64,000 bases of DNA from Spirosoma profusum. Its GTDB lineage: Bacteria > Bacteroidota > Bacteroidia > Cytophagales > Spirosomataceae. Positions 1-64,000 of this stretch are shown in pieces; the first letter of the stretch is position 1, and the number at the start of each line of letters is the position of its first letter. Position numbers and translations under genes: made by a program. The stretch lies in contig NZ_JACWZY010000016.1 in assembly GCF_014699005.1 (NCBI RefSeq), positions 1-64,000 on the forward strand, read 5' to 3'. The notes beneath the pieces are model-generated. The model saw only the letters and a program-made list of their open reading frames with translations. It was not told where the DNA came from and did not search any database.

Positions 1-1
1 G

Positions 2-427
2 GGCCACTTCAAAAAGGCCGGTACTACGCCTAAACGCAAACTGGTTGAATTCAAAGAATTCGAGCAAGAGCTGAATCTGGGCGAAACCCTCACGGTAGCC
101 GACATATTTGTTGAAGCTGACTTCGTTGACGTAGTTGGAACAGCAAAAGGTCGTGGTTTCCAAGGCGTTGTGAAACGTCACGGATTCGGTGGTGTAGGCG
201 GTCAAACGCACGGTCAGCATAACCGGGGTCGTCACCCAGGTTCGATCGGCGCGTGTTCGTTCCCCTCACGCGTGTTCAAAGGTCTTCGTATGGCCGGTCG
301 GATGGGTGGCAATCGCGTAAAGGTTCAAAACCTTCGTGTGCTACGTATTCTGCCCGAGCAAAACCTGCTCGTTGTTAGCGGTTCAGTTCCGGGTGCCAAA
401 AATTCATACGTTATTATCGAGAAGTAG
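2..427 (+). CDS. rplC: 50S ribosomal protein L3 (5'-truncated by window edge)
   Basis: The reading frame is open from base 2, so the N-terminal third lies outside the window and the gene is partial only because of the window edge. The visible part has the L3 signature: a [14 protein letters not shown] stretch, then a [15 protein letters not shown] loop and a [12 protein letters not shown] strand. L3 is an early-assembly protein of the large subunit near the peptidyl transferase centre. It is followed 3 bp later by rplD, in the standard S10-operon order L3-L4-L23-L2. Confidence 0.95.
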
Positions 428-430
428 GTC

Positions 431-1060
431 ATGGAAGTAATCGTATATAACAGCAAGGGCGAAGACACAGGCAAAAAGGTCTCCCTTTCGGATGAGGTTT
501 TCGGCATCACGCCAAACCAGCACGCGATTTACCTCGACGTGAAACAGTACTTAGCCAACCAACGGCAAGGAACCCACAAAGCGAAAGAGCGTGCTGAAAA
601 TGCTCACTCGACTCGCAAACTGAAGAAACAAAAAGGTACAGGCGGTGCTCGTGCTGGTAGTGCTAAGTCGCCCGTATTTGTTGGTGGTGGTACCATCTTC
701 GGACCTCGCCCCCGCGACTATAGTTTCAAGCTGAACAAAAAAGTGAAATCGCTGGCTCGCCAATCGGCTTATGCCGTAAAAGCGCAGTCGAACAGCATTT
801 CGGTTATTGACAGCATCGCGCTGGAAGCTCCCCGTACAAAAGATTACATTCAGTTTCTGAATGATCTGAACGTAACGGGTCGCAAAACGCTGCTGATTCT
901 GCCCGACGTAAATACGAACGTAGTATTGTCGAGCCGGAACGTACAGAAAGCGAAAGTAACGACAGCTGCGCAGGTTAATACCTACGATCTGATGAATGCT
1001 GACCAACTGCTCATCAGCGAGGAAGCACTGTCAACCATTCAAACATTGTTTCAACAATAA
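431..1060 (+). CDS. rplD: 50S ribosomal protein L4
   Basis: A 209-residue protein of normal length for L4/L1e. It contains the conserved basic loop (KKQKGTGGARAGSAKSP, about residues 66-82) that reaches into the peptide exit tunnel, followed by GGGTIFGPRPRDYS. It lies between L3 and L23 with spacers of 2-3 bp, indicating tight translational coupling. In enterobacteria L4 represses its own operon; no such leader can be judged here because the operon start is outside the window. Confidence 0.96.
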   Translation: MEVIVYNSKGEDTGKKVSLSDEVFGITPNQHAIYLDVKQYLANQRQGTHKAKERAENAHSTRKLKKQKGTGGARAGSAKSPVFVGGGTIFGPRPRDYSFKLNKKVKSLARQSAYAVKAQSNSISVIDSIALEAPRTKDYIQFLNDLNVTGRKTLLILPDVNTNVVLSSRNVQKAKVTTAAQVNTYDLMNADQLLISEEALSTIQTLFQQ

Positions 1061-1062
1061 TC

Positions 1063-1350
1063 ATGAGCGTACTGAAACGACCAATCGTCACCGAAAAAAT
1101 GACGGGCCTTAACAAGCAAGGGAAGTATGCTTTTGAGGTTGAATTAAAGGCGAACAAACTCGAAATCGGCAAAGCCGTCGAGAAAATGTACGGCGTTAAC
1201 GTAGAAGCTGTGAATACGTTCCGGGTATACGGAAAGAAACGTAGCAAAAACATTAACGGACGTGTTGTATCGGGCAAGACCCCAACCACGAAAAAAGCAA
1301 TCGTAACGGTGGCAGAGGGCGAGGTAATTGATATTTACGCAGACCTGTAA
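1063..1350 (+). CDS. rplW: 50S ribosomal protein L23
   Basis: A 95-residue protein starting two bases after the rplD stop. It has the L23 core: an N-terminal LKRPIVTEKM segment and the central basic loop RVYGKKRSKNINGR that binds 23S rRNA. L23 forms part of the tunnel exit and is the docking site for trigger factor and SRP. Length and operon position are normal. Confidence 0.95.
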   Translation: MSVLKRPIVTEKMTGLNKQGKYAFEVELKANKLEIGKAVEKMYGVNVEAVNTFRVYGKKRSKNINGRVVSGKTPTTKKAIVTVAEGEVIDIYADL

Positions 1351-1378
1351 ACCGAGCATTGCTCTACAATAATCAGTC

Positions 1379-2203
1379 ATGGGAGTTAAAAAACTAAGAC
1401 CAGTAACGCCGAGTACACGTTTTCGCGTGGCACCCGATTTCGCGGAACTGACAGCCTCCAAGCCGGAAAAAAGCCTGCTGGAGCCCATTAAGAGAACCGG
1501 TGGCCGTAACAACGAAGGCCACCGCACTATGCGCTACATTGGAGGAGGTCATAAGCGGCACTACCGTATTATTGACTTTAAGCGCGACAAAGTCGGCCAA
1601 CCTGCCGAAGTTTTGACTGTAGAATACGATCCAAACCGTTCAGCCCGCATCGCGTTGGTGCAATACGCTGATGGTGAAAAACGCTACATCATTGCCCCAC
1701 AAGGTATCGTAATTGGTCAGAAGATTCAGTCGGGCACCGGCTCTACTCCTGACGTAGGTAACGCGCTACCACTGGCAGATATGCCGATTGGTACTATCGT
1801 TCACAACATTGAGCTGACGCCTGGTAAAGGTGGCTCGATGGCCCGTTCGGCTGGTACGTATGCACAGTTGGTTGGTCGTGAAGACAAATACGCAATCCTG
1901 CGTCTGCCTTCCGGCGAAACCCGTCGTGTATTGAGTGCTGGTATGGCAACGGTTGGTTCGGTATCGAACCCCGACCATATGAACGTAGTAATTGGTAAGG
2001 CTGGTCGGAGCCGCTGGCTGGGTATTCGCCCACGCGTTCGTGGTGTTGTGATGAACCCAGTCGATCACCCGATGGGTGGTGGTGAAGGCCGGGCGTCGGG
2101 TGGTCACCCACGTTCGCGCAATGGTCAGTACGCGAAAGGTCAGAAGACCCGTAACCGGAATAAGCCATCTGAAAAAATGATTATTAGCCGACGCAAAAAG
2201 TAA
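1379..2203 (+). CDS. rplB: 50S ribosomal protein L2
   Basis: A 274-residue protein of standard L2 length. The conserved C-terminal region ([14 protein letters not shown], about residues 224-237) contains the histidine associated with peptidyl transferase function, and an [17 protein letters not shown] segment is present near the N-terminus. It lies between L23 and S19, as in all S10 operons. Confidence 0.97.
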
Positions 2204-2212
2204 CAGATAAAA

Positions 2213-2491
2213 ATGGCACGTTCACTTAAAAAAGGCCCATATATCGATTTTCGTCTGGACAACAAAGTTCAGTTGCAAAATGACTCGGGCAAGAAATCGG
2301 TCATCAAAACCTGGTCGCGTCGTTCGATGATTTCGCCGGATTTCGTAGGCCACACCTTCGCCGTTCACAACGGAAACAAGTTCATCCCAGTATACGTAAC
2401 GGAGAACATGGTAGGTCATAAGCTTGGTGAGTTCTCACCAACGCGCAACTTCCGTGGGCACACCGCAAAGAAAGACAAGGGCAAACGATAA
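2213..2491 (+). CDS. rpsS: 30S ribosomal protein S19
   Basis: A 92-residue protein with the S19 hallmarks: [11 protein letters not shown] at the N-terminus, TWSRRSMI, and a C-terminal [17 protein letters not shown] segment. S19 binds the 16S rRNA head next to S13. It starts 9 bp after rplB and is followed by a 106-bp spacer carrying an inverted repeat, unusually long for this operon. Confidence 0.96.
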
Positions 2492-2495
2492 ACGA

Positions 2496-2590
2496 AAGTT
2501 GTATAGTTGTAAGGTTGAAAAGTTATAAAGTTATAAAGTTTATGAACTGCAAACCCTACAACCTAATAACTATATAACCTTACAACTCAA
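2496..2590 (+). repeat. Intercistronic inverted repeat built of short tandem words (rpsS-rplV spacer)
   Basis: A perfect 12-bp inverted repeat (AGTTGTAAGGTT at 2505-2516, AACCTTACAACT at 2576-2587) encloses tandem AGTTATAA-type words. It could fold in the polycistronic mRNA as a processing, pausing or attenuation hairpin, but it lacks a downstream U-tract, so it does not look like a terminator. Confidence 0.6.
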
Positions 2591-2597
2591 ATTCCAA

Positions 2598-2990
2598 ATG
2601 GAAGCAGTAGCAAGACTTAGAGATGTGCCCACGTCGCCCCGTAAGATGCGGTTAATCGCCGACCTGATTCGTGGTCAGCGCGTTAGCCGGGCGTTGGGTC
2701 TGTTGAAATACCAGCCACAGGCAGGTGCCGACATATTGCAGAAAGTTCTGCTCTCGGCAGTTGCTAACTGGCAGCAGAAAAATGAGGATGAGCGTATTGA
2801 AGACGCTGACCTCTACGTAAAAACGATTTTTGTCGATGGCGGTCCGATGCTGAAACGCCTGCGCCCTGCTCCTCAGGGACGTGGTCACCGGATTCGGAAG
2901 CGCTCGAACCACATTACCATCGTGGTCGACAGTGCAGCACAACCTGTACTGGATGCGGCAGAATCAGAAACCCCTGAAAACGAACAATAA
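2598..2990 (+). CDS. rplV: 50S ribosomal protein L22
   Basis: A 130-residue L22/L17e family protein. It contains the N-terminal [17 protein letters not shown] segment and the tunnel-lining beta-hairpin region [25 protein letters not shown] (split here: [15 protein letters not shown], then [10 protein letters not shown]). A short acidic C-terminal extension (about residues 115-130) follows the conserved core. It begins after the hairpin-bearing spacer and ends 6 bp before rpsC. Confidence 0.95.
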
Positions 2991-2996
2991 AAGGAA

Positions 2997-3893
2997 ATGG
3001 GACAAAAAATAAATCCAATTGGCCTGCGACTTGGTATTGTTCGGGGCTGGGAGTCGAGCTGGTACGGCGGTAAAGAATTTGCAGATAAGCTTGTTGAAGA
3101 CGAGAAAATCCGCAAATACGTAGCAGCCCGTATTCCGAAAGGAGCCATCGCTCGGGTAGTTATTGAACGGACGCTGAAACGCGTTACGTTGACGATTCAC
3201 ACAGCTCGCCCCGGTATTGTTATCGGTAAAGGCGGTGGCGAAGTCGATAAGATTAAAGAAGAGTTGAAAAAAGTAACGGGCAAAGACGTTCAGATCAATA
3301 TCTTCGAAATCAAACGGCCTGAAGTTGACGCTAAACTGGTTGGCGAAGCTATCGCTCAGCAGTTGCAGGCGCGGATTTCGTTTCGTCGGGCTATGAAGCA
3401 AGCCATTCAGTCGGCGCTTCGCGTTGGTGCTCAAGGTATCAAAGTGAAAGTATCGGGTCGTTTAGGTGGTGCTGAAATTGCCCGTTCGGAGCAATATAAA
3501 GAAGGCCGTGTACCTCTGCATACGCTACGTGCCGACATCGATTACGCTATCTCGGAAGCACAAACCGTATATGGTAAAATCGGCATCAAGGTGTGGATTT
3601 TCAAAGGTGAAGTGTACGGCAAACGTGATCTGTCTCCGGCAGCCATGATGAGCCAGGCACAAGCCGGCGAACGTAGCGCTTCTTCAAATGACCGTGGTGA
3701 CCGTCGTGGACCTCGTGGTGATCGTGAAGGTAACGACCGTGGTGGTCGTGGCCGTGGTGATCGTAACGACCGTGGTGGTAATAACCGTGGTGGCGGTGGT
3801 CAAGGTGGTAATCGCGGTGGCGGTGGCCAAGGTGGCAATCGTGGAGGTGGCGGTGGCCAGGGTGGTAATCGCGGTGGAGGACCAAGACGATAA
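2997..3893 (+). CDS. rpsC: 30S ribosomal protein S3 with Gly/Arg-rich RGG-like tail
   Basis: A 298-residue S3. The conserved body (about residues 1-215) includes the type II KH motif GKGGGEV (residues 77-83) and the C-terminal S3 domain. A tail of about 68 residues (231-298) follows, almost entirely G, R, D, N and Q, with many RGG/NRGG units that become tandem GGQGGNRGG blocks. Typical S3 is about 210-240 residues, so this is a substantial lineage-specific extension. RGG-type tails usually bind RNA; a role at the mRNA entry site is an inference. The tail is encoded by a low-complexity GGTGG-rich tract. Confidence 0.94.
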
Positions 3894-3895
3894 AT

Positions 3896-3977
3896 TTAGT
3901 CAACAGTCGTCAGTTACCGGTCTTTAGCAATTCTATCGACTATCGACTAACCACTATCGACTACAACTTTTAGAGCT
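3896..3977 (+). repeat. Tandem CTATCGA-type words in rpsC-rplP spacer
   Basis: The 84-bp spacer holds three copies of CTATCGACTA-like words (3933-3963) with partial inverted complements (AGTCG) upstream near 3904. It has the same architecture as other word-repeat spacers in this window but an unrelated sequence. No gene or promoter is evident. Confidence 0.4.
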
Positions 3978-4409
3978 ATGTTACAGCCAAAAAGAACAAG
4001 ATTCCGCAAACAACATAAAGGAAGGATTCCAGGTATCGCGTCGCGCGGCCATGAAATCGCTTTCGGTACGTTCGGTATCAAATCGCTGGAGCCAGGACGT
4101 ATCACTGCCCGTCAGATTGAAGCCGCTCGTATTTCCGTAACCCGTGCCATGAAACGGGAAGGTCAGGTTTGGATTCGTATTTTCCCTGACAAGCCGATTA
4201 CGAAAAAGCCAGCCGAAGTACGGATGGGTAAAGGTAAAGGTGCTCCCGAATATTGGGTTGCCGTAGTGAAACCCGGCACGATTATGTTCGAAGCAACGGG
4301 TGTTGATTTAGCCACCGGCATGGAAGCACTCCGTCTGGCTGCTCAAAAACTACCTGTTCGGACCAAATTTGTGGTTCGACGTGATTATCAGGAGCAAGTC
4401 GAGGAATAA
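3978..4409 (+). CDS. rplP: 50S ribosomal protein L16
   Basis: A 143-residue protein starting [16 protein letters not shown], the canonical L16 N-terminus, with the [22 protein letters not shown] segment and the conserved RMGKGKG loop (about residues 81-87). L16 organises the A-site tRNA region of the 50S subunit. The gene order L16-L29-S17 is standard. Confidence 0.96.
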
Positions 4410-4429
4410 TACCCTAAGCGACGAACAAG

Positions 4430-4624
4430 ATGAAAAAAGAAGATTTAAAAGGATTGTCGGCCGACCAACTACGTACTGAAATTGGTGCTGAGCAGGACCG
4501 ACTGCAGAAACTGAATTTTGCGCATGCTGTGTCTCCAATCGAGAACCCGATGCGCATCCGCGAGAGCCGTAAACGGATTGCTCGCTTACACACAGAACTG
4601 ACAGCGAAATCGCGGCAAGCCTAA
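4430..4624 (+). CDS. rpmC: 50S ribosomal protein L29
   Basis: A 64-residue, entirely helical small protein with the L29 pattern: [17 protein letters not shown], then a basic [16 protein letters not shown] helix. It lies between L16 and S17 as expected, with a 20-bp spacer upstream and 11 bp downstream. L29 sits next to L23 at the tunnel exit. Confidence 0.94.
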
Positions 4625-4635
4625 TTAGAACGACG

Positions 4636-5043
4636 ATGGAAGAGCAACAAGCACCAGCACCGCAGGAGGAAACAACTCCGGCGGCAGCAGCAGAAACGAC
4701 TCCACAGGAAGAAGTACAAGCTCCCGTGGCCGCAGCAAAGGAAGAGCCGAAGGCAACCGCTCCCGCAACGAGCGAAGCCAAATCGGCGTCGGAACGTAAC
4801 GCTCGGAAAGAGCGTATCGGACGGGTAACCAGCAATAAAATGCAGAAAACTATTACGGTATCTATCGATCGTAAAGTGAAACACCCGTTGTACCACAAGT
4901 TTCAGACGAAAACGAAGAAACTGACGGTTCATGATGAAAATAATGAGTGTGGTATCGGCGACACGGTTCGCGTGATGGAAACCCGCCCATTAAGCAAAAA
5001 TAAGCGTTGGCGGTTAGTCGAAATCATCGAAAAAGCGAAGTAA
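4636..5043 (+). CDS. rpsQ: 30S ribosomal protein S17 with Ala/Pro/Glu N-terminal extension
   Basis: A 135-residue protein. The conserved S17 core begins at about residue 55 ([16 protein letters not shown]) and includes [19 protein letters not shown] and a C-terminal [19 protein letters not shown]. The first 54 residues are a low-complexity Ala/Pro/Glu/Thr segment absent from ordinary S17 proteins of 80-90 residues. I see no good internal start near the core, and the upstream ATG lies 11 bp after rpmC, so the extension is probably translated. Confidence 0.93.
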
Positions 5044-5046
5044 GCC

Positions 5047-5415
5047 ATGGTACAGCAAGAATCAAGATTAGGTGTAGCAGATAACAGTGGTGCTAAAGAA
5101 GTACTCGTTATCCGCGTTCTGGGCGGTACAGGCAAGCGGTATGCATCGGTCGGTGATAAAATCGTCGTAACGGTGAAACAGGCGTTGTCGTCCAGCAGCA
5201 TGAAGAAAGGAACGGTATCGAAAGCCGTTGTTGTTCGGACAAAGAAAGAGGTACGTCGGAAAGATGGGTCGTACATTCGCTTTGAAGACAATGCCGCCGT
5301 GTTGCTCAATAATAACGATGAGCCACGTGGTACCCGGATTTTTGGGCCTGTAGCCCGCGAATTGCGCGAAAAGCAATTCATGAAAATTGTATCGTTAGCC
5401 CCGGAGGTGCTTTAA
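5047..5415 (+). CDS. rplN: 50S ribosomal protein L14
   Basis: A 122-residue protein of exact family length. It begins [18 protein letters not shown], the highly conserved L14 N-terminus, and ends with the [20 protein letters not shown] helix. L14 contacts 16S rRNA helix 14 across the subunit interface. It starts 3 bp after rpsQ and ends 3 bp before rplX. Confidence 0.97.
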
Positions 5416-5418
5416 GCA

Positions 5419-5775
5419 ATGGAAAAGAAAATAACGCTACCGAAACATAAATTCCACATCAAAACGGGTGATACTGTTCTGGTGATTGGCGGTAACTCGA
5501 AAGGCCAGCGTGGCGTGGTAAAAGAAATAATCGTTGAAAAAGACCGCGCTCGTGTAGAAGGTGTTGCAATGATTACGAAACACCTCAAACCAACGGCCTC
5601 TAGTCCGCAGGGGAGCCTGGAAAAAACGGAAGGTTCAGTCCATATCAGTAATCTGAAACTGGTTGATCCAGCTACCGGCGAACCAACCCGCACGGGTCGT
5701 AAGTTGAATGATAAGGGTAAACTACAACGGTTCTCGAAAAAGACCGGCAATTTCATCCCTGACGTCCGTAAATAA
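5419..5775 (+). CDS. rplX: 50S ribosomal protein L24
   Basis: A 118-residue L24 with a KOW motif near the N-terminus (TGDTVLVIGGNSKGQRGVV, about residues 16-34) and the KHLKPTASSPQGS segment. L24 is an assembly initiator that binds the 5' domain of 23S rRNA near the tunnel exit. Position between L14 and L5 is standard. Confidence 0.95.
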   Translation: MEKKITLPKHKFHIKTGDTVLVIGGNSKGQRGVVKEIIVEKDRARVEGVAMITKHLKPTASSPQGSLEKTEGSVHISNLKLVDPATGEPTRTGRKLNDKGKLQRFSKKTGNFIPDVRK

Positions 5776-5790
5776 TAAAGGTCTAAGAAA

Positions 5791-6345
5791 ATGGCAACGC
5801 CAAGACTGAAAGAAAAATATTTGAGCGAGGTAGTTCCTCAACTGAAAGACAAGTTTCAGTATAAGTCGGTCATGCAAGTGCCGCGTCTGAGCAAAATTGT
5901 CATTAACAAAGGGATCGGAGCTGCTGTCGCTGACAAGAAACTGGTTGACGTAGGCGTCGAAGAACTGACGATGATCACGGGCCAGAAAGCCGTTCCGACC
6001 TTGTCGAAGAAGGCTGTTTCGAACTTCAAACTGCGGGAGAAAATGCCCATCGGTGCGAAGGTGACACTACGTGGCGTACGTATGTATGAATTCCTGGATC
6101 GTCTGACATCGGTATCGCTTCCACGGGTTCGTGACTTTAAAGGCATCAGCGATAAAGGATTCGATGGCCGTGGTAACTATACGTTCGGCGTGCAGGAGCA
6201 GATTATCTTCCCAGAAATCAGCATCGACAAAGTAGCTCGCATTTCAGGTATGGACATTACGTTCGTAACGACCGCGAATACCGACAACGAAAGCTACGAG
6301 TTGCTGAAAGCAATGGGAATGCCGTTTGCTAAAAGTGGTAAATAA
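5791..6345 (+). CDS. rplE: 50S ribosomal protein L5
   Basis: A 184-residue protein with L5 signatures: [14 protein letters not shown] near the N-terminus, [15 protein letters not shown], and [17 protein letters not shown] near the C-terminus. L5 binds 5S rRNA and contacts the P-site tRNA and S13. It is slightly longer than the enterobacterial protein (179), as is common. Confidence 0.96.
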
Positions 6346-6368
6346 TAACCGACACAAAGGCTAAGACA

Positions 6369-6638
6369 ATGGCAAAAGAATCAATCAAAGCACGGGAACG
6401 GAAGCGTGAAGCGCTAGTTGCCAAATACGCTGCGAAACGTAAGGCTTTAAAAGAAGCCGGTGACTATATCGGTCTGGACAAGCTGCCTAAAAATGCATCG
6501 CCAGTACGTCTGCACAATCGTTGCAAACTTACAGGACGTCCCCGGGGCTACATGCGCAAGTTTGGTATTTCGCGGGTAACATTCCGTGAGATGGCATCGG
6601 CAGGTAAAATCCCAGGTGTAACCAAGGCAAGCTGGTAA
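6369..6638 (+). CDS. rpsN: 30S ribosomal protein S14 (long, zinc-free type)
   Basis: An 89-residue S14 of the long type. It has the [23 protein letters not shown] core but only one cysteine in that region, so the two-CxxC zinc ribbon of the short S14 form is absent. It lies between L5 and S8 as usual. Confidence 0.95.
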
Positions 6639-6674
6639 TTCCAGATTCCATTTCTATTTGTAATTCAGTTTCCG

Positions 6675-6682
6675 TAATTTTG
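6675..6682 (+). promoter_or_regulatory. Possible internal -7 promoter element upstream of rpsH
   Basis: TAATTTTG matches the Bacteroidota -7 consensus TAnnTTTG and lies 48 bp before rpsH in a 91-bp spacer. A TTTG sits only 14 bp upstream rather than the usual 19-20, so this is a weak candidate for an internal promoter. Confidence 0.3.
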
Positions 6683-6729
6683 CGAACTCTTTTGAAAAAC
6701 AGGGATTTGCAAGTAACGCAACGCTAAGA

Positions 6730-7128
6730 ATGAATACAGATCCAATAGCAGATTACCTGACTCGTGTCAGAAACGCTATCCGTGCTCGGCACCGGGTTGT
6801 GGAAATCCCTGCTTCTAATATAAAGAAAGAAATTACCAAGGTTTTGTACGATAAAGGGTACATCCAGAACTACAAGTTCGACGATAGTACTCCACAGGGC
6901 TCTATCAAAATTGCTCTGAAGTACAACCCAACAACGAAGCAATCGGCTATCGTTGATCTGCAACGCATCAGCCGCCCAGGTCTGCGACAGTATCGGGGTG
7001 CTGACAACCTGCCACGTATCCTGAACGGATTAGGCGTTGCTATCCTTTCGACTTCGAAAGGTGTGATGACCGATAAGGAAGCGAAGACGCTGAACGTGGG
7101 CGGAGAGGTATTGTGTTACGTCTATTAA
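6730..7128 (+). CDS. rpsH: 30S ribosomal protein S8
   Basis: A 132-residue S8 beginning MNTDPIADYLTRVRNAIRA, with the C-terminal motif GLGVAILSTSKGVMTDKEA (about residues 98-116) followed by the GGEVLCYVY end. S8 nucleates the 16S central domain. It is preceded by a 91-bp spacer and followed 13 bp later by rplF. Confidence 0.96.
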   Translation: MNTDPIADYLTRVRNAIRARHRVVEIPASNIKKEITKVLYDKGYIQNYKFDDSTPQGSIKIALKYNPTTKQSAIVDLQRISRPGLRQYRGADNLPRILNGLGVAILSTSKGVMTDKEAKTLNVGGEVLCYVY

Positions 7129-7141
7129 TCCGAATTGAACG

Positions 7142-7699
7142 ATGTCACGTATAGGTAAGAAACCCATCGCCCTGCCCAGCAACGTAACGTTGTCTGTCGA
7201 CAATCAAAATGTCGTGACGGTAAAAGGGCCTAAAGGCACCCTAACCCAATCGGTTGACCCGGACATTTCGGTTGCAATCGAGGAAGGACACATTCAGGTA
7301 GCACGCCCCACCGACCAGAAGCGTCACAAAGCAATGCACGGTCTGTACCGTTCATTGGTGAACAACATGGTAACCGGTGTTAGCGAAGGCTACAAACTAA
7401 ACCTTGAAATTATTGGGGTTGGTTACAAAGCAGCTGTTAACAATAACGTTCTTGAGTTACAATTAGGCTACTCGCACAATGTGTACGTAGCAGTTCCTCA
7501 AGAGATCAAAGTAACGGCTGTTACCGAGAAAGGACAGAACCCTAAAGTATATCTGGAAGGTATCGATAAACAACTTCTTGGCGACGTAGCGGCTAAAATC
7601 CGTTCGTTGCGTAAAGTTGAGCCTTACAAAGGCAAAGGTATCCGCTTCGTTGGTGAGCAAGTTCGCCGGAAAGCTGGTAAGACTTCGTCTAAGAAATAA
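7142..7699 (+). CDS. rplF: 50S ribosomal protein L6
   Basis: A 185-residue L6 with the N-terminal MSRIGKKPIALPSNV segment, duplicated L6 domains, and the C-terminal EPYKGKGIRFVGEQVRRKAGK motif (about residues 160-180). L6 lies near the GTPase-associated centre. Length is normal. Confidence 0.96.
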   Translation: MSRIGKKPIALPSNVTLSVDNQNVVTVKGPKGTLTQSVDPDISVAIEEGHIQVARPTDQKRHKAMHGLYRSLVNNMVTGVSEGYKLNLEIIGVGYKAAVNNNVLELQLGYSHNVYVAVPQEIKVTAVTEKGQNPKVYLEGIDKQLLGDVAAKIRSLRKVEPYKGKGIRFVGEQVRRKAGKTSSKK

Positions 7700-7786
7700 T
7701 TTGTTTCAGGTTCAACGTAGCACTACGTGAAATGTTGAACCCGAAACCTGACATAATAAACGCCTATTTGGTCGGAATCAAATAAG
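7700..7786 (+). repeat. Hairpin-forming rplF-rplR spacer with two CTACGT-family motifs
   Basis: The 87-bp spacer holds GGTTCAAC followed downstream by GTTGAACC, an 8-bp inverted repeat, with further CAGGTT/AACCTG complementarity outside it. The loop contains an ACGTAG and a CTACGT motif. There is no U-tract, so it is not an obvious terminator. Confidence 0.45.
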
Positions 7787-8140
7787 ATGGCAACGAATAA
7801 ACAAGAAAGAAGACAGCGGATTAAGTTCGGTATCCGAGCTAAAGTTTCGGGTACGGCCGAGCGTCCGCGCCTGTCGGTTTTCCGTTCGAACAAAGCAATC
7901 TACGCACAACTTATCGACGACGTAGCAGGCCGCACGCTGGCAGCTGCTTCATCGGTTGAGTTGAAAAGCGAAGCTGAAGGGAATACCCTGGACACGGCGA
8001 AAAAAGTGGGCCAGCGCCTGGCCGAGAAAGCAGTTGCTCAGAACATCAGCGCAGCTGTGTTCGACCGTAACGGCTACTTATATCACGGTAAAGTAAAAGC
8101 ACTGGCCGATGCAGCCCGCGAGGGAGGCCTTAAGTTCTAA
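7787..8140 (+). CDS. rplR: 50S ribosomal protein L18
   Basis: A 117-residue L18 with [24 protein letters not shown] at the N-terminus (residues 8-31) and the C-terminal [25 protein letters not shown] segment. It binds 5S rRNA together with L5. It is followed 3 bp later by rpsE. Confidence 0.95.
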
Positions 8141-8143
8141 GCG

Positions 8144-8662
8144 ATGAATATTAATTCAGCAAGACCGACAAAATTCAACGAAGCCGACCTGAAAGAAAAG
8201 GTGGTAGCCATCAATCGCGTAGCGAAGGTGGTAAAAGGTGGTCGCCGGTTCAGTTTTTCGGCGATCGTGGTCGTCGGCGATGGTAACGGCGTAGTTGGGT
8301 ACGGATTGGGTAAAGCCAATGAAGTAACCGACGCCATTGCAAAAGGTGTGGAAGATGCTAAGAAAAATCTGGTACAAGTTCCCCTCCTGAAACGCACGGT
8401 TCCTCACGAAATGGAAGGTAAATTCAGTGGTGGTTTTGTACTGCTGAAACCAGCTGCTCCCGGTACGGGTGTAATTGCTGGTGGTGCTATGCGGGCCGTT
8501 CTTGAATCGGCTGGTATACATGACATCCTGGCTAAATCGAAAGGTTCGTCGAACCCACACAACGTAGTAAAAGCTACGTTAGACGCTCTGCTCAAAATGC
8601 GCTTGCCGCATCAGGTGGCTTTCCAGCGTCAGGTAAGCTTGGCTAAAGTATTTAACGGTTAA
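8144..8662 (+). CDS. rpsE: 30S ribosomal protein S5
   Basis: A 172-residue S5 with the double-stranded RNA-binding-like domain ([26 protein letters not shown], described in parts: [13 protein letters not shown] then VVVGDGNG) and the C-terminal [23 protein letters not shown] region. S5 contributes to decoding accuracy. It starts 3 bp after rplR. Confidence 0.96.
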
Positions 8663-8680
8663 TAAAAAGGAGCAACTGAC

Positions 8681-8860
8681 ATGGCACGAGTACGTATCAC
8701 GCAAGTCCGCAGCACCATCAAGCGGCCGTTATCGCAAAAAAACGCTATCAAGTCGTTAGGCTTGGGCAAAATTAACCGCAGCGTTGAGCTCGAATACAAC
8801 GACGCGCTGAAAGGTGCAATCAATAAGGTGCAGCACCTGGTGAAAGTTGAAGAAATTTAA
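8681..8860 (+). CDS. rpmD: 50S ribosomal protein L30
   Basis: A 59-residue ORF read directly from the sequence: it begins MARVRITQVRSTIKRP and has the L30 ferredoxin-like core (KNAIKSLGLGKINRSVEL). An AAGGAG sequence 8 bp upstream is one of the better ribosome binding sites in the cluster. Order S5-L30-L15 is canonical. Confidence 0.95.
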   Translation: MARVRITQVRSTIKRPLSQKNAIKSLGLGKINRSVELEYNDALKGAINKVQHLVKVEEI

Positions 8861-8954
8861 GTACCTTTGCGATTCTTTTGGTTTTCGGGTCGTTTTGACG
8901 CTACGTTAAAGCCGCCAGGAGGAGCCAAAAGAATCACTTTTTACAAATAGACCA
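8861..8954 (+). promoter_or_regulatory. rpmD-rplO spacer with -7-like element and 11-bp inverted repeat
   Basis: TACCTTTG at 8862-8869 fits TAnnTTTG, though no clear -33 box lies at the right distance. A perfect inverted repeat (GATTCTTTTGG at 8871-8881, CCAAAAGAATC at 8925-8935) with a 43-nt loop containing CTACGT follows. It may form a regulatory hairpin upstream of rplO. Confidence 0.4.
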
Positions 8955-9431
8955 ATGAATTTAAGCAACCTTAGACCGGCAAAAGGTTCCGTCAGTGAGC
9001 GCAAGCGAGTCGGACGCGGGCAAGGATCAGGCATGGGCGGTACGTCCACGCGTGGTCACAAAGGAGCGCAATCGCGTTCAGGGTACAGTCGTAAAACACA
9101 CTTCGAAGGTGGTCAGATGCCACTTCAACGTCGTGTGCCAAAATTCGGCTTCAAAAATATTAACCGCGTCGAGTATAAACCTCTCAATCTGGATAGCATC
9201 CAGGCTCTGGTTGACGAAACCAAAGCAACCGTTGTTGACCTGGATTTCCTCCGTCAACATGGTTTGGTAAGTAAAAAAGACCTGGTGAAAGTATTGAGCC
9301 GGGGCGAATTGACGTCTGCTATTGAAATTCATGCGCATGCTTTTTCGACGAGTGCGAAAGATGCTATTGAAAAAGCAGGTGGTAAGGCCGTAGTGCCAAC
9401 GAAAGAAGCGAACGAGGAAGCAGCGAACTAA
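8955..9431 (+). CDS. rplO: 50S ribosomal protein L15
   Basis: A 158-residue L15 starting MNLSNLRPAKGSVSERKRVGR with the glycine-rich GQGSGMGGTSTRGHKGAQSR segment typical of the extended N-terminal region, then an L18e-like C-terminal domain with KVLSRGELTSAIEIHAHAFS. It ends 32 bp before secY. Confidence 0.95.
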   Translation: MNLSNLRPAKGSVSERKRVGRGQGSGMGGTSTRGHKGAQSRSGYSRKTHFEGGQMPLQRRVPKFGFKNINRVEYKPLNLDSIQALVDETKATVVDLDFLRQHGLVSKKDLVKVLSRGELTSAIEIHAHAFSTSAKDAIEKAGGKAVVPTKEANEEAAN

Positions 9432-9463
9432 GTTGTGAGTAAGGCAGTAGCCGACCTATTTTT

Positions 9464-10780
9464 ATGAACCGACTCATCACCACGTTTAAGAATATTTTTG
9501 CAATTGACGAGTTGCGGAGTCGAATCCTCAACACGTTGTTGTTCATAACTGCGTTTCGGTTAGGTTCGGCAATTGTATTGCCAGGCGTTGACCCAAGCAA
9601 GTTGAACATCAATACAGGAGGATTACTTGGCTTGCTCGATACCTTTTTAGGGGGAGCGTTCAGTAAAGCGTCAATCTTTGCGTTGGGTATCATGCCGTAT
9701 ATCTCGGCATCGATTGCTATCCAGCTTCTTACATTAGCGTTGCCTTACTTCCAGAAAATGCAGAAGGAAGGTGAATCGGGACGTAAGCGACTGAACCAGA
9801 TTACGCGCGTGCTAACTATTGGTGTTACGGCTGTACAAGCCATTACGTATGTAAATACGACGATTCCTGCGGAAGCGCTCTTTATCGACCGTGGTTTATT
9901 CACAATAGCTTCTGTATTTATCCTGACGTCGGGTACCATCTTCTGTATGTGGCTGGGCGAACGTATCACGGATAAAGGAATCGGAAATGGTATTTCCATG
10001 ATCATCATGATTGGTATCGTTTCCCGGCTTCCAGGTGCTATCATCGGTGAGCAACAGTCACGCGGTTCAAGCGGTATTCTGCTTTTTGTGCTGGAATTAG
10101 TGGCTCTGTACTTCGTAGTAATGGGAGCTGTTGTGCTGACTCAAGCTGTTCGTCGGATTCCGATTCAGTACGCCAAGCAAGTGATTGGTAACAAAGTTGT
10201 AGGCGGTCAGCGGCAGTATTTGCCTCTGAAACTGAATGCGGCTGGCGTAATGCCTATCATCTTTGCGCAGGCTCTGATGTTTATTCCAACCTACGTAGCA
10301 GGTTTGTTTTCTGAGAAAAGCGATTTTGCTGCTAGTATTCAGAACGCTTTCCAGAGTTATACGACCTGGCAGTACAATGTATTGTTTGGCCTGTTGATCA
10401 TCATCTTTACGTTCTTCTACACTGCTATTTCTGTTAACCCAGTACAAATAGCAGATGATATGAAACGTAGTGGTGGATTCATTCCCGGCGTAAAACCTGG
10501 CATTCAGACATCAGAATACATCGGTACAGTACTTGACCGTATTACGTTGCCTGGTGCTATTATGCTGGCTATCGTTGCTATCCTGCCTGCCATTGCGAAT
10601 CTATTAGGTATGACCAGTGGATTTGCTCAGTTCTTCGGCGGTACGTCGTTGCTGATCATGGTCGGTGTTGTACTTGATACGCTACAACAGGTTGAAAGCT
10701 ATCTGTTAATGCGTCGCTACGAAGGGTTGATGAAATCGGGTAGAGTACAGGGGCGGACCAACGAAACGGTAGCAGCTTAA
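9464..10780 (+). CDS. secY: Protein translocase subunit SecY
   Basis: A 438-residue polytopic membrane protein of normal SecY length with ten predicted hydrophobic segments. Recognisable motifs are FRLGSAIVLPGVDP in the first segment, the GIGNGISMIIMIGI region, and the C-terminal TSLLIMVGVVLDTLQQVESYL. SecY is the channel of the Sec translocon in the inner membrane. Location after L15 in the spc operon is standard, and adk does not follow it here. Confidence 0.96.
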   Translation: MNRLITTFKNIFAIDELRSRILNTLLFITAFRLGSAIVLPGVDPSKLNINTGGLLGLLDTFLGGAFSKASIFALGIMPYISASIAIQLLTLALPYFQKMQKEGESGRKRLNQITRVLTIGVTAVQAITYVNTTIPAEALFIDRGLFTIASVFILTSGTIFCMWLGERITDKGIGNGISMIIMIGIVSRLPGAIIGEQQSRGSSGILLFVLELVALYFVVMGAVVLTQAVRRIPIQYAKQVIGNKVVGGQRQYLPLKLNAAGVMPIIFAQALMFIPTYVAGLFSEKSDFAASIQNAFQSYTTWQYNVLFGLLIIIFTFFYTAISVNPVQIADDMKRSGGFIPGVKPGIQTSEYIGTVLDRITLPGAIMLAIVAILPAIANLLGMTSGFAQFFGGTSLLIMVGVVLDTLQQVESYLLMRRYEGLMKSGRVQGRTNETVAA

Positions 10781-10785
10781 GTGAA

Positions 10786-11625
10786 ATGAGTGGTTCTGAC
10801 AAAAAGGATAAGATGATTTATTTCAGAAGCGACGAAGAAATCGCTCTGATTAAAGCCAGTGCGCAGGTGCTTGGAAAGGCCCATGCTGAAGTGGCTAAAC
10901 TTATTCGACCAGGCGTTACCACCAAGGAACTAGATACCGTTGCTGAAACGTTTATTAAGGATAATGGTGGCTCTCCTTCTTTCTTAGGCTATAATAAGTT
11001 TCCTGCCTCACTCTGTATTTCCATCAATGATGTGGTAGTACATGGCATTCCTAGCCGCTATGAACTTCGCGACGGGGATATTGTCTCGATTGACTGCGGT
11101 GTTAAACTGAACGGGTATCATAGCGACAGTGCTTATACGTATCCAATTGGCGACGTAGCACCAGCAGTACGTCGGCTCTTAGCCCGCACGAAGGAGTCTC
11201 TCTACATTGGCGTTGAAAAAGCTATTGAGGGAAATCGAGTCGGTGATATCGGTTATGCCATTCAGACATTCACTGAGAAGTTCGGTTATTCGGTTGTGCG
11301 GGAATTAGTAGGTCATGGCGTAGGTCAGAACTTACACGAAGCCCCTGAAGTACCAAACTACGGCAAGCGAGGTCAAGGGCCGAAGTTGCAGGAAGGAATG
11401 ATTTTGGCGATTGAGCCTATGATTAACTTCGGCAAGAAAGGAGTAGTACAGGAACGTGACGGCTGGACAATTCGGACTGTCGATAGAAAACCATCGGCTC
11501 ACTTTGAGCATACGGTGGCTGTTCGGAAAGGGAAGCCCGAGATTCTAACAACCTTCGAATACATTGAAGCAGTTACCGCAAATACGAGCCTGATGGTTGA
11601 ATCTCAGGAACTGGTGGTGGCTTAA
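10786..11625 (+). CDS. map: Type I methionine aminopeptidase
   Basis: A 279-residue metallopeptidase that removes initiator methionine. It has the metal-ligand pattern of Met[20 protein letters not shown] (two Asp ligands), [20 protein letters not shown] (His ligand), and ILAIEPMI and [10 protein letters not shown] (Glu ligands). The first ATG lies 5 bp after secY. An internal ATG at 10813 ([10 protein letters not shown]) matches the usual family start and has an AAGGAT sequence upstream, so the true protein may be 270 residues. Confidence 0.94.
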
Positions 11626-11632
11626 AGCGAAT

Positions 11633-11851
11633 ATGGCAAAGCAGAATTCTATAGAACAAGACGGTATTATTTTGGAAGCATTATCGAATGCTATGTTTCG
11701 GGTCGAACTGGCCAACAAGCATGAGGTAATTGCTCACATCTCCGGCAAAATGCGCATGAATTACATTAAGATTTTGCCGGGAGATCGTGTGAAGCTGGAA
11801 ATGTCGCCTTATGATTTAAGTAAGGCAAGAATCGTGTATCGGTATAAATAA
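11633..11851 (+). CDS. infA: Translation initiation factor IF-1
   Basis: A 72-residue S1/OB-fold protein of exact IF-1 length. It starts [19 protein letters not shown] and contains [27 protein letters not shown] (cited in parts: [23 protein letters not shown]). The start at 11633 is chosen over in-frame upstream codons because it gives the family N-terminus. IF-1 blocks the A site during initiation. Confidence 0.95.
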
Positions 11852-11940
11852 GTTTTCAGTTTTCGATTTGCTTTCTAGTCATGATTAAGTCGACTGAAAG
11901 GTAAACTGGAGATTGAAAACAGTAAACGGAAACTTTTACC
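11852..11940 (+). repeat. infA-rpmJ spacer with inverted GTTTTC/GAAAAC words
   Basis: An 89-bp spacer in which GTTTTCAGTTTTC near 11853 is complementary in part to GAAAACAGTAAACGGAAAC near 11916. The AACAGTAAACGG word resembles one in the rpsD-rpoA spacer. No gene is present. Confidence 0.4.
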
Positions 11941-12057
11941 ATGAAAGTTAAAGCGTCAATCAAGAAGCGCAGCGAAGACTGCAAAGTGATCCGGCGGAAA
12001 GGGAAGCTGTACGTGATCAACAAAAAGAATCCCCGTTATAAACAAAGACAAGGCTAA
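11941..12057 (+). CDS. rpmJ: 50S ribosomal protein L36 (cysteine-poor form)
   Basis: A 38-residue ORF read directly: [19 protein letters not shown] followed by a C-terminal [12 protein letters not shown], the invariant L36 end. Only one of the zinc-ligand cysteines of the classical C+ form is kept, so this is the zinc-independent (C-) version. It lies between infA and rpsM with 2 bp before rpsM. Confidence 0.94.
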
Positions 12058-12059
12058 GC

Positions 12060-12437
12060 ATGGCACGTATTGCAGGTGTTGATATTCCAGACAAAAAGCG
12101 TGGTGAAATTGCGCTGACCTACATCTTTGGCATTGGCCGGAGCCGGGCGAAAAAAATTCTGACCGACGCAGGTATTAGTGTCGACAAAAAAGCCAGCGAA
12201 TGGTCGGACGAAGAAGCTAGTGCTGTTCGTAACGCAATTTCTAACGAGTACAAAGTCGAAGGTCAGTTACGCTCTGAGGTTCAGTTGAGCATCAAACGAC
12301 TGATGGACATCGGTTGCTACCGTGGTCTGCGTCACCGGAAAGGGTTACCCGTTCGTGGTCAGCATACGAAAAATAACTCACGTACTCGGAAAGGGAAACG
12401 TAAGACTGTTGCTAACAAGAAAAAAGTAACGAAATAA
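12060..12437 (+). CDS. rpsM: 30S ribosomal protein S13
   Basis: A 125-residue S13 starting [21 protein letters not shown], with the helix-two-turns-helix core and the C-terminal [24 protein letters not shown] tail that reaches the P-site tRNA (cited as [11 protein letters not shown] and TRKGKRKT). First gene of the alpha operon block. Confidence 0.96.
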
Positions 12438-12537
12438 TTAATCGGTCGCTCATCGTCATACGGAGCATTTGGGGCCATTTTATCTGTAAATGGCAAGTAA
12501 TGATAACCGGTGACACATTGACGATTACCTAAAAACA
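12438..12537 (+). repeat. rpsM-rpsK spacer with short inverted repeat
   Basis: The 100-bp spacer contains GCCATTT...AAATGGC (around 12475-12493), a 7-bp stem with a 7-nt loop, flanked by imperfectly complementary TAATCGGTC/TGACGATTA segments. There is no U-tract; function unknown. Confidence 0.35.
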
Positions 12538-12933
12538 ATGGCTCAAGCAAAACGCAAAGACAAAGCGAAAAAGCGGGTGGTAATTGTTGAACCCGTTGGT
12601 CAGGTACATATCCGGGCTACGTTCAACAACATCATCATTTCAATTACCAACATGAATGGCCAAGTAATTTCCTGGGCTTCAGCTGGTAAAATGGGCTTCC
12701 GTGGCTCGAAGAAAAATACACCGTATGCTGCTCAAACGGCTGCTCAGAACTGTGCTGCTGTTGCTCATGACCTGGGTATGCGCAAAGCTGAGGTGTTTGT
12801 GAAAGGTCCAGGATCTGGTCGTGAATCAGCTATCCGCACCATTCAGAATTCGGGTATCGAAGTAACGACTATCCGTGATATTACCCCGCTGCCGCACAAT
12901 GGATGCCGGCCGCCAAAACGTCGTCGCGTATAA
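12538..12933 (+). CDS. rpsK: 30S ribosomal protein S11
   Basis: A 131-residue S11 with [20 protein letters not shown], the [19 protein letters not shown] segment, [16 protein letters not shown] and the invariant C-terminal [19 protein letters not shown]11 forms the 30S platform with S6/S18 and touches the mRNA exit. Confidence 0.97.
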
Positions 12934-13010
12934 TACGGATGGCATGAATAGGGGCAGGCGACATTCGGTTGTGTCTGTCCAATGTTTCACAATTATTCAT
13001 TCATTAAAGA

Positions 13011-13616
13011 ATGGCACGTTACACAGGGCCAAAAGCCAAAATTTCGCGGAAGTTCGGCGAACCCGTGATGGGACCGAGCAAAGCGCTCCAGAAAAAAAAT
13101 TACGGACCGGGTATGCACGGTCGGGGCCGCAAACGGAAACAATCCGAATATGCGCTCCAATTAACAGAAAAGCAGAAAGTAAAATACACCTACGGTATTC
13201 TGGAACGTCAGTTCCGTGCCTTATTCCACCGGGCTCAGGTTCGTGAGGGAATCACGGGTGAAAACCTGCTTAAATTATGCGAAGCCCGTTTAGATAATAC
13301 GGTCTATCGTCTAGGTATCGCTTCATCGCGTCGGTCAGCTCGCCAGTTAGTAGCTCACAAACACATTGTTGTTGATGGCGAGGTAGTTAACATTCCTTCA
13401 TACTCTCTGAAACCAGGTCAACTGATCAGCGTTCGGGAGAAATCGAAATCGCTGGAAGCAATCACAACCAGCGTAGCGGCTCGCAATACGAAACGGTATA
13501 ACTGGGTTGAGTGGGATGCGCAACAATTGACGGGTAAGTTTATTAGCTACCCTGAGCGCGATCAAATCCCGGAGAACTTCAACGAGCAGGCCATCGTCGA
13601 ATTGTATTCGAAGTAA
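13011..13616 (+). CDS. rpsD: 30S ribosomal protein S4
   Basis: A 201-residue S4 of standard length, [19 protein letters not shown] at the N-terminus and an S4 RNA-binding domain in the second half ([20 protein letters not shown], then [11 protein letters not shown]). S4 is a primary 16S binder that starts 30S assembly. The N-terminal region carries a single cysteine only, so it is of the zinc-free type. Confidence 0.96.
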
Positions 13617-13761
13617 TAGATAGTTTATTGATTACCGTTTTCTGTTGGCAGTTGTGTGTTAATACTCGCTATACCTAACAGAAAACGGTAAACAGTAAGC
13701 GGAAAACTTGTTTTAGAGTCTTCACGCCAAGGCAGAGAACTGCTGTAAAAATACGAAACGT
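13617..13761 (+). repeat. rpsD-rpoA spacer with 15-bp perfect inverted repeat
   Basis: TTACCGTTTTCTGTT (13632-13646) and its exact complement AACAGAAAACGGTAA (13677-13691) form a stem with a 30-nt loop; the right arm is followed by the similar words AACAGTAAGCGGAAAAC. There is no U-tract. It probably folds in the mRNA between the S4 and RNA polymerase alpha coding regions. Confidence 0.6.
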
Positions 13762-14751
13762 ATGTCAATATTAGCGTTCCAGATGCCCGACAAAGTCGTA
13801 GTGGAGAAAGCTGACGACTTTCACGGGGTGTTTGAATTTAAACCCCTTGAAAAAGGATACGGTGTAACCATTGGGAATGCGCTACGTCGCATTTTGCTTT
13901 CCTCGTTGGAAGGCTACGCCATTACAAGCGTAAAATTTCCCGGTGTGTTACATGAATTCTCTTCCATCGAGGGTGTTGTTGAAGATGTGACAGAAATTAT
14001 TCTGAACCTGAAAATGATCCGGTTCAAGAAAATTTCGGACATGGTTGACAACAAGATTACCGTCAACATCAAAAAGCAATCAGTTTTAAAAGCTGGTGAT
14101 ATATCTAAATTCTCGCCCTCGTTTGAGGTGTTGAACCCCGAACTGGAAATCTGTCACATCGACGATACGCGGGATTTAGAGATGGAAATTTTTGTGGAAA
14201 AAGGCCGCGGCTACGTTCCCGCCGACGAGCCTCGTGCCAACGAACTTCCGTTTGGACATATCCCGATCGATGCTATTTACACGCCGATTAAAAACGTGAA
14301 ATATAGCGTTGAAAATACGCGGGTTGAACAGAAAACGGACTTTGAACGGCTGTTGCTGGATATTGAAACGGATGGTTCAATCCACCCGGAAGATGCGCTG
14401 AAAGGTGCTGCTTATATCCTGATTCAGCATTTCATGCTGTTCTCTGATCAAACGATGACATTCGAAACGACCAAGCCGGAAGAAGAGAATGTTGTTGATG
14501 AAGAAGTACTGCATATGCGCAAACTGCTGAAAACGTCGTTGGCCGACCTCGACCTTTCAGTACGTGCCTACAACTGTCTTAAGTCGGCTGATGTTCGGAC
14601 ATTGGGTGACCTGGTTCGGTTAGAAATTTCGGATATGATGAAATTCCGCAACTTCGGAAAGAAATCATTAACCGAATTAGAGCAACTGGTGGCAGAGAAA
14701 AACCTGACGTTCGGTATGGACGTCTCGAAGTACAGATTAGACGAAGACTAA
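13762..14751 (+). CDS. rpoA: DNA-directed RNA polymerase subunit alpha
   Basis: A 329-residue alpha subunit with the N-terminal dimerisation domain ([21 protein letters not shown], here [13 protein letters not shown] then [10 protein letters not shown]) and the C-terminal DNA-binding domain of helix-hairpin-helix type ([20 protein letters not shown], then [16 protein letters not shown]). Linker and length are normal. It is cotranscribed with S13-S11-S4 and L17, as in most bacteria. Confidence 0.97.
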
Positions 14752-14832
14752 AAGCTGCGATGGGCATAGGGATTAGGGCGTAGGGACAGACAACCCCGAG
14801 CCCCATGCCCCGAGCCCCATGCCAAAATAACA
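14752..14832 (+). repeat. rpoA-rplQ spacer: GC-rich tandem and inverted repeat
   Basis: A 14-bp unit CCCCGAGCCCCATG occurs twice head to tail (14794-14807 and 14808-14821), and GGGCATAGGG-like words upstream (from 14762) are partly complementary to it. The same CCCCATGCC/GGCATGGGG word recurs on the opposite strand inside the helicase gene near 20030-20050. Confidence 0.55.
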
Positions 14833-15645
14833 ATGAGACACGGTAAAAAAGATAATCACTTAGGTCGGACACATTCGCACCGCGAAGCGATGCTCCAGAA
14901 CCTGGCTACGTCGCTGATTATGCACAAGCGTATCGAGACGACGGTGGCTAAAGCGAAGGAACTCCGCAAGTTCGTAGAGCCTATTCTGACAAAGGCGAAA
15001 GATGATACGTTCCAGAATCGTCGGGTTGTATTCCAGTCGCTGCATAACAAAGAAACCATCAAGGAATTATTCGGTGCGGTAGCTGATAAAATTGCCAGCC
15101 GTCCAGGTGGTTATACACGTATCATCAAATTAGGTAATCGGCTTGGCGACAACGCCGATACGTGCCTGATTGAATTGGTCGATTTCAACGAATTGCTAGT
15201 TGCTGCCGTTGCTGAAAAAGCAGCTGCTGCAACCAAAACACGTCGGAGCCGTCGCGGAGCTGGTGCTGGAACGCGTCAGGCTGCTGCGTCAACTGAAGTT
15301 CCATCTGCTGAAGTTGTTGAAGAGGCTGCTCCAGCCGTAGAAGCTACTGAAGTTGAAGAAGCACCAGCGGCTAGCACGACCTCTAGCGATGACTTGACTA
15401 AAATTGAAGGTATTGGTCCGAAGATCGCAGAGTTGCTCAACAACGCAGGTATTACTACCTTTGCACAGTTGGCCGATGCTCAGGACGAAACTGTTCAGCA
15501 AGTCTTGACGGAAGCTGGCCCCCGTTTCAACGTACACGATGCTACAACCTGGAATGAACAGGCTGCTCTGGCACGTGACGGTAAATGGGATGAGCTTGCA
15601 GAATTGCAGGATCGTTTAAAAGGTGGTAAAGAAGCCGAAGAATAG
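14833..15645 (+). CDS. rplQ: 50S ribosomal protein L17 fused to a C-terminal helix-hairpin-helix domain
   Basis: A 270-residue protein, more than twice the usual 115-130. Residues 1-125 are classical L17 ([20 protein letters not shown], then [18 protein letters not shown]). Residues 126-184 are an Ala/Glu/Thr-rich linker. Residues 185-270 form an extra domain beginning [20 protein letters not shown], a helix-hairpin-helix signature, followed by a [17 protein letters not shown] repeat-like helix pair. HhH domains bind nucleic acid non-specifically; a ribosomal or extra-ribosomal role is inferred. It is the last gene before a strong terminator. Confidence 0.95.
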
Positions 15646-15672
15646 TGACCTACGAACACGTCATATAGAAAT

Positions 15673-15704
15673 GGGTTAACCGCACCGGTTAGCCCTTTTT
15701 TTTA
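15673..15704 (+). terminator. Intrinsic terminator of the ribosomal protein cluster
   Basis: GGGTTAACCG-cac-CGGTTAGCCC forms a 10-bp stem with one G.U pair, directly followed by eight or nine T residues. It lies 28 bp after the rplQ stop and closes the S10-spc-alpha transcript. Confidence 0.88.
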
Positions 15705-15727
15705 GTCTTTCAAGCCAAAACGAATAG

Positions 15728-16831
15728 ATGAAACACACGAAGCAACCTGAAGCATTGTTGGTTTTACAGGATGGAACAGTTTACAAAGGGCTAGCGCTCG
15801 GTAAAATTGGTACAGCCGGAGGAGAGATTTGCTTTAATACCGGTATGACCGGCTATCAGGAAATTTATACCGATCCGTCTTACTACGGTCAGGTGATTAT
15901 CAATACGACCTCGCACATTGGTAATTATGGTGTGCTGAATAATGGTGAGCAGGAATCGAATGGCGTTAAAATTCGGGCCATGGTTTGCAATTTCTTCTCG
16001 AATATTCACTCTCGCTACACCGCTGATGGTTCGCTACAGGATTATTTCGAGAAGGCAAACATAGTTGGTATTCACGGGGTCGATACGCGACAGTTGGTAC
16101 GTTATATTCGTTCGAAAGGTGTAATGAACTGCATTATTTCGTCCGAAATTCTTGACCCGGCCGTCTTACTTGCCGAACTGAATAAAGTGCCGGATATGGC
16201 GGGTCTGGAGCTTTCGTCGGAGGTTTGTACCAAAGAATCTTATGAGCAGGGCGACCCTGAAGCTAGTTTGCGCGTGGCTGTTCTGGACTTGGGTGTGAAA
16301 CGTAGCATCCTGACTAACTTCAATCAGCGAGGTGTTTTCTGCAAAGTGTTCCCGGCACGGACGCCACATGATGAATTAGCTGCCTGGAAACCGAACGGTT
16401 ATTTCATAGCAAATGGCCCTGGTGACCCGGCTGCTATGCCCTATGCTGTCGAAACCGTTACGCAGGCTCTGGATACCGATAAGCCTTTATTCGGTATTTG
16501 CCTCGGGCATCAGATTCTGTCGCTGGCGAGCGGTATTTCGACCTATAAAATGCACAACGGCCACCGTGGGTTGAATCATCCAGTAAAAAACCTGATTACG
16601 GGCCACTGTGAAGTAACGTCGCAAAATCACGGTTTTGCAGTGAAAGCCGATGAGGTAATGGACCATCCCAACGTTGAACTCACTCACATCAACCTCAACG
16701 ACAAGACAATTGAGGGAATTCGACGGAAAGATAAACCCGCGTTTTCGGTGCAATACCACCCGGAATCGTCGCCCGGCCCGCACGATTCGCACTACCTGTT
16801 CGATCAGTTTGTGCAAATGATGAAAGAATAA
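15728..16831 (+). CDS. carA: Carbamoyl-phosphate synthase small subunit
   Basis: A 367-residue glutamine amidotransferase subunit that supplies ammonia for carbamoyl phosphate in pyrimidine and arginine synthesis. The N-terminal CarA domain (FNTGMTGYQEIYTDPSYYGQ) is followed by a class I GATase domain with the nucleophile Cys258 in FGICLGHQIL and the HPE dyad in QYHPESSPGP. The gene is complete, lies between two terminators, and the large subunit gene is not adjacent. Confidence 0.95.
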   Translation: MKHTKQPEALLVLQDGTVYKGLALGKIGTAGGEICFNTGMTGYQEIYTDPSYYGQVIINTTSHIGNYGVLNNGEQESNGVKIRAMVCNFFSNIHSRYTADGSLQDYFEKANIVGIHGVDTRQLVRYIRSKGVMNCIISSEILDPAVLLAELNKVPDMAGLELSSEVCTKESYEQGDPEASLRVAVLDLGVKRSILTNFNQRGVFCKVFPARTPHDELAAWKPNGYFIANGPGDPAAMPYAVETVTQALDTDKPLFGICLGHQILSLASGISTYKMHNGHRGLNHPVKNLITGHCEVTSQNHGFAVKADEVMDHPNVELTHINLNDKTIEGIRRKDKPAFSVQYHPESSPGPHDSHYLFDQFVQMMKE

Positions 16832-16837
16832 CAGAAA

Positions 16838-16861
16838 GCCTGGGGAAACTCAGGCTTTTTT
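16838..16861 (+). terminator. Terminator between carA and the helicase gene
   Basis: GCCTG-gggaaact-CAGGC followed by TTTTTTG, 7 bp after the carA stop. On the minus strand a short A-run precedes the stem (AAAAAAGCCTG), so it serves mainly carA and perhaps weakly the convergent helicase gene. Confidence 0.7.
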
Positions 16862-16888
16862 GTTGAGTAATGTGGGCGGAAATCCGTG

Positions 16889-19800
16889 TTACTCAACTCC
16901 TCGCCAGAATTCCCGACTCCACTTCCGTTGGAATGCCCAATGACGCGATTGCAAGGCGATGGGCAAATAAGCGTGGGCCTGTTTTGGGGTTTGCTGGTAA
17001 TAAGCATCGTCATCCGTCAGAACGAGCGATTCATACGTAGCATTGGATTTGACGGTTAAATCAGCGAAGGGTAATTCGGGACGCCAATTCGAGTGTTGAG
17101 CTGCTAGTTTGTTTTTTAACAACGCGCCTGATGGTAGAACCTGTTGGGAGTTGGGCGAGGGCTGGAACTGCTGCTGTGCTACGTTAAGCGCATAACTCAA
17201 ATACGATTTTAACAGTTTGGGGCCAGGATTAGCAGTTTCTGCTACGTTCAATTGTTCAGGCCATAGGCTCGTTACTACGTAGACCCGTTCGCGAGCGCGC
17301 GTAACTGCTACGTTCAATCGATTCTCGCCACCACGTGCGTTTAGGCTGCCAAATTGTGCAGATAGTCGACCACGCTCGTCAGGTGCGTACCCTACAGAGA
17401 AAATGATAACGTCGCGCTCGTCGCCCTGGACGTTTTCTATATTTTTGACGAATAACTGTAACGCGGAGATACGGCTTTCCAGTACCTGATCCGCAATGTT
17501 ATCTGTGGGCAGCGTTTCTGCGTTACTTTCCAGCATATCCTGAATGAGTTGCTGCTGCGGATAGTTGAACGTAACGATGCCTACCGATCGGCCCGGCATT
17601 TCGGTCGCCAGCTGGTCGAGAAGTTGGATAACGGCTTCTGCTTCGACGGGGTTTGTATTTTGTTGCCAGACTCCCTTTACGTTCATATAACGAATTGAGG
17701 GTTCGCGACGATTGATGTCGTCGAAATGGGGGAGCAAAGAAAGTTTACTCTCGTAAAAATGCTCGTTTGAGAACGTAATGAGGTCGAGCGAGTGGCTGCG
17801 GTAGTGTTCAGTTAACGACACCTGGGGCAATTGCTGGGCGGCTAATTCCAGAAGCGATTCAACTTCAAGCGCGACAGGAATCTCTTCTTCCTGATCGGTA
17901 TCATCCAGACGGGTTCGGTATAGATCACTCGGACGTAGTTGTTGATTATCCCCCGTTACGACTACCTGCTTCCCGCGAGCCATCGCTGGAACACCGTTTT
18001 CGGCAAAACACTGTGACGCTTCATCAAAAATGACCAAATCGAATAAATCATCACGTAACGGAAACATGGCCGATACCGATTCGGGCGAAGCCAGCCAACA
18101 CGGAACTAGTTTAAATACCTCATCAGCGAACGACTCCATTAACTTACGTACCGGCCAGATATTACGTTTCTTGGTAGTTTGGTGAAGCAAATCCCGGTAC
18201 GTTACTACGTTGTTCAGGCGATTGAACGTCAGGTTTCGGTACGTCTGTTCGCGGAGTTTTACCAGAAGAATGTCCCGACTAAGTGTTTGTTTACGACCAA
18301 CGCTTTCCTGTAAGGCTTGTTCCCATTGACCCATTTTCAGCGACGATACGCTACGTAGTATCGGGTAAATATTCTCGATGTGATCGAGCCAGGCCTGCCG
18401 AAGACTCGTTTGAAATGCGGCAAGCCAATCTGGAGATGCCTGTTGTTTTAGTCGGTCGACAACGGTTTTCTCTACGTCCGAAAAGCCTTCCTGCAGGTGG
18501 TCTGCTTCGACAATCAAATCAAAATCGCGCCGGAGAATTCGGCGAAAGTCACCCGTAAATACGTCATCTACCCAAATTTTACTCAATTGGTTAAGCGTCA
18601 GATACGTCTGTGTGGCACTTTGCATTTGTGCTACGTTCGCTGCCAGCGCGAGTATTGCCCGAACAGATTCGACAAATTGCTCATGTGTTTGCCAGCGCGA
18701 TTCGGGAATCTGCCGTAAAGGAGTTATATCCCTTAAACGCTCGGTTAGGTGTTGTGCACGACGTAGTAGACGCAAGCTGTCAGGCGTTTCTGGGATTGAG
18801 AGGCCCGTGAGCAACGTAGTGGTCTCATGGCGAATAGCCTCCAGACGAATACGTTTGTCAATACGTTGCTCTAGTATTTGTAAATCACTCTGTGATAGTG
18901 TCAAACCATTCGCCGAAACCACGGTTTGTAACTGCGATTTTCCTGGATTGGTCAATTGCCACCAATTCCAGGTTATCCACGATGAACGAGCCTTTAACGC
19001 ATCGGCCAGCAATGTTCGGAAGCTGCGTAAATCAGTTGTGGATAACGATGACTCAGTGCCGGGAGGAGTTAACGTATCATCCCAGGCATCAGCGAGTTGT
19101 TCTAGTTTAGCTTCATCCGTTGTCATAGCCGGATGCGTTGGGGAGTCACGTAACACCCGTATGACGGCCCAAAGGGTAGGGGTGTCCGCTGCTTCGAGCA
19201 ACGTAAGTAGAGCTGTTAAATCCCAGTCATGTGACTGCCAATCAGCTAGTTGGTTAAGTGATAAAGGCTGTCCTAACAGTTTATTCGTTTCTTCGTTCGT
19301 TCGGTTGCGAAGCTGTTGCCACTGCACGATTGCCTGTTCTGCTTTGGGTAAGTCGGCGTTCGTAAAAGACGCAAAACTCACTCGCTCTGACCATACATGG
19401 TCAGCTCCTAATCGATTTTGGTAAGCAGCATAATCGGTAAGTCGCCGAGTAAAGTTATCCACATTGATTAAATGGAATTGTGGATAACTATCTTCTAATG
19501 GAATTACCTCAATGACTGAGTCGATCGTCAGGTATAACTCTTTCGCCGAAACTCCGCAAATACTTGTATCAAAAAGGGCGTCTTTAAACGCTTGTAATTC
19601 ACTGACCGTTTCGTCAATTCGTCGGCTCTCTACGTCGAAATCTCGTTCGAGCAGTACTGCATTCAGACTGTTATTCTGTTGACGATACGTATCGATCTGG
19701 TTAATCTGACCTGCAATCTGAGCGTACAAAGCGCGCCGGTCATCCTGAAAATCGTGAATCAGCGCAAGAAAGGAACCCATGCCAACTTGCTGAAGTCGCT

Positions 19801-20881
19801 CCTGTACTACGTCGAGGGCGGCCCGTTTCTGGCACACCAGCAGCACACGTTTTCCCGACGCAGCCGCATCGGCCATGAGGTTCGCGATCAATTGCGATTT
19901 TCCCGTTCCCGGCGGCCCCTGCACCACCAGCGATTGCCCTGACTTCACCGCACGCACAGCCGCTTCCTGCGACGCATCCATCAGCAAAGGCGTGTGGATG
20001 GATTTTTCAGGCAAAGGGGCAGAGGGCATGGGGGGGAAGGCATGGGGAGAAGGGCTTAGTGGAGAGATGGTATCAGAAAAATCTTCCTCTTCAATCCTAA
20101 GCTCTTCCCCCTCCGCAATTAACTTGTCATAGTCCGGGACGAGAAACGAACCTGCTTGGGGGAAAATGCCTAGTACGGCTTCTGGATATAGTTTCAGTTC
20201 GCCGGTACGTTCGAGTTGGGCGAGGTCTTTGGTGGTTTGTTTGTTGAAAAACAGGAGTTTATCTATAAATAAGTCCTGATTGAAATTGATTTCGAGCGGG
20301 GTTGTTTTCAGCCATTCATAGAGTTGGGTACGGAAGGCCAGTGGATCGCGGTCGAAGTCGTCCAGCGTTTTCTCAATAATCTCGTCGGGCAACTTTACCT
20401 GATTAAATTGACCGTATGCCAGCGCCAGCGTCGGATTCAAAAACGCTAGTTCGTCTCCCCGGCGGGTGAGTTTCCAGAATTTACCCTGCTGCTGAATCTG
20501 TATCGGAAAAAATAACAGAGGCCCGTGAATTACCGTATCGTCCAGAAATTTGCCTTTCACAAAGGGCCAGCCAACGTACAAATCTTCCGTACCGCGCTCT
20601 TCCTCAATGAATCGAGCCGTTCGGTCGATACGTCGAAGTTTCCGACTCACTTCGTTGCTACGTTCCTGTCGAGGGTCAATAACTTCGCAAAGCGACATCG
20701 AAGGTTTACGGGCAATCAGGTCGGCAATGAGGCTGAATGATGGCTTGTTAAGGAGAAAATCGGTTTCGTGCAGGTCCAGAAACTGACCAGCGGGTAAACT
20801 AGTGAGCAACAGTGAGCGATTTCGGCTACTGAGATTGGTTGATCGACGGCGAAACGTGCGTAATACGTTAGCAGATAACAT
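16889..20881 (-). CDS. UPF1-like superfamily 1 helicase / AAA-domain protein
   Basis: A 1330-residue protein. The N-terminal part (about 30-260) resembles the DUF4011 region found in front of such helicases. SF1 motifs follow: Walker A GPPGTGKS (322-329), the DEASQ motif II in LVIFDEASQCF, GDNQQLRPSDLY (motif III), SLTEHYRSH (motif IV region), VQGDERDVIIFS (motif V) and NVAVTRARERVYVVTS (motif VI). No nuclease motif was recognised. Residues 273-291 are a Pro/Ser-rich insertion encoded by a repeat-like G-rich tract. Related proteins occur in DNA repair or defence contexts, but this copy has no defence neighbours, so the role is unassigned. Confidence 0.85.
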   Translation of the reverse strand: MLSANVLRTFRRRSTNLSSRNRSLLLTSLPAGQFLDLHETDFLLNKPSFSLIADLIARKPSMSLCEVIDPRQERSNEVSRKLRRIDRTARFIEEERGTEDLYVGWPFVKGKFLDDTVIHGPLLFFPIQIQQQGKFWKLTRRGDELAFLNPTLALAYGQFNQVKLPDEIIEKTLDDFDRDPLAFRTQLYEWLKTTPLEINFNQDLFIDKLLFFNKQTTKDLAQLERTGELKLYPEAVLGIFPQAGSFLVPDYDKLIAEGEELRIEEEDFSDTISPLSPSPHAFPPMPSAPLPEKSIHTPLLMDASQEAAVRAVKSGQSLVVQGPPGTGKSQLIANLMADAAASGKRVLLVCQKRAALDVVQERLQQVGMGSFLALIHDFQDDRRALYAQIAGQINQIDTYRQQNNSLNAVLLERDFDVESRRIDETVSELQAFKDALFDTSICGVSAKELYLTIDSVIEVIPLEDSYPQFHLINVDNFTRRLTDYAAYQNRLGADHVWSERVSFASFTNADLPKAEQAIVQWQQLRNRTNEETNKLLGQPLSLNQLADWQSHDWDLTALLTLLEAADTPTLWAVIRVLRDSPTHPAMTTDEAKLEQLADAWDDTLTPPGTESSLSTTDLRSFRTLLADALKARSSWITWNWWQLTNPGKSQLQTVVSANGLTLSQSDLQILEQRIDKRIRLEAIRHETTTLLTGLSIPETPDSLRLLRRAQHLTERLRDITPLRQIPESRWQTHEQFVESVRAILALAANVAQMQSATQTYLTLNQLSKIWVDDVFTGDFRRILRRDFDLIVEADHLQEGFSDVEKTVVDRLKQQASPDWLAAFQTSLRQAWLDHIENIYPILRSVSSLKMGQWEQALQESVGRKQTLSRDILLVKLREQTYRNLTFNRLNNVVTYRDLLHQTTKKRNIWPVRKLMESFADEVFKLVPCWLASPESVSAMFPLRDDLFDLVIFDEASQCFAENGVPAMARGKQVVVTGDNQQLRPSDLYRTRLDDTDQEEEIPVALEVESLLELAAQQLPQVSLTEHYRSHSLDLITFSNEHFYESKLSLLPHFDDINRREPSIRYMNVKGVWQQNTNPVEAEAVIQLLDQLATEMPGRSVGIVTFNYPQQQLIQDMLESNAETLPTDNIADQVLESRISALQLFVKNIENVQGDERDVIIFSVGYAPDERGRLSAQFGSLNARGGENRLNVAVTRARERVYVVTSLWPEQLNVAETANPGPKLLKSYLSYALNVAQQQFQPSPNSQQVLPSGALLKNKLAAQHSNWRPELPFADLTVKSNATYESLVLTDDDAYYQQTPKQAHAYLPIALQSRHWAFQRKWSREFWRGVE

Positions 20882-20941
20882 GGGTGGAATCTACGATTCT
20901 ATCCTATCTAAACGAAATCGCACCAGCTAATCTTACTTGTC

Positions 20942-21010
20942 AACGTAGCAGTTGCTACGTTAGGGAAGTATCATCAATACGTCGACCAATAACGAACGTA
21001 TTGATGATAC
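20942..21010. repeat. Two adjacent perfect palindromes between helicase and terC
   Basis: AACGTAGCA-gt-TGCTACGTT (20942-20961) is a 9-bp perfect stem with a 2-nt loop. It is followed by GTATCATCAATACGT (20968-20982), whose exact 15-bp complement lies at 20996-21010 with a 13-nt loop. They lie upstream of the helicase start and downstream of the TerC gene on the same strand. No T-run follows, so termination is uncertain; protein-binding sites are possible. Confidence 0.75.
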
Positions 21011-21093
21011 GTTGATAAGTTGGAATCAGGCATCCATTTTCAAAGGCTCGATATCAACGTAGCACACCACGTTGGTACTGCTCTTTTCGATGT

Positions 21094-22161
21094 TTATTGC
21101 ATTTCTTCTTTCTTTTCAGGAATGAGCAAGGAGGCTAAAACGCTGATGCCCAGAATGCCGACAATGATATAAAGCGAATAGACAGGTTTGAAGCCATATT
21201 CGGCCAGCCAATGTTCGGTCAGCATTTTCGTACCTATAAACGTCAGTAACACCGCCAAACCCACTTTCAGGAAGCGGAATTTTCCCATTATGCTCGACAG
21301 GAAGAAGAACATTGAACGAAGTCCCATGATGGCAAATACGTTCGAGAAAAAGACGATATAGGGATCTTTGGTGATCGAAAAAATGGCCGGTATGGAATCA
21401 ACCGCGAAAACAAGGTCTGTGAACGACACCACAATCACAATGATAAACAGGGGTGTTACGAACAACTTATTGTCGGTTTTCCGTCGGACAAAGAAATTAT
21501 CGGTTACATTACGTCGGTAAATATTGAGGTATTTGCTGGCAAACCGCACTACCGGATGCTTGGCTGGTTCGATCTTTTCGTCTTCTCCTTTCTGGAAAAA
21601 AAGCTGAAAGCCAGTGTACATCAGGAATGCGCCGAATAAATACAGAATCCACTCGAAGCGCTGAATTAGAGCGGAACCAACGAAAATAAAAATAAATCTG
21701 AGTACAATAGCTCCCAAAATCCCCCAGACTAATACCTTCTTATAATACCGTTGTTGTAAACCGAACGAGTTGAAAATCAGGATGAATACGAAGATGTTGT
21801 CGGCAGAAAGCGAGTATTCGACCAGATAACCGGTAATGTATTCCAGCGACATATTATTCTGGAATCGAGCTAAACTGGCCGCAAAATTGCCGGGTATTAA
21901 TTCGACATGTTCAGCGTATTGATTACGGACTTCCTGTAAGTGAGCAAAGTTTTCGATACCGTGAACGAGGTAACCGAAATTCTTGAGGAAGAAATAAAAA
22001 GCAACTGACAGAGCTACCCAAATGGCACTCCATATGGCTGCTTCTTTAAACTCAACAACGTGACTTTGGTTCTTTCTCGAAAAAGCACCAAGGTCTAACG
22101 CCATGATGAAGAGGACAAACGTAGCAAATGCAAGAAAAAAAACTGTTTCGCTGGACAGCAT
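21094..22161 (-). CDS. TerC/Alx-family integral membrane protein
   Basis: A 355-residue membrane protein with about nine hydrophobic segments. It has TerC-family features: the acidic LSADNIFVFILIFNSF segment in the membrane and a SFTDLVFAVDSIPAIFSIT motif whose buried acidic residues are thought to bind metal. TerC/Alx proteins act in manganese or other metal ion homeostasis and exoenzyme metallation. Length is typical of the Alx branch. Monocistronic; start at the first ATG, directly at MLSSETVFF. Confidence 0.9.
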   Translation of the reverse strand: MLSSETVFFLAFATFVLFIMALDLGAFSRKNQSHVVEFKEAAIWSAIWVALSVAFYFFLKNFGYLVHGIENFAHLQEVRNQYAEHVELIPGNFAASLARFQNNMSLEYITGYLVEYSLSADNIFVFILIFNSFGLQQRYYKKVLVWGILGAIVLRFIFIFVGSALIQRFEWILYLFGAFLMYTGFQLFFQKGEDEKIEPAKHPVVRFASKYLNIYRRNVTDNFFVRRKTDNKLFVTPLFIIVIVVSFTDLVFAVDSIPAIFSITKDPYIVFFSNVFAIMGLRSMFFFLSSIMGKFRFLKVGLAVLLTFIGTKMLTEHWLAEYGFKPVYSLYIIVGILGISVLASLLIPEKKEEMQ

Positions 22162-22386
22162 GATGGTATATACGAACTACGGGCAAGAGCATACGTATCA
22201 GTAACGTAGTGATATGAATGCTTACCTGATATTACGTTAGTTGAAGTTTGATAAAGTACAGATACAATTGCCTGGAAAACAATGATTCACCAGGCATTGG
22301 TTTGGTTAACTGACAAATCTACGTCCAATCGTCGGAAGGAACTGACTCAAAGGGCTAAAATTATTGGCTCAATGCTATCGACTCCT

Positions 22387-22394
22387 TACTTTTG
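22387..22394 (+). promoter_or_regulatory. -7 promoter element immediately before the glycosyltransferase start
   Basis: TACTTTTG fits TAnnTTTG, with TTG 20 bp upstream (22364-22366). The ATG at 22399 is only 4 bp downstream, so if this promoter is used the transcript would be leaderless or nearly so. Confidence 0.45.
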
Positions 22395-22398
22395 AACT

Positions 22399-23139
22399 AT
22401 GTTTAACAACAAAAAAGTCGTTGTAGTGATGCCCGCTTACCGGGCGGCCCTAACCCTGGAGCGGACGTATCGTGAAATTCCGCTCGACCTGGTGGATGAA
22501 GTTATTTTGGTCGATGACGCCAGCCCTGACAATACCGTTGAAATTGCGCGCCAATTAGGTATCCGGCACGTTATCCGACATGATAAAAATCGGGGCTATG
22601 GTGGAAATCAGAAAACATGCTACGCAAAAGCCCTCGAACTCGGTGCCGACATTGTGGTGATGCTTCATCCTGATTATCAGTACACTCCTTTGCTATTGCC
22701 GGCTATGATTTCAATCATCGGAAACGGATTATATCCGGTCGTATTTGCGTCTCGAATATTAGGTAAAGGGGCGCTGAAAGGAGGGATGCCAATGTATAAG
22801 TACATTGCCAACCGGTTTCTGACCTTAACGCAGAATTTGCTGATGAATCAGAAACTTTCAGAGTACCACACGGGCTACCGGGCGTTTTCGGGCGAAGTGT
22901 TACGTAGTTTAGATTTCACGCACAACTCCGATGATTTCATTTTCGATAATGAAATGATTGCTCAGATATTTTTTAAACGCTTCGAAATTGCTGAAGTAAC
23001 CTGTCCTACAAAATACTTTGAAGAAGCTTCCTCTATAAACTTCCGCCGTAGTTCGATTTATGGATTAGGTGTGCTACGTACCTCGCTCTTTTATTTCCTC
23101 ACAAAAGTTGGACTGATGCACTGGAATATTCTGAAATAG
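22399..23139 (+). CDS. Family 2 glycosyltransferase (polyprenyl-phosphate sugar transferase-like)
   Basis: A 246-residue GT-A fold protein. It has VVVVMPAYRAALTLERTY at the N-terminus, the nucleotide-sugar acidic pair in ILVDDASPDNT, and HDKNRGYGGNQKTC and a second acidic site MLHPDYQY (DxD equivalent). It has no transmembrane helices, so it resembles dolichol-phosphate mannose synthase-like soluble GT2 enzymes. The acceptor is unknown. Its 3' end overlaps the convergent type III PKS gene by 41 bp. Confidence 0.88.
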   Translation: MFNNKKVVVVMPAYRAALTLERTYREIPLDLVDEVILVDDASPDNTVEIARQLGIRHVIRHDKNRGYGGNQKTCYAKALELGADIVVMLHPDYQYTPLLLPAMISIIGNGLYPVVFASRILGKGALKGGMPMYKYIANRFLTLTQNLLMNQKLSEYHTGYRAFSGEVLRSLDFTHNSDDFIFDNEMIAQIFFKRFEIAEVTCPTKYFEEASSINFRRSSIYGLGVLRTSLFYFLTKVGLMHWNILK

Positions 23140-24292
23140 GTTTGGCTTGAACAGATTCTGCCATTACCGCTTCCAGAATCATGGATTCGAGCGTTAGTCC
23201 GGGGCCAAACGCACAACTCAGAATGTTTGGTTGATTAGATTTAAAATCGGTTAGACCGGAGGATAATTCATTCCAAATTTCTTTCAGGACGAAAAGAACC
23301 GTAGCCGACGACATATTGCCGTTCTGACGTAGCACGTCATACGCGAAACGGTTATCATACGAATTGAGGCCTAACTGCTCCTCAATTACTTCCAGAATAC
23401 GTCGGCCACCGGGATGTAGGGCATAATAGCCAACATCGTCTGATGTGAGACAGCACTGGGCCAGCAACCGATTCATTAACTGCTTGATGCCTTGCTGGAT
23501 AAATATAGGTACTTGGGCTGTCAGCGTCATTTCAAAGCCAAAATCGCTCACGTGCCAGGCCATAGCGTCTTTGCCTTCAGGCAACAAATCACAATAGAAC
23601 GAACGTAGCAAAAACGACTGGTCAGGCCGCGGCCGACTTTCAACCAGCACAGCAGCTGATCCATCGGCAAATAAAGCGTTCGAGAGGAGGTAATCGGTAT
23701 CGGTTTTCTTCTGGAAATGGATGCTACACAGTTCTATGCAGACAACCAGTACTTTGGCATCAGGATCGGCTCGAACGATAGCATCGGCTGTTTTTAATCC
23801 ATTAAAGGCACCGTAGCACCCCATGAAGTTAATGGCCAACCTCTGGGTCGAAGTAGGTAATCTTAATGCTTCAATCAATTCAATATCCGGCCCTGGCGCG
23901 TATAGGCCTGTACAACTGACTGTAATGAGATGCGTGATGGTTTGCGGGTCGAAATCAGGATAACGGCTAAAGCAGTCGTGAATGGAACGTAGCGCCAATG
24001 GAACGGCTTCTCGTCGGTAAACCTCCATCCGTTGTCGAACTGTAGGAAAAGGCTCTAGACCCGGTGTGTTAGGATAAAACGTAAATTCTTCTTTAGGATG
24101 CGTATAATCGGCCAATACCGTATGCCGTTTATCAATTCGCGTATGCCGGTAAAGCGCCCGAACCCGACGGCTATCCTGTTCATCTAGCTGAAGCACGTCG
24201 ACCATAAATTCGGCTGCCTGACTTTGCGTACAGACATAATCAGGTACGGCAGTTCCGATACTGTTGATAAAACTACGCGAAGGATGATGCAT
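23099..24292 (-). CDS. Type III polyketide synthase (chalcone/stilbene synthase-like)
   Basis: A 397-residue thiolase-fold condensing enzyme. The Cys-His-Asn triad is visible: Cys159 in NFMGCYGAFNG, His293 in YYALHPGGRR, and Asn326 in QNGNMSSATVLF, close to the plant CHS positions 164/303/336. These enzymes extend acyl-CoA starters with malonyl-CoA to pyrones, resorcinols or phloroglucinols without ACP. A UbiA-type prenyltransferase gene starts 120 bp away in divergent orientation, suggesting a prenylated or quinone-like product (inference). The starter unit cannot be read from sequence. Confidence 0.92.
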   Translation of the reverse strand: MHHPSRSFINSIGTAVPDYVCTQSQAAEFMVDVLQLDEQDSRRVRALYRHTRIDKRHTVLADYTHPKEEFTFYPNTPGLEPFPTVRQRMEVYRREAVPLALRSIHDCFSRYPDFDPQTITHLITVSCTGLYAPGPDIELIEALRLPTSTQRLAINFMGCYGAFNGLKTADAIVRADPDAKVLVVCIELCSIHFQKKTDTDYLLSNALFADGSAAVLVESRPRPDQSFLLRSFYCDLLPEGKDAMAWHVSDFGFEMTLTAQVPIFIQQGIKQLMNRLLAQCCLTSDDVGYYALHPGGRRILEVIEEQLGLNSYDNRFAYDVLRQNGNMSSATVLFVLKEIWNELSSGLTDFKSNQPNILSCAFGPGLTLESMILEAVMAESVQAKPISEYSSASVQLL

Positions 24293-24411
24293 TTCGTAAG
24301 TTTTCGAGGCAATAAGGTTATTGTTGCCGAATACGGAAGACCGGCAACTATGTATAACAACGGCGTATTCCGAAAGTTATGTAATTTGCTCACTACTCAG
24401 CTATATACGTC

Positions 24412-25275
24412 ATGACTGCACGCACGGTTTGGTTGCATCTTCGGGTGCCTTTCTCTTTTTTTCTGCTTCCCATTTTCTGGTTCGCAGTCAGTCAGTCGCC
24501 CTCGCCTGATATTGGACGTACTATTGCGGTATTGCTCATCGTGCATTTATTACTGTATCCGGCCAGTAACGCCTACAACAGCTATTACGACAAAGATGAG
24601 GGGAGTATTGGGGGACTGGAGACTCCGCCACCCGTTACCAAAACGCTGTACTGGGTTTCCTGGGCGTTCGATATTGTGGCATTGATACTAGGGGCATTTG
24701 TTGGCTGGCCTTTTGTAGTTTATCTGCTTATTTACGGTTTCACTACGAAAGCATATAGTTATGACGGCATTCGCCTGAAAAAATACCCGATTCTTAGTTG
24801 GGTGCTTATCAGTGCCCTGCAGGGGGGCACTACGTATATCATGAGCTATATCGCCATCAATGATTTATCACTATCTGCATTCACTCAGCCGAATTTACTG
24901 TTTGGTGGTTTGCTGGGTACGTTAAACCTGATGGCTCTTTATCCGGTTACACAGGTTTACCAGCACGAGGAAGACGCTCGCCGTGGCGATCAGACATTCA
25001 GCTTATTATTGGGTATACGAGGAACCTTCGTCTGCGCCATAGTTACGTATCTGCTATCATTAATTGCCTTCTATTTTTATTTTGAAGGAAGCTTATACTT
25101 TTACCTCTATCTGCTATTTCTGTCGCCTGCTGTTATTTATTTTCTACACTGGCTCTGGAAAGTTTATCAGGATGCAGATCAGGCGAACTATCGTTCAACT
25201 ATGACGATGATGTGGTTATCAGGTATTTGCCTGAACAGTTATTTTATATTGCTGATTTTCCTGACACATTCATAA
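24412..25275 (+). CDS. UbiA-family prenyltransferase
   Basis: A 287-residue polytopic membrane protein with about nine hydrophobic segments. It has the two aspartate-rich motifs of the UbiA superfamily: NAYNSYYDKDEG (residues 53-64, NxxxxxxDxD pattern) and QHEEDARRGDQTF with D188 and D193. These bind the Mg-prenyl diphosphate. It is divergent from the type III PKS, whose phenolic product would be a natural acceptor; that pairing is an inference. No sequence specific for menA, ubiA or cyoE was recognised. Confidence 0.85.
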   Translation: MTARTVWLHLRVPFSFFLLPIFWFAVSQSPSPDIGRTIAVLLIVHLLLYPASNAYNSYYDKDEGSIGGLETPPPVTKTLYWVSWAFDIVALILGAFVGWPFVVYLLIYGFTTKAYSYDGIRLKKYPILSWVLISALQGGTTYIMSYIAINDLSLSAFTQPNLLFGGLLGTLNLMALYPVTQVYQHEEDARRGDQTFSLLLGIRGTFVCAIVTYLLSLIAFYFYFEGSLYFYLYLLFLSPAVIYFLHWLWKVYQDADQANYRSTMTMMWLSGICLNSYFILLIFLTHS

Positions 25276-25327
25276 GCTAACAACGTATGGTAAGGGTGCA
25301 CATCAATAAATTTTTTAGTCGTAAGGC

Positions 25328-25357
25328 TTGACAAACCATAAAAACACCCTAAATTTG
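25328..25357 (+). promoter_or_regulatory. Promoter of the tRNA-Gly gene
   Basis: TTGACA (25328-25333) and TAAATTTG (25350-25357, matching TAnnTTTG) with a 16-bp gap, 36 bp upstream of tRNA-Gly. It fits the Bacteroidota sigma-A consensus well. Confidence 0.75.
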
Positions 25358-25393
25358 CATCCACAATTCGCTGAAGCAGGCAGAATTGGTATC

Positions 25394-25469
25394 GCGAAAG
25401 TAGCTCAGCTGGTAGAGCGCGACCTTGCCAAGGTCGAGGTCGCGGGTTCGAACCCCGTCTTTCGCTCCA
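25394..25469 (+). tRNA. tRNA-Gly (GCC)
   Basis: A full cloverleaf can be drawn: acceptor GCGAAAG/CTTTCGC, D-arm GCTC-AGCTGGTA-GAGC, anticodon arm CGACC-TTGCCAA-GGTCG with anticodon GCC, T-arm CGGGTTCGAACCCCG, and an encoded CCA end (76 nt). Confidence 0.96.
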
Positions 25470-25474
25470 CGAAA

Positions 25475-25499
25475 AGGCACCGTCCCCGGTGCTTTTTTT
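25475..25499 (+). terminator. Terminator after tRNA-Gly
   Basis: GCACCG-tccc-CGGTGC followed by seven T residues, 8 bp after the tRNA-Gly CCA. A second small hairpin TGTCCAG-cttg-GCTGGACA lies between it and tRNA-Leu, so the two tRNAs may be separately processed. Confidence 0.75.
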
Positions 25500-25529
25500 G
25501 TAAATGTCCAGCTTGGCTGGACATGGATT

Positions 25530-25615
25530 GCCGGGATGGCGGAACAGGTAGACGCGCCGGACTTAAAATCCTGTGGTCCTTACGGGCCGTGCGGGTTCGA
25601 TTCCCGCTCCTGGTA
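25530..25615 (+). tRNA. tRNA-Leu (UAA), integration target of the mobile element
   Basis: An 86-nt class II tRNA with long variable arm: acceptor GCCGGGA/TCCTGGT, anticodon loop ACTTAAAAT with anticodon TAA, T-arm GCGGGTTCGATTCCCGC. CCA is not encoded. The last 21 nt are the left copy of the 22-bp attachment repeat, so the element supplies an identical 3' end and keeps the tRNA functional. Confidence 0.95.
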
Positions 25616-25616
25616 C
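25595..25616 (+). other. attL: left attachment repeat (tRNA-Leu 3' end)
   Basis: A 22-bp sequence running from the T-arm to the discriminator base (starts GTTCGATTCC, ends CTCCTGGTAC) recurs exactly at 50225-50246 next to the integrase gene. This is the classic signature of tRNA-targeted site-specific integration. Confidence 0.92.
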
Positions 25617-25623
25617 TGTTGTT

Positions 25624-25666
25624 GGGTTGCAAGTATCTTATTTACAGGTACTTGCAACCCTTTTTT
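25624..25666 (+). terminator. Terminator carried by the element just inside attL
   Basis: GGGTTGCAAGTA...TACTTGCAACCC is a 12-bp perfect stem followed by TTTTTT. It now ends the tRNA-Leu transcript in place of the displaced native terminator beyond attR. Confidence 0.85.
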
Positions 25667-25674
25667 ATGATTTG

Positions 25675-25693
25675 ACTGTAACCATACTGTAAC
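25675..25693 (+). promoter_or_regulatory. Candidate integrase arm-type site (left), direct-repeat doublet
   Basis: ACTGTAAC occurs at 25675-25682 and 25686-25693, an 11-bp period, 59 bp inside the attL core. The same doublet in the same orientation occurs at 50099-50117 inside attR. Paired short direct repeats on both arms are what tyrosine integrases of this type bind. Confidence 0.65.
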
Positions 25694-25736
25694 AATTATA
25701 AAAGAGGCTCGCAGTAGGTGGCGAATGGTGGTTTAG

Positions 25737-25955
25737 TCACTTCAGCTTACTGTACTTCTTTCCGTTGCGCACTTCTTCTAATTGAGCTTTAGCTTTTTCT
25801 AGATCAAACTGAGCATTTAGAAGCTCCGTACTATCTTTGGTTTGCTTTATCAGAGCTTCGATGTCTACAGGGCCGATTTTGCCCTCTATTGTATAAATAT
25901 AGTTACTGCCTTCATTGACGATGTTGTAAACGTTGATTTGAGTTTTAGGGGTCGT
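25737..25955 (-). pseudogene. Remnant of a small coiled-coil protein cut at its 5' end by the IS3 element
   Basis: An open frame on minus runs from the IS end to a TGA at 25737-25739, giving about 72 residues beginning TTPKTQINVYNIVNEG and ending VRNGKKYSKLK, with a heptad-like charged helix in the second half. There is no start codon; the IS inverted repeat begins at its first codons. A near-perfect promoter on the far side of the IS (27422-27452) points towards it, so the insertion seems to have removed the translation start. Function unknown. Confidence 0.5.
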
Positions 25956-25972
25956 ATGCTACTAGAATAGGT

Positions 25973-26878
25973 TTACAAAGAAGAACAAAACTGATTATCA
26001 GTCTGATATTGTACATTTCCAAACCGCACTTTTTTATAAGGATACCATTTTAACGGTTGATAGCCCTTTCCTTGATGAGCCTGATTAGGCGTTTTATAGC
26101 CCAAAGACGCATGCGGCCGTAACGAATTATAGGCAACAATAGCCTGCTCGATAGCCGTTTCAGCCATGCTAAAAGTAGGGAACCCCCAGAGATGAAACTC
26201 TTCTTTTAAAGTTCGAAAAACTCGCTCCGCTAACGCATTCTCATTTGGATCACCTAACTCGGTCATACTAATGGTAATCTTGGCTTGGTGCAGCCGATCC
26301 ACATAAACTCCAGAACAATATTGAACACCCCGATCCGAGTGGTGAATAAGCGGTTGATCGGTTTGCCTACGCGTTTTTAACGCCATCTCTAGAGCCGCTA
26401 CGGGCCCTTTGGCTTCTAACGTTTTATGGAATGACCAGCCCACAATTTTACGCGAATATGCATCCATAATCACCGACAAATAAGCAAAGCCGATCCCCAC
26501 CCGAATATAGCTCAGGTCGCTCACCCAGAGTTGACCAACTCGATCTGGTTTGAGCTCTTTAACTTGGTTAGGGTGCTTCTCTAAGTCATGATCAGAGTCG
26601 GTCGTCTTGATTCGATACCGTTTTTTTGTTAGTAGTAAACCATTGCCTTTTAAGAGGTTATGTAATCTATCTCGCCCTAACTTGATTTGATGAGATGTCA
26701 AAAAATCCTGCATCAATTCATACAGTTTAGTAGTTCCTAGACCCGCAACCTGTTTTCGTAATCGTCTGACTTCAGCCAGGACAATGCTGGCCTGAAAGCC
26801 CAATTTTTCCTGACGCCGGGTAGCCGCATACCAAGCTTGTCGTGTCAAGCCCGCGCGGCGTCCGCAAACAATCCACAT
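25973..26878 (-). CDS. IS3-family transposase OrfB (DDE integrase core)
   Basis: A 301-residue protein with an N-terminal HTH_21-like segment (TTKLYELMQDF) and an rve integrase core. The DDE triad is D121 (WVSDLSYI), D182 (HHSDRGVQY) and E218 (ENALAERVFRTLKEE), with 35 residues between the second D and E, as in IS3 elements. The ORF overlaps orfA by 34 bp in the -1 frame relation, so OrfAB would normally be made by frameshifting. Confidence 0.93.
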   Translation of the reverse strand: MWIVCGRRAGLTRQAWYAATRRQEKLGFQASIVLAEVRRLRKQVAGLGTTKLYELMQDFLTSHQIKLGRDRLHNLLKGNGLLLTKKRYRIKTTDSDHDLEKHPNQVKELKPDRVGQLWVSDLSYIRVGIGFAYLSVIMDAYSRKIVGWSFHKTLEAKGPVAALEMALKTRRQTDQPLIHHSDRGVQYCSGVYVDRLHQAKITISMTELGDPNENALAERVFRTLKEEFHLWGFPTFSMAETAIEQAIVAYNSLRPHASLGYKTPNQAHQGKGYQPLKWYPYKKVRFGNVQYQTDNQFCSSL

Positions 26879-27171
26879 AACTGATCCATGCCCACCAGGG
26901 GATAGCGACGAGTCAGTTGGTTGATTGTTTGGTTCGGACCGCCGATGCGGCCAGACTTTTTTAAGATCGGAATTTGGAACTGTTTTTCGGCAATTTGGAT
27001 GGCTGTTTCAAAGGCTTCGGCTTTGAGTTTAAGCAATTTATTTTCGTCTTCAGTGGCTGCCAGACGTCGTTCGAGGACTTTGACGTAGGCATCTTGGTTG
27101 TGCTTTTTCATAGCTTTATAACAGCGATAGGGGTATAAATAAGGGGCTAATCGGTGCTTGAAATACCGCAA
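26845..27171 (-). pseudogene. IS3 OrfA, C-terminal (leucine zipper) part, out of frame with its HTH part
   Basis: A 108-residue frame opening at a TTG. It contains the coiled-coil KVLERRLAATEDENKLLKLK and AIQIAEKQFQIPILKK, the usual zipper half of an IS3 OrfA. The N-terminal HTH half is in another frame (27182-27340), so a one-base change seems to have split orfA. Unless a further recoding event joins the two, this IS copy is probably inactive. Confidence 0.65.
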
Positions 27172-27181
27172 CGGCGGACCG

Positions 27182-27340
27182 TCATCGGTTCAACTGCCGT
27201 AATTGGGTCAGTGAGACGTGTAGGTACTGTTGGATGTCGGCAGGCTGAGCGATTTCCGCTCGATAGACTTCAACGACCCTTCGCTTAAAATGAAGGGATT
27301 TTCTACTTTTCTTATTTCGTTGTAATACGCTAATATACAT
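27182..27340 (-). pseudogene. IS3 OrfA, N-terminal HTH part
   Basis: A 52-codon frame from ATG at 27340 to TGA at 27182, read directly: RKSLHFKRRVVEVYRAEIAQ followed by PADIQQYLHVSLTQLRQLNR. This is the helix-turn-helix half of an IS3 OrfA; the zipper half follows in a different frame. Confidence 0.6.
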
Positions 27341-27421
27341 AAGCTTACCGATTTACTGTACACAGAAATCAGTAGCATACGATATCGCCTTTTCTGAATT
27401 TCGACTTGTGACTCTATATGA

Positions 27422-27452
27422 CAAATATAATCAAAATGTAAAACAATGCAAA
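27422..27452 (-). promoter_or_regulatory. Strong Bacteroidota-type promoter pointing into the IS3 copy
   Basis: On minus: TTTG (27452-27449), 19 bp, then TATATTTG (27429-27422). This is an exact match to TTTG-N19-TAnnTTTG. It lies outside the IS inverted repeat and points towards the interrupted remnant at 25737-25955, probably its original promoter. The rest of the 172-bp gap between the IS start codon and 27512 shows no gene. Confidence 0.7.
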
Positions 27453-27512
27453 GCAACGTACTACATTTAGTTTATAAACTACCTCTCCGATGAATTGTCA
27501 AAACAAAAAAAC

Positions 27513-27710
27513 CTAATTTACCTTGTTGCGTTTTGTGTTCGCTAGCCTTTGCTCCATATCGGCTTTTGCTATACGCTCTCGGTCTTCGTAAAGTAGCTTC
27601 ACAGCCCTTTCTATTATTTCGGTCTGACTCTCTTTAAATAAATCAGCAAGAGCATCTAAAAGCTCTTTTGTTGTATCCGACAGGCGAAACGAGGTAGTTG
27701 CCTTTGCCAT
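27513..27710 (-). CDS. Ribbon-helix-helix (CopG/Arc-type) DNA-binding protein
   Basis: A 65-residue protein: a short N-terminal strand ATTSFRLSDTTKELLDALAD followed by two helices (KESQTEIIERAVKLLYEDRE) fits the ribbon-helix-helix fold used by Arc, CopG, ParG-type and antitoxin proteins. RHH dimers bind short direct or inverted repeats, often with about 10-11 bp spacing. No toxin gene is adjacent. It has its own promoter. A regulator or partition role is possible. Confidence 0.7.
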   Translation of the reverse strand: MAKATTSFRLSDTTKELLDALADLFKESQTEIIERAVKLLYEDRERIAKADMEQRLANTKRNKVN

Positions 27711-27732
27711 TGCAATGTATTGTTGTGTACTA

Positions 27733-27759
27733 CAAATATAATACTTTGTCTTACATTAC
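27733..27759 (-). promoter_or_regulatory. Promoter of the ribbon-helix-helix gene
   Basis: On minus, TATATTTG (27740-27733) preceded by TTG 18 bp upstream, about 23 bp before the ATG at 27710. Confidence 0.55.
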
Positions 27760-27782
27760 AATCCCCTTTCCCTTCGGCATAG

Positions 27783-27813
27783 AAAAAGCCACACCTAGCG
27801 AGGTATGGCTTTT
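27783..27813 (-). terminator. Terminator after the DUF4142 gene
   Basis: AAAAGCCATACCT-cgct-AGGTGTGGCTTTTT on the minus strand: a 12-bp stem with one wobble pair and a T-run, 22 bp after the DUF4142 stop. Confidence 0.8.
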
Positions 27814-27834
27814 CAACAGGTACGAATAACCTCA

Positions 27835-28428
27835 TTAGGCTGCGCCACCCAACTGCTGATCCAAAATCTGTTTCGTCAGGGCAACGTGTTCCTTAAAGAC
27901 GGCCAGCGCTAAGGTCGCCAGGTGTCGCGTATGGCTTTCGGCTGGACTGGTTTTACCCACCGAGTTTTTGAGATAATTCTGAGCTAAATCCCGCAAAAAC
28001 TCGTGATTTTCGAGCTGGGCCTGGATATAGGCTTTATCAAAAGCCGCGCCCGTGGCGGTTTTAATTTTGGTTAGTGTAGCCTGGGCTTTGGCGTTCATGG
28101 CTGGTACGGGCGTGCCTAAGTCCTTGAGTACACTGGTTACTGCTTTTGCCTCTTCCAATTCAAAGCCCGCGAATTCTTTGGCATATTTATTAGTTGCCTT
28201 ACTAACGGCAATCTGGCTGGTGACCAGCGAAAGTTGTGCGGGTCCAATAACCCCCTGACGAAATTCCTTTTCCGTGGCAGCTTGTGTGGAATCGGCTAGG
28301 GGACTTGCTTCGGCGCTCAAAGCGGTTAACAGAGAAGACATTAAAGGCATGCCTACCCCCAGCGCTAATGTGCCGGATGCGGATTTTTTGAAGAAATCTC
28401 TTCGTGCTGTACTGTCAGAATTTTGCAT
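27835..28428 (-). CDS. DUF4142-family exported protein with twin-arginine-like signal
   Basis: A 197-residue protein. The N-terminus TARRDFFKKSASGTLALGVG has an RRxFF twin-arginine-type motif plus hydrophobic stretch, predicting export. Residues 50-190 are all-helical with DUF4142 features (FRQGVIGPAQLSLVTSQIAV, then ENHEFLRDLAQNYLKNS), a ferritin-like four-helix domain of unknown function, often metal- or stress-associated in Bacteroidota. It is likely cargo of the element. Confidence 0.8.
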   Translation of the reverse strand: MQNSDSTARRDFFKKSASGTLALGVGMPLMSSLLTALSAEASPLADSTQAATEKEFRQGVIGPAQLSLVTSQIAVSKATNKYAKEFAGFELEEAKAVTSVLKDLGTPVPAMNAKAQATLTKIKTATGAAFDKAYIQAQLENHEFLRDLAQNYLKNSVGKTSPAESHTRHLATLALAVFKEHVALTKQILDQQLGGAA

Positions 28429-28634
28429 AACATTGATTTAGATGAGTATATGGCTTTTAACTGCCAAGCACTCATTAACTGTTTCCAGTTGATTGTGTTC
28501 CTATTCCATTTCTTTTGTTAGCCTAGAAACCTTCACCTACCGGCGAACTGCAACAGCAAAGTGGGTGAGAAGCCCCCTGATTTATGCACTTGCCTTCAAT
28601 AGTCTATCCGGCAATTAAAGGGTACCTTTGGCTA

Positions 28635-28820
28635 ATGAACGAACCAACTTATACGGCCATTCCCGACACATCTGACAGTAACTACTGGGAATTCTGTTCC
28701 AGTGATCGCAGCACGACCTTTGTTCCCAAAGACAAAGAACTGCACCAGGAGCTAAAGCGTAAAGCCTGGGCACTTATTCAGGCATCACAGAACAAGAAGA
28801 ATAGGAAAGGCCACTACTAG
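28635..28820 (+). CDS. Small hypothetical protein
   Basis: A 61-residue frame beginning MNEPTYTAIPDTSDSNYWEF and ending in a lysine-rich helix. A longer in-frame start at 28584 exists, but the upstream part is not convincing. TACCTTTG (TAnnTTTG) lies 5 bp before the chosen ATG. No family was recognised, so coding status is uncertain. Confidence 0.35.
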   Translation: MNEPTYTAIPDTSDSNYWEFCSSDRSTTFVPKDKELHQELKRKAWALIQASQNKKNRKGHY

Positions 28821-29027
28821 CAGATGGTTATACATGCATGAGTCTTTACGGTGTATCTTACAACATACCACATTGGCATATTACAGATCCATAGTGCTAC
28901 GATCTGCTAAAATCAATAGTTGATAGATCACGGCAGACCATGCCTTAAATCGCGTTTACAAAGCCTATTTGAGCTAATCAAGTGTATCCTTTATACATGG
29001 TAGTAGTAAGGCAAAAGCGTTGTGACA

Positions 29028-29378
29028 TCAGACCTGAAGCTGGCGTAAGAGCTGCCGCACCTCCCTGATGCGCCGACGAGGGACCGCCACCCGCTCTGGA
29101 CTACCACAGCCACCTAACTCCACCACCAGCTGTTTAACCCCAGGCCGGTGCCAGCCCACAATCAGACCAGGATCAACCGCCACCTGCTGGCTCAGCCGCA
29201 CCAGGTAGGGATAGCGTTGGCAGACTTTACATAGTGTGATGGCCGACAGAGACCGACTGCCATTGTGAAAATACACATGGGTATAGTTGCCTTCGGCCTT
29301 CAGCCAGCTTACCTGGGGTACACTATCGGGGAGCTGGGACTTTAAATGGGGTGTTGATTTCATAACAAAAGCAGGCAC
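29028..29378 (-). CDS. Stand-alone LytTR DNA-binding domain regulator
   Basis: A 116-residue protein whose bulk matches a LytTR domain: VSWLKAEGNYTHVYFHNGSR, then VRLSQQVAVDPGLIVGW, and a C-terminal RRIREVRQLL helix. There is no receiver domain. LytTR domains bind direct repeats of about 9 bp. It lies 111 bp upstream of the large secreted-protein gene's 3' end on the same strand. It may regulate cargo genes (inference). Confidence 0.8.
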   Translation of the reverse strand: MPAFVMKSTPHLKSQLPDSVPQVSWLKAEGNYTHVYFHNGSRSLSAITLCKVCQRYPYLVRLSQQVAVDPGLIVGWHRPGVKQLVVELGGCGSPERVAVPRRRIREVRQLLRQLQV

Positions 29379-29489
29379 TGGTATCGGTATTTAACTAAGG
29401 TTTCATGAGCCAGTATAGGCTGGTAATGGAGGGTAGTCTTGAAAAGACGATGGTTCACTTTGCGAGACTACCCATACTTCGTTCAGCAG

Positions 29490-32400
29490 TTAATTCCCGA
29501 CCAGCCTTAACCGACTAGTCGAGCCAAAGATTAACCGTCCTGTTGGCGAATAGATCACTCGCAACGCCTGTGCCTGATAAGTAGGGGGTAAACTCACTAC
29601 ATGGTTAAGCGTTACGGCGTCAGTTAGCACCGGAATACGCCCACAGGACCAAACCGCAGGGTCATTCCAGTCGCCCGCTTTCAGGGTGAACATACTCCCA
29701 CAGCCGCCAGGATTCACTACACTAAAGGGAAGAATCGTCGAGACAGACCCACCCGCCGGATCAGTGGCCGTCACCGTCACACTGTAGAACGCACTGGCTG
29801 AAGCCGAAGCGGTGCCTGTGATTCGGTTCGGAACTACAAAACTTAAGCCCGCTGGTAGACCCACCACCGAGAGGGTAAGACTGTTTGGTGTTTCCGCATC
29901 GGTGAAGGTGTTGGCTGGGATGGTATAACTAAACGGCTGGCCCACCGTCGCTGACTGAGCAGGGATCGAATTCTCCACTCTGGGGTTGCCGTTGGCACAG
30001 AATGCCAGCCAGTTGTAGGCAAAGCTAGCCTCACTCGATGTACCCTGCTGACGGGCTTTAAAGACGATCACCGGATTATCGGTAAACAGATTCAGCTGAT
30101 AGGGCTCATTGATAGTAATCGTCTTAGTCTCATTGACCACTGAGAGGCTGATGGGCTGTCCATTGATCCCTTCAAAACTAACCGTGAAGTTGATGCGCCG
30201 TTCGAAGTAGCTGATGTGATTGCAGTCCAGCATGGTTACACCCGTGATGGCGAAACCGCGCGATTGCACATTCAATAAGAAGCTGGTGCTGGCGGTAAGT
30301 CCACCCGGATCGGTAGCCGTCACCGTCACGCTGAAAGGGGTGCCAATCGTCGTGGAGGGTACACCGGTAATGGTGTTGGGAGCCACAAAACTCAGTCCGG
30401 CGGGCAAGCCACTCATCGACAGGGTTAGCGCATTGGGCGTTTCGGGATCCGTGAAGGTACTAGCCGGAATGGTATAGCTGAAGGCGTCGCCAATCGTGGC
30501 CGATTTCGGCGGGATGAGGTTGGCTACTGTCGGTGCACAGTTCTGGTAGATTACGCTGGCACTCGCTGTACTGGAACAGCCATTGGCCCCCGTCAATGTA
30601 ACGGAATACGTATTCGCCACACTCACCGATATGCTAGGCGTTATTTCTCCCGTGCTCCAGCGATAGGTGCCAACTCCTACTGCCGACAGACTTACCACTG
30701 GATTGCTACAGGTGATGGTAGCCGAAGCGGGGCTGATGCTCACCGAGGCAGGCGTGGTATTCTGCTCCACCGTCAGGCTGGTGGTGCTGGAGCAGCCACT
30801 AGATGTAGTGACACTGACCGAGTAGGGGCCTGGTGCATTGACCATCGCCGTACCCGACGTAGCATTCTGGCTCACAATGCCCGAGCCAGCAAAAGTGTAA
30901 CTACTCCCTCCAGTCGCCGTCAACGTAACGCTGGTCTGGGCGCAGGTAATGGTGCCACTACTCACCAGAGTGGGGGTAGGCAGCGCATTAACGGTTAAGC
31001 TGAATGCGGTAGCGGTGACACTGTTGCAGGCATTGGTGATTACTACCGAGTAGCTTCCTGTCTGAGCGGTTGTTACGTTGGGCAACGTTAAGGTGGCACT
31101 CTGCTGAGCGCTCAGAGAGACTCCATCCTTGTACCACTGGTAGGTGGGGTTACTGCCTGTAACGGAAACAGTGGCAGTGAGGGTAGCTCCTGCACAGACG
31201 GCAGTACCGCTAGGTGGCTGTTGGGTGATACCTAGGGGCTGGCTTGGGGTTCCCTGAAATTCATAGGCACCCATATCGATGGGTCCATTCTGATAAAAGC
31301 GAGCATTCCCAGCCAGATCAATGGGTGGCCCACTAAAGGTGGTGTAAGCACTGTTGCTACCCGTATTAATGGCCGGTGAGCAGGCGTTGAGTTGCAGTTT
31401 CGTCTCGCTGGCAAAAGGCGACGTGGTAGTCGTCAGATTTGAGGGATCACTTGCATAGCTAGTCACGCTAGGTTCCAATAGTGATGAGGTAATGGTTAGG
31501 CTTGATACTATGTTATTAAAAGTATTGGCTCCACCATTACCAAAGAAAATCCCATTAGCTACCCTGACATCGGCGTTGTTATTAAACATTGCGCCACCAA
31601 GTATGGTAGCTGAGTTGTTCCTAAAACTTACATTGACCAATACGGGTTTATTAACCCCTAGACCACTGAAATTAAATATAGCGCCACCCCTTGTAGCCGA
31701 GTTATTCTCAAAACCCACATTGATCAACTTTGGACTTGTGGTACCAGTGGATGCCCAATTGTATAGCCCGCCACCATTAGTAGCTGTATTGTTTATCAGC
31801 CATAAATTGACTAGGGTGGGGCTACTCCGATTACCTTCTCCACTGCCATCATTAAAGATGCCCCCCCCTCTAGCTACGTATAAAACACTGTCAAATCGTA
31901 GGGTGGCATTTCCGCCAGTAAGCACAACACCATCCAGGCGGGTGGTTTCGCTAGCATTCCGAAATCTCACTACATTAAAGGAGTTATCGGAGTTATCATT
32001 CAGCGTGCCAATATCAGCCGACAGGGTGGTGCTAATGGGGAACGTAGTGCGGGTATCCGGCGAAGGTCCATTACCCACATAACCGCCATACACCTGTACC
32101 CCTGATGGTATTGAAAAGCAAACGGATCGGTCAGTGCCAGTAGTAGGTTTATAGAGTCCTGCTCCCACCAGAAAGGTAGAGGATGTGGCATTGGCCAGCA
32201 CCGGTTGAAATGCCTGACCCTGTAAGGCATTGACCCAACTGCTGCCATCGAGTTGACCCGCTCCACTGGGAGTGACATACACCACCGAGTTAGCCGGAAA
32301 AGCCAGGTATTCATAAGCCCCCATATCGATAGTTCCTAACCGGCGCGGGTTACCACCCAGGTCAGTTAGTGGGCCTCCAGCGGTCGTGTAAGCCGTGTTA

Positions 32401-33476
32401 TCGCCGGTGTTGATGGCTTCGGCACCGGGCCGGAGTCGTAGATCGGTGGTGGAGACAAAGGGGAACGTAGTGGTGGTCAGGTTGGATGGATCAGTCGTAT
32501 AATTCGTCACGGTGGGCTCCAGTAGGGAGGAGTGAAGAGTAACACTGCCATTCAAACCCGCAAACGTATTGGCGCCACCACTATTAAAGAAAACCCCATT
32601 ATTCACGCTAACACTAGCATTATAGCTAAACAAAGCCCCACCAGAACTAATAGCTGAATTGCTACTAAAACTGACATTGGTTAACTGGGGATGACTATTC
32701 CCTGAAAGCCCTTCGCTATATATCGCTCCGCCAAGGCCCGCTACGTTATTATTAAAACTGACATTAATTAGCACAGGACTGGCGTTACCGTTGCCCCCAT
32801 TGTTCATGATAGCTCCCCCACGCTGGGATGCCGAGTTTGTGTTAAACTCAACATTAATAAGTCGGGGACTGGCTTCACCAATAACCCCAGTATTATAGAG
32901 CGCACCACCAGCAAAACTGGACGAATTACTTATCAGCGACAGATTGACTAAAGTAGGCTTGCTGCTATTACCACTGCCATCTCCATCATTATAGATCCCA
33001 CCTCCAAAAAGTCGGGAACCTTCATTCGCATTGCCACCTGTAATCACCAGTCCATCCAGGCGGGTATCAGCGGTGGCATTTCGGAAACGTACCACATTGT
33101 AGGTGTTATCTGAGCTATTTCCCATGGTGCCAATATCGCCTGAGAAGGTAGTGCTGGACGGAAAAGCGGTACGTGTATTCGACTCAGAGCCACTCCCTGC
33201 ATAACCCCCATAGACGTGCACCCCTGATGGAATTGAAAAACTAACGCTTCGATCAGTGCCTGTAGTAGGCTTATACATACCCGTTCCGATCAGGAACGTA
33301 GTGCCACTAGGAGCCGAAGCCAGCGCTCCCTGTAGAGCGGTGCCGGAGAGGGCGTTGCTCCAGGAAGTGCCACTCTGGTTACCCGCTCCCGTGGGGGTAA
33401 CATAAACAGTTTGAGCTAAAACACTTCGGCTCATCAAGAGTAGACAAATTGTCAGAAAACGTAAAGTCAATTGCAT
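29490..33476 (-). CDS. Large secreted beta-helix / Ig-like repeat protein
   Basis: A 1328-residue exported protein with signal peptide (residues 1-21, ends SVLA). Two near-duplicate right-handed beta-helix blocks follow (about 23-390 and 398-750), each starting VYVTP-GAG and containing GLYKPTTGTDRSV-type and polymorphic-membrane-protein-like GGAIxNN rungs. Then come Ig-like domains (SNPTYQWYKDGVSLS), two He_PIG-type domains (FSYTIPA-TFTD-ETPN), and a C-terminal domain GDWNDPAVWSCGRIP. The same C-terminal domain ends the protein at 61289. It is probably a surface adhesin or matrix protein. Confidence 0.88.
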   Translation of the reverse strand: MQLTLRFLTICLLLMSRSVLAQTVYVTPTGAGNQSGTSWSNALSGTALQGALASAPSGTTFLIGTGMYKPTTGTDRSVSFSIPSGVHVYGGYAGSGSESNTRTAFPSSTTFSGDIGTMGNSSDNTYNVVRFRNATADTRLDGLVITGGNANEGSRLFGGGIYNDGDGSGNSSKPTLVNLSLISNSSSFAGGALYNTGVIGEASPRLINVEFNTNSASQRGGAIMNNGGNGNASPVLINVSFNNNVAGLGGAIYSEGLSGNSHPQLTNVSFSSNSAISSGGALFSYNASVSVNNGVFFNSGGANTFAGLNGSVTLHSSLLEPTVTNYTTDPSNLTTTTFPFVSTTDLRLRPGAEAINTGDNTAYTTAGGPLTDLGGNPRRLGTIDMGAYEYLAFPANSVVYVTPSGAGQLDGSSWVNALQGQAFQPVLANATSSTFLVGAGLYKPTTGTDRSVCFSIPSGVQVYGGYVGNGPSPDTRTTFPISTTLSADIGTLNDNSDNSFNVVRFRNASETTRLDGVVLTGGNATLRFDSVLYVARGGGIFNDGSGEGNRSSPTLVNLWLINNTATNGGGLYNWASTGTTSPKLINVGFENNSATRGGAIFNFSGLGVNKPVLVNVSFRNNSATILGGAMFNNNADVRVANGIFFGNGGANTFNNIVSSLTITSSLLEPSVTSYASDPSNLTTTTSPFASETKLQLNACSPAINTGSNSAYTTFSGPPIDLAGNARFYQNGPIDMGAYEFQGTPSQPLGITQQPPSGTAVCAGATLTATVSVTGSNPTYQWYKDGVSLSAQQSATLTLPNVTTAQTGSYSVVITNACNSVTATAFSLTVNALPTPTLVSSGTITCAQTSVTLTATGGSSYTFAGSGIVSQNATSGTAMVNAPGPYSVSVTTSSGCSSTTSLTVEQNTTPASVSISPASATITCSNPVVSLSAVGVGTYRWSTGEITPSISVSVANTYSVTLTGANGCSSTASASVIYQNCAPTVANLIPPKSATIGDAFSYTIPASTFTDPETPNALTLSMSGLPAGLSFVAPNTITGVPSTTIGTPFSVTVTATDPGGLTASTSFLLNVQSRGFAITGVTMLDCNHISYFERRINFTVSFEGINGQPISLSVVNETKTITINEPYQLNLFTDNPVIVFKARQQGTSSEASFAYNWLAFCANGNPRVENSIPAQSATVGQPFSYTIPANTFTDAETPNSLTLSVVGLPAGLSFVVPNRITGTASASASAFYSVTVTATDPAGGSVSTILPFSVVNPGGCGSMFTLKAGDWNDPAVWSCGRIPVLTDAVTLNHVVSLPPTYQAQALRVIYSPTGRLIFGSTSRLRLVGN

Positions 33477-33488
33477 GGGTTTGTTGGT

Positions 33489-33794
33489 TTAACGGAGCGA
33501 ATTGATTTGAACATGAATTTCATAGTGCTGGTAGCGTGGTGGGGCTGCGTAGTACTGAGCCAAATGAGCCAGCAGGGTTCGGAGAAAACCATCCGCTTCG
33601 GCCCGCTGTCGGTCAGCCTCCGAGTCCCAGATTAGCACCAGCTGGCTCTGTCCGCTGGCAGGGTTATGCCAGAAGCAGGCAGACACAAAGCCTGCCTGCC
33701 TTCGCAGGGCGGGGCCGATGGATTGGCGGATGTAGTCGATGGCCAGTTGCTGTTCAGAGTCAGCCAGTAGTCCATCCAGGGTACGCACATACAT
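33489..33794 (-). CDS. Dimeric alpha-beta barrel (antibiotic biosynthesis monooxygenase-like) protein
   Basis: About 101 residues from ATG at 33794 (an in-frame ATG at 33869 would add 25 residues of low plausibility). Segments GFVSACFWHNPASGQSQLVL and IWDSEADRQRAEADGF fit the ABM fold. It lies 12 bp upstream of the start of the large secreted protein on the same strand, so the two may be cotranscribed. Function not assignable. Confidence 0.55.
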   Translation of the reverse strand: MYVRTLDGLLADSEQQLAIDYIRQSIGPALRRQAGFVSACFWHNPASGQSQLVLIWDSEADRQRAEADGFLRTLLAHLAQYYAAPPRYQHYEIHVQINSLR

Positions 33795-33964
33795 AGGGTA
33801 GAAGAAGCGAAAAGTCCTGCGCAAAGGTGGAGAGGAGGGACAGTATGAAGTGAGCTCAAATGTCTCCAATGTGGTAACTCATGTCGCATTTTGAAGAATT
33901 GAGCCGCAAAAACGCAGTTTTTTTAGATGCCTTTCGCTTTGACAGTGGGTTGCTAGACAAAACA

Positions 33965-33993
33965 AAAAGCCCACTCGGTACGAGCAGGCTTTC
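33965..33993 (-). terminator. Terminator after the 48-bp-repeat secreted protein gene
   Basis: On minus: AAAGCC-tg-CTCG-tac-CGAG-tg-GGCTTTTTG, an interrupted 10-bp stem with T-run, 22 bp after the stop at 34015. Confidence 0.7.
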
Positions 33994-34014
33994 ATGTCAT
34001 GAAGACCGGGTTTC

Positions 34015-35748
34015 TTACTTCTTCTCCATAAACCGTTTTAACATTTCTTCCAGTTGGGTGACTTTGGCCTGCTGTTTCTCTAGTTCCGTCACTCGCTCTT
34101 TCAAGGCCTGATTCTCTTTCTGCTGTTGAATGCTATACAGCGTCAGTTCCTCAATCTTTTCCAGCAGCTTGGCATCCATCCTAGCTACGTCAACTCCCTT
34201 CTCAACTACCTCCTTTGCCGAGGGTATACCTGGCAAGTGTTTGTTAGTTTTGATGTAACGCTCTACCTCCGCCAGCCCTTTCAGTGTATACCCTTCATCA
34301 AATACCTTATCACTCCAATCGCTGGTGTTCTTTACCGCTACTTTAACTTTCTCGGTTAGAATCCCCTTACTTACAAACAGGTTGTAGTCTGACGGCGTTT
34401 TGCTCACCCCCTCCCCGATAATGACCGCATCATTCTGTGTACTTTGCAAAAACGAACCTTTTCGCTGCCAGAATGACTCTGCTACCCCTTCCCGAGTCGA
34501 CCCGTTATTACTGGCTAATATCACATCACCATTACTATTGACGGTGAGAAACTTGTACTGATTGGTTATTGAGGCAGGGGAGTTACTGGTTAGGTTGGTA
34601 AACCGCAGTCCCGACTGGCCAGAAGTCCCATGGGTAATCTCCAATTTGTTGTTGGGCGCCGTGTTACCAATGCCTACTTTCCAGAGCGGATTGGGAGCCC
34701 CTAACACAATCGAATTGTCGGCCGACACCTGAGCCGCCACCCCAATAGCCGTTGAGTTATTGACCACGGCACCTGGTGAGACTGCCGCATTCTGGCCAAT
34801 GAAGGTGTTGCTCTGACCCGCCCCATTGCCGGTGAAGCCAGCCCCATTGCCGATATAGGTATTATTCTGACCTGTGGTATTGCCATAGCCCGAGCCATTG
34901 CCAATGAAGGTGTTGCCTGCCCCCGAGGTCGTTTGCTGACCGGAGGAGTTGCCGATGAACAGGTTGTAGGAGCCGTTGCTGCTGGCGCCCGCGAAGGAGC
35001 CCATGAATAAATTGGCGATGCCGGTCGTGTTGCTGTAGCCCGTCTTGAAGCCGACAAACACGTTGTTGCTGGCGGTGGTGTTATTATACCCTGCCTGATA
35101 ACCCGAAAAAACGTTATTGGAGCCGGTAGTGTTGCTCAGGCCCGCATAAGTGCCCACAAAGCTGTCGTAATTGCCGGTGGTATTGCTGAAGCCCGTATCA
35201 TATCCCAAGAACACATTATCGGAGCCGGTGGTGTTGAAGAGGCCCGCAGCAGTACCCACAAAGCTGTTGTAGTTGCCGGTGGTGTTTTTGAGGCCCGCTC
35301 CAGTGCCCACAAAGCTGTTATTTCTACCCGTGGTATTGGCATCGCCCGCCTGAAGGCCCACAAAGCTGTTATTGTAGCCAGTGGTGTTGGCTCGACCCGC
35401 CATCTTCCCCACAAACACATTGCCGCCACCCGATGTATTGTTCAGGCCCGCTTCATAGCCTGCAAACACATTGCCGCTGCCACTGGTAGTCTGCTGACCA
35501 GCATCCACCCCGAAAAAACTGTTGTCATTCCCTGTGGTCAGGGCGCGGCCTGCCCCATAGCCCACTAGCGCATTGCGGATACCGGACAGACTGCCACTAC
35601 TGCCCGCCGTTGGCCCTACTATGGTATTAAAGCTACCATAGACTGGTGGGTTGTTGGTGTTGGGCGAGTTCACCACATAAGTGCTCTGGGCGAGCAGGAG
35701 ACCAGAAAGCAGCAGGAGCGGAATAAAGAGAAGTACGTGCTTAGCCAT
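34015..35748 (-). CDS. Secreted tandem-repeat protein with tail-fibre-like C-terminus
   Basis: A 577-residue protein with signal peptide (cleavage near LLLAQ). Residues about 55-320 are roughly 16 tandem copies of a 16-residue repeat (NTTGxxNSFVGxxAG), as in trimeric adhesin or fibre stalks. The second half has GNTAPNNKLEITHGTSG, then a region resembling intramolecular chaperone / tail-fibre end domains (GLAEVERYIKTNKHLPGIPS) and a C-terminal coiled coil (residues 525-577). Surface adhesin or fibre is likely. At DNA level the repeats are 48-bp units. Confidence 0.82.
   Translation of the reverse strand: MAKHVLLFIPLLLLSGLLLAQSTYVVNSPNTNNPPVYGSFNTIVGPTAGSSGSLSGIRNALVGYGAGRALTTGNDNSFFGVDAGQQTTSGSGNVFAGYEAGLNNTSGGGNVFVGKMAGRANTTGYNNSFVGLQAGDANTTGRNNSFVGTGAGLKNTTGNYNSFVGTAAGLFNTTGSDNVFLGYDTGFSNTTGNYDSFVGTYAGLSNTTGSNNVFSGYQAGYNNTTASNNVFVGFKTGYSNTTGIANLFMGSFAGASSNGSYNLFIGNSSGQQTTSGAGNTFIGNGSGYGNTTGQNNTYIGNGAGFTGNGAGQSNTFIGQNAAVSPGAVVNNSTAIGVAAQVSADNSIVLGAPNPLWKVGIGNTAPNNKLEITHGTSGQSGLRFTNLTSNSPASITNQYKFLTVNSNGDVILASNNGSTREGVAESFWQRKGSFLQSTQNDAVIIGEGVSKTPSDYNLFVSKGILTEKVKVAVKNTSDWSDKVFDEGYTLKGLAEVERYIKTNKHLPGIPSAKEVVEKGVDVARMDAKLLEKIEELTLYSIQQQKENQALKERVTELEKQQAKVTQLEEMLKRFMEKK
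34818..35540 (-). repeat. 48-bp tandem repeats inside the secreted repeat protein gene
   Basis: About 15 imperfect 48-bp units sharing AACAACAGCTTTGTGGG-like segments (on minus). Such arrays can expand and contract by recombination and so change protein length. Confidence 0.75.
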
Positions 35749-36088
35749 AAACGGTTTGCTTAAGGGGAGAAGGATTCATTTGACCAATTGACTCAATACC
35801 AGGTAGTCAAGTTAATAAATGGGCTAGATTAACATGAATCTTTTGATCAACCGGTCAGCCAAATTTAAAATTCGTCCTCTTTACTTAAGGGGTTGCCTGT
35901 TTATATTTTACAGTTGCTAACAAGAAAGGGCCATGTTTCAAACGCGACACTTTGCCCTCATGAACCCGTTACTTGTAGGTACGATGTACGTACAACGCCC
36001 GGACTTCACACTGTTTTATCACTGTTACCGGGCTATTCCTACCGACTCTATTACTGCTTTTGGCTTCCCGGCGCTTCGTTTCAATGGG
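35749..36088. other. 340-bp gap without a convincing gene
   Basis: Between the repeat-protein start and the NinB-like gene end. It should contain the promoter of the repeat-protein gene. A 71-codon frame on + (35933-36148) overlaps the 3' end of the opposite gene by 60 bp and has no family signal. No terminator hairpin is obvious. Confidence 0.4.
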
Positions 36089-36460
36089 TCAGGCTCGGCT
36101 AACTTTATCCCGTATTCTAGCTGCACCCAGGCCCGCACTTTCTCGTAAAAGTTCGAATCCATCGAGCGAGGCCGTAGAACCAACTACAGCCAGTGGCTTG
36201 CCGGCCACCTCCACGTAACTACTCAGGAACAGACTGCATAGCACCTTGTCTGCTTTCTCCCGATCAACACCGAGTAGCCTTGCAACCTCTACCAGCAAAT
36301 AACCCCAATAGTACCCGCGCTGGAGCGTTGAGGTAGTGGCTCGCTTGCGGCTTATTTCGACTGACCACAGGCCAGCAGGCAGGGCGCGAATGGCTTTATA
36401 TAACCGCCTGCGCGTTTTTAGCTGCGAGGTGTCCAGTAATATCCCTTTGTCCGTTGCCAT
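36089..36460 (-). CDS. NinB-like phage recombination-associated protein
   Basis: A 123-residue protein with the pattern RKRATTSTLQRGYYWGYLLV then EKADKVLCSLFLSSYVEVAG, resembling the lambda NinB/Orf-like family, in which a (S/T)xxQxxxYW motif precedes a helical nucleic-acid-binding core. These proteins assist recombination mediators in phages. The match is motif-level only. Confidence 0.5.
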   Translation of the reverse strand: MATDKGILLDTSQLKTRRRLYKAIRALPAGLWSVEISRKRATTSTLQRGYYWGYLLVEVARLLGVDREKADKVLCSLFLSSYVEVAGKPLAVVGSTASLDGFELLRESAGLGAARIRDKVSRA

Positions 36461-36599
36461 TAATATAAGTAATGAACTATATAATTATATAAATATAACC
36501 GTTTATCCTCCTTTTGCAAAATCCCTGCGTAGTGTTTTGAGTATACTTGCCATTTAAGCCACTTTTTAAGTCCGTAGACGAACGATCTATACAAACCTT

Positions 36600-37202
36600 A
36601 TGAGAACATACCTTTTGTTAATCGTGGGCTCTATGGTCGTTTTTGCATGTAACAGCGAAAAGCAGGGTGAAGAGTATAGACCTTTGGGGTATTACATGGA
36701 CCAATTGCCCACTATCAAATTATCTGAGTCAGGTAAAGCCAGGGCGAGGGCTGTTTGGGATTCAATTAGGCCCCTGCTCCCGGTGATACCATATGAAGGG
36801 AAGGTTATGTATGTCGGTGTAGATACCACCGAATTAAAGAGAGTGATTAGCCCTAGCCTGCGATTTAATTATGATTCATTAACTGGACCGTCAGCACTTA
36901 CCCTAAACATTACCTTTCAGAGAGAAGCAAAGGGTCCTGTTGGGGCCTTCTGGATAGGCGAAGAAACAATGGTGCCATGCTCCGGCAAGATTGAAAACAT
37001 TAGTATTGCTAGTTTCTATAGTCAAATTGTTGGGCCTGTTGAGGAACAGGCTATACTCGGATTAATTAACAGTAAGTTTGTTCGAGTTGACCGCAAACCA
37101 GAAAAATACACCATTACACCCGGACAGGCTCAGGCAATTGAAAAAGCAAGGCTAGGCTATGAAGCACTAACCCTGCTGAACAACCACCTCAATAAACCCT
37201 AA
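36600..37202 (+). CDS. Hypothetical lipoprotein
   Basis: A 200-residue protein with a lipoprotein signal peptide (hydrophobic residues 4-16, lipobox VFAC with Cys17). The mature part has no recognised domain. It is the only substantial + strand cargo gene besides IS200 within the element, and its stop abuts the convergent tape-measure stop with no gap (37202/37203). Confidence 0.65.
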   Translation: MRTYLLLIVGSMVVFACNSEKQGEEYRPLGYYMDQLPTIKLSESGKARARAVWDSIRPLLPVIPYEGKVMYVGVDTTELKRVISPSLRFNYDSLTGPSALTLNITFQREAKGPVGAFWIGEETMVPCSGKIENISIASFYSQIVGPVEEQAILGLINSKFVRVDRKPEKYTITPGQAQAIEKARLGYEALTLLNNHLNKP

Positions 37203-40058
37203 CTATTCACCTATGCCGTAAACCCGGTTAGAGTTTTGCGTACGACGAAGTGAGCCAACCAGGTCATTGCCCTCTAATCGCATTTTGCCACCGACCTCAA
37301 TATACATCCCGCCATTTGGTCCACTGAATGGCGTTAACTGAGTCAATGGCTGTGCGCCACGTAGCGAACCAAACGCCCCCATTTTATTCATTTCCTGCGC
37401 TATCAATCTGGCTCCCAAACCCACCGGCGCAATAAACTCTCCACCACCGCTTAGGGCTTTTTGGGACTCACCCACTTCAACAATAGCCCGCCCTGTAGCA
37501 AGTCCGCCACCTTCCAGACTTCCGGCTAATCCCTTCACGGCTCCACCGCCAACAATCAGCGCACCACCGGCAATAATACCGGCAGGCCCATCAAGTTTTA
37601 GTACGGCTGCCATAAACGGGAAGGCGGCTATAGCTGCGGTCAGGAGTGTACCCCCGACAATCATCGCCGTACCGATTCGTATCATAAAGTCTCCGAGTAA
37701 GTTCATAACCGACTGAAGGGCAATTTTTAAGGGGTTCTCTCCTCTGCCCAATCCCTCACCAATACCCTCCAGCATTCGGGCAGCTTCACCCGCCAAGGCA
37801 TCATGAGCGGCCTTCATGTCGCTCGCCATTTCTTCGGCGGTCTGCTTGACCTGCTTACCCTGGGCTTTCATCTGGTCGATACGTCGCTGAGCTTTTGCCA
37901 TCCATTTAGCATCATCCTCTCCAGAGGCTCCCGGATTCGTCTGAGCATCAGCCGCGCCAGCCGCACCTTCTGCCTGGGCTAGTAATTCTTTTAGCTTTTT
38001 CAGATCAGCCAGCAGTCCAGGAGGCAAAGCAAGCTTCGCGAGTGACATCGTGGCTATTGTCAGCTTAATCTCTTCAATCTTGGCCCGGTAATAATCTAAC
38101 CCCGGCGAGATTCGCTCAATGCCTGTTATAAAGCTGTTGATACCCGTTTTTGAGAATAACTCCGGTGTCGTATCAGCAAGTTCAAGAAAGTTGCGAAGTA
38201 TATTATCAACAGCCTCCTGAGTACCCTTCCCGGTAATTTCCTTAATGCCGGTAATATTTAGCCGAGGGGTAACGTTCGTCATGCCCTGTAGTGTTTCCAG
38301 TTCCCCTCGTACCGCCCGGAGTTTGACATACAGGCTGTTTTCGTCGTTGTTCTCCAGGCCCTGCATTTGAGCCGCTGCCTCTTTCTGAGAAAGCCCCTGA
38401 ATCTTCTTTTCCAGTTCAGCCTCGGTGCGACGCAAGAAAGCCTCTACCGAATCATCAACCTTAAGTTTCGGTTTGGTCTTTGTATCGGTAACGGGAGGCT
38501 TTTCTGTTTTAAGGGGCTTGCCTTCGGCAATTCGTATCTGATCCTGTAGGCGTTTAATCTCGGCTTCGCCTACTGTTTTATCCATCGCCTTCGCCTTGAT
38601 CTTCTCACGAATGGCAGCTATTTCTTTCTGATAGCCTTCAACGGTTAATCGGGTAAGTTCGGCTTGCTGAGCAGCCCCCTCATCATTAAGTGCATCTAAT
38701 TCCGCCTTCTGTTTCTTCAACTTCTCCCCACTCGTTTCAAGGAAATTAGCCGCGGCAGTCATGCCATTGTCTACATATACGCCCTGCCCTATGTGAACTT
38801 TCCCTTGTTTTGCTCCTAGTTCACGAGCCAGCGCAATCTTTTGGGCTTCAGTGAGCCTAGAGAGTTCGGCGGTGGACATTCCGGCGGCTTTAGCCAACTG
38901 CTCATAAACTTGAGCCTGAGCGCGAATGGTCTGGGTATATTCCTCCTGCTTACTGGTTAGCCGCTCCTGACTTACTGCCAGCCGTATCTTACGTTCGTAT
39001 TGATCGTTGACAGCAGCCAAACGTCGGGCTAACAAATCAGAATCAACCGACTCAGCATTGATTTGTCCTAGAAACTCAGGGTATTTCTGATTAAGCTGCG
39101 TTATCAGGTTGAGCCGAACGGTTTCATTATCATTAGCCAGGGCGATAGCGCCAACAAGTCCATTGATTTCGGTTTGCTCTTTACGTAGTTCCTCGGCAGG
39201 TGAAGCGGCTATTAGATCCGTTACAACACTCAAGAAGCTCGATGCTGCACCAACGGCAACTTTAAACGCACTCGCTACGCCAGCATTACCTAACACAACC
39301 AGCAGACGGTCGTAGCTATCGCTGAGGTTACTCACCATACCCTCCTGCGTCTGAGCAACAGCGGACATACTTCCGGCGACACCGGACATTTGGCCGAACT
39401 TCTCAATAGCTTTTGTTACGCCCTCGGTTGTTATATCAACCGTCTGATTCATCCCCTTGAAGGCTAGCCTCACCTGATCGCCAGACTTACTGGCACGAAT
39501 ACCGAACTCCTTTAGTCGCTCAAATTCGCCCGTTTGTGCATCTAGAATGGCCTCGGTTAGCTGATCGAATCCCTTGCCCTGTGAAGCGGCCAGATCGCCA
39601 AAGTTGGTAAGCTGTGCTTTTGAGGGGATAAGACCCCGGTTGACGAACTTAATAAACGAGCCCGTCAGTTCGTCTAGCTGGTTAGGGGTTTCAGCGGCAA
39701 AGTTGGTGAGCATGTTTAAGTTGGCTCTTGCTCCCGCCTGACTGCCTAGCCCGTTCTTAAGTATCGCGTTGTACTTCTCGAACTTGCCGCTGGTGGTAAG
39801 AATGGCATTGCCGAACTCCAGAACCTTATCGACCGTGAAGGCTTGCGCGGCCATTTTGAGGAGTTCCCCGCGAAGGCTAATCGCTTGCCCACTAAACCGG
39901 GTTGCAGATGCGCCCGCCCGATCAAAGCCCCCGGCTATTCTCCCCCCTGCTTGTACGGCTTGGTTGGCAATATCGCCAAAGAGTTGAGCCGAGCGGCGGG
40001 TACCAGCCTCTAACCTGGTTAAATCGGCTCCTATTTCTACACTAAAATTGCGATACAT
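37203..40058 (-). CDS. Phage tail tape measure protein
   Basis: A 951-residue protein. The N-terminal 250 residues have the TMP pattern (ADLTRLEAGTRRSAQLFGDI, GQAISLRGELLKMAAQAF, TNFGDLAASQGKGFDQLTEA). A long helical coiled-coil middle (380-750) follows, then hydrophobic segments (about 800-870) with IGTAMIVGGTLLTAAIAAF. TMPs set tail length and form a channel for DNA passage. It lies directly downstream of the tail assembly chaperone pair, the conserved tail-module order. Confidence 0.9.
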   Translation of the reverse strand: MYRNFSVEIGADLTRLEAGTRRSAQLFGDIANQAVQAGGRIAGGFDRAGASATRFSGQAISLRGELLKMAAQAFTVDKVLEFGNAILTTSGKFEKYNAILKNGLGSQAGARANLNMLTNFAAETPNQLDELTGSFIKFVNRGLIPSKAQLTNFGDLAASQGKGFDQLTEAILDAQTGEFERLKEFGIRASKSGDQVRLAFKGMNQTVDITTEGVTKAIEKFGQMSGVAGSMSAVAQTQEGMVSNLSDSYDRLLVVLGNAGVASAFKVAVGAASSFLSVVTDLIAASPAEELRKEQTEINGLVGAIALANDNETVRLNLITQLNQKYPEFLGQINAESVDSDLLARRLAAVNDQYERKIRLAVSQERLTSKQEEYTQTIRAQAQVYEQLAKAAGMSTAELSRLTEAQKIALARELGAKQGKVHIGQGVYVDNGMTAAANFLETSGEKLKKQKAELDALNDEGAAQQAELTRLTVEGYQKEIAAIREKIKAKAMDKTVGEAEIKRLQDQIRIAEGKPLKTEKPPVTDTKTKPKLKVDDSVEAFLRRTEAELEKKIQGLSQKEAAAQMQGLENNDENSLYVKLRAVRGELETLQGMTNVTPRLNITGIKEITGKGTQEAVDNILRNFLELADTTPELFSKTGINSFITGIERISPGLDYYRAKIEEIKLTIATMSLAKLALPPGLLADLKKLKELLAQAEGAAGAADAQTNPGASGEDDAKWMAKAQRRIDQMKAQGKQVKQTAEEMASDMKAAHDALAGEAARMLEGIGEGLGRGENPLKIALQSVMNLLGDFMIRIGTAMIVGGTLLTAAIAAFPFMAAVLKLDGPAGIIAGGALIVGGGAVKGLAGSLEGGGLATGRAIVEVGESQKALSGGGEFIAPVGLGARLIAQEMNKMGAFGSLRGAQPLTQLTPFSGPNGGMYIEVGGKMRLEGNDLVGSLRRTQNSNRVYGIGE

Positions 40059-40062
40059 GGCT

Positions 40063-40431
40063 TTACTGTGTCGATTTCTCTGAATACTCCTCTCGTACTA
40101 TCTCAGCACCCATTGCGGCCGCTAGGCTCATAAATGCCGCTTGTGCGTCCATCCCCTGTTGTCGGCTTCGCTGCTCATCATCCCAGGGTAGCGGCATAAA
40201 ATCGTATTCCGAAACCGAGTCTTTAAAGTGGGCGTTTCGGATTAGGGTTGCTATTCGTCGGCAAAGCCACATCAACAGTGTTTCCCTATCATTCTCACCC
40301 TCCCACATAGCAAAGGTTTCGGCTTGCGTCAGGTCAAAATATTGATCGGGCGAAATCTTGAGTTTTGCCAGTGAGCGAAACCGAAACGCCTTTACGGTTA
40401 AGGGTTCGCTGTCGCTACTTCCGGCGCTTCG
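40063..40431 (-). CDS. Tail assembly chaperone, frameshift-encoded C-terminal part (gpT-like)
   Basis: An open frame runs from the slippery site to TGA at 40063 with no start codon before an internal ATG at 40308, so it is probably made only by -1 frameshifting from the upstream gene. It encodes about 122 residues (LAKLKISPDQYFDLTQAETF, then NDRETLLMWLCRRIATLIRN). The arrangement, directly upstream of the tape measure gene, is that of lambda gpG-gpGT. The fusion would be 249 residues. Confidence 0.75.
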   Translation of the reverse strand, partial: RSAGSSDSEPLTVKAFRFRSLAKLKISPDQYFDLTQAETFAMWEGENDRETLLMWLCRRIATLIRNAHFKDSVSEYDFMPLPWDDEQRSRQQGMDAQAAFMSLAAAMGAEIVREEYSEKSTQ

Positions 40432-40811
40432 TTTTTTTTTGTTGAGTCCGGCTCCGGTATATCCATAGCCGCCCGGAATACCTCAGCACCTGCCTGCTCA
40501 ATCCACTCAGCCGCGTCCCACTCGGTGAAATCAATAGGCTTGCGCTGAGCAAGTGCTGCGTATTTAGCCGCCGAATAGTCCCACAGCCGCCATGCCTTCA
40601 AATAGCGGGGGGTGAAGGTGGGCACCTTAATCGGGTTCTTATTTTCGTCTACCCCATCAATCAGATCGGGCATTAGTGACTCGTCGATTTCGGCGAAGGT
40701 CTTAATGCCGGTTAATTCAGAGTATAGCTCAAGGGCACCGTTCGCGAACTTGAACTCTAACGTTTTACCATTCTCTAGGGTAATTTCTTTGTAGCCTGAT
40801 AGCTTATTCAT
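40398..40811 (-). CDS. Tail assembly chaperone (gpG-like), contains a programmed frameshift site
   Basis: A 137-residue protein beginning MNKLSGYKEITLENGKTLEF, with a TAC-type profile (small, acidic, helical, before the tape measure gene). Near its 3' end nine consecutive A residues followed by C provide the heptamer A AAA AAC in the correct phase (codons AAA AAA AAC, 40431-40437). A -1 slip enters the 122-codon frame down to 40063. Its start overlaps the stop of the HTH gene upstream by 8 bp. Confidence 0.8.
   Translation of the reverse strand: MNKLSGYKEITLENGKTLEFKFANGALELYSELTGIKTFAEIDESLMPDLIDGVDENKNPIKVPTFTPRYLKAWRLWDYSAAKYAALAQRKPIDFTEWDAAEWIEQAGAEVFRAAMDIPEPDSTKKNEAPEVATANP
40431..40437 (-). 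promoter_or_regulatory. Predicted -1 ribosomal frameshift site A AAA AAC
   Basis: Heptamer in phase with the tail chaperone reading frame, inside a run of nine A. The -1 frame downstream is open for 122 codons and the zero frame ends 11 codons later. No strong downstream hairpin was verified by eye. Confidence 0.7.
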
Positions 40812-41151
40812 TGGTTGTAGTGCTGTTTGTTTGGTGGTTCTGTTTTATCAGGTCAAGCAAGCCAGCCTCGCTAACCTTCAGAGCTTCGGGTAGCTGCACA
40901 AAGTGCGGACCCGATTCGCGTAGGTTTTTAATACCCCGAACCTGGAAAGCGTAAGCCTGCAATGCCTTTTCAGGGAATAGCACCTGTCCGCCATTTTTGA
41001 TAGAGGGGATTTTACCCGAGTTGGCCAGGTTGTAGAGGGTTGACTTCGCTTTGCCGGTTATCGTCTGGGCTATATCGATATTAACAATTCGATCTTTTTG
41101 CAGGAGTTGCTGAGCCGCGATTAAAGCCAGCCCGCTAATCTGCGAGGGCAA
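40804..41151 (-). CDS. Helix-turn-helix (excisionase-like) protein
   Basis: The frame ends at 40804 and contains IAQTITGKAKSTLYNLANSG followed by KIPSIKNGGQVLFPEKALQAYA, a helix-turn-helix of the excisionase/HTH_17 kind. An ATG at 41301 exists in frame, but the part above 41151 overlaps a better-looking gene in another frame, so a TTG start at 41151 (about 115 residues) is preferred. Alternatively, the two frames are halves of one protein joined by a +1 shift or broken by mutation. Overlaps the tail chaperone start. Confidence 0.55.
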   Translation of the reverse strand: MPSQISGLALIAAQQLLQKDRIVNIDIAQTITGKAKSTLYNLANSGKIPSIKNGGQVLFPEKALQAYAFQVRGIKNLRESGPHFVQLPEALKVSEAGLLDLIKQNHQTNSTTTNE

Positions 41152-41335
41152 TAGATCGATCGGGATTGATCTTAATTGCCTCAGCCATTTTAGTGATTTG
41201 CCCGATTTGCTCCGATATGATTTCAGAGAAGGCAATAAGGCTTTGGAGGGATTGCTGTTGCTGCTCCCGAAATCCTTCAAGTGCAGTAGCGAGTTGCTCA
41301 AATGTTTCAGCTATGTGTTGATTCTCCATTGTCAA
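41135..41335 (-). CDS. Small coiled-coil protein overlapping the HTH gene
   Basis: A 66-residue frame, MTMENQHIAETFEQLATALE then REQQQQSLQSLIAFSEIISE, strongly helical and Gln-rich. Composition suggests a true coding region. It overlaps the downstream HTH frame by 17 bp if the TTG start is used. It might be the N-terminal half of the same protein. Confidence 0.45.
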   Translation of the reverse strand: MTMENQHIAETFEQLATALEGFREQQQQSLQSLIAFSEIISEQIGQITKMAEAIKINPDRSIALAD

Positions 41336-41340
41336 TCTGT

Positions 41341-41607
41341 TTAAATGCCCGGAATATCATTTACACCCTGACCAATTGGGGCGGCCCGAAACTTGCGGGT
41401 AGCTGTTCTGGGGTAAGGATCGCCAGCAATCTCATCGGTACGACCGCAACGGGTGCAGGTGTGCGGAGTCTTACCCGCTACCGTTGGGCCTGATACGGCC
41501 ATCTTGCCCGCTGTTTTACAGTTGCCGCAAAAGAGATCTATTGAGTAGGTTCTTACCTCAAATACCGATTCGAGGTTAGGGTGCTTAGTAGGTCTTAATT
41601 TACACAT
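41341..41607 (-). CDS. Small zinc-ribbon protein
   Basis: An 88-residue protein with two CxxC pairs (FCGNCKTAGKM and HTCTRCGRTDE) spaced as a zinc ribbon. Such small ribbons are common in phage-like elements. It sits next to the IS200 left end, whose insertion left the start codon intact. Function unknown. Confidence 0.55.
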   Translation of the reverse strand: MCKLRPTKHPNLESVFEVRTYSIDLFCGNCKTAGKMAVSGPTVAGKTPHTCTRCGRTDEIAGDPYPRTATRKFRAAPIGQGVNDIPGI

Positions 41608-41611
41608 ATTG

Positions 41612-42150
41612 GGATGGGTGAAATCCCACGCCTTCAGGCGGCAACTTTAGTAGCTTTATGGGATGGATTATCGTACGGGCTCCCATAGTCGCTATGAGTT
41701 AAAAATTCACTTGGTCTGGATTACCAAGTATCGTAAACGTATATTGAAAGGAGACGTGTCCATTCGGCTACGGGAACTGATTCGAGAGATCTGCAAGGCC
41801 AACGAGGTGGTGATCGTAAAGGGTCATATTTCCTCGGATCATGTGCATTTGTTGTTGAGCTATCCGCCCACGATCTCGGTGAGTAAACTAGTTCAGTATC
41901 TAAAGGGGAAGAGTTCCCGCAAGCTATTGGGTGAATATGATGCGCTGCGTAAGGCGTTTTGGGGTCAGCATTTGTGGGCACGAGGCTACTTTGCGGCCAG
42001 CGTTGGTACAGTGACAGATGAAGTCGTAAAGGAATATATCGAAAAGCAAGACGTCTCCCCATCGGATGATGACTTCAAAATTAGTGACTGACTTTAGCGG
42101 GCTTCAGCCCTACTTTAAATCTATCGGCTTGAGCCGATAGTTGTTTAATT
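41612..42150 (+). mobile_element. IS200/IS605-family element (single tnpA)
   Basis: The tnpA gene is flanked by subterminal hairpins: on the left GGGAT...ATCCC and CGCCTTCAGGCG (about 41612-41642), and on the right GGGCTTCAGCCC (about 42098-42110) and the perfect CTATCGGCT-tg-AGCCGATAG (near 42121-42140). No tnpB is present. Exact cleavage sites cannot be set by eye. Confidence 0.75.
41663..42091 (+). CDS. tnpA: IS200/IS605-family Y1 transposase TnpA
   Basis: A 142-residue HUH/Y1 transposase. The HUH motif is H60-V-H62 in SSDHVHLLLSYPP, and the catalytic tyrosine is Y125 in DEVVKEYIEKQ. The N-terminal LKIHLVWITKYRKRIL strand is typical. These enzymes move as single strands by peel-and-paste. 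Full length, so potentially active. Confidence 0.93.
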   Translation: MDYRTGSHSRYELKIHLVWITKYRKRILKGDVSIRLRELIREICKANEVVIVKGHISSDHVHLLLSYPPTISVSKLVQYLKGKSSRKLLGEYDALRKAFWGQHLWARGYFAASVGTVTDEVVKEYIEKQDVSPSDDDFKISD

Positions 42151-43781
42151 CTGGCATAAAATCGGCTTCTTATTTCGTCCCTAAAATACCGATTTTACTT
42201 TGCAATTCAAAGTACTATTTCATTTTCGTACTTTAATTTTTGAGGAGGGTAGCAGCGGGGTTCTATTCCGTTTTTATTCCGTTAAACTGGCTAACTCATG
42301 CCGTTTCTATGCCGTTAGATTGGCAGCGGCTATGTCGTTTTCATGTTGTTAGATCGACATACCCATGTCGTTTTTATGTTGTTTTTTGAGGAGCCTGAGC
42401 ATATTGGATTTGTCCCATACAGCGAGGGGAGCGCTCACTGTTTTCTCACTGTTATTGCCTGGGGTCAACTTGATTTTGTCCCATTGAGAAGAGCGTTTTA
42501 TTACTGCTCTATTTCTGCTCTTGGGTTTGGTCTACTTGGATTTGTGCTACTCTGGAGGGGCGCGTGTTATGGACTCCAAAAACTCTATTCTGTCGGTGTA
42601 TCCTCGGTGTATTTATGAGCGTTACCTGTGTGCGTTGTGATGTCAAAAAATCTTCTGTTCACTGAGGGTGCCCTTTTTACCGAGTACAAAAACTCTTCAG
42701 CTATCTCTATACGTGTAATGACCGCCGAAAAATCTTCTAGTCATAGCTATGGCCTTTTTATCGTGGTAAAGAAACCTCGCTCGGGTGCGCGTAAGTGATC
42801 GTGAAAAAATCTTCTACGTGCGACAATGGCTCTTTTATCGGGCGGGGAAACTCTTGCCTGATCGGTGGAAAAGTAACGCAAAAGTAACGCTACCCTCGCG
42901 CGCGTTTTACCGTGTAAGAAAACTCTTCAGGAGGCAGGGAGTGGCGTTTTATGTAACGTATTGTAACGTCAGTATCGCAAGGGCAAGTGCCTGAACTTTA
43001 CATAAATCGTTACATCTCGCGTATTGCGGACTTCGAAAGCTCCGGAAAACCTAATAGTCAGGTGTTTAGTGACCTCAACGCTGAAAAATCGTTTTTAAAA
43101 ATGTGAGGTTTTGTGAGGTTTTGCTCAGGCGCGCATGATCGGGAATAAAAACACTTCAAGGCTCCGAAACGGGCGGTTTACCTTTTGTTTTGAGGTAGTG
43201 CCGGTACTACTGCCTAAAAACGTGCCTACAGGCTCAGTATTGAGGCTTTTGGGCATAAATCCACTACAGGGATCCGCTACGAAAAGTAAGGGTAAAGTAG
43301 GGATAAAAGTAACCCAAAAGTAAACCAATGTAAACCGGCGAATAAAAGCCTCGAAATGTTAGGTTTTGTTAGGTTCCAGGAGGGCAAAATGACAAGTTTT
43401 GACAAGTTTTTACCCCTGAAATGTCATCATTCTACCCCTCGAAACCATAACAAAGCATAACATTTGCCCTCGAAAGGTAAAGTATAGTAAAGTCACCAAT
43501 TGGTAAGCAGCACTTCGGCTTGCCAAAAACTCAGGTTTTCTCAGGCTCTGTACATCGACCGAGCGCGGATGCTACTACAGAAAAGCCAATAAAATGTAAG
43601 GTTTTGTAAGGTTTTCACTCTCTCTAGTGCAACTATCCTTTCGCTGCTAAATCACAGTAGATACACAGTAGATTTGAAAAAGCGGGGTATCTGGAGGGCT
43701 TGCGCGTTGTGGAGTCCGAAACTCCGGAAACTACCCCCGAAATGTTAACTATTGTAAACGCACCAAGAGGTAAGCGAGGGA
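42151..43781. repeat. 1.6-kb non-coding array of diverse direct-repeat doublets (10-11 bp period)
   Basis: No convincing ORF on either strand. About 20 places hold an 8-10-bp word repeated once at 10-11 bp spacing, with a different word each time: e.g. ATTCCGTT (42265, 42276), ATGCCGTT (42298, 42309), CTCACTGTT (42434, 42445), TCGGTGTAT (42593, 42604), GTAACGC (42873, 42884), TGTAACGT (42952, 42962), TGTGAGGTTT (43102, 43112), TGTTAGGTT (43357, 43367), GACAAGTTTT (43391, 43401), TGTAAGGTTTT (43595, 43605), CACAGTAGAT (43653, 43664). Many are preceded by a CCCYCGAAA-like leader. Flanks form diverged units of about 65-80 bp. Candidates are origin, partition or operator DNA. Confidence 0.75.
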
Positions 43782-44015
43782 TTACATCCGGCGTATCGGT
43801 CTACCTTGCCCCTTTGTAATCTGCTCATTGAGCAGGTCTAATACGGCGTCATTACTAAACATCTCCTCGGCTGAGGCAAAGCCCAGAATAGGCGCTACAC
43901 TTTCGGCATCAAAGAGAAGCTCTCCGGTTTTTCTGTCCCGCATCATCTTGACGGGCTTGCCCTGGAAGAAATCAACAAAGTATTCGTACTGACTATCGAA
44001 GTGAGTGCGTACCAT
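43782..44015 (-). CDS. Small phage BRO-N / antirepressor-like protein
   Basis: About 77 residues from ATG at 44015 (an upstream in-frame ATG at 44057 would overlap the next gene). The core VDFFQGKPVKMMRDRKTGEL then FDAESVAPILGFASAEEMF resembles the N-terminal part of BRO-type phage antirepressors. The similarity is short and not certain. It lies directly next to the doublet array and is the last gene of the replication operon. Confidence 0.45.
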   Translation of the reverse strand: MVRTHFDSQYEYFVDFFQGKPVKMMRDRKTGELLFDAESVAPILGFASAEEMFSNDAVLDLLNEQITKGQGRPIRRM

Positions 44016-44019
44016 TGGA

Positions 44020-44409
44020 TTAGATGTTAAAGGTTTTCTGTATGCGTTTACGGGCAATGTTGTAGGGCTTCATCAATTCATACCACTCATTTTGTAGCAT
44101 CGTATCGGCTACCGCATTGAGCACAAAAAGAATCATGTGGCGGGCGGCTGTTTCGTCATGGGCCAGAAAAGCGCGAATCTCCCGAAATACGTTGTGCAGG
44201 GTAGCAGGCTTACCGGCCAGATAGCGCCGAAGCCAGAACTCCACGCCATCCGCATAAGCCAGATAGTGACAGGCTTTCTCACTGACGCCCTGATAGACGC
44301 CTGCCTCCAGGTAGCGGGGAATGCCAATCAGGTAAGCGGTGATCTGAGCCGTGTTGAGTGTGGTATGCTCAAATTGCTGAGTGAGTCGGGGTAATGTGCG
44401 GGTGTTCAT
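44020..44409 (-). CDS. Hypothetical phage-element protein
   Basis: A 129-residue, mostly helical protein with no recognised family (LTQQFEHTTLNTAQITAYLI, then AARHMILFVLNAVADTMLQN). It overlaps the primase-like gene by 4 bp (ATGA type) and is followed 4 bp later by the BRO-N-like gene, indicating one operon with the replication genes. Confidence 0.55.
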   Translation of the reverse strand: MNTRTLPRLTQQFEHTTLNTAQITAYLIGIPRYLEAGVYQGVSEKACHYLAYADGVEFWLRRYLAGKPATLHNVFREIRAFLAHDETAARHMILFVLNAVADTMLQNEWYELMKPYNIARKRIQKTFNI

Positions 44410-45785
44410 GATTGCTGTTTGGTTGGTAAGGATGCAAGCCCGAGTTTATAAAACGGGCTTTCGGGGCTACGCTGCCAGACGGAATAATCACCGTTTTTAG
44501 GTTTGATTTCTTTGATTTGGGGCACCGCTCCGGGTGGGCTGGGCTCGTCTATTTCGGGCGGGTAATCTTCGGTGAAAGGTATATCGGCACCTACAGGAAA
44601 CTCCCGCTCAAGTTGCGACTCATCCGGCCGAAGGATAGAACCGGGATTGTCTAGCTGCTCAGCAATGGTTTTTACAATCAGCGGCTCTGGGCTGTCTGAG
44701 ACTTTTCTTACCACACTAAGAAAAGTCGGCTCCTCAGCGATAACCTCAGCCTCTATACGTCTGGTTGTATACTGAAATGGTTTCCACTCCGAAGCAGACT
44801 CATCGTTGAAGGGCTGTGCGGATACACTAACAGGCTGAGGTCGTCCTTTTCTAACTTCCCTTTTCCACGCCTGGGGTGGGTTTGGATTAACTTCAGGATG
44901 CACGGGCGAAGTCAAACCGTAGCGGATACCATCACGGATGGTTTTCTGAGATTTGGAAAACTGTGGCCATTCGCTGGCGGCTGTCTCTAAAGCAAGTACA
45001 GCAGTATCTTCGTCCATTCGGTCAGCAGCAATATACCCCCCGGCCAGCTTTGCCGCTTTGAGCAATGTTTCGTGGCGCTGCCCCTCGCCCGCCCGATCAA
45101 CAAACCGAATAAGCCGTTTTAGTAGGTTTTGCTGGTTGTCGTCTGAACTCCCACCGTAGTGAATTGGTCCACGTTTAGGTGCTGGTGGCGTATAGGTACC
45201 CTTCATCACCGATGCCTCATCATTAAGGTAAGGTGCCTCGTCGAAGGAAGCAAAGCGTAAATCGGTTGCATTACAACCCTTTGTGCTGTCAAGGGTTATG
45301 CCAAATCGCTCAGTGAATAGCTTCTGCAAATAGCGAAAATGAGCCTTCAGGGTTTCGGGTGTTTGATGGTCAGGCAGGCGGACAACGAACCAAAGTCCCC
45401 GACGTACCGAATAGGCACAAAGCAATACATAGGGTAAATTGGCAATGAGTTTTTTTAACTCAGCCATATCAACGCCCGGGTTGTCTTTGATATCGACATC
45501 TCCCATCAGCATCGACCATTGGTGAATAATCTTTTCCTCAATGGTGGAGCTGGCTTTGCGGTCTCTTAACAGAGCTACAGGCGTAAAAGCAGAGAGGTAT
45601 TTTTTTAGCTCATCCTGTTTTGCTTTCTCTACCTCAGCACATATTGCCTCAACTTGTGGCTGATAGTAGCGGGTGGTTGCCATTCGGCGCAAAGTGGTCT
45701 TTTGGGTTGGTACGTTGCCGAAGGAGTGGCGTTTGTGGTCGAACTCAAAGAAGCTGATAGGCAAGTCAAGCAGTGAGGGTGCCAT
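44406..45785 (-). CDS. Primase-like protein (VirE_N/BT4734-like plus PriCT-like)
   Basis: A 459-residue protein. Residues about 90-195 match the BT4734-like/VirE N-terminal domain of Bacteroidota elements, an AEP-primase relative: MGDVDIKDNPGVDMAELKKL, then SVRRGLWFVVRLPDHQTPE. Residues about 230-310 look like a primase C-terminal helical domain (RHETLLKAAKLAGGYIAADR). The acidic Pro-rich tail is unassigned. With the SF3 helicase upstream it forms the replication module. Confidence 0.75.
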   Translation of the reverse strand: MAPSLLDLPISFFEFDHKRHSFGNVPTQKTTLRRMATTRYYQPQVEAICAEVEKAKQDELKKYLSAFTPVALLRDRKASSTIEEKIIHQWSMLMGDVDIKDNPGVDMAELKKLIANLPYVLLCAYSVRRGLWFVVRLPDHQTPETLKAHFRYLQKLFTERFGITLDSTKGCNATDLRFASFDEAPYLNDEASVMKGTYTPPAPKRGPIHYGGSSDDNQQNLLKRLIRFVDRAGEGQRHETLLKAAKLAGGYIAADRMDEDTAVLALETAASEWPQFSKSQKTIRDGIRYGLTSPVHPEVNPNPPQAWKREVRKGRPQPVSVSAQPFNDESASEWKPFQYTTRRIEAEVIAEEPTFLSVVRKVSDSPEPLIVKTIAEQLDNPGSILRPDESQLEREFPVGADIPFTEDYPPEIDEPSPPGAVPQIKEIKPKNGDYSVWQRSPESPFYKLGLASLPTKQQS

Positions 45786-45833
45786 ACAGGTAAAGTGTTG
45801 TTTACTGCATTTAGCATTTAAGCTTCCTACTGT

Positions 45834-47522
45834 TTAGGGGTATGTATGTACTCGCGCACATATACACCCCCCAACAGGTGAAATGTTAAATGCTAAATGC
45901 ACGATTATTGAGGTTTCAGCGTAAAGGTGATATTGCGGGTATTGGCTCCGCGTTCGTATTTCCAGCCCTTTGGCGTACTGGGTGATGTTATTGGTAAAAG
46001 CCCGAGTAACAGTCTGATTGTCCGGCAAACCAGCAAACGCCTTATATTCCCGAAACAACTCATCTCGATTATACTCCTGATCCGGTACCAAACCTGTATT
46101 CTGATAGGTCGTCACCCATTCGTAGAACTCTTCACCCGCAACCTGCCGCAATCTGTTCTGATCGGCGCTACGAAGCGTGTAGGGTTGTAGCCCATCGCGC
46201 AGGTACTCCTCAACGCAACCAATCATGTATTGGTCGAAGCGTTGCCATTCTTCAGCATCCCAATCATCCGAGAAGAAAATACATCCGTGTTCAGCCTGAA
46301 TGGGCTTCTCATTTCCTCGTTTTATCTGGCGTTTGTAGTGATTACCAAACTCAATAATGAATTGCCGACGAATATTGCTCGACCCCTCATTAGGCATCAC
46401 CACGTTTGAGGAAATGAGCAATTTCGGCCCCTCCTTCGCGGGAATCCGGAAAGCCTTTTCGTGCTTGCGCTCGATGCTCCAGCCTTCAGTTAGTAGACTA
46501 AAAAAGCGTTCCAGGGTAAATCTCCGTTCGGCCTTAGGGTGGTTTACTACCGGATCATCAATCCACACAATAGCCGTATCTTCATTGACCTGCTGAAAGC
46601 AAAAGCGGTCGTTCTGATCGAATTTCTTTCCATCGATTACAGCAACCGGACGTATCTGCCGAATGGCATTACCAAACAACCCTTTGCCCGTACCGCCTTC
46701 AGGCTTTCGTGCATCGGTTATTTCCTCATCATAGCAGATGACCGCCTGTCCTTCGGCTGGGTTGCCGTAGTGGTGAATGAGGTAGCCGATGGCTGTTCGA
46801 AAGGATCTCAATCGGTCAGGTTCTCTATTGGTAATGTTGAGCAGGAAGAGGGCAAAATGACACTCCTCTCCGTTAGCACTGGGGTCGAATACTCGGTTAA
46901 TGACTTGCGATTTCCAAACACAACGATCCTGCAGAAAGTCATAAGGAAGTATCTTGACACTTCCGGCCTTAACTGCTATAATGCCATTTTTGTAAGGAAT
47001 GTAGCAGGCTGTCTCAGTATCGCGAAGCAACGGCCTGGCGTGGGTATGAAGCCCCTCCAGGTTTTTGGGGTTAACGGTTAGGTGTTGCTGGCGGTTGTAT
47101 ATCTCCAGTCTGCCCTCATAGGTTGCTGTGATGTAGTCAACGCTCAGCGGGTAGGGTTTTGACTCAATATAGGCTTTGAGACAGTCCCGCATGTTGGTGT
47201 CAATAACCGGCTCAATAATTGAATCACCCCGGATTAAAGACGTAGAGAAGTTATCCGGTCGGTACCGTTTGGCGAAAAGTAGCCCTTGTAGATATTCCAG
47301 TATACCGGTTCGGTAAAGTCCCGAAAGCACCCACTCCTGGGTTTTTGAATCTTTCTCGAACGTCCAAAGATCAATAGTTACTTCATCCTTTCGGATGAAA
47401 ATAATAGAAGCATCTCCATGCTCCGTTTCGTCAAAAACGAAATCACCCGACGATGCCAACTCCTTATCTGTCATATTGGAAATTGGCGGAATAGATGTAC
47501 CTTTAGCCTGCGCAGTCGTCAT
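45834..47522 (-). CDS. SF3-type / D5-like replicative helicase
   Basis: A 562-residue protein with Walker A PEGGTGKGLFGNAI (about 274-287), a Walker B-like TAIVWIDDP (about 309-317) and a sensor-like KLLISSNVV (about 360). This is the layout of phage/satellite primase-helicases (DUF5906 or VapE-like). It probably unwinds the element origin during replication. Its translation ends 49 bp before the primase-like gene. Confidence 0.8.
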   Translation of the reverse strand: MTTAQAKGTSIPPISNMTDKELASSGDFVFDETEHGDASIIFIRKDEVTIDLWTFEKDSKTQEWVLSGLYRTGILEYLQGLLFAKRYRPDNFSTSLIRGDSIIEPVIDTNMRDCLKAYIESKPYPLSVDYITATYEGRLEIYNRQQHLTVNPKNLEGLHTHARPLLRDTETACYIPYKNGIIAVKAGSVKILPYDFLQDRCVWKSQVINRVFDPSANGEECHFALFLLNITNREPDRLRSFRTAIGYLIHHYGNPAEGQAVICYDEEITDARKPEGGTGKGLFGNAIRQIRPVAVIDGKKFDQNDRFCFQQVNEDTAIVWIDDPVVNHPKAERRFTLERFFSLLTEGWSIERKHEKAFRIPAKEGPKLLISSNVVMPNEGSSNIRRQFIIEFGNHYKRQIKRGNEKPIQAEHGCIFFSDDWDAEEWQRFDQYMIGCVEEYLRDGLQPYTLRSADQNRLRQVAGEEFYEWVTTYQNTGLVPDQEYNRDELFREYKAFAGLPDNQTVTRAFTNNITQYAKGLEIRTRSQYPQYHLYAETSIIVHLAFNISPVGGCICARVHTYP

Positions 47523-47600
47523 AGTATCAGTGCTTTAGCCGCCTTTGGTTTTGGGGACCGAGGGCGGTTTTGTTTTGTGTGAAGTGGGATAAGGGAGAGG

Positions 47601-47885
47601 CTAGTTAAGGGTTGCCTTAACGCCGAATTTTTCACACAAAGCCGCTATGTGTTCCTTGCGGTAGCGCAACACTGAGCCGATCTGAACGTAGCCAACAACG
47701 CCCTTCGCCCGCCAGATTTGGGCGGTCTTTTTGCTGACTTTCATAATCTGACAGAACTCCTCGTCGGTGTAGAGATACTCCCGATTTGAATCTGCAGTCA
47801 GCTTAGCTTGAGCAGATTCAATGTTAGAAATTGAGGATTGAATGTTGCGGTAATCGCTCTCTGGTAGAATGCAAACTGCTTCCAT
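47601..47885 (-). CDS. AlpA/excisionase-like helix-turn-helix protein
   Basis: A 94-residue protein. The C-terminal 55 residues form an HTH_17-like winged helix: YLYTDEEFCQIMKVSKKTAQ then GYVQIGSVLRYRKEHIAAL. Such proteins act as excisionase or as activator of integrase/replication genes in satellites. It lies upstream of the helicase gene and probably leads the replication operon. Confidence 0.75.
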   Translation of the reverse strand: MEAVCILPESDYRNIQSSISNIESAQAKLTADSNREYLYTDEEFCQIMKVSKKTAQIWRAKGVVGYVQIGSVLRYRKEHIAALCEKFGVKATLN

Positions 47886-47990
47886 TTTCTTCGACGTGCT
47901 TTGTTTGTTGAGTCGAAGTTGGGTAGGTGGGAGTTTTAAGAGTAGTATAGAAAAAAGATACTTTTTTGGCGAGCCTATACTAATTGTTTA

Positions 47991-48794
47991 TCAAGGTATT
48001 AGGTTGTGTTTTTCTAAAAACTTTTTGTATTCGGTTCTCCACGAACGAAAGGTCATTTTGCGTTCATGAAGAACTGAGGACATATCTGATGTATCGCAGA
48101 TAAATTCAAATCCAGCAATCTTCATGAGTTCAGCCCCGAATTCATCGATTCGTTCTTTATTAACATACTTTTTATTTAGCCTTTGGTTATCGAGCTGATC
48201 CCGAAAAAACCAAGCTATGTAATAAGCAAAGTGCTTTTCACCTCGCTTAGTCTCTTGTGGTTTGAGATGATCTTTTGCTTGCCATACTACCCTATGGGTA
48301 TCTAACCGAAGTTTATTTAAGTATTCTTTTTCTCTCTCCGCTTTCTCTAGAACCGCCTGCCGAATGAAGTCCAGCAATACACCTTCATATTTTATGAGAA
48401 CCTGACTGTCTTTTTGTTTGACCTTAAAGTAGTCTAGATTGCTATCACTAAATATTTTTTCAAATTGGGCTGACTCTAGCCATCTTTCCAGATTATTTAT
48501 AGATTCTCCCAAGCCCGACTCCCATGCGCTTTTTGATATACGAATTTTGTTTTTTGCTATATCTTCTTGCATATGGCGGACGATACAGAAAGCCTCTCTC
48601 ATAAAGCGATCCGTATGGTAATCCTGACATAGGTCAACAATCTGCCTAACGATAGAATCATCAAGCTCAAACTCCCAACCGGCTTCTCTTTCTTTATTAG
48701 TTCTGTCCGGATTATAAGTTTCAATGAAAAGAGGGTAGTAATTTTCCTCATAATGAATATCCTCGGCTTGGAAGATGATAGTCGCCATACTCAA
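47991..48794 (-). CDS. Hypothetical protein encoded between integrase and excisionase
   Basis: A 267-residue soluble, mostly helical protein. Readable segments include WEFELDDSIVRQIVDLCQDY and KHFAYYIAWFFRDQLDNQRL. No family or catalytic motif was recognised. Its start lies 9 bp after the integrase stop, suggesting cotranscription with int. Lower GC than the neighbours suggests it is a recent acquisition. Confidence 0.6.
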   Translation of the reverse strand: MSMATIIFQAEDIHYEENYYPLFIETYNPDRTNKEREAGWEFELDDSIVRQIVDLCQDYHTDRFMREAFCIVRHMQEDIAKNKIRISKSAWESGLGESINNLERWLESAQFEKIFSDSNLDYFKVKQKDSQVLIKYEGVLLDFIRQAVLEKAEREKEYLNKLRLDTHRVVWQAKDHLKPQETKRGEKHFAYYIAWFFRDQLDNQRLNKKYVNKERIDEFGAELMKIAGFEFICDTSDMSSVLHERKMTFRSWRTEYKKFLEKHNLIP

Positions 48795-48803
48795 ATAGTA
48801 GAT

Positions 48804-50054
48804 TTACCCAAAGATTGATTCGAGTGCTTTGTCTGTTGTGTCAGTATCGAACTCAGATAAATACTTTTCGGTGATGTTAATTTTTGAGTGCCTGAGGAGC
48901 TTAGAAATTGCGTAAACGTCATTAATCTTTTTACGGCCTAAATCGGCAAAGGTGTGCCTAGCTGAGTGAAAAGAGAGTTCTCTAGGGATACCAGCCAAAA
49001 AACATATTTTCTTGAGATACCTATTGATGAGCGCATTTTTCCGGCTGACTTCCTTTAGTATATCAACGTCTGCGTCATAAGTCCGTTTGGCGCTCATAAT
49101 TGGGAACACAAAGCCCTCCGGGTCGATCTTCTCTGGTTGGTAGTGCCTTATGATTTCCTCGGCCTGCTTGGGTAGCTGTATAGAGTGACTCTTTGTGACG
49201 GTGGCCTTTGTTTTCCACATGACGTAAGAGAGCCGATTGTCGTTAATGTTTTTCCATTGCAAACAGCATATATCACTAAATCGCATTCCGGCCATATAGA
49301 ATGCACATAGCCAGTAGTTGCGGGTATGCCACAGCAAAGATCCCTCGGGTAAGGATACATTACGAAAGGTTTCTAGTTCTCCCTCTGTTAATCGTACTCG
49401 GTCCGGCTTGCCCTCTTTTAATTTGATTAATAGAAACGGATTGTCCTGGATTGGTACTAATCCCTCTTTCACGGCCTGATTGAATACGGCCCTGATTTTA
49501 GAGAAGCCTGTCCCTATAGTATTGGTTGTGTTCCCCTTTTTGGTACGCAACCATTGCTCGTAATCGGTTAGCAGCTTAACCGTAATATCTGAGAAGAAAA
49601 GTTCTTTGTTGTCGACGTATTCTAGAAGCTTATTAATTTCGGATCGGACGTTGCGCTGAGTATTGTAAGGCTTATTGGATAGATACTCGTATGCGTACTG
49701 AAAAAAGTAGGCAGAGGAGCGACCTTTAAGGTTTTCGGCGATTACCAGTGAGGTAACATTTTTAGTATCAGCTTTCAGGCGAATCGCGTCCGATTTGATA
49801 GCATCTATCTTTTTATTGATTACCTCGTGCAGTACATAGGAACGTCTTACTTCTTTCTTATTAGGGTTCCAATCCTTCAGGGGGATATCAAAACCGATGT
49901 AAACTCGGCGGTGTTGACGGTTCTCGGTTATACGCAGATACAAGGCATATCGCCCATCTTTTTTAGGCTTGTTGCCCAGCTCAACAGTAAAGGATATGGT
50001 GTTGGTCTTAGCGCGTCCACTGGCAGGCGCGTTATCAGGTTTGGGCTGGCTCAT
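48804..50054 (-). CDS. int: Tyrosine recombinase / integrase of the element
   Basis: A 416-residue phage-type integrase: an arm-binding N-terminal domain (about 15-100, GRYALYLRITENRQHRRVYI), a SAM-like core-binding domain (110-205), and a catalytic domain with R258 (AGMRFSDICCLQW), a Lys near 281-288, H363-R366 (HSARHTF), H389 (LLRHSKINI) and the nucleophile Y398. The gene is 170 bp from attR and reads away from it. The arm doublet lies just upstream of its start. Confidence 0.94.
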   Translation of the reverse strand: MSQPKPDNAPASGRAKTNTISFTVELGNKPKKDGRYALYLRITENRQHRRVYIGFDIPLKDWNPNKKEVRRSYVLHEVINKKIDAIKSDAIRLKADTKNVTSLVIAENLKGRSSAYFFQYAYEYLSNKPYNTQRNVRSEINKLLEYVDNKELFFSDITVKLLTDYEQWLRTKKGNTTNTIGTGFSKIRAVFNQAVKEGLVPIQDNPFLLIKLKEGKPDRVRLTEGELETFRNVSLPEGSLLWHTRNYWLCAFYMAGMRFSDICCLQWKNINDNRLSYVMWKTKATVTKSHSIQLPKQAEEIIRHYQPEKIDPEGFVFPIMSAKRTYDADVDILKEVSRKNALINRYLKKICFLAGIPRELSFHSARHTFADLGRKKINDVYAISKLLRHSKINITEKYLSEFDTDTTDKALESIFG

Positions 50055-50098
50055 GGCGTTCTCTTGTCTGCATTAAATATAGTCAAGAGAAGCCTTTT

Positions 50099-50117
50099 AC
50101 TGTAACATTACTGTAAC
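50099..50117 (+). promoter_or_regulatory. Candidate integrase arm-type site (right), direct-repeat doublet
   Basis: ACTGTAAC at 50099-50106 and 50110-50117, 11-bp period, 45 bp upstream of the integrase ATG and 108 bp inside the attR core. The same word and spacing occur on the left arm. A binding site here could also autoregulate int. Confidence 0.65.
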
Positions 50118-50224
50118 AATTTTTACTTTTATTTACCTTCTACTACTTCTATATTCCAGAGAAAAGACCATTTAAGTATAGATGAGGGTACTTTTTCGGT
50201 TTATATTGGACTTGAAAAGTAGAA

Positions 50225-50246
50225 GTTCGATTCCCGCTCCTGGTAC
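50225..50246 (+). other. attR: right attachment repeat
   Basis: Exact 22-bp copy of the tRNA-Leu 3' end (see 25595-25616). Beyond it lies the displaced native tRNA terminator. Within 50055-50510 there is otherwise only the arm doublet, this repeat, two terminators and a doubtful 38-codon frame at 50338-50454. Confidence 0.92.
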
Positions 50247-50251
50247 AATAC

Positions 50252-50294
50252 AAACTGCAGGTGTCTTTAAAATTAGGCGCTTGCAGTTTTTTTT
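50252..50294 (+). terminator. Original tRNA-Leu terminator displaced by the insertion
   Basis: ACTGCAGGTG...CGCTTGCAGT forms a 10-bp stem with two wobble pairs followed by eight T residues, 6 bp after attR. Before integration it would have followed tRNA-Leu directly. Confidence 0.7.
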
Positions 50295-50459
50295 GTTTCA
50301 CTGTAACATTAAGGAAACTTATTGGGAAAGCTCTAATATGGATTGTAATGACCTGTTAGTTAGCTATACTAAAAGCGATTGTGAAAAACTCTCTAAAAAA
50401 TTCCAAAGCTTCAAACACTTTCACAATCAAATCAAAGAATTTCTGGTCACATAATATTC

Positions 50460-50489
50460 AAAAGCCACGACTTCACAGCCGTGGCTTTT
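50460..50489. terminator. Bidirectional-type terminator
   Basis: AAAAGCCACG-acttcacagc-CGTGGCTTTT, a 10-bp perfect stem with A- and T-runs on the two sides, 21 bp beyond the stop of the secreted protein at 50511. Confidence 0.75.
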
Positions 50490-50510
50490 CCCGTTGAAAG
50501 TCGCTATTGT

Positions 50511-50906
50511 TTAGTTCAACGTAATGGTGCGGGCTGATATCTGGGTCGGCTTGGTCGATAACGTAACTGGATGCACCGATACGTCATTGCCTGAAACGAT
50601 TTCAACTTGGTAGGCACCATCTTCCAGCTCAGCCATATCGAATTTGAAATGGAAGTTGCCTTGTTTTTTGCTGATCGATTGTTTCGCCAGCAGATCGCCA
50701 CTTTTGCTTTTCAGCAGAACAACCAGTGCTTTACCGGGTTCCCGCTCCACAAATACGTTCAGTTTGGAAGGAGTTGCCGATGGAAAAACGGCCGCTTTGT
50801 ACGAACTAGTCGTAGCGGTCGGATTTACGGTTGGGTTAGCCGGAGCGGCAAACGTAGTAGTGCTTAACAGTAAGGCAGCGATGAGGGATTGGGCAAACGT
50901 TTTCAT
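50511..50906 (-). CDS. Small secreted beta-sandwich protein
   Basis: A 131-residue protein with signal peptide (FAQSLIAALLLSTTTFAAPA). The mature part has FVEREPGKALVVLLKSKSGD and MAELEDGAYQVEIVSGNDV, an Ig/DUF3244-like strand pattern common in small exported Bacteroidota proteins. Its own promoter lies upstream and a terminator follows. Function unknown. Confidence 0.7.
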   Translation of the reverse strand: MKTFAQSLIAALLLSTTTFAAPANPTVNPTATTSSYKAAVFPSATPSKLNVFVEREPGKALVVLLKSKSGDLLAKQSISKKQGNFHFKFDMAELEDGAYQVEIVSGNDVSVHPVTLSTKPTQISARTITLN

Positions 50907-50950
50907 GAGTGTTATGTATTTGTTGTTGGTAGTTGTTTGTTTGAACGTGT

Positions 50951-50958
50951 CAAAGGTA
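50951..50958 (-). promoter_or_regulatory. -7 promoter element of the small secreted protein gene
   Basis: TACCTTTG on minus matches TAnnTTTG and lies 44 bp before the ATG at 50906. No clear -33 TTTG. Confidence 0.5.
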
Positions 50959-51240
50959 TGGCGGTAAAAATCGGTTGTGAATTGAGATTGGTACAGACTG
51001 TCAGAAAACCTTTATGAATGGTGTAAATTCGGTACTAAAGTGTTTTAGGCTCTATTGCTACGTTGCCCCAAAACAGCTGTTGTTTGCCTAAAAGGCTACT
51101 GGTAAGCTGGTTATTAGCTAACGTATTGTCTAAAACCTTTCTCTTTTGGGCGAAACGTAGTAGTGAATCAAACGAAGCCACTGATTCAGACGTTAATTCT
51201 GGTACAGAACCATAGGTGAACCCTAACCAACGTAGCAATT
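50959..51240. other. Intergenic region with several CTACGT-family motifs
   Basis: With the promoter above this makes a 334-bp gap between divergent genes. It contains GCTACGTTG (about 51058), AACGTAGTAG (about 51160) and AACGTAGCAA (about 51229). A 67-codon frame on minus (51035-51238) has no family signal and is probably not a gene. Confidence 0.4.
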
Positions 51241-52632
51241 ATGAATGTCTACAATTCCATCATCGACACAATAGGCAATACCCCCCTTGTTAAATTAAAT
51301 AAAGTAGCGAAGGGCGTCCCCGGAACGATTCTGGCAAAAGTTGAATACTTCAACCCAGGTAATTCTGTGAAAGATCGAATCGCGATTCGGATGATTGAAG
51401 ACGCCGAAGCGAAGGGCATTATCAAACCTGGTGGTACAATTATCGAAGGCACAAGTGGGAATACTGGAATGGGGCTGGCATTGGCAGCCGTCGGGAAAGG
51501 CTATAAATGCATTTTCACAATGGCCGACAAGCAGTCGAAAGAAAAGATTGACATTCTGCGGGCAGTTGGAGCTGAAGTGGTTGTGTGCCCAACCAACGTA
51601 GCGCCCGACGATCCTCGTTCGTACTATTCTGTCGCTAAAAAACTCAACCGCGATATTCCAAATTCGCTGTATCCAAATCAGTACGATAACCTGTCCAATA
51701 CAGCCGCCCACTACGAGACCACCGGTCCCGAAATCTGGCGCGATACCGACGGCAAAATCACGCACTTCGCGGCTGGGGTAGGTACGGGTGGAACCATCTG
51801 CGGTACGTCGAAATTCCTGAAAGAACAGAATCCGAACGTAGTGTCAATCGGACTCGATACGTATGGGTCGGTGTTCAAGAAATACAAGGAAACGGGCATT
51901 TTCGATGAAGGCGAAATTTACCCATACATGACCGAGGGCATCGGCGAAGACATTCTGCCACAGAACGTCGATTTCAGTTTAATTGATCACTTTGTGAAAG
52001 TGACCGATAAAGATGCCGCCATTATGGCTCGTCGGTTGTCGCGCGAGGAGGGTTTATTTGTGGGTTGGTCGTGTGGTACGGCGGTTCATGGTGCGCTGGA
52101 GTGGGCACGTGAGCACCTGACAGACAGCGACGTAATGGTAATCTTACTACCCGACCACGGCACGCGTTACCTCGCCAAAATCTACAACGATACGTGGATG
52201 AAAGACCACGGCTTTCTGGAAGATCGCGCCTTTAAAACGGCTCGCGACATCATTCATCATAAAGACAGCAATGGCAATAGTCGACATTCATCGCTAACAA
52301 CGGTGGGTTCTGACGTATCAGTCAGTCAGGCGATTCATATTCTGAATAGATACGGCATTTCGCAGATTCCGGTTACCGACGCAGGAGGGCACATTGTCGG
52401 CAGCCTGACCGATTCAACTATTCTAAATAAACTGATTGAAGACCCTACCATAAAAGAACATTCCGTCAGTGACGTAATGGATAAACCCTTCAAGTTTGTT
52501 GGCTTGGATAATACTATCGACGCCCTCTCATCGCTCATCGACCGCGACAACAAAGCCCTGCTCGTCCGCGACGAGAAAGAACAGGTACACATTATCACTC
52601 AGGCTGATTTGCTGGCAGCTATGACGAGTTGA
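51241..52632 (+). CDS. Cystathionine beta-synthase (PLP domain plus CBS pair)
   Basis: A 463-residue fold-type II PLP enzyme. Lys44 in FNPGNSVKDRIA is the Schiff-base lysine, GTSGNTGMGLALAAVG the substrate loop, and GTGGTICGTSKFLKEQ the phosphate-binding loop. Two C-terminal CBS domains (about 345-460) distinguish it from plain cysteine synthase and fit cystathionine beta-synthase, joining serine (or O-acetylserine) with homocysteine. CBS domains may bind adenosyl ligands. Monocistronic. Confidence 0.9.
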   Translation: MNVYNSIIDTIGNTPLVKLNKVAKGVPGTILAKVEYFNPGNSVKDRIAIRMIEDAEAKGIIKPGGTIIEGTSGNTGMGLALAAVGKGYKCIFTMADKQSKEKIDILRAVGAEVVVCPTNVAPDDPRSYYSVAKKLNRDIPNSLYPNQYDNLSNTAAHYETTGPEIWRDTDGKITHFAAGVGTGGTICGTSKFLKEQNPNVVSIGLDTYGSVFKKYKETGIFDEGEIYPYMTEGIGEDILPQNVDFSLIDHFVKVTDKDAAIMARRLSREEGLFVGWSCGTAVHGALEWAREHLTDSDVMVILLPDHGTRYLAKIYNDTWMKDHGFLEDRAFKTARDIIHHKDSNGNSRHSSLTTVGSDVSVSQAIHILNRYGISQIPVTDAGGHIVGSLTDSTILNKLIEDPTIKEHSVSDVMDKPFKFVGLDNTIDALSSLIDRDNKALLVRDEKEQVHIITQADLLAAMTS

Positions 52633-52692
52633 GAAATATTTTTTTAGTAAACAAATCATAGAAATTCGTAGTATTGCAGAAACCATAAAGCT

Positions 52693-53297
52693 ATGGAATC
52701 AGAAGCAGCAACCCCGGAACTTGCAGCCTCGCAGCAAATACCTTCCTACTTAATTTACAAAACGCTCAATGGATGCTCTCTCTACAGAAAGGGCTATAAG
52801 GAGGTAGTAGCGAAACGAAAAACTCCCGGCGAAATCATGGGTTGCAGTGACCTACAGGCCATTATTGTATCAGCATTACACGGTTATCTCTATAATCAGA
52901 TCAACCGAAAAGTTTATTGGGTAGTAACCAACGAACCATCTTTACACCTACAATTAGGCGGTAATTTATCAAATGATATCGCCAGCTATGCAAAAGAGGA
53001 CGTAACAGTTAAGGGAAATTCTTCGACGTAGCGCCAAAGGTCGTTGCGGAGGTTGATATTAAAATAGACCTTGAAGCATTCCCTGCCTGGGAGCAGGATT
53101 ACATCCATCAGAAAACGCAGGCCATGCTCGATTTCGGCATGGAGCGCGTCATCTGGATCACTACCCAATCCCGAAAAGTAATTGTCGCTACAAAAGGCGA
53201 AGACTGGCTTACTTTAAACTGGGATGCTACCGTTCCTGTGCTCGACAATGTAACGTTGAACGTAGCAAACATCCTGATCGAAGAAGGAGCGATTTAG
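52693..53297 (+). pseudogene. Uma2-family nuclease-like protein, frameshifted
   Basis: The first frame (52693-53031) encodes LIYKTLNGCSLYRKGYKEVV... and stops early. From about 53018 another frame continues with FFDVAPKVVAEVDIKIDLEA, then MLDFGMERVIWITTQSRKVI, to a TAG at 53295-53297. Together they make a complete Uma2 (DUF820) protein of about 200 residues with the typical EVD...K core. A one-base change near 53015-53022 (GGAAATTCTTCG) would restore it. Confidence 0.8.
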
Positions 53298-53363
53298 AAG
53301 TATGATATGGGATGTATAATGTATGTAGTGCCCAAATACATCATACATCCTATATCATACTTC
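53297..53363. repeat. Long inverted repeat of tandem ATGTAT-type words between convergent genes
   Basis: Left arm 53297-53324 (GAAGTATGATATGGGATGTA...) and right arm 53336-53363 pair at 26 of 28 positions with an 11-nt loop. The arms consist of near-repeats of ATGTATGAT-like words. It lies exactly between the Uma2 pseudogene and the rsgA stop and could act as a bidirectional transcription barrier, though no T-run is present. Confidence 0.75.
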
Positions 53364-54291
53364 ACCTACGGTTGTCGCTGCCGTCCATCATACTCAGGTA
53401 ACTCATATACCGGCTTTCGGCAATGTCACCTTCGGCAACGGCGTCTTTAATGGCGCAGCCAGGCTCGTTGATATGCAGGCAGTTGTGAAAACGGCATTCG
53501 TTCAGCCGGTCGCGCATTTCGGGGAAGTAATGACTAATTTCTTCTCTCTCCGTATCAATTAATCCCAACTCTTTTATCCCTGGCGTATCGATAATGAACG
53601 TATTGGGAGCTAACTCAAACATCTCGGCGAACGTAGTGGTATGAACGCCTTTGTTGGCGAAGGTCGATACCTCATTGGTACGTAGGTTAAGATTCGGTGA
53701 GATTGCATTCACCAAAGACGATTTTCCTACGCCCGAATGCCCCGACAACAACGTGACTTTATGGTCAAGCAGTTGCCGGAACGTATCGACGCCTTCACCT
53801 TCGGTAGCCGACGTAGCCAGGCACGTATAACCGATACGTTCGTACATGTCCATGATTTCCTGCTGAAAGGCCAGCCCTTCCTCGTTCAGGATGTCGGTCT
53901 TATTGAAGACAACCGCCGTTGGAATCCGGAATGACTCTGCCGATACCAGAAACCGGTCGATAAAACCCAGGGAAGTACGGGGGAGTGTCAACGTAGCGAG
54001 TAGCACAGCCTGGTCGAGGTTAGCCGCCAGAATATGACCGTGCGCCGTTTTATGCACCGACTGCCGAATAATGTAATTCTCGCGCGGGGCAATATCGTTG
54101 ATGACCGCTGTATTTTCGGCTTCATCTTCGACCTCGAAAGCCACCTTATCCCCAACAGCAATCGGGTTGGTAACTTTCATACCTTTCATTTTGAATTTGC
54201 CCGGCAACCGAGCCTGATACACATGACCGTCCGTGTCACGAACATCGTACCAGGAACCCGTAGAGCGTATAACTAAACCAGTGTAATCCAA
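53362..54291 (-). CDS. rsgA: Ribosome small subunit-dependent GTPase A
   Basis: A 309-residue circularly permuted GTPase: OB fold first (about 1-70), then G4 NKTD (130-133), G1 GHSGVGKSS (184-192), G3 DTPG (235-238), and a C-terminal zinc site C266, C271, H273, C279. RsgA acts in late 30S maturation. The only start giving the normal N-terminus is TTG at 54291. The 3' end touches the long inverted repeat. Confidence 0.94.
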   Translation of the reverse strand: MDYTGLVIRSTGSWYDVRDTDGHVYQARLPGKFKMKGMKVTNPIAVGDKVAFEVEDEAENTAVINDIAPRENYIIRQSVHKTAHGHILAANLDQAVLLATLTLPRTSLGFIDRFLVSAESFRIPTAVVFNKTDILNEEGLAFQQEIMDMYERIGYTCLATSATEGEGVDTFRQLLDHKVTLLSGHSGVGKSSLVNAISPNLNLRTNEVSTFANKGVHTTTFAEMFELAPNTFIIDTPGIKELGLIDTEREEISHYFPEMRDRLNECRFHNCLHINEPGCAIKDAVAEGDIAESRYMSYLSMMDGSDNRR

Positions 54292-54378
54292 AGAGTGAAA
54301 GAATGAAAGAGTGAAAGAGCGAAGAAAAATAGCTAGTGCGTGGTTTATTCGCTCTTTCGCTCTTTCATTCTTTCGCTC
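54292..54378. repeat. Inverted repeat of GAAAGAGTG words between rsgA and kdtA, extending into kdtA
   Basis: Left arm 54292-54323 is four tandem GAAAGAGTG-like words and right arm 54348-54378 is their near-complement (CGCTCTTTCGCTCTTTC...). The right arm encodes the last ten residues of KdtA (SERMKERKSE), so repeat DNA provides the protein end. Confidence 0.7.
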
Positions 54379-55616
54379 ATTATTTTTTTTACCACATCCA
54401 TAACCTTCTCCGTCGCGCCAATGTTCCGCAGGACGTAGTGTCGACTGATAAGAGTGGCTTCTGACGGGTTTTCGTACTGCTTTACAAAAGCGGTCTGGAA
54501 TTCTGACGTATCACGAACTGGAAACGCAGCTCCTTCCTTGATCAAATCCACAGCTTCCTGAAATTTGGTGTAATTCGGGCCGAAAAACAGCGGCATACCG
54601 AACGTAGCGGCTTCCAGAATGTTATGCAGCCCTTTGCCGAAAGCACCGCCAATATGGGCAAATTCGCCGTACTGATAAAGCGACGAAAGCATGCCAATAT
54701 TATCAATAAATAGTACGTCGGCGGTTTGAGCGTCTGCTACGTTGGTCTGCGAAAAACGAATCGATGTTTTTGTCAGTTGCGACCGCCAGCGTTCAATTTC
54801 ATCGTCGTGGATTTCGTGGGGAGCGATGATAACTTTTAGCGGTTTATCGAACTGATTGATGAAAGGCAGTAAAATTGCCATGTCGGCCTGCCATGCGCTG
54901 CCGACGACCAGTAGTGGTGTTTCACTTTTGAACGCCTGCGCAATCGGAATATCTTTTTTGGTCGACGCTACGTGCGCGACCCGGTCGAAGCGGGTATCGC
55001 CAGCTAGTGTTACGTTGGTCATGCCAATAGAAGCCAGTAAATCGACCGATTCCTGATTCTGCACCAGAATGTGATCGAAATAACCCAGCAGGCTTTTGTA
55101 GAATTGAGAAATCGGGCCTAGCTCCCGAAAAAAAAGCTGATTTGGCCGAAAGATAGTAGAGAACGAAATGATAGGAATGTTACGTTTGCGCAGTTCGTGA
55201 AGGTAATTGTACCAGAATTCGTACTTGATGAAAAAAACCATTTCGGGCTTTACCAACCGGACGAACTCCCGAGCGTTGGCCGGCGTATCGGCTGGCAAAT
55301 ACAGAACGTAATCGGCTCCAGCGTAGTTTTTTCGTACTTCATAACCGGAAGGGGAGAAAAACGTGAGCAGAATTTTATAGTTGGGATATTGTTCTCGAAA
55401 TGCTTCCATCACCGGTCGTCCCTGCTCAAATTCGCCCAATGAAGCAGCATGAAACCAAACAATTGGAAACGCATTTCCGGCCAGGAAGGAGTTCAACGTT
55501 GACTGCCAGTTACGTCGACCAGTTACCCACTGCTGCGCTTTTTGGTTGAAGGGAGCCGCCAGTCGCAACAACCCCTGATACACTGCAATACCGGCATTAT
55601 AGAATCCTGAAACCAA
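54345..55616 (-). CDS. kdtA: 3-deoxy-D-manno-octulosonic acid (Kdo) transferase
   Basis: A 423-residue GT-B glycosyltransferase (GT30). The N-terminal domain has IVWFHAASLGEFEQGRPVME, the C-terminal donor domain TPLLVVGSAWQADMAILLPF and HNILEAATFGMPLFFGPNY. It adds Kdo to lipid A precursors at the inner membrane. The start codon is TTG. The last ten residues lie in an intergenic repeat. Confidence 0.93.
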   Translation of the reverse strand: MVSGFYNAGIAVYQGLLRLAAPFNQKAQQWVTGRRNWQSTLNSFLAGNAFPIVWFHAASLGEFEQGRPVMEAFREQYPNYKILLTFFSPSGYEVRKNYAGADYVLYLPADTPANAREFVRLVKPEMVFFIKYEFWYNYLHELRKRNIPIISFSTIFRPNQLFFRELGPISQFYKSLLGYFDHILVQNQESVDLLASIGMTNVTLAGDTRFDRVAHVASTKKDIPIAQAFKSETPLLVVGSAWQADMAILLPFINQFDKPLKVIIAPHEIHDDEIERWRSQLTKTSIRFSQTNVADAQTADVLFIDNIGMLSSLYQYGEFAHIGGAFGKGLHNILEAATFGMPLFFGPNYTKFQEAVDLIKEGAAFPVRDTSEFQTAFVKQYENPSEATLISRHYVLRNIGATEKVMDVVKKIMSERMKERKSE

Positions 55617-55675
55617 GCGAATACGTGATTAGTTATAGTGACAAAGCTACGAACTCACCCGCAAATCCTCCATTC

Positions 55676-55984
55676 ATGCAAACTTACGACACACTAACCG
55701 AAGCCCTCGAAGGACTCCGCCAACAAGGCTTTACACGAGATTACAATCTGAAAGAAACTTGTCTGAAATGCCAGCAGGATGATATTGAATTGAATCCCAG
55801 TGATTTTGATATTGTGGATGTGTACCGTTTCGAAGGTATGACCGACCCCGGCGACGAGACTGTTCTTTACGCTATTGAAGCTAAAGATGGCCAACGTGGT
55901 ACGTTAGTGGACGCTTACGGGCCTTATTCGGAAGCCATCTCGCCTGAAATGGCTGGGAAGCTGCGGGTTCGACAGGACGAATGA
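55676..55984 (+). CDS. Conserved hypothetical protein
   Basis: A 102-residue acidic protein from ATG at 55676 (MQTYDTLTEALEGLRQQGFT); an in-frame upstream ATG at 55625 adds an implausible Ser/Asn-rich segment overlapping the kdtA upstream region. It contains KCQQDDIELNPSDFDIVDVY and EGMTDPGDETVLYAIE. Such proteins are common in Cytophagia, sometimes annotated as phosphoribosylpyrophosphate synthetase-related. The function is unknown. Confidence 0.75.
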   Translation: MQTYDTLTEALEGLRQQGFTRDYNLKETCLKCQQDDIELNPSDFDIVDVYRFEGMTDPGDETVLYAIEAKDGQRGTLVDAYGPYSEAISPEMAGKLRVRQDE

Positions 55985-56039
55985 CGAACTTTTCAAGCAA
56001 AAAAACTGCTTTACTATCAACAGAATAGTTGTTAAGGCA

Positions 56040-56369
56040 ATGAATTGGAATAAATTAACAAACGATACTCAACTCGACGTTATCAAAGAAGAATCGGCGG
56101 AACAGCCCATCCTGATTTTCAAGCACAGTACCAGTTGCTCGATCAGCGCTATGGCACTTAGCCGGATGGAACGTAACTGGAGCGATCAGCTTGGTGTAAA
56201 GCCGTATTATCTCGATTTATTAGCCAATCGGCGAGCTTCGAATAACGTAGCAAACGAGTTTGGCGTTCATCATGAATCTCCTCAGGTGCTTCTAATACGT
56301 AACGGCGAGTGCGTATACGATGCCTCGCACATGGCGATTTCATTTGCCGGTTTGCAGCAGGCGGTATAG
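56040..56369 (+). CDS. ytxJ: Bacillithiol-system redox protein YtxJ-like
   Basis: A 109-residue thioredoxin-fold protein of the YtxJ (DUF2847) family: ILIFKHSTSCSISAMALSRM with the conserved Cys33 after HSTS, and GVHHESPQVLLIRNGECVYD with the cis-Pro segment. YtxJ homologues are monothiol bacilliredoxin candidates that remove bacillithiol from proteins. It follows the previous gene by 55 bp. Confidence 0.85.
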   Translation: MNWNKLTNDTQLDVIKEESAEQPILIFKHSTSCSISAMALSRMERNWSDQLGVKPYYLDLLANRRASNNVANEFGVHHESPQVLLIRNGECVYDASHMAISFAGLQQAV

Positions 56370-56436
56370 AAAAATAGTTGCTAGTGGTTAGTCAATAGTC
56401 GTCAGAAATTGACGTTGGCGACTGACAACTATTTTT
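56370..56436. repeat. Inverted repeat in the ytxJ-folB convergent spacer
   Basis: AAAAATAGTTG (56370-56380) and CAACTATTTTT (56426-56436) form an 11-bp perfect stem with internal GTCA-type words. The A/T-runs on both sides make it a plausible bidirectional terminator for the convergent genes. Confidence 0.6.
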
Positions 56437-56794
56437 ACTCCTTCAGCGTAATTCTGGCGCGGTGACAGACGCCACCGATGGGTGGGTTGAATTTTGATAC
56501 GCTAACTTCAACGCTCTGAAGGTCAGCGTATTTTGTGCGAATTTCCTGAATAATCTGGTGTGCTACGTGTTCGAGTAAGCGGGCGGGTTTCTTCATGACA
56601 GTCGCCGTAATGCGATACAAATCTTCATAATTGACCGTAGCACTGAGCCGGTCGCGTCGGGCGGCTTCTGAAAAGTCGGCCGTGACAATGATATCTACGG
56701 AATATTTGTTGCCGATTTTCTGCTCCTCATCATAAAAACCATGATAGGAGAAAAATTCAAGTCCTTCTAACGCAATTGTTCCCATACGAGGCAA
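56435..56794 (-). CDS. folB: Dihydroneopterin aldolase
   Basis: A 119-residue protein of normal FolB length: IALEGLEFFSYHGFYDEEQK with the catalytic-site Tyr/His/Glu segment, and a C-terminal VSKFNPPIGGVCHRARITL. It cleaves dihydroneopterin to 6-hydroxymethyl-dihydropterin in folate synthesis. Start at 56794 or at the next Met, three codons downstream. Confidence 0.93.
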   Translation of the reverse strand: MPRMGTIALEGLEFFSYHGFYDEEQKIGNKYSVDIIVTADFSEAARRDRLSATVNYEDLYRITATVMKKPARLLEHVAHQIIQEIRTKYADLQSVEVSVSKFNPPIGGVCHRARITLKE

Positions 56795-56843
56795 CTGCTA
56801 CGTCGGGCCGATACGTTTTACTGGCTGACGTAGCAACGGTGAG

Positions 56844-57776
56844 TTAAATCTGATCGAAAAACGAACCGCCTTTTTTAGGTTGTTCTTCGGGTTCGGGAGT
56901 GTTGGCTTCGGCTAGTTCAGATTCAGGCGTGTGTTGTTCAACAGACGTCTCGGTTTCGGCGATTGGTTCCTGTATAGCTTGCTGCTGAGGTTGTTCCTCC
57001 TGCGAGTGCTCAATAGCTTCATCGAGTTTGTCGACAACGGCTTCATCCACTGGAATCGCTTCGGGTATAGAATCTTCGCGTTCGGTCAGCGGGGGCAGAT
57101 CAGCAACGGGTTCGGCCTGAGCCTCCGCTGTCTCGGGCTCTGTTGGAGTTTCAACAGGTTTCGCTTTAGCCGTTTTTGCTGCTTTTTCGTTTTCAGCCTT
57201 AATTTCCTCGTGAATCTGGCCTGTCACTTCCTCGATTTTCCCTTTTAAATTTTGCCGTGCAAATTTCTTCTCGAATCGTTCCACACTGTCGACTGCATTG
57301 TTGGCCAGTGTACGAATCTGAAGGGCTAGATTGTCTTTATAACCCTCCAGCGCTTTGAAATCGTGCTCCAGCGATTTAAGGTCGTTAATGATATTATCTT
57401 TCAGGTAACGGGCCTGATTTTCGGCATCCTGAACGAGCAGGGCGGCTTTTTTTCGGGCTTCTGCCGTGATTTCGTCAGCTTTCTGCTGGGCTTCTGCTAT
57501 TTTCTGTTCACCAGCTCTATTCGCCTGTTCAGCGATCTGGGCGCTTGTATCTTCAGCTGATTTGAGCGTACGGAACAGGGTCATTTCTACTTCTTTCAGC
57601 TTGTTTAGCTCTTTCTCCGCCAGTTCAAGCTGCATTTTTAACATCTTTTGTTCACCGGTTACGCGTTCCCATTCCTGCGATAATGAAATCAGGAAAGCGT
57701 CAACGTCATCTGGTTTATACCCGCGCAACGCCTTCTCAAATGTGTGCTGCCGGATTTCGATGGGCGTAATTTTCAT
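56844..57776 (-). CDS. DivIVA-domain protein
   Basis: A 310-residue protein from ATG at 57776 (an upstream in-frame Met at 57821 gives an atypical start). The N-terminus MKITPIEIRQHTFEKALRGY then PDDVDAFLISLSQEWE is the DivIVA lipid-binding domain. A long coiled coil (about 40-180) and a Pro/Glu-rich acidic tail follow. In Bacteroidota this family is of unknown role, presumably in envelope or division scaffolding. Confidence 0.85.
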   Translation of the reverse strand: MKITPIEIRQHTFEKALRGYKPDDVDAFLISLSQEWERVTGEQKMLKMQLELAEKELNKLKEVEMTLFRTLKSAEDTSAQIAEQANRAGEQKIAEAQQKADEITAEARKKAALLVQDAENQARYLKDNIINDLKSLEHDFKALEGYKDNLALQIRTLANNAVDSVERFEKKFARQNLKGKIEEVTGQIHEEIKAENEKAAKTAKAKPVETPTEPETAEAQAEPVADLPPLTEREDSIPEAIPVDEAVVDKLDEAIEHSQEEQPQQQAIQEPIAETETSVEQHTPESELAEANTPEPEEQPKKGGSFFDQI

Positions 57777-57895
57777 TGGTGCGCTCCAGGGTTTGGTTTT
57801 AGAGCTAATTTGCTCGTACAAGGTGAAATAACGTCCATATTACGGATTTTACAACAAATAGCCAGAAAATTGAGCGATTGTCGTATGAATCAAAA

Positions 57896-58798
57896 TTAGT
57901 TTATCAATTTCCATACCGAAATTGTCCGGTCGTCGCTGGCCGACAGAAGCAGCTCCGGTTGCCCGGTCCACAGTATTTTGTTGACCGACGTACCATGACC
58001 GGCGTGGCGTGCCTTGTCGACAACCTTGACCAAACGATACGTTTCAGCATCCCATATCTTAACGGATTTGTCCATGCTGGCCGTAGCAAATAGGCGACCG
58101 TCGCTGCTGAAAGCCAGATGGTTAATGGCAAACATGTGGGCCACTACGTCCTGTTGTAATACGTAATTGTTCTCTACATCCCAAACCTTCATATGTGCAT
58201 CGCGACCGGCTGTAAGAAGGTAGCGAAAATCAGGCGAATAGGATACTGTGAATACGGAATTGGTATGCGCTGTTAACGTACGTTTCAGGGTATACGTTTC
58301 CAGATCGAAGATACGTACCATATTATCGCTGTAGCCCACGGCAAACTCACGCTCGACTGGATTGATGGTAATGCAACGCGCTGATTGACTCGACGCTTTT
58401 ATGTGTTTACGAACTACTAACTGGTTCACATCAAGGATGGCAAGAACACCATCGGCCAGCGCTACAAAGGCATCGTCTTTATAGAGTTTTATGTCGAAAA
58501 TAGCGGCTGTCGTTAGCTTTACTGAGTTTATCTCTCGTTTCTGAATCGGGTCTACAATGTGAAGGCCTTCATAATTCTGACCAATCCACAACAGGCCTGC
58601 ATCGGGCTGAAACGCGAGGGCATATACGGACGCAGGTATACTGGCTACTAAATCGCCCAGGTCGGGTCGGTTTAAATTCCAACGTACCACTTGACCGTCT
58701 CCTCCCGCTGAGAAGAATTGATCCGGTGAAGGGCCTCGTTCCAGGCTGTACACACAATCACGGTGGCCACCGAACGTATCGATTTTTTCTACTATCAC
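57896..58798 (-). CDS. WD40-repeat protein
   Basis: A 300-residue protein made of about seven WD40 blades, e.g. DCVYSLERGPSPDQFFSAGG, HTNSVFTVSYSPDFRYLLTAG ending in KVWD, and INHLAFSSDGRLFATASMDK ending in KIWD. No signal peptide, so a cytoplasmic scaffold is likely. It is upstream of the divergent phosphopantetheinyl transferase gene. Confidence 0.88.
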   Translation of the reverse strand: MIVEKIDTFGGHRDCVYSLERGPSPDQFFSAGGDGQVVRWNLNRPDLGDLVASIPASVYALAFQPDAGLLWIGQNYEGLHIVDPIQKREINSVKLTTAAIFDIKLYKDDAFVALADGVLAILDVNQLVVRKHIKASSQSARCITINPVEREFAVGYSDNMVRIFDLETYTLKRTLTAHTNSVFTVSYSPDFRYLLTAGRDAHMKVWDVENNYVLQQDVVAHMFAINHLAFSSDGRLFATASMDKSVKIWDAETYRLVKVVDKARHAGHGTSVNKILWTGQPELLLSASDDRTISVWKLIN

Positions 58799-58874
58799 TC
58801 GATAAATTGGAGTAAGTTGCCACCAAAGGTCGCGAAACCTTTCATTTTGTCCAGCTACTTCCGACTTTTGATTT

Positions 58875-59501
58875 GTGACTTTTCAATTAGACATTCATTC
58901 AGACTGCATAGCTACACTTCGATCCATTACCGAAGATGAACCGACGCTACGTTCACATCTGCCGCTTACGGTTGCGGAAGAGGAGGAATTGGCATTAATC
59001 ACTCATCCTGCGCAACGTATCGAGTGGTTGGCATGCCGGGTAGCCATTCAGCAACTGGTGCAGGCGCAGGGGCTAAACTATTCAGGATTGCAGAAAGACG
59101 AGTTCGGTAAACCGTATCTGATTGACTCGCCCTGGCATATTTCGCTGTCGCATACGGGTGGCTGGGCTGCTGCTGTATTGCATCGATCGCGGCCGGTGGG
59201 TATTGACATTGAGCCTATTCGCGAGCAGTTCAAACGAGTTGTACCGCGTGTTTTGTCGGAAAGTGAAATCGTAGATGCCCAGGGCGATCCCAATCGCCTG
59301 GCTGTGTATTGGTGTGCTAAGGAAGCGCTGTATAAATTGTACGGAAAACGTCAGCTCACGTTTCGCGAGCATTTGCACGTAGAACCTTTTGCTGACGGAG
59401 CCGAAAAACTTGTCGGTCATGTGCGTTTGCCAGACCACGCCGAACGGCTACAAATCAATTGTTTTCGTATTGGGCCGGGCTTGCTGGCGGTAGCGTATTA
59501 G
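58875..59501 (+). CDS. 4'-phosphopantetheinyl transferase (Sfp type)
   Basis: A 208-residue protein with GTG start. Motifs of the superfamily: HISLSHTGGWAAAVLHRSRP, VGIDIEPIREQF (first Mg ligands) and WCAKEALYKLYGKRQLTF (WxxKEAxxK). It converts apo- to holo-carrier proteins. Size (over 200) fits the Sfp branch rather than AcpS. It is not in an obvious PKS/NRPS cluster; the type III PKS in this window needs no carrier. Confidence 0.92.
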   Translation: MTFQLDIHSDCIATLRSITEDEPTLRSHLPLTVAEEEELALITHPAQRIEWLACRVAIQQLVQAQGLNYSGLQKDEFGKPYLIDSPWHISLSHTGGWAAAVLHRSRPVGIDIEPIREQFKRVVPRVLSESEIVDAQGDPNRLAVYWCAKEALYKLYGKRQLTFREHLHVEPFADGAEKLVGHVRLPDHAERLQINCFRIGPGLLAVAY

Positions 59502-59502
59502 T

Positions 59503-59540
59503 GGAAGGCCCCGACAGCCGGGAGGCTATCGGGGCCTTCC
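59503..59540. terminator. Convergent bidirectional terminator between PPTase and pyruvate kinase genes
   Basis: GGAAGGCCCCGA...TATCGGGGCCTTCC, a GC-rich stem of at least 12 bp, directly between the two convergent stops. T-runs are short, so the fold alone suggests termination. Confidence 0.7.
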
Positions 59541-59547
59541 GTAGCTT

Positions 59548-60984
59548 CTAATCTACCTTACTCAATTTCACCGTGTTTGTCCGGCGCGACTGTGTTAGCG
59601 GCATACTGAGCGTATTGATAAAAATATCACCGGATTGTAGTTTTCCCTGACTAACCAACGTTTGTTTAATTCCGTCTACGGTTTGATCGACTGTTAGGCT
59701 AAGGTCGGGTTCGTAGGGCATCACCTGCACTCCCCAGTATAATCCCAGCGTGTTACGTAGCTGCGCATCGTTGGAGAATACGAACAAATCGGCCTTCGGA
59801 CGATGGTGCGAAATACGTACCGCCGTATAACCTGAATTTGTGATACCAATAATTGCCTTCGCTTTGGTGTCACGCGCCAATCGGCAGGCACTCATTACTA
59901 CGTTGTCATTCAGTACGTTCTGAGACGGCTCTTCGTTTACGTGAGCATGATAGCGATAATATATTTTATCGGTGGTTGCTTCTACCTGTAGAATAGTATT
60001 GGCCATGCTTTCAACCGCCAGAATGGGGTATTTCCCCGAGGCAGTTTCGGCGCTAAGCATCACCGCGTCGGCGCCATCCATTACTGAATTGGCGATGTCG
60101 TTGACTTCGGCGCGGGTTGGGCGAGGGGCATCAATCATGCTTTCGAGCATTTGCGTGGCCACAATAACTGGCTTGGCAGCCCTGTTGCATTTCTCGACCA
60201 GCATTTTCTGAATCATCGGCACTTCTTCGGCGGGCAATTCCACACCGAGGTCACCACGGGCAACCATCAGGCCATCAGTGGCTGCAATGATCGAATCAAT
60301 ATTCTGAATAGCTTCGGGCTTTTCGATTTTAGCTACTACGCGGCTTTTCTTACCCTGCGCTTTGATATATTCCTTGATTTCAATGATTTCAGACGCTTCC
60401 CGCACAAACGACAGGGCAATCCATTCAACATCGTACGTAAGACCAAATTCGAGATCGGCCCAGTCTTTCTCGGTAACCGCCGGCATCGAAACTTTCGTGT
60501 TTGGCAGATTTACTCCCTTTTTCGATTTCATCGGCCCTCCATAAACAACTTCGGTCACTACGTCGGTGCCCTCGGTACGTAGCACCCGCACTTCCAGTTT
60601 GCCGTCGTCCATCAGGATACGTTCGCCGGGATGTACGTCTTTGTACATGTCTTTATACGGCGTACTCACACGTTCGGCGGTACCCAGTACGTCGTCATTG
60701 GTAAAGACCAGTTCCTGACCGGGAACAATCATAACACCATCTTTATTTTCGACGTTGCCAATGCGGATTTTAGGGCCTTGTAAATCCTGTAATATGCAAA
60801 GGTTCAGGTTATATTCCTCATTGATTTCGCGAATACGCGTAAGCCGCATGAGGTGGTCTTCGTGAGTACCGTGAGAAAAGTTGAGCCGGAATACGTTCAC
60901 ACCAGCTTTGGCGAGCGCCAGCAACTGTTCTTTAGTTTCGGAAGCCGGTCCAATAGTGGCAACAATCTTGGTTTTCTTAGACAT
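59548..60984 (-). CDS. pyk: Pyruvate kinase
   Basis: A 478-residue enzyme from ATG at 60984 (MSKKTKIVATIGPASETKEQ; an upstream Met adds 11 atypical residues). Motifs: FRLNFSHGTHEDH, DLQGPKIRIG, the catalytic Lys segment VVAKIEKPEAIQNI, and MVARGDLGVELPAEEVPMIQ. It makes pyruvate and ATP from PEP. The allosteric C-terminal domain is present, length normal. Confidence 0.96.
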   Translation of the reverse strand: MSKKTKIVATIGPASETKEQLLALAKAGVNVFRLNFSHGTHEDHLMRLTRIREINEEYNLNLCILQDLQGPKIRIGNVENKDGVMIVPGQELVFTNDDVLGTAERVSTPYKDMYKDVHPGERILMDDGKLEVRVLRTEGTDVVTEVVYGGPMKSKKGVNLPNTKVSMPAVTEKDWADLEFGLTYDVEWIALSFVREASEIIEIKEYIKAQGKKSRVVAKIEKPEAIQNIDSIIAATDGLMVARGDLGVELPAEEVPMIQKMLVEKCNRAAKPVIVATQMLESMIDAPRPTRAEVNDIANSVMDGADAVMLSAETASGKYPILAVESMANTILQVEATTDKIYYRYHAHVNEEPSQNVLNDNVVMSACRLARDTKAKAIIGITNSGYTAVRISHHRPKADLFVFSNDAQLRNTLGLYWGVQVMPYEPDLSLTVDQTVDGIKQTLVSQGKLQSGDIFINTLSMPLTQSRRTNTVKLSKVD

Positions 60985-61025
60985 GAGGGGCAGAAAAATT
61001 GGGCAAATCGGGCACAAAGCCGGTG

Positions 61026-61033
61026 CAAAAATA
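61026..61033 (-). promoter_or_regulatory. -7 promoter element of the pyruvate kinase gene
   Basis: TATTTTTG on minus matches TAnnTTTG, 42 bp before the ATG at 60984. No clear -33 element. Confidence 0.45.
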
Positions 61034-61288
61034 ACCGGATGGGCTTATAAACAGTGGAGTTTACGGAAATTTTACGGTTATAGTTCTATAAACCCGTTTG
61101 CCAAATCGTTGAGATATCATACGACGATTGGTTTGTTGACAGGTGCAATTGACAAAAGCTTATCAGAGCTTTAATGCTTTTTTAACCATCCCAATGAGTT
61201 AATACTATCTTTTTTTAGGGAGAATAAGTCTTTGTTTCGCTTTTATGTATGACTTTGTCATCATCCTTCCTGTCTATCTCAACTACTT

Positions 61289-63754
61289 ATGGTCCACACA
61301 TTTCTACCTGTTCAGTTTCTGAGTTATGCCAAGCCTGTAAAACAATACGTATCAATTGCCATTCGAATTGCCTTTTTTGTATTGCTGAGTCTGTCTGGCA
61401 GGGCGCAGAATTACACTGTCACTACAACGATGGATGGTACGTCTGCCAGCGGTACGGTGAATTTAAGAGGAGCAATACTAGCCGCTGATGCAGCAGGCGG
61501 CTCGCATACGATTACTGTGCCCGCCGGAACTTACAACCTTACTTTAGGGGCCATTGTATTTGGCAATAAGGCACAGAATATAATCATCAATGGTGCCGGC
61601 CCCAACAGTACCATTATTAATATGGCTGGTACAGGTAACAATCAGGATCGCATTTTTATGATTAATCCACCTGGTACAATCTCGAATATTCAAACCAGTA
61701 TCACAGGTATCAAATTTACCAATGGTCGCCTGAAATCAGATACGTTCGGCGGTGGCGCCATCGTTGCAGGTGGTCCAACCAATACGTTGACCCTGACGAA
61801 CTGTGTGTTTCAAAATAATATGATTGACCCTACTGTAGCGGGTTCGACAGGCGGTGGGGCTATCGCTTTTACGTTCGGTGGCACTTTGTCCATTGATCAA
61901 TGTACGTTTACCGGTAACTCGGTTTCTACGAATGCGAACGCGGGTGGTGCTATTAACTTTTTTGCCTACAGCTCCAGTATTAATAATGTATACACATATC
62001 CGAATGGCACCTTATCGATCACGAATAGTACATTTAGTAATAACTCAGTAGGGACAAATGGTCAGGGTGGAGCGATTATCGTTGCGGCACAAGGATACTC
62101 AGCGAGTAATCCACCTATCCCGACTTTATCCATTTCGATTACTAAAAATAACTTTATCAGTAACAGTGCTCCAGGCGCAAACGGGTGGGGTGGTGCTATT
62201 TTAGCGACGAACTCATTCAGCCCTACTAATACATTCGCTATCAACTATAACCGCTTTGTGGGTAATACGTCCGGAAGTGGTAATGGCAGCGCGTTGTTTA
62301 TGACAGATACGCAGGGCAGTGTCAATGCGGCCAACAACTGGTGGGGTTGTAACGGGGGACCTGCCAGTTGCAACGATAAAGCTTATCGCATTACGGGTAG
62401 CAGTTCGGGCGTATTAACCACAACACCTTATCTGCAACTACGTACTACGGCCGCCAATAATTCTGCCTGTACGGGCAATGGCGTCGGCATCAGCGCGGGT
62501 TTTACGACGAATTCAGCAGGGACAGTTATTGCCGCCAGCAACCTATCTGCCTTTACGGGGGTGTCTATTAGTTTCACACCTAGCTTGGGCAGCATTTCCA
62601 ATGCACAGTCTACAATTCAGAGCAATGGATTAGCTACTGCTACGTTTACAGGCAATAGCGCAGGAAATGCTACAGTAAACGCTGCGACCGATAACGTACC
62701 ATCAAATGATGCAACGGCCAGAGCTTCGATTATCCTTAATGCCGGACCAACCTTTAGCGCACAGCCAGCTACGGTGGCTACCTGTGTAGGTGGTACGGCT
62801 TCCTTCTCTACGACAGCCAGTGGAAGCGGTAATCTAACTTTTCAATGGTATAAAGGCGCTACGTTACTCAGCAACGGGAATACGGGCAACGGCTCAACCA
62901 TCGCTATTACGTCCACTGCCACTACGTCCAAATTGACTTTTACCAACGTCGGTGCGGGTGACGCTGCAACGAATTATTCGGTAAAGGTAACGTCAGGTAA
63001 TTCCTGTACGGCTAGCTCATCAAACGCTACACTCACGGTCAATTCTCCACCCAATGCTACGTTGGTGAACAACGGCCCTTTGTCGTGCTCTATGACCAGC
63101 GTAACGCTAACTGCTTCGGGTGGTATAAATTACGCTTTCTCGGGGCCTGGACTTAACCAAAACGGTGCTACGTCTACAGCCGTAGTCAGCCAGACGGGTA
63201 CGTATTTGGTGGTTGTGACAAACGCCAGCGGTTGTAGTGCTACGTCTCAGACCAGCGTCACTCGTCTCAATCAGCCATTGGCGGGAATCACACAGCAGCC
63301 GGCCGCCAGTTCCGTCGTTTGTGAAGGTAGTGCGGTTACGGTGTCGGTCAGCGCGTCAGGAACGGTGAGCACGTATCAATGGTACAAAGATGGTGCTGCC
63401 ATTACCAACGTAGCGTCAGCCACTACTGCTACGTTGACCCTGCCTGCGGTAACTACTGCGAATAGTGGGTCTTACTCGGTAGTCGTGACAGGTGCCTGTA
63501 ATTCAGTTACCTCAGCCGTGTTTAGTCTGACGGTCAATGCCAGTACGGGTGGGATGTATACGCTTAAAACGGGCAATTGGAATGATGTTAGTGTCTGGTC
63601 CTGTAATCGATTGCCCTTAAGTACTGATCTGCTACAGATAAAGCATGTGATTACTATTCCAGCCAGCTACGTTGCCAATGCGAAGAAGATTAGTTTCGAT
63701 CTGAACCAGCGCTTGATCTATGGTTTGGGTGGGAAGCTTACGCTCACGCCATAA
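61289..63754 (+). CDS. Secreted beta-helix / Ig-like protein, paralogue of the element-borne protein
   Basis: An 821-residue exported protein; the hydrophobic signal is internal (residues 21-40, ending SGRAQ), so the true start may be a later codon. A right-handed beta-helix region (about 45-330) has rungs such as GGGAIAFTFGGTLSIDQCTF and FSNNSVGTNGQGGAIIVAA. Ig-like domains (FQWYKGATLLS; YQWYKDGAAITN) follow, then the C-terminal domain TGNWNDVSVWSCNRLPLSTD, shared with the protein at 29490-33476. Surface adhesin-like. Confidence 0.85.
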   Translation: MVHTFLPVQFLSYAKPVKQYVSIAIRIAFFVLLSLSGRAQNYTVTTTMDGTSASGTVNLRGAILAADAAGGSHTITVPAGTYNLTLGAIVFGNKAQNIIINGAGPNSTIINMAGTGNNQDRIFMINPPGTISNIQTSITGIKFTNGRLKSDTFGGGAIVAGGPTNTLTLTNCVFQNNMIDPTVAGSTGGGAIAFTFGGTLSIDQCTFTGNSVSTNANAGGAINFFAYSSSINNVYTYPNGTLSITNSTFSNNSVGTNGQGGAIIVAAQGYSASNPPIPTLSISITKNNFISNSAPGANGWGGAILATNSFSPTNTFAINYNRFVGNTSGSGNGSALFMTDTQGSVNAANNWWGCNGGPASCNDKAYRITGSSSGVLTTTPYLQLRTTAANNSACTGNGVGISAGFTTNSAGTVIAASNLSAFTGVSISFTPSLGSISNAQSTIQSNGLATATFTGNSAGNATVNAATDNVPSNDATARASIILNAGPTFSAQPATVATCVGGTASFSTTASGSGNLTFQWYKGATLLSNGNTGNGSTIAITSTATTSKLTFTNVGAGDAATNYSVKVTSGNSCTASSSNATLTVNSPPNATLVNNGPLSCSMTSVTLTASGGINYAFSGPGLNQNGATSTAVVSQTGTYLVVVTNASGCSATSQTSVTRLNQPLAGITQQPAASSVVCEGSAVTVSVSASGTVSTYQWYKDGAAITNVASATTATLTLPAVTTANSGSYSVVVTGACNSVTSAVFSLTVNASTGGMYTLKTGNWNDVSVWSCNRLPLSTDLLQIKHVITIPASYVANAKKISFDLNQRLIYGLGGKLTLTP

Positions 63755-63809
63755 TCGAAATGATACGTTGTCATTATGGCGGCTTAGCCACAATCCAGTT
63801 ATTTGCCCT

Positions 63810-64000
63810 TTACAAACAATCTACATCGGCTATGATGCTGACCTGGCGTAAGCCTTTGTCGGTCAGGATGTCGTTGATACGTTCCTGAATATAACTCTTA
63901 ACGGCTTTGACATTTACTTTATCGCGTTCAATCTTGACTAGAATATCGAACAGAAACTGATTTCGGATGCGCTCGACCAATGGTTCTTCCGGTCCCAGAA
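63810..64000 (-). CDS. priA: Primosomal protein N' (PriA), C-terminal end
   Basis: Read directly: an open frame on minus enters from the window edge and ends at TAA (63810-63812). It encodes LGPEEPLVERIRNQFLFDIL, then VKSYIQERINDILTDKGLRQ and ends IADVDCL. This matches the C-terminal domain of PriA, the restart helicase. The rest lies outside the window. Confidence 0.8.
   Translation of the reverse strand, partial: LGPEEPLVERIRNQFLFDILVKIERDKVNVKAVKSYIQERINDILTDKGLRQVSIIADVDCL

Follow-up and report, generated by a model that had tools for sequence, protein, structure and literature searches.

The region 25595-50246 of Spirosoma profusum contig NZ_JACWZY010000016.1 is, in our judgement, probably an integrated phage satellite, and the non-coding array that it carries a library of pac-like sites used for its packaging by many different helper phages. 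Some two dozen short tandem repeats, each different, make up the array; most of them are doublets of a word at a period of 10 or 11 bp, and the classes into which these words fall correspond to sites found in or near the small-terminase (TerS) genes of phages. The evidence is presented below for the window, by which we mean the whole stretch of 64,000 nucleotides analysed (positions 1 to 64,000 of the contig), and for related loci in genomes of the host family and in viral contigs.

The doublet array and the element that carries it

Within 42260-43765, exact match runs of at least 7 bases were observed eight times at lag 10 and eight times at lag 11, and not once at any of the remaining lags among 4-21. 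When this segment was resampled with a first-order Markov model, the runs of at least 7 bases at these two lags together numbered 0.21 on average and 3 at most in 2000 trials, in comparison to the 16 observed, and for runs of at least 8 bases 12 were observed where 0.06 are expected by the same model. In the remainder of the 64-kb window, 1.5-kb stretches that did not overlap the array contained at most 2 such lag-10/11 runs of at least 7 bases. The first-pass annotation, which had described the array from the letters alone and proposed a lag autocorrelation as a check, is thus borne out in that the doublets are real, with an excess at lags 10 and 11 over both the shuffles and the rest of the window; comparison of the pairs also confirms that the word differs from pair to pair, and that the left part is mostly of lag 11 and the right part mostly of lag 10 (Table 1). 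Its description in terms of pairs needs amendment in two respects, as the middle part (about 42640-42932) is built of another unit, AAAANTCTTC, and most of the words fall in recognisable classes instead of being arbitrary. The unit AAAANTCTTC is present in 5 copies in the array, all on the + strand, versus 1 in the other 62.4 kb (both strands).

When used as a query against its own 8.7-Mb genome, the array was found to occur once. A scan of 41000-44500 against Rfam gave no match at E up to 1, and at a threshold of E 1e-5 blast with the array as query likewise yielded no match among plasmids and phages. The orientation of the pairs is mixed, with 5 on the + strand, 9 on the - strand and 2 ties. 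A coding explanation of the pairs was considered and rejected, the periods of 10 and 11 not being multiples of 3. The array is also unlike a decayed protein gene, which had been named as a possible source of the pairs, because its matches to terS genes (see below) are short and drawn from many different genes.

Table 1. Positions in the window of the parts of the array and of the main features of the element 25595-50246.
Feature	Position	Strand	Remarks
att repeat, copy 1	25595-25616	+	22-bp exact repeat; 3' end of tRNA-Leu 25530-25616; tRNA-Leu(taa) by ARAGORN
Large Ig-domain protein	29490-33476	-	weaker tail and head-decoration matches
Tail-spike / virion-structural-like protein	34015-35748	-	phrog_4636, phrog_6002, phrog_23837
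Tape measure protein	37203-40058	-	phrog_5062, phrog_1716; PF20155 below its cut-off
137-aa protein, position of tail assembly chaperone	40398-40811	-	position only; no family match
165-aa HTH_17 protein	40804-41301	-	family match
IS200-like Y1 transposase beside array	41663-42091	+	PF01797, E 6.5e-45
Left part, lag-11 doublets of DUF5681 class	42264-42612	-	42264-42283, 42298-42316, 42332-42350, 42365-42383, 42434-42453, 42504-42521, 42593-42612; pairs at 42332 and 42365 imperfect (read from sequence)
Middle part, five AAAANTCTTC units	42646-42932	-	units at 42646, 42689, 42728, 42805, 42919
Lag-11 pair AAAAGTAACGC x2	42869-42890	+	by eye like upstream sites of Terminase_2 genes; class uncertain
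Right part, lag-10 doublets of Terminase_2 class	42952-43759	-	42952-42969, 43102-43123, 43320-43336, 43357-43375, 43390-43410, 43446-43462, 43477-43493, 43530-43545, 43595-43615, 43743-43759; the last imperfect (read from sequence)
Right part, lag-11 pairs, class uncertain	42952-43759	-	43283-43299, 43305-43323, 43653-43673
91-aa protein flanking array	43782-44057	-	one gene before TerS in L033 and G000:C17
129-aa protein	44020-44409	-	homologues in array loci L184, L197
459-aa conserved protein before packaging slot	44406-45785	-	matches in 23 of 99 genomes searched, own included
DUF5906 protein (presumably replication primase/helicase)	45834-47522	-	PF19263; 68% and 70% identical (best segment) in L002 and L033
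HTH_17 protein, excisionase-like by position	47601-47885	-	PF12728; phrog_10045; two weak baseplate-wedge matches
Tyrosine integrase	48804-50054	-	PF00589, PF13102, PF17293; phrog_1
att repeat, copy 2, right end of element	50225-50246	+	22-bp exact repeat of 25595-25616

The element is 24.65 kb in length and it is bounded by a 22-bp exact direct repeat at the 3' end of a tRNA-Leu gene; a search limited to 33000-37400 found no such repeat, which was detected when the range was 20000-42000. Two characteristics expected of a satellite are present. The first is an integrase together with a defined attachment site. The second is that, when the 20 ORFs of 25595-50246 were compared with PHROGs, no portal, major capsid, TerS or TerL match was obtained; several of the ORFs had no match of any kind, and the ORF 40063-40308 was covered by the Pfam scan only. 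Two tail- or surface-like proteins of the element match "head decoration" and "virion structural" families, and it additionally contains an rve transposase and some other genes. Searches of the host's own genome gave no Terminase_2 or DUF5681 match.

Correspondence of the array words with small-terminase genes

The lag-10 pairs of the window match doublets that are located inside, or just upstream of, the TerS genes of the Terminase_2 family. The pattern TGTNAGGTTTTGTNAGGTTTT, which on the other strand reads AAAACCTNACAAAACCTNACA, corresponding to the codons E-N-L-T-K-P-[NDHY]-I, has at least 120 exact matches in viral contigs. Among the 120 matches listed, 104 lie within a called ORF and 97 have an open NLTKP frame with a TerS-like "AG[YFW]" motif within 25 residues upstream, as in Terminase_2 proteins; as the pattern itself forces NLTKP, only the upstream motif counts as evidence. 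In 66 unique copies from the matches listed, the two free bases of the pattern are equal in 45, versus 18.4 expected if they were independent, one of them being the silent third base of the Leu codon and the other the first base of a variable residue. A second set of TerS genes was assembled by protein similarity, with queries taken from the pattern set, from which it is hence not fully independent. It comprised 80 loci, of which 51 had the motif as found by expression and 29 were dropped, leaving 24 after deduplication at 85% and 42 at 95%. In the 24 loci, lag 10 stands out among the lags 6-14, with matches at 8.1 of 11 bases where the remaining ones have 1.7-4.9, and the N and K codons are always AAC and AAA, respectively. 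The third base of the Leu codon equals the first base of the next residue's codon in 14 of these 24 (9.0 expected, p 0.009), which is weaker than in the pattern set, and in 26 of the 42 retained at 95% (19.3 expected, p 0.002).

In genomes of the host family, an HMM search for Terminase_2 yielded 36 matches, from which 30 loci were used, 28 of them remaining after deduplication. The doublet is kept at the same place in different proteins with other words (LLTNVDV, NLTKLNI, ENLRKPEI), and several of the loci without an in-gene doublet have one 17-34 bp before the start of the domain. With runs of at least 7 bases, lag 10 was observed in 13 of 28 loci (8 in the gene and 5 upstream) and lag 11 in 0 of 28, with small peaks at lags 12 (2/28) and 13 (3/28); with runs of at least 6, a doublet was present at the two positions in 16 of 28, and 12 of 28 lacked one even then. 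The TerS of SPP1/SF6 is one that we take to belong to Terminase_2. For the SF6 TerS domain, a weak preference for 5'-TTAGGTT-3' was measured by SPR (affinity about 350 uM), at a site outside the known box repeats (PMC4737164), and this heptamer is the core of the commonest doublet in our array analysis. The lag-10 doublets of the array, which lies outside any terS gene, carry a pac-like feature in the form of words of Terminase_2 terS genes.

A permissive blast of the array against isolate phages (E up to 10) resulted in 36 matching records, of which 15 match annotated TerS genes with E 0.5-6. These 15 represent 8 phages, several of which are present twice; among the remaining 21 records are matches without annotation, to hypothetical genes or to unrelated ones. 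The stretch common to the array and the phage TerS genes by blast is just about 20-35 bp around the site. These observations bear upon a reading in which the array, without a function at present, is a patchwork of fragments that recurrent recombination with phages has left behind from terS genes and the regions upstream of them. This reading is favoured by the in-gene sites being terS codons and by the IS200-like transposase gene that adjoins the array. We find it highly improbable in view of the shortness of the common stretch, the origin of the DUF5681-class and some of the Terminase_2-class sites from outside the gene, and the half-sites that are still identical in 16 pairs, far above chance.

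The lag-11 pairs of the window were found to match doublets located 16-34 bp upstream of genes for DUF5681 (PF18932), a family suggested by two array elements in the genome G034, each of which has a DUF5681 gene beside its array. An HMM search of 200 family genomes gave 27 DUF5681 loci, 25 without the two G034 satellites and 24 after deduplication. Within 60 bp upstream of these genes, runs of at least 7 bases occur at lag 11 in 14 of 24 loci, at lag 10 in 2 of 24 and at the other lags in 0-1, and 9 of the 24 have no doublet even with runs of at least 6. Of 80 viral DUF5681 loci, 76 were used (four near a contig end were dropped) and 62 remained after deduplication; lag 11 was found in 39 of the 62 and the other lags in 0-2, with 20 of 62 lacking a doublet at runs of at least 6. 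The lag-11 words vary in concert in their two halves (ACAACGA, ACAGCGA, ACACCGA, AACAGAA). The gene that follows the viral DUF5681 gene is TerL in 7 of 7 cases scanned, so that DUF5681 lies directly upstream of TerL, and of 28 next ORFs inspected by eye, 27 are TerL-like, the exception being L436. The relatives of DUF5681 in PHROGs (26239/4114) are of unknown function, and an AlphaFold2 model of the protein was poor (mean pLDDT 63, pTM 0.33). Based upon gene position and the upstream doublets, DUF5681 is probably a small terminase family that has so far not been recognised as such.

The exact lag-11 word TATTCCGTTTTTATTCCGTT had 0 matches in viral contigs and was found at two places, L200 and L260, with no terminase in view, and the degenerate lag-11 pattern AACRGNRATRNA x2 matched in the 200 genomes solely in G034, at six places in its two array regions. 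In L260 (6097-6125), AAACGGAATAA is present in about three copies at an 11-bp period between two genes of no evident phage character. In a single prophage region of G028:C1 (L278, L301, L225), a Terminase_2 gene with a lag-10 doublet lies between two DUF5681 genes, each of which has a lag-11 doublet of its own.

The specificity of these matches was assessed with scrambled words that keep the doublet form. The 8 lag-10 pairs of the window matched the Terminase_2 words better than 200 of 200 scrambles, and the 8 lag-11 pairs matched the host DUF5681 words better than 199 of 200, whereas the crossed comparisons between classes were ordinary (151 and 149 of 200 scrambles were as good). The left/right division of the array is therefore largely a division by terminase family. 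The period of the doublet is fixed by the protein family, being 10 bp for Terminase_2 and 11 bp for DUF5681. Three of the lag-11 pairs, AAAAGTAACGC, AAAAGTAACCC and CACAGTAGAT (at 42869, 43305 and 43653), scored low in both classes.

The middle units resemble the antisense of the codons E-[ED]-F-x-x-x-[IV]-[TK]-R of PF16677 terS genes from prophages of the family, with E 8.5e-5 to 1e-3 by local blast against 20 loci. In a comparison with 15 PF16677 segments from 19 loci, the best ungapped matches of three of the units cover 20, 22 and 23 of 25 bases (scrambled maximum 16-18), and the units at 42646 and 42805 are marginal, with 17 and 18 of 25 (scrambled maximum 17). No consistent period-10/11 pair was detected in the PF16677 genes themselves, except in the satellites L250/L251, and the assignment of the middle class therefore rests on similarity. 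Three classes of sites, viz. Terminase_2, DUF5681 and PF16677-like, would thus lie side by side in the array, the third by virtue of this similarity.

The DUF5681 doublets and some of the Terminase_2 doublets precede the start of the gene or domain by 16-34 bp, a location that would also suit operators, i.e. sites by which TerS regulates its own gene in phages, the array then binding TerS for a regulatory purpose such as sensing the presence of a helper. This we regard as very unlikely, 8 of the 13 Terminase_2 doublets (runs of at least 7 bases) being inside the gene.

Proposed packaging by several helpers and comparison with known systems

The likely ligands of the doublets, judged by their words, are the TerS proteins of other phages. 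The word classes track TerS families of phages, and the RHH and HTH proteins of the element itself, which had been put forward earlier as possible ligands, are not the likely ones. TerS proteins assemble into rings from which HTH motifs are presented (PMC4737164). In the mechanism that we propose, each doublet would be the element read by the TerS ring of one phage, with neighbouring HTH units placed one helical turn apart. The ring being a homo-oligomer, both half-sites would carry the same word, and as different phages have different words, every doublet would differ while the architecture stays the same. During the activity of a helper whose TerS fits one of the doublets, the TerS-TerL of this helper would load on that doublet in the satellite DNA, and the satellite would thereby be packaged into the heads of the helper. 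Both the binding of TerS to the doublets and the packaging that would follow from it are inferred from sequence comparisons. In its general form, the proposal is that TerS proteins of several families read doublets of a period fixed for the family, that the word is a private packaging code of the phage, and that satellites carry multi-entry libraries of such words for dozens of unrelated helpers; we favour it with moderate confidence. Uniform polarity of the sites was at one stage considered as proof of directional packaging and was dropped, since the window array and several others are mixed in orientation, an observation that gives no help to the packaging model.

A PICI in the strict sense has a PICI-type repressor and a conserved PICI gene order. 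The window element resembles the PICIs/SaPIs in being integrated and in having an integrase and its own replication genes but no capsid set. These elements, which have a helper-like cos/pac site or a TerS/Rpp of their own, hijack the packaging of the helper by a DNA signal and a protein that alters TerS, those described in PMC9026076 having one cos each together with Rpp, whereas the window element has about two dozen sites for three TerS families in one array, and no TerS of its own was found in it. The PICMIs, minimal satellites of the Vibrionaceae, similarly have no terS and are packaged by the helper in a headful-like manner (PMC10803314); for them, neither a cos or pac in the helper nor a redirecting gene in the satellite is identified there, in contrast to the explicit candidate sites of the window element, which also has other genes. 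In the pac sites of the SPP1/SF6 type, a TerS with an HTH ring is combined with direct repeats at and near terS (PMC4737164). The doublet differs from these published box repeats in that its two halves are spaced by one turn, that it is located within terS or immediately ahead of it, and that its word varies between phages. The R-sites of lambda cosB are likewise repeated short sites read by the HTH domains of TerS (PMC9026076); unlike the doublets, the R sites have an IHF bend between them and resemble one another closely in sequence. No arrays of this kind are described in the titles and opening lines of abstracts of the open-licence papers found on satellites, multi-site packaging and DUF5681.

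The array would represent a satellite strategy in which a stock of sites for many helpers takes the place of one site or one redirecting protein. How TerS selects its own genome is described as poorly defined, with weak measured specificity (PMC4737164); the doublet rule offers a concrete and testable DNA code that predicts packaging specificity from sequence, and it is this rule that makes DUF5681 a candidate unrecognised small terminase. If the proposal is correct, one element could be packaged by many kinds of phage, its helper range could be read from its sequence, and a reading of the array would list the phages that its lineage has met.

Arrays in other genomes and the packaging slot

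A blast of the array against the 200 family genomes gave short matches, several of which were clustered in other genomes. Of the 19 short loci kept, 10 (L045, L046, L047, L048, L050, L051, L053, L054, L056 and L058) have at least 4 lag-10/11 pairs of at least 7 bases within 1.5 kb (range 4 to 14). With a minimum run of 6 bases, the scan was extended to larger pieces, which comprised 20 regions, and to three viral contigs. Convincing arrays were observed in L184-L191, L193, L194, L197 and the viral contig L124. The clusters in L192, L196, L202, L203, L126 and L159 are looser or consist of simple repeats, and no array was observed in L195 and L198-L201. Eleven of the convincing array loci, all but L191, were taken further. 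Exact window words recur in 9 of these 11, based upon the top three matches per word: the word at 42264 in L187 and L188, those at 43102 and 43305 in L184, that at 43357 in L185, L194 and L124, and that at 43595 in L186, L189 and L190. This sharing is partly by construction, as most of the loci were found by similarity to the window array or, in the case of L124, by one of its words.

The replication genes of the array loci are unrelated to each other, being a DUF5906 primase in the window, a primase/DnaB-like fusion in L184 and a DnaB-like gene in L187; a replication protein of about 400-500 aa (FAM2) is present in six array loci. Iterons are copies of one word. An iteron-type replication origin, or a partition centromere, read by a protein of the element itself has in its favour that the arrays often lie beside replication genes. 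Such an origin or centromere is hardly credible here, the words differing between pairs and matching terminase-associated sites of phages, and unrelated replication proteins being found in loci that nonetheless have words in common (in part, as stated, by construction). Hence, of the interpretations offered in the first-pass annotation, origin and centromere are not upheld, and the library of sites for different partners with helically phased half-sites is the one that the comparative evidence supports, the decoy-site array that was also offered there being a serious rival (see below).

Several array loci show further peculiarities. In L197 (6070-6105 and 6630-6670) array words are present in more than two tandem copies, including ACTTTACAAA x4. 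Neighbouring doublets with similar flanks in L189 (5195-5260) and L190 (3484-3540) have a word that differs in both halves (CTTAAC vs CTTCAC), which suggests a paired change of the half-sites. A cluster of 15 lag-10 pairs is found at 5065-6338 of the metagenomic viral contig L124, which has integrase, primase, ERCC4 nuclease and HicB-like genes. We take L124 to be a Firmicutes-like element by its appearance, and the strategy may therefore cross phyla. In L202 (7991-8040), AATTGCA is repeated at an 11-bp period near a 459-aa homologue (G052).

The satellite reading with packaging by helpers is also informed by the genes that occupy the place of the array in relatives of the element. Of its three closest relatives by primase, two carry TerS or TerS+TerL at this location. 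In L033, TerS and TerL follow the 459-aa and 91-aa genes and are succeeded by a 1099-aa protein without a match, and in L002 a TerS is in the array's place, followed by a tape-measure-like protein; in the third, G037 (L384), neither TerS nor TerL was detected by tblastn with 24 query proteins. The nearest named record is Larkinella terrae, and no array was found in L002 and L033, the nearest named or viral relatives. Larkinella is a genus of the Bacteroidota. In 19 other regions around 459-aa homologues, TerS-type matches follow in four (G050:C16, G052:C20, G020:C11 and G000:C17), and in G000:C17 there is a TerL as well as a tape measure. In G001, a nearby gene on the opposite strand encodes a Terminase_4 protein (from a scan of one of two similar ORFs), and G034:C22 has a tape measure together with an ORF that is HNH-like by eye. 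In 13 of the 19 regions, no terminase or tape measure gene was detected by tblastn with the 24 queries, some of these having restriction genes instead. A PF16677 TerS, followed by an ORF that by eye is TerL-like, was found in G034:C16. The slot after these genes is thus often, but not always, a packaging module, and in the window it is occupied by the array. In view of the 13 regions, this argument rests on few relatives, and our confidence is slightly lower on that account.

The same evidence on site classes would be expected if the array were a sponge, its sites titrating the TerS of incoming phages and blocking their packaging as a defence, and not packaging the element. The concentration of many sites in one stretch suits titration, as do the two orientations found together in the window array and several others (+:- is 6:6 in L197, 7:4 in L124, 6:3 in L184 and 2:3 in L194) and an element that has tail genes and no terminase match of its own. 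We nevertheless consider such a decoy unlikely. TerS with or without TerL in the same place in L033, L002 and G000:C17 suggests that the element is packaged, a PF16677 TerS adjoins the array in two of the array loci (L189 and L190), and a single-copy integrated decoy would presumably be weak unless the element replicates.

Lastly, the window satellite and its relatives G000:C17, L002 and G034:C22 have their own tape measure protein but no head module, and a tail-spike-like gene in the absence of a head module is present in the window satellite and in G000:C17. It is as if these genes served the satellites to re-measure or re-tip the tail of the helper.
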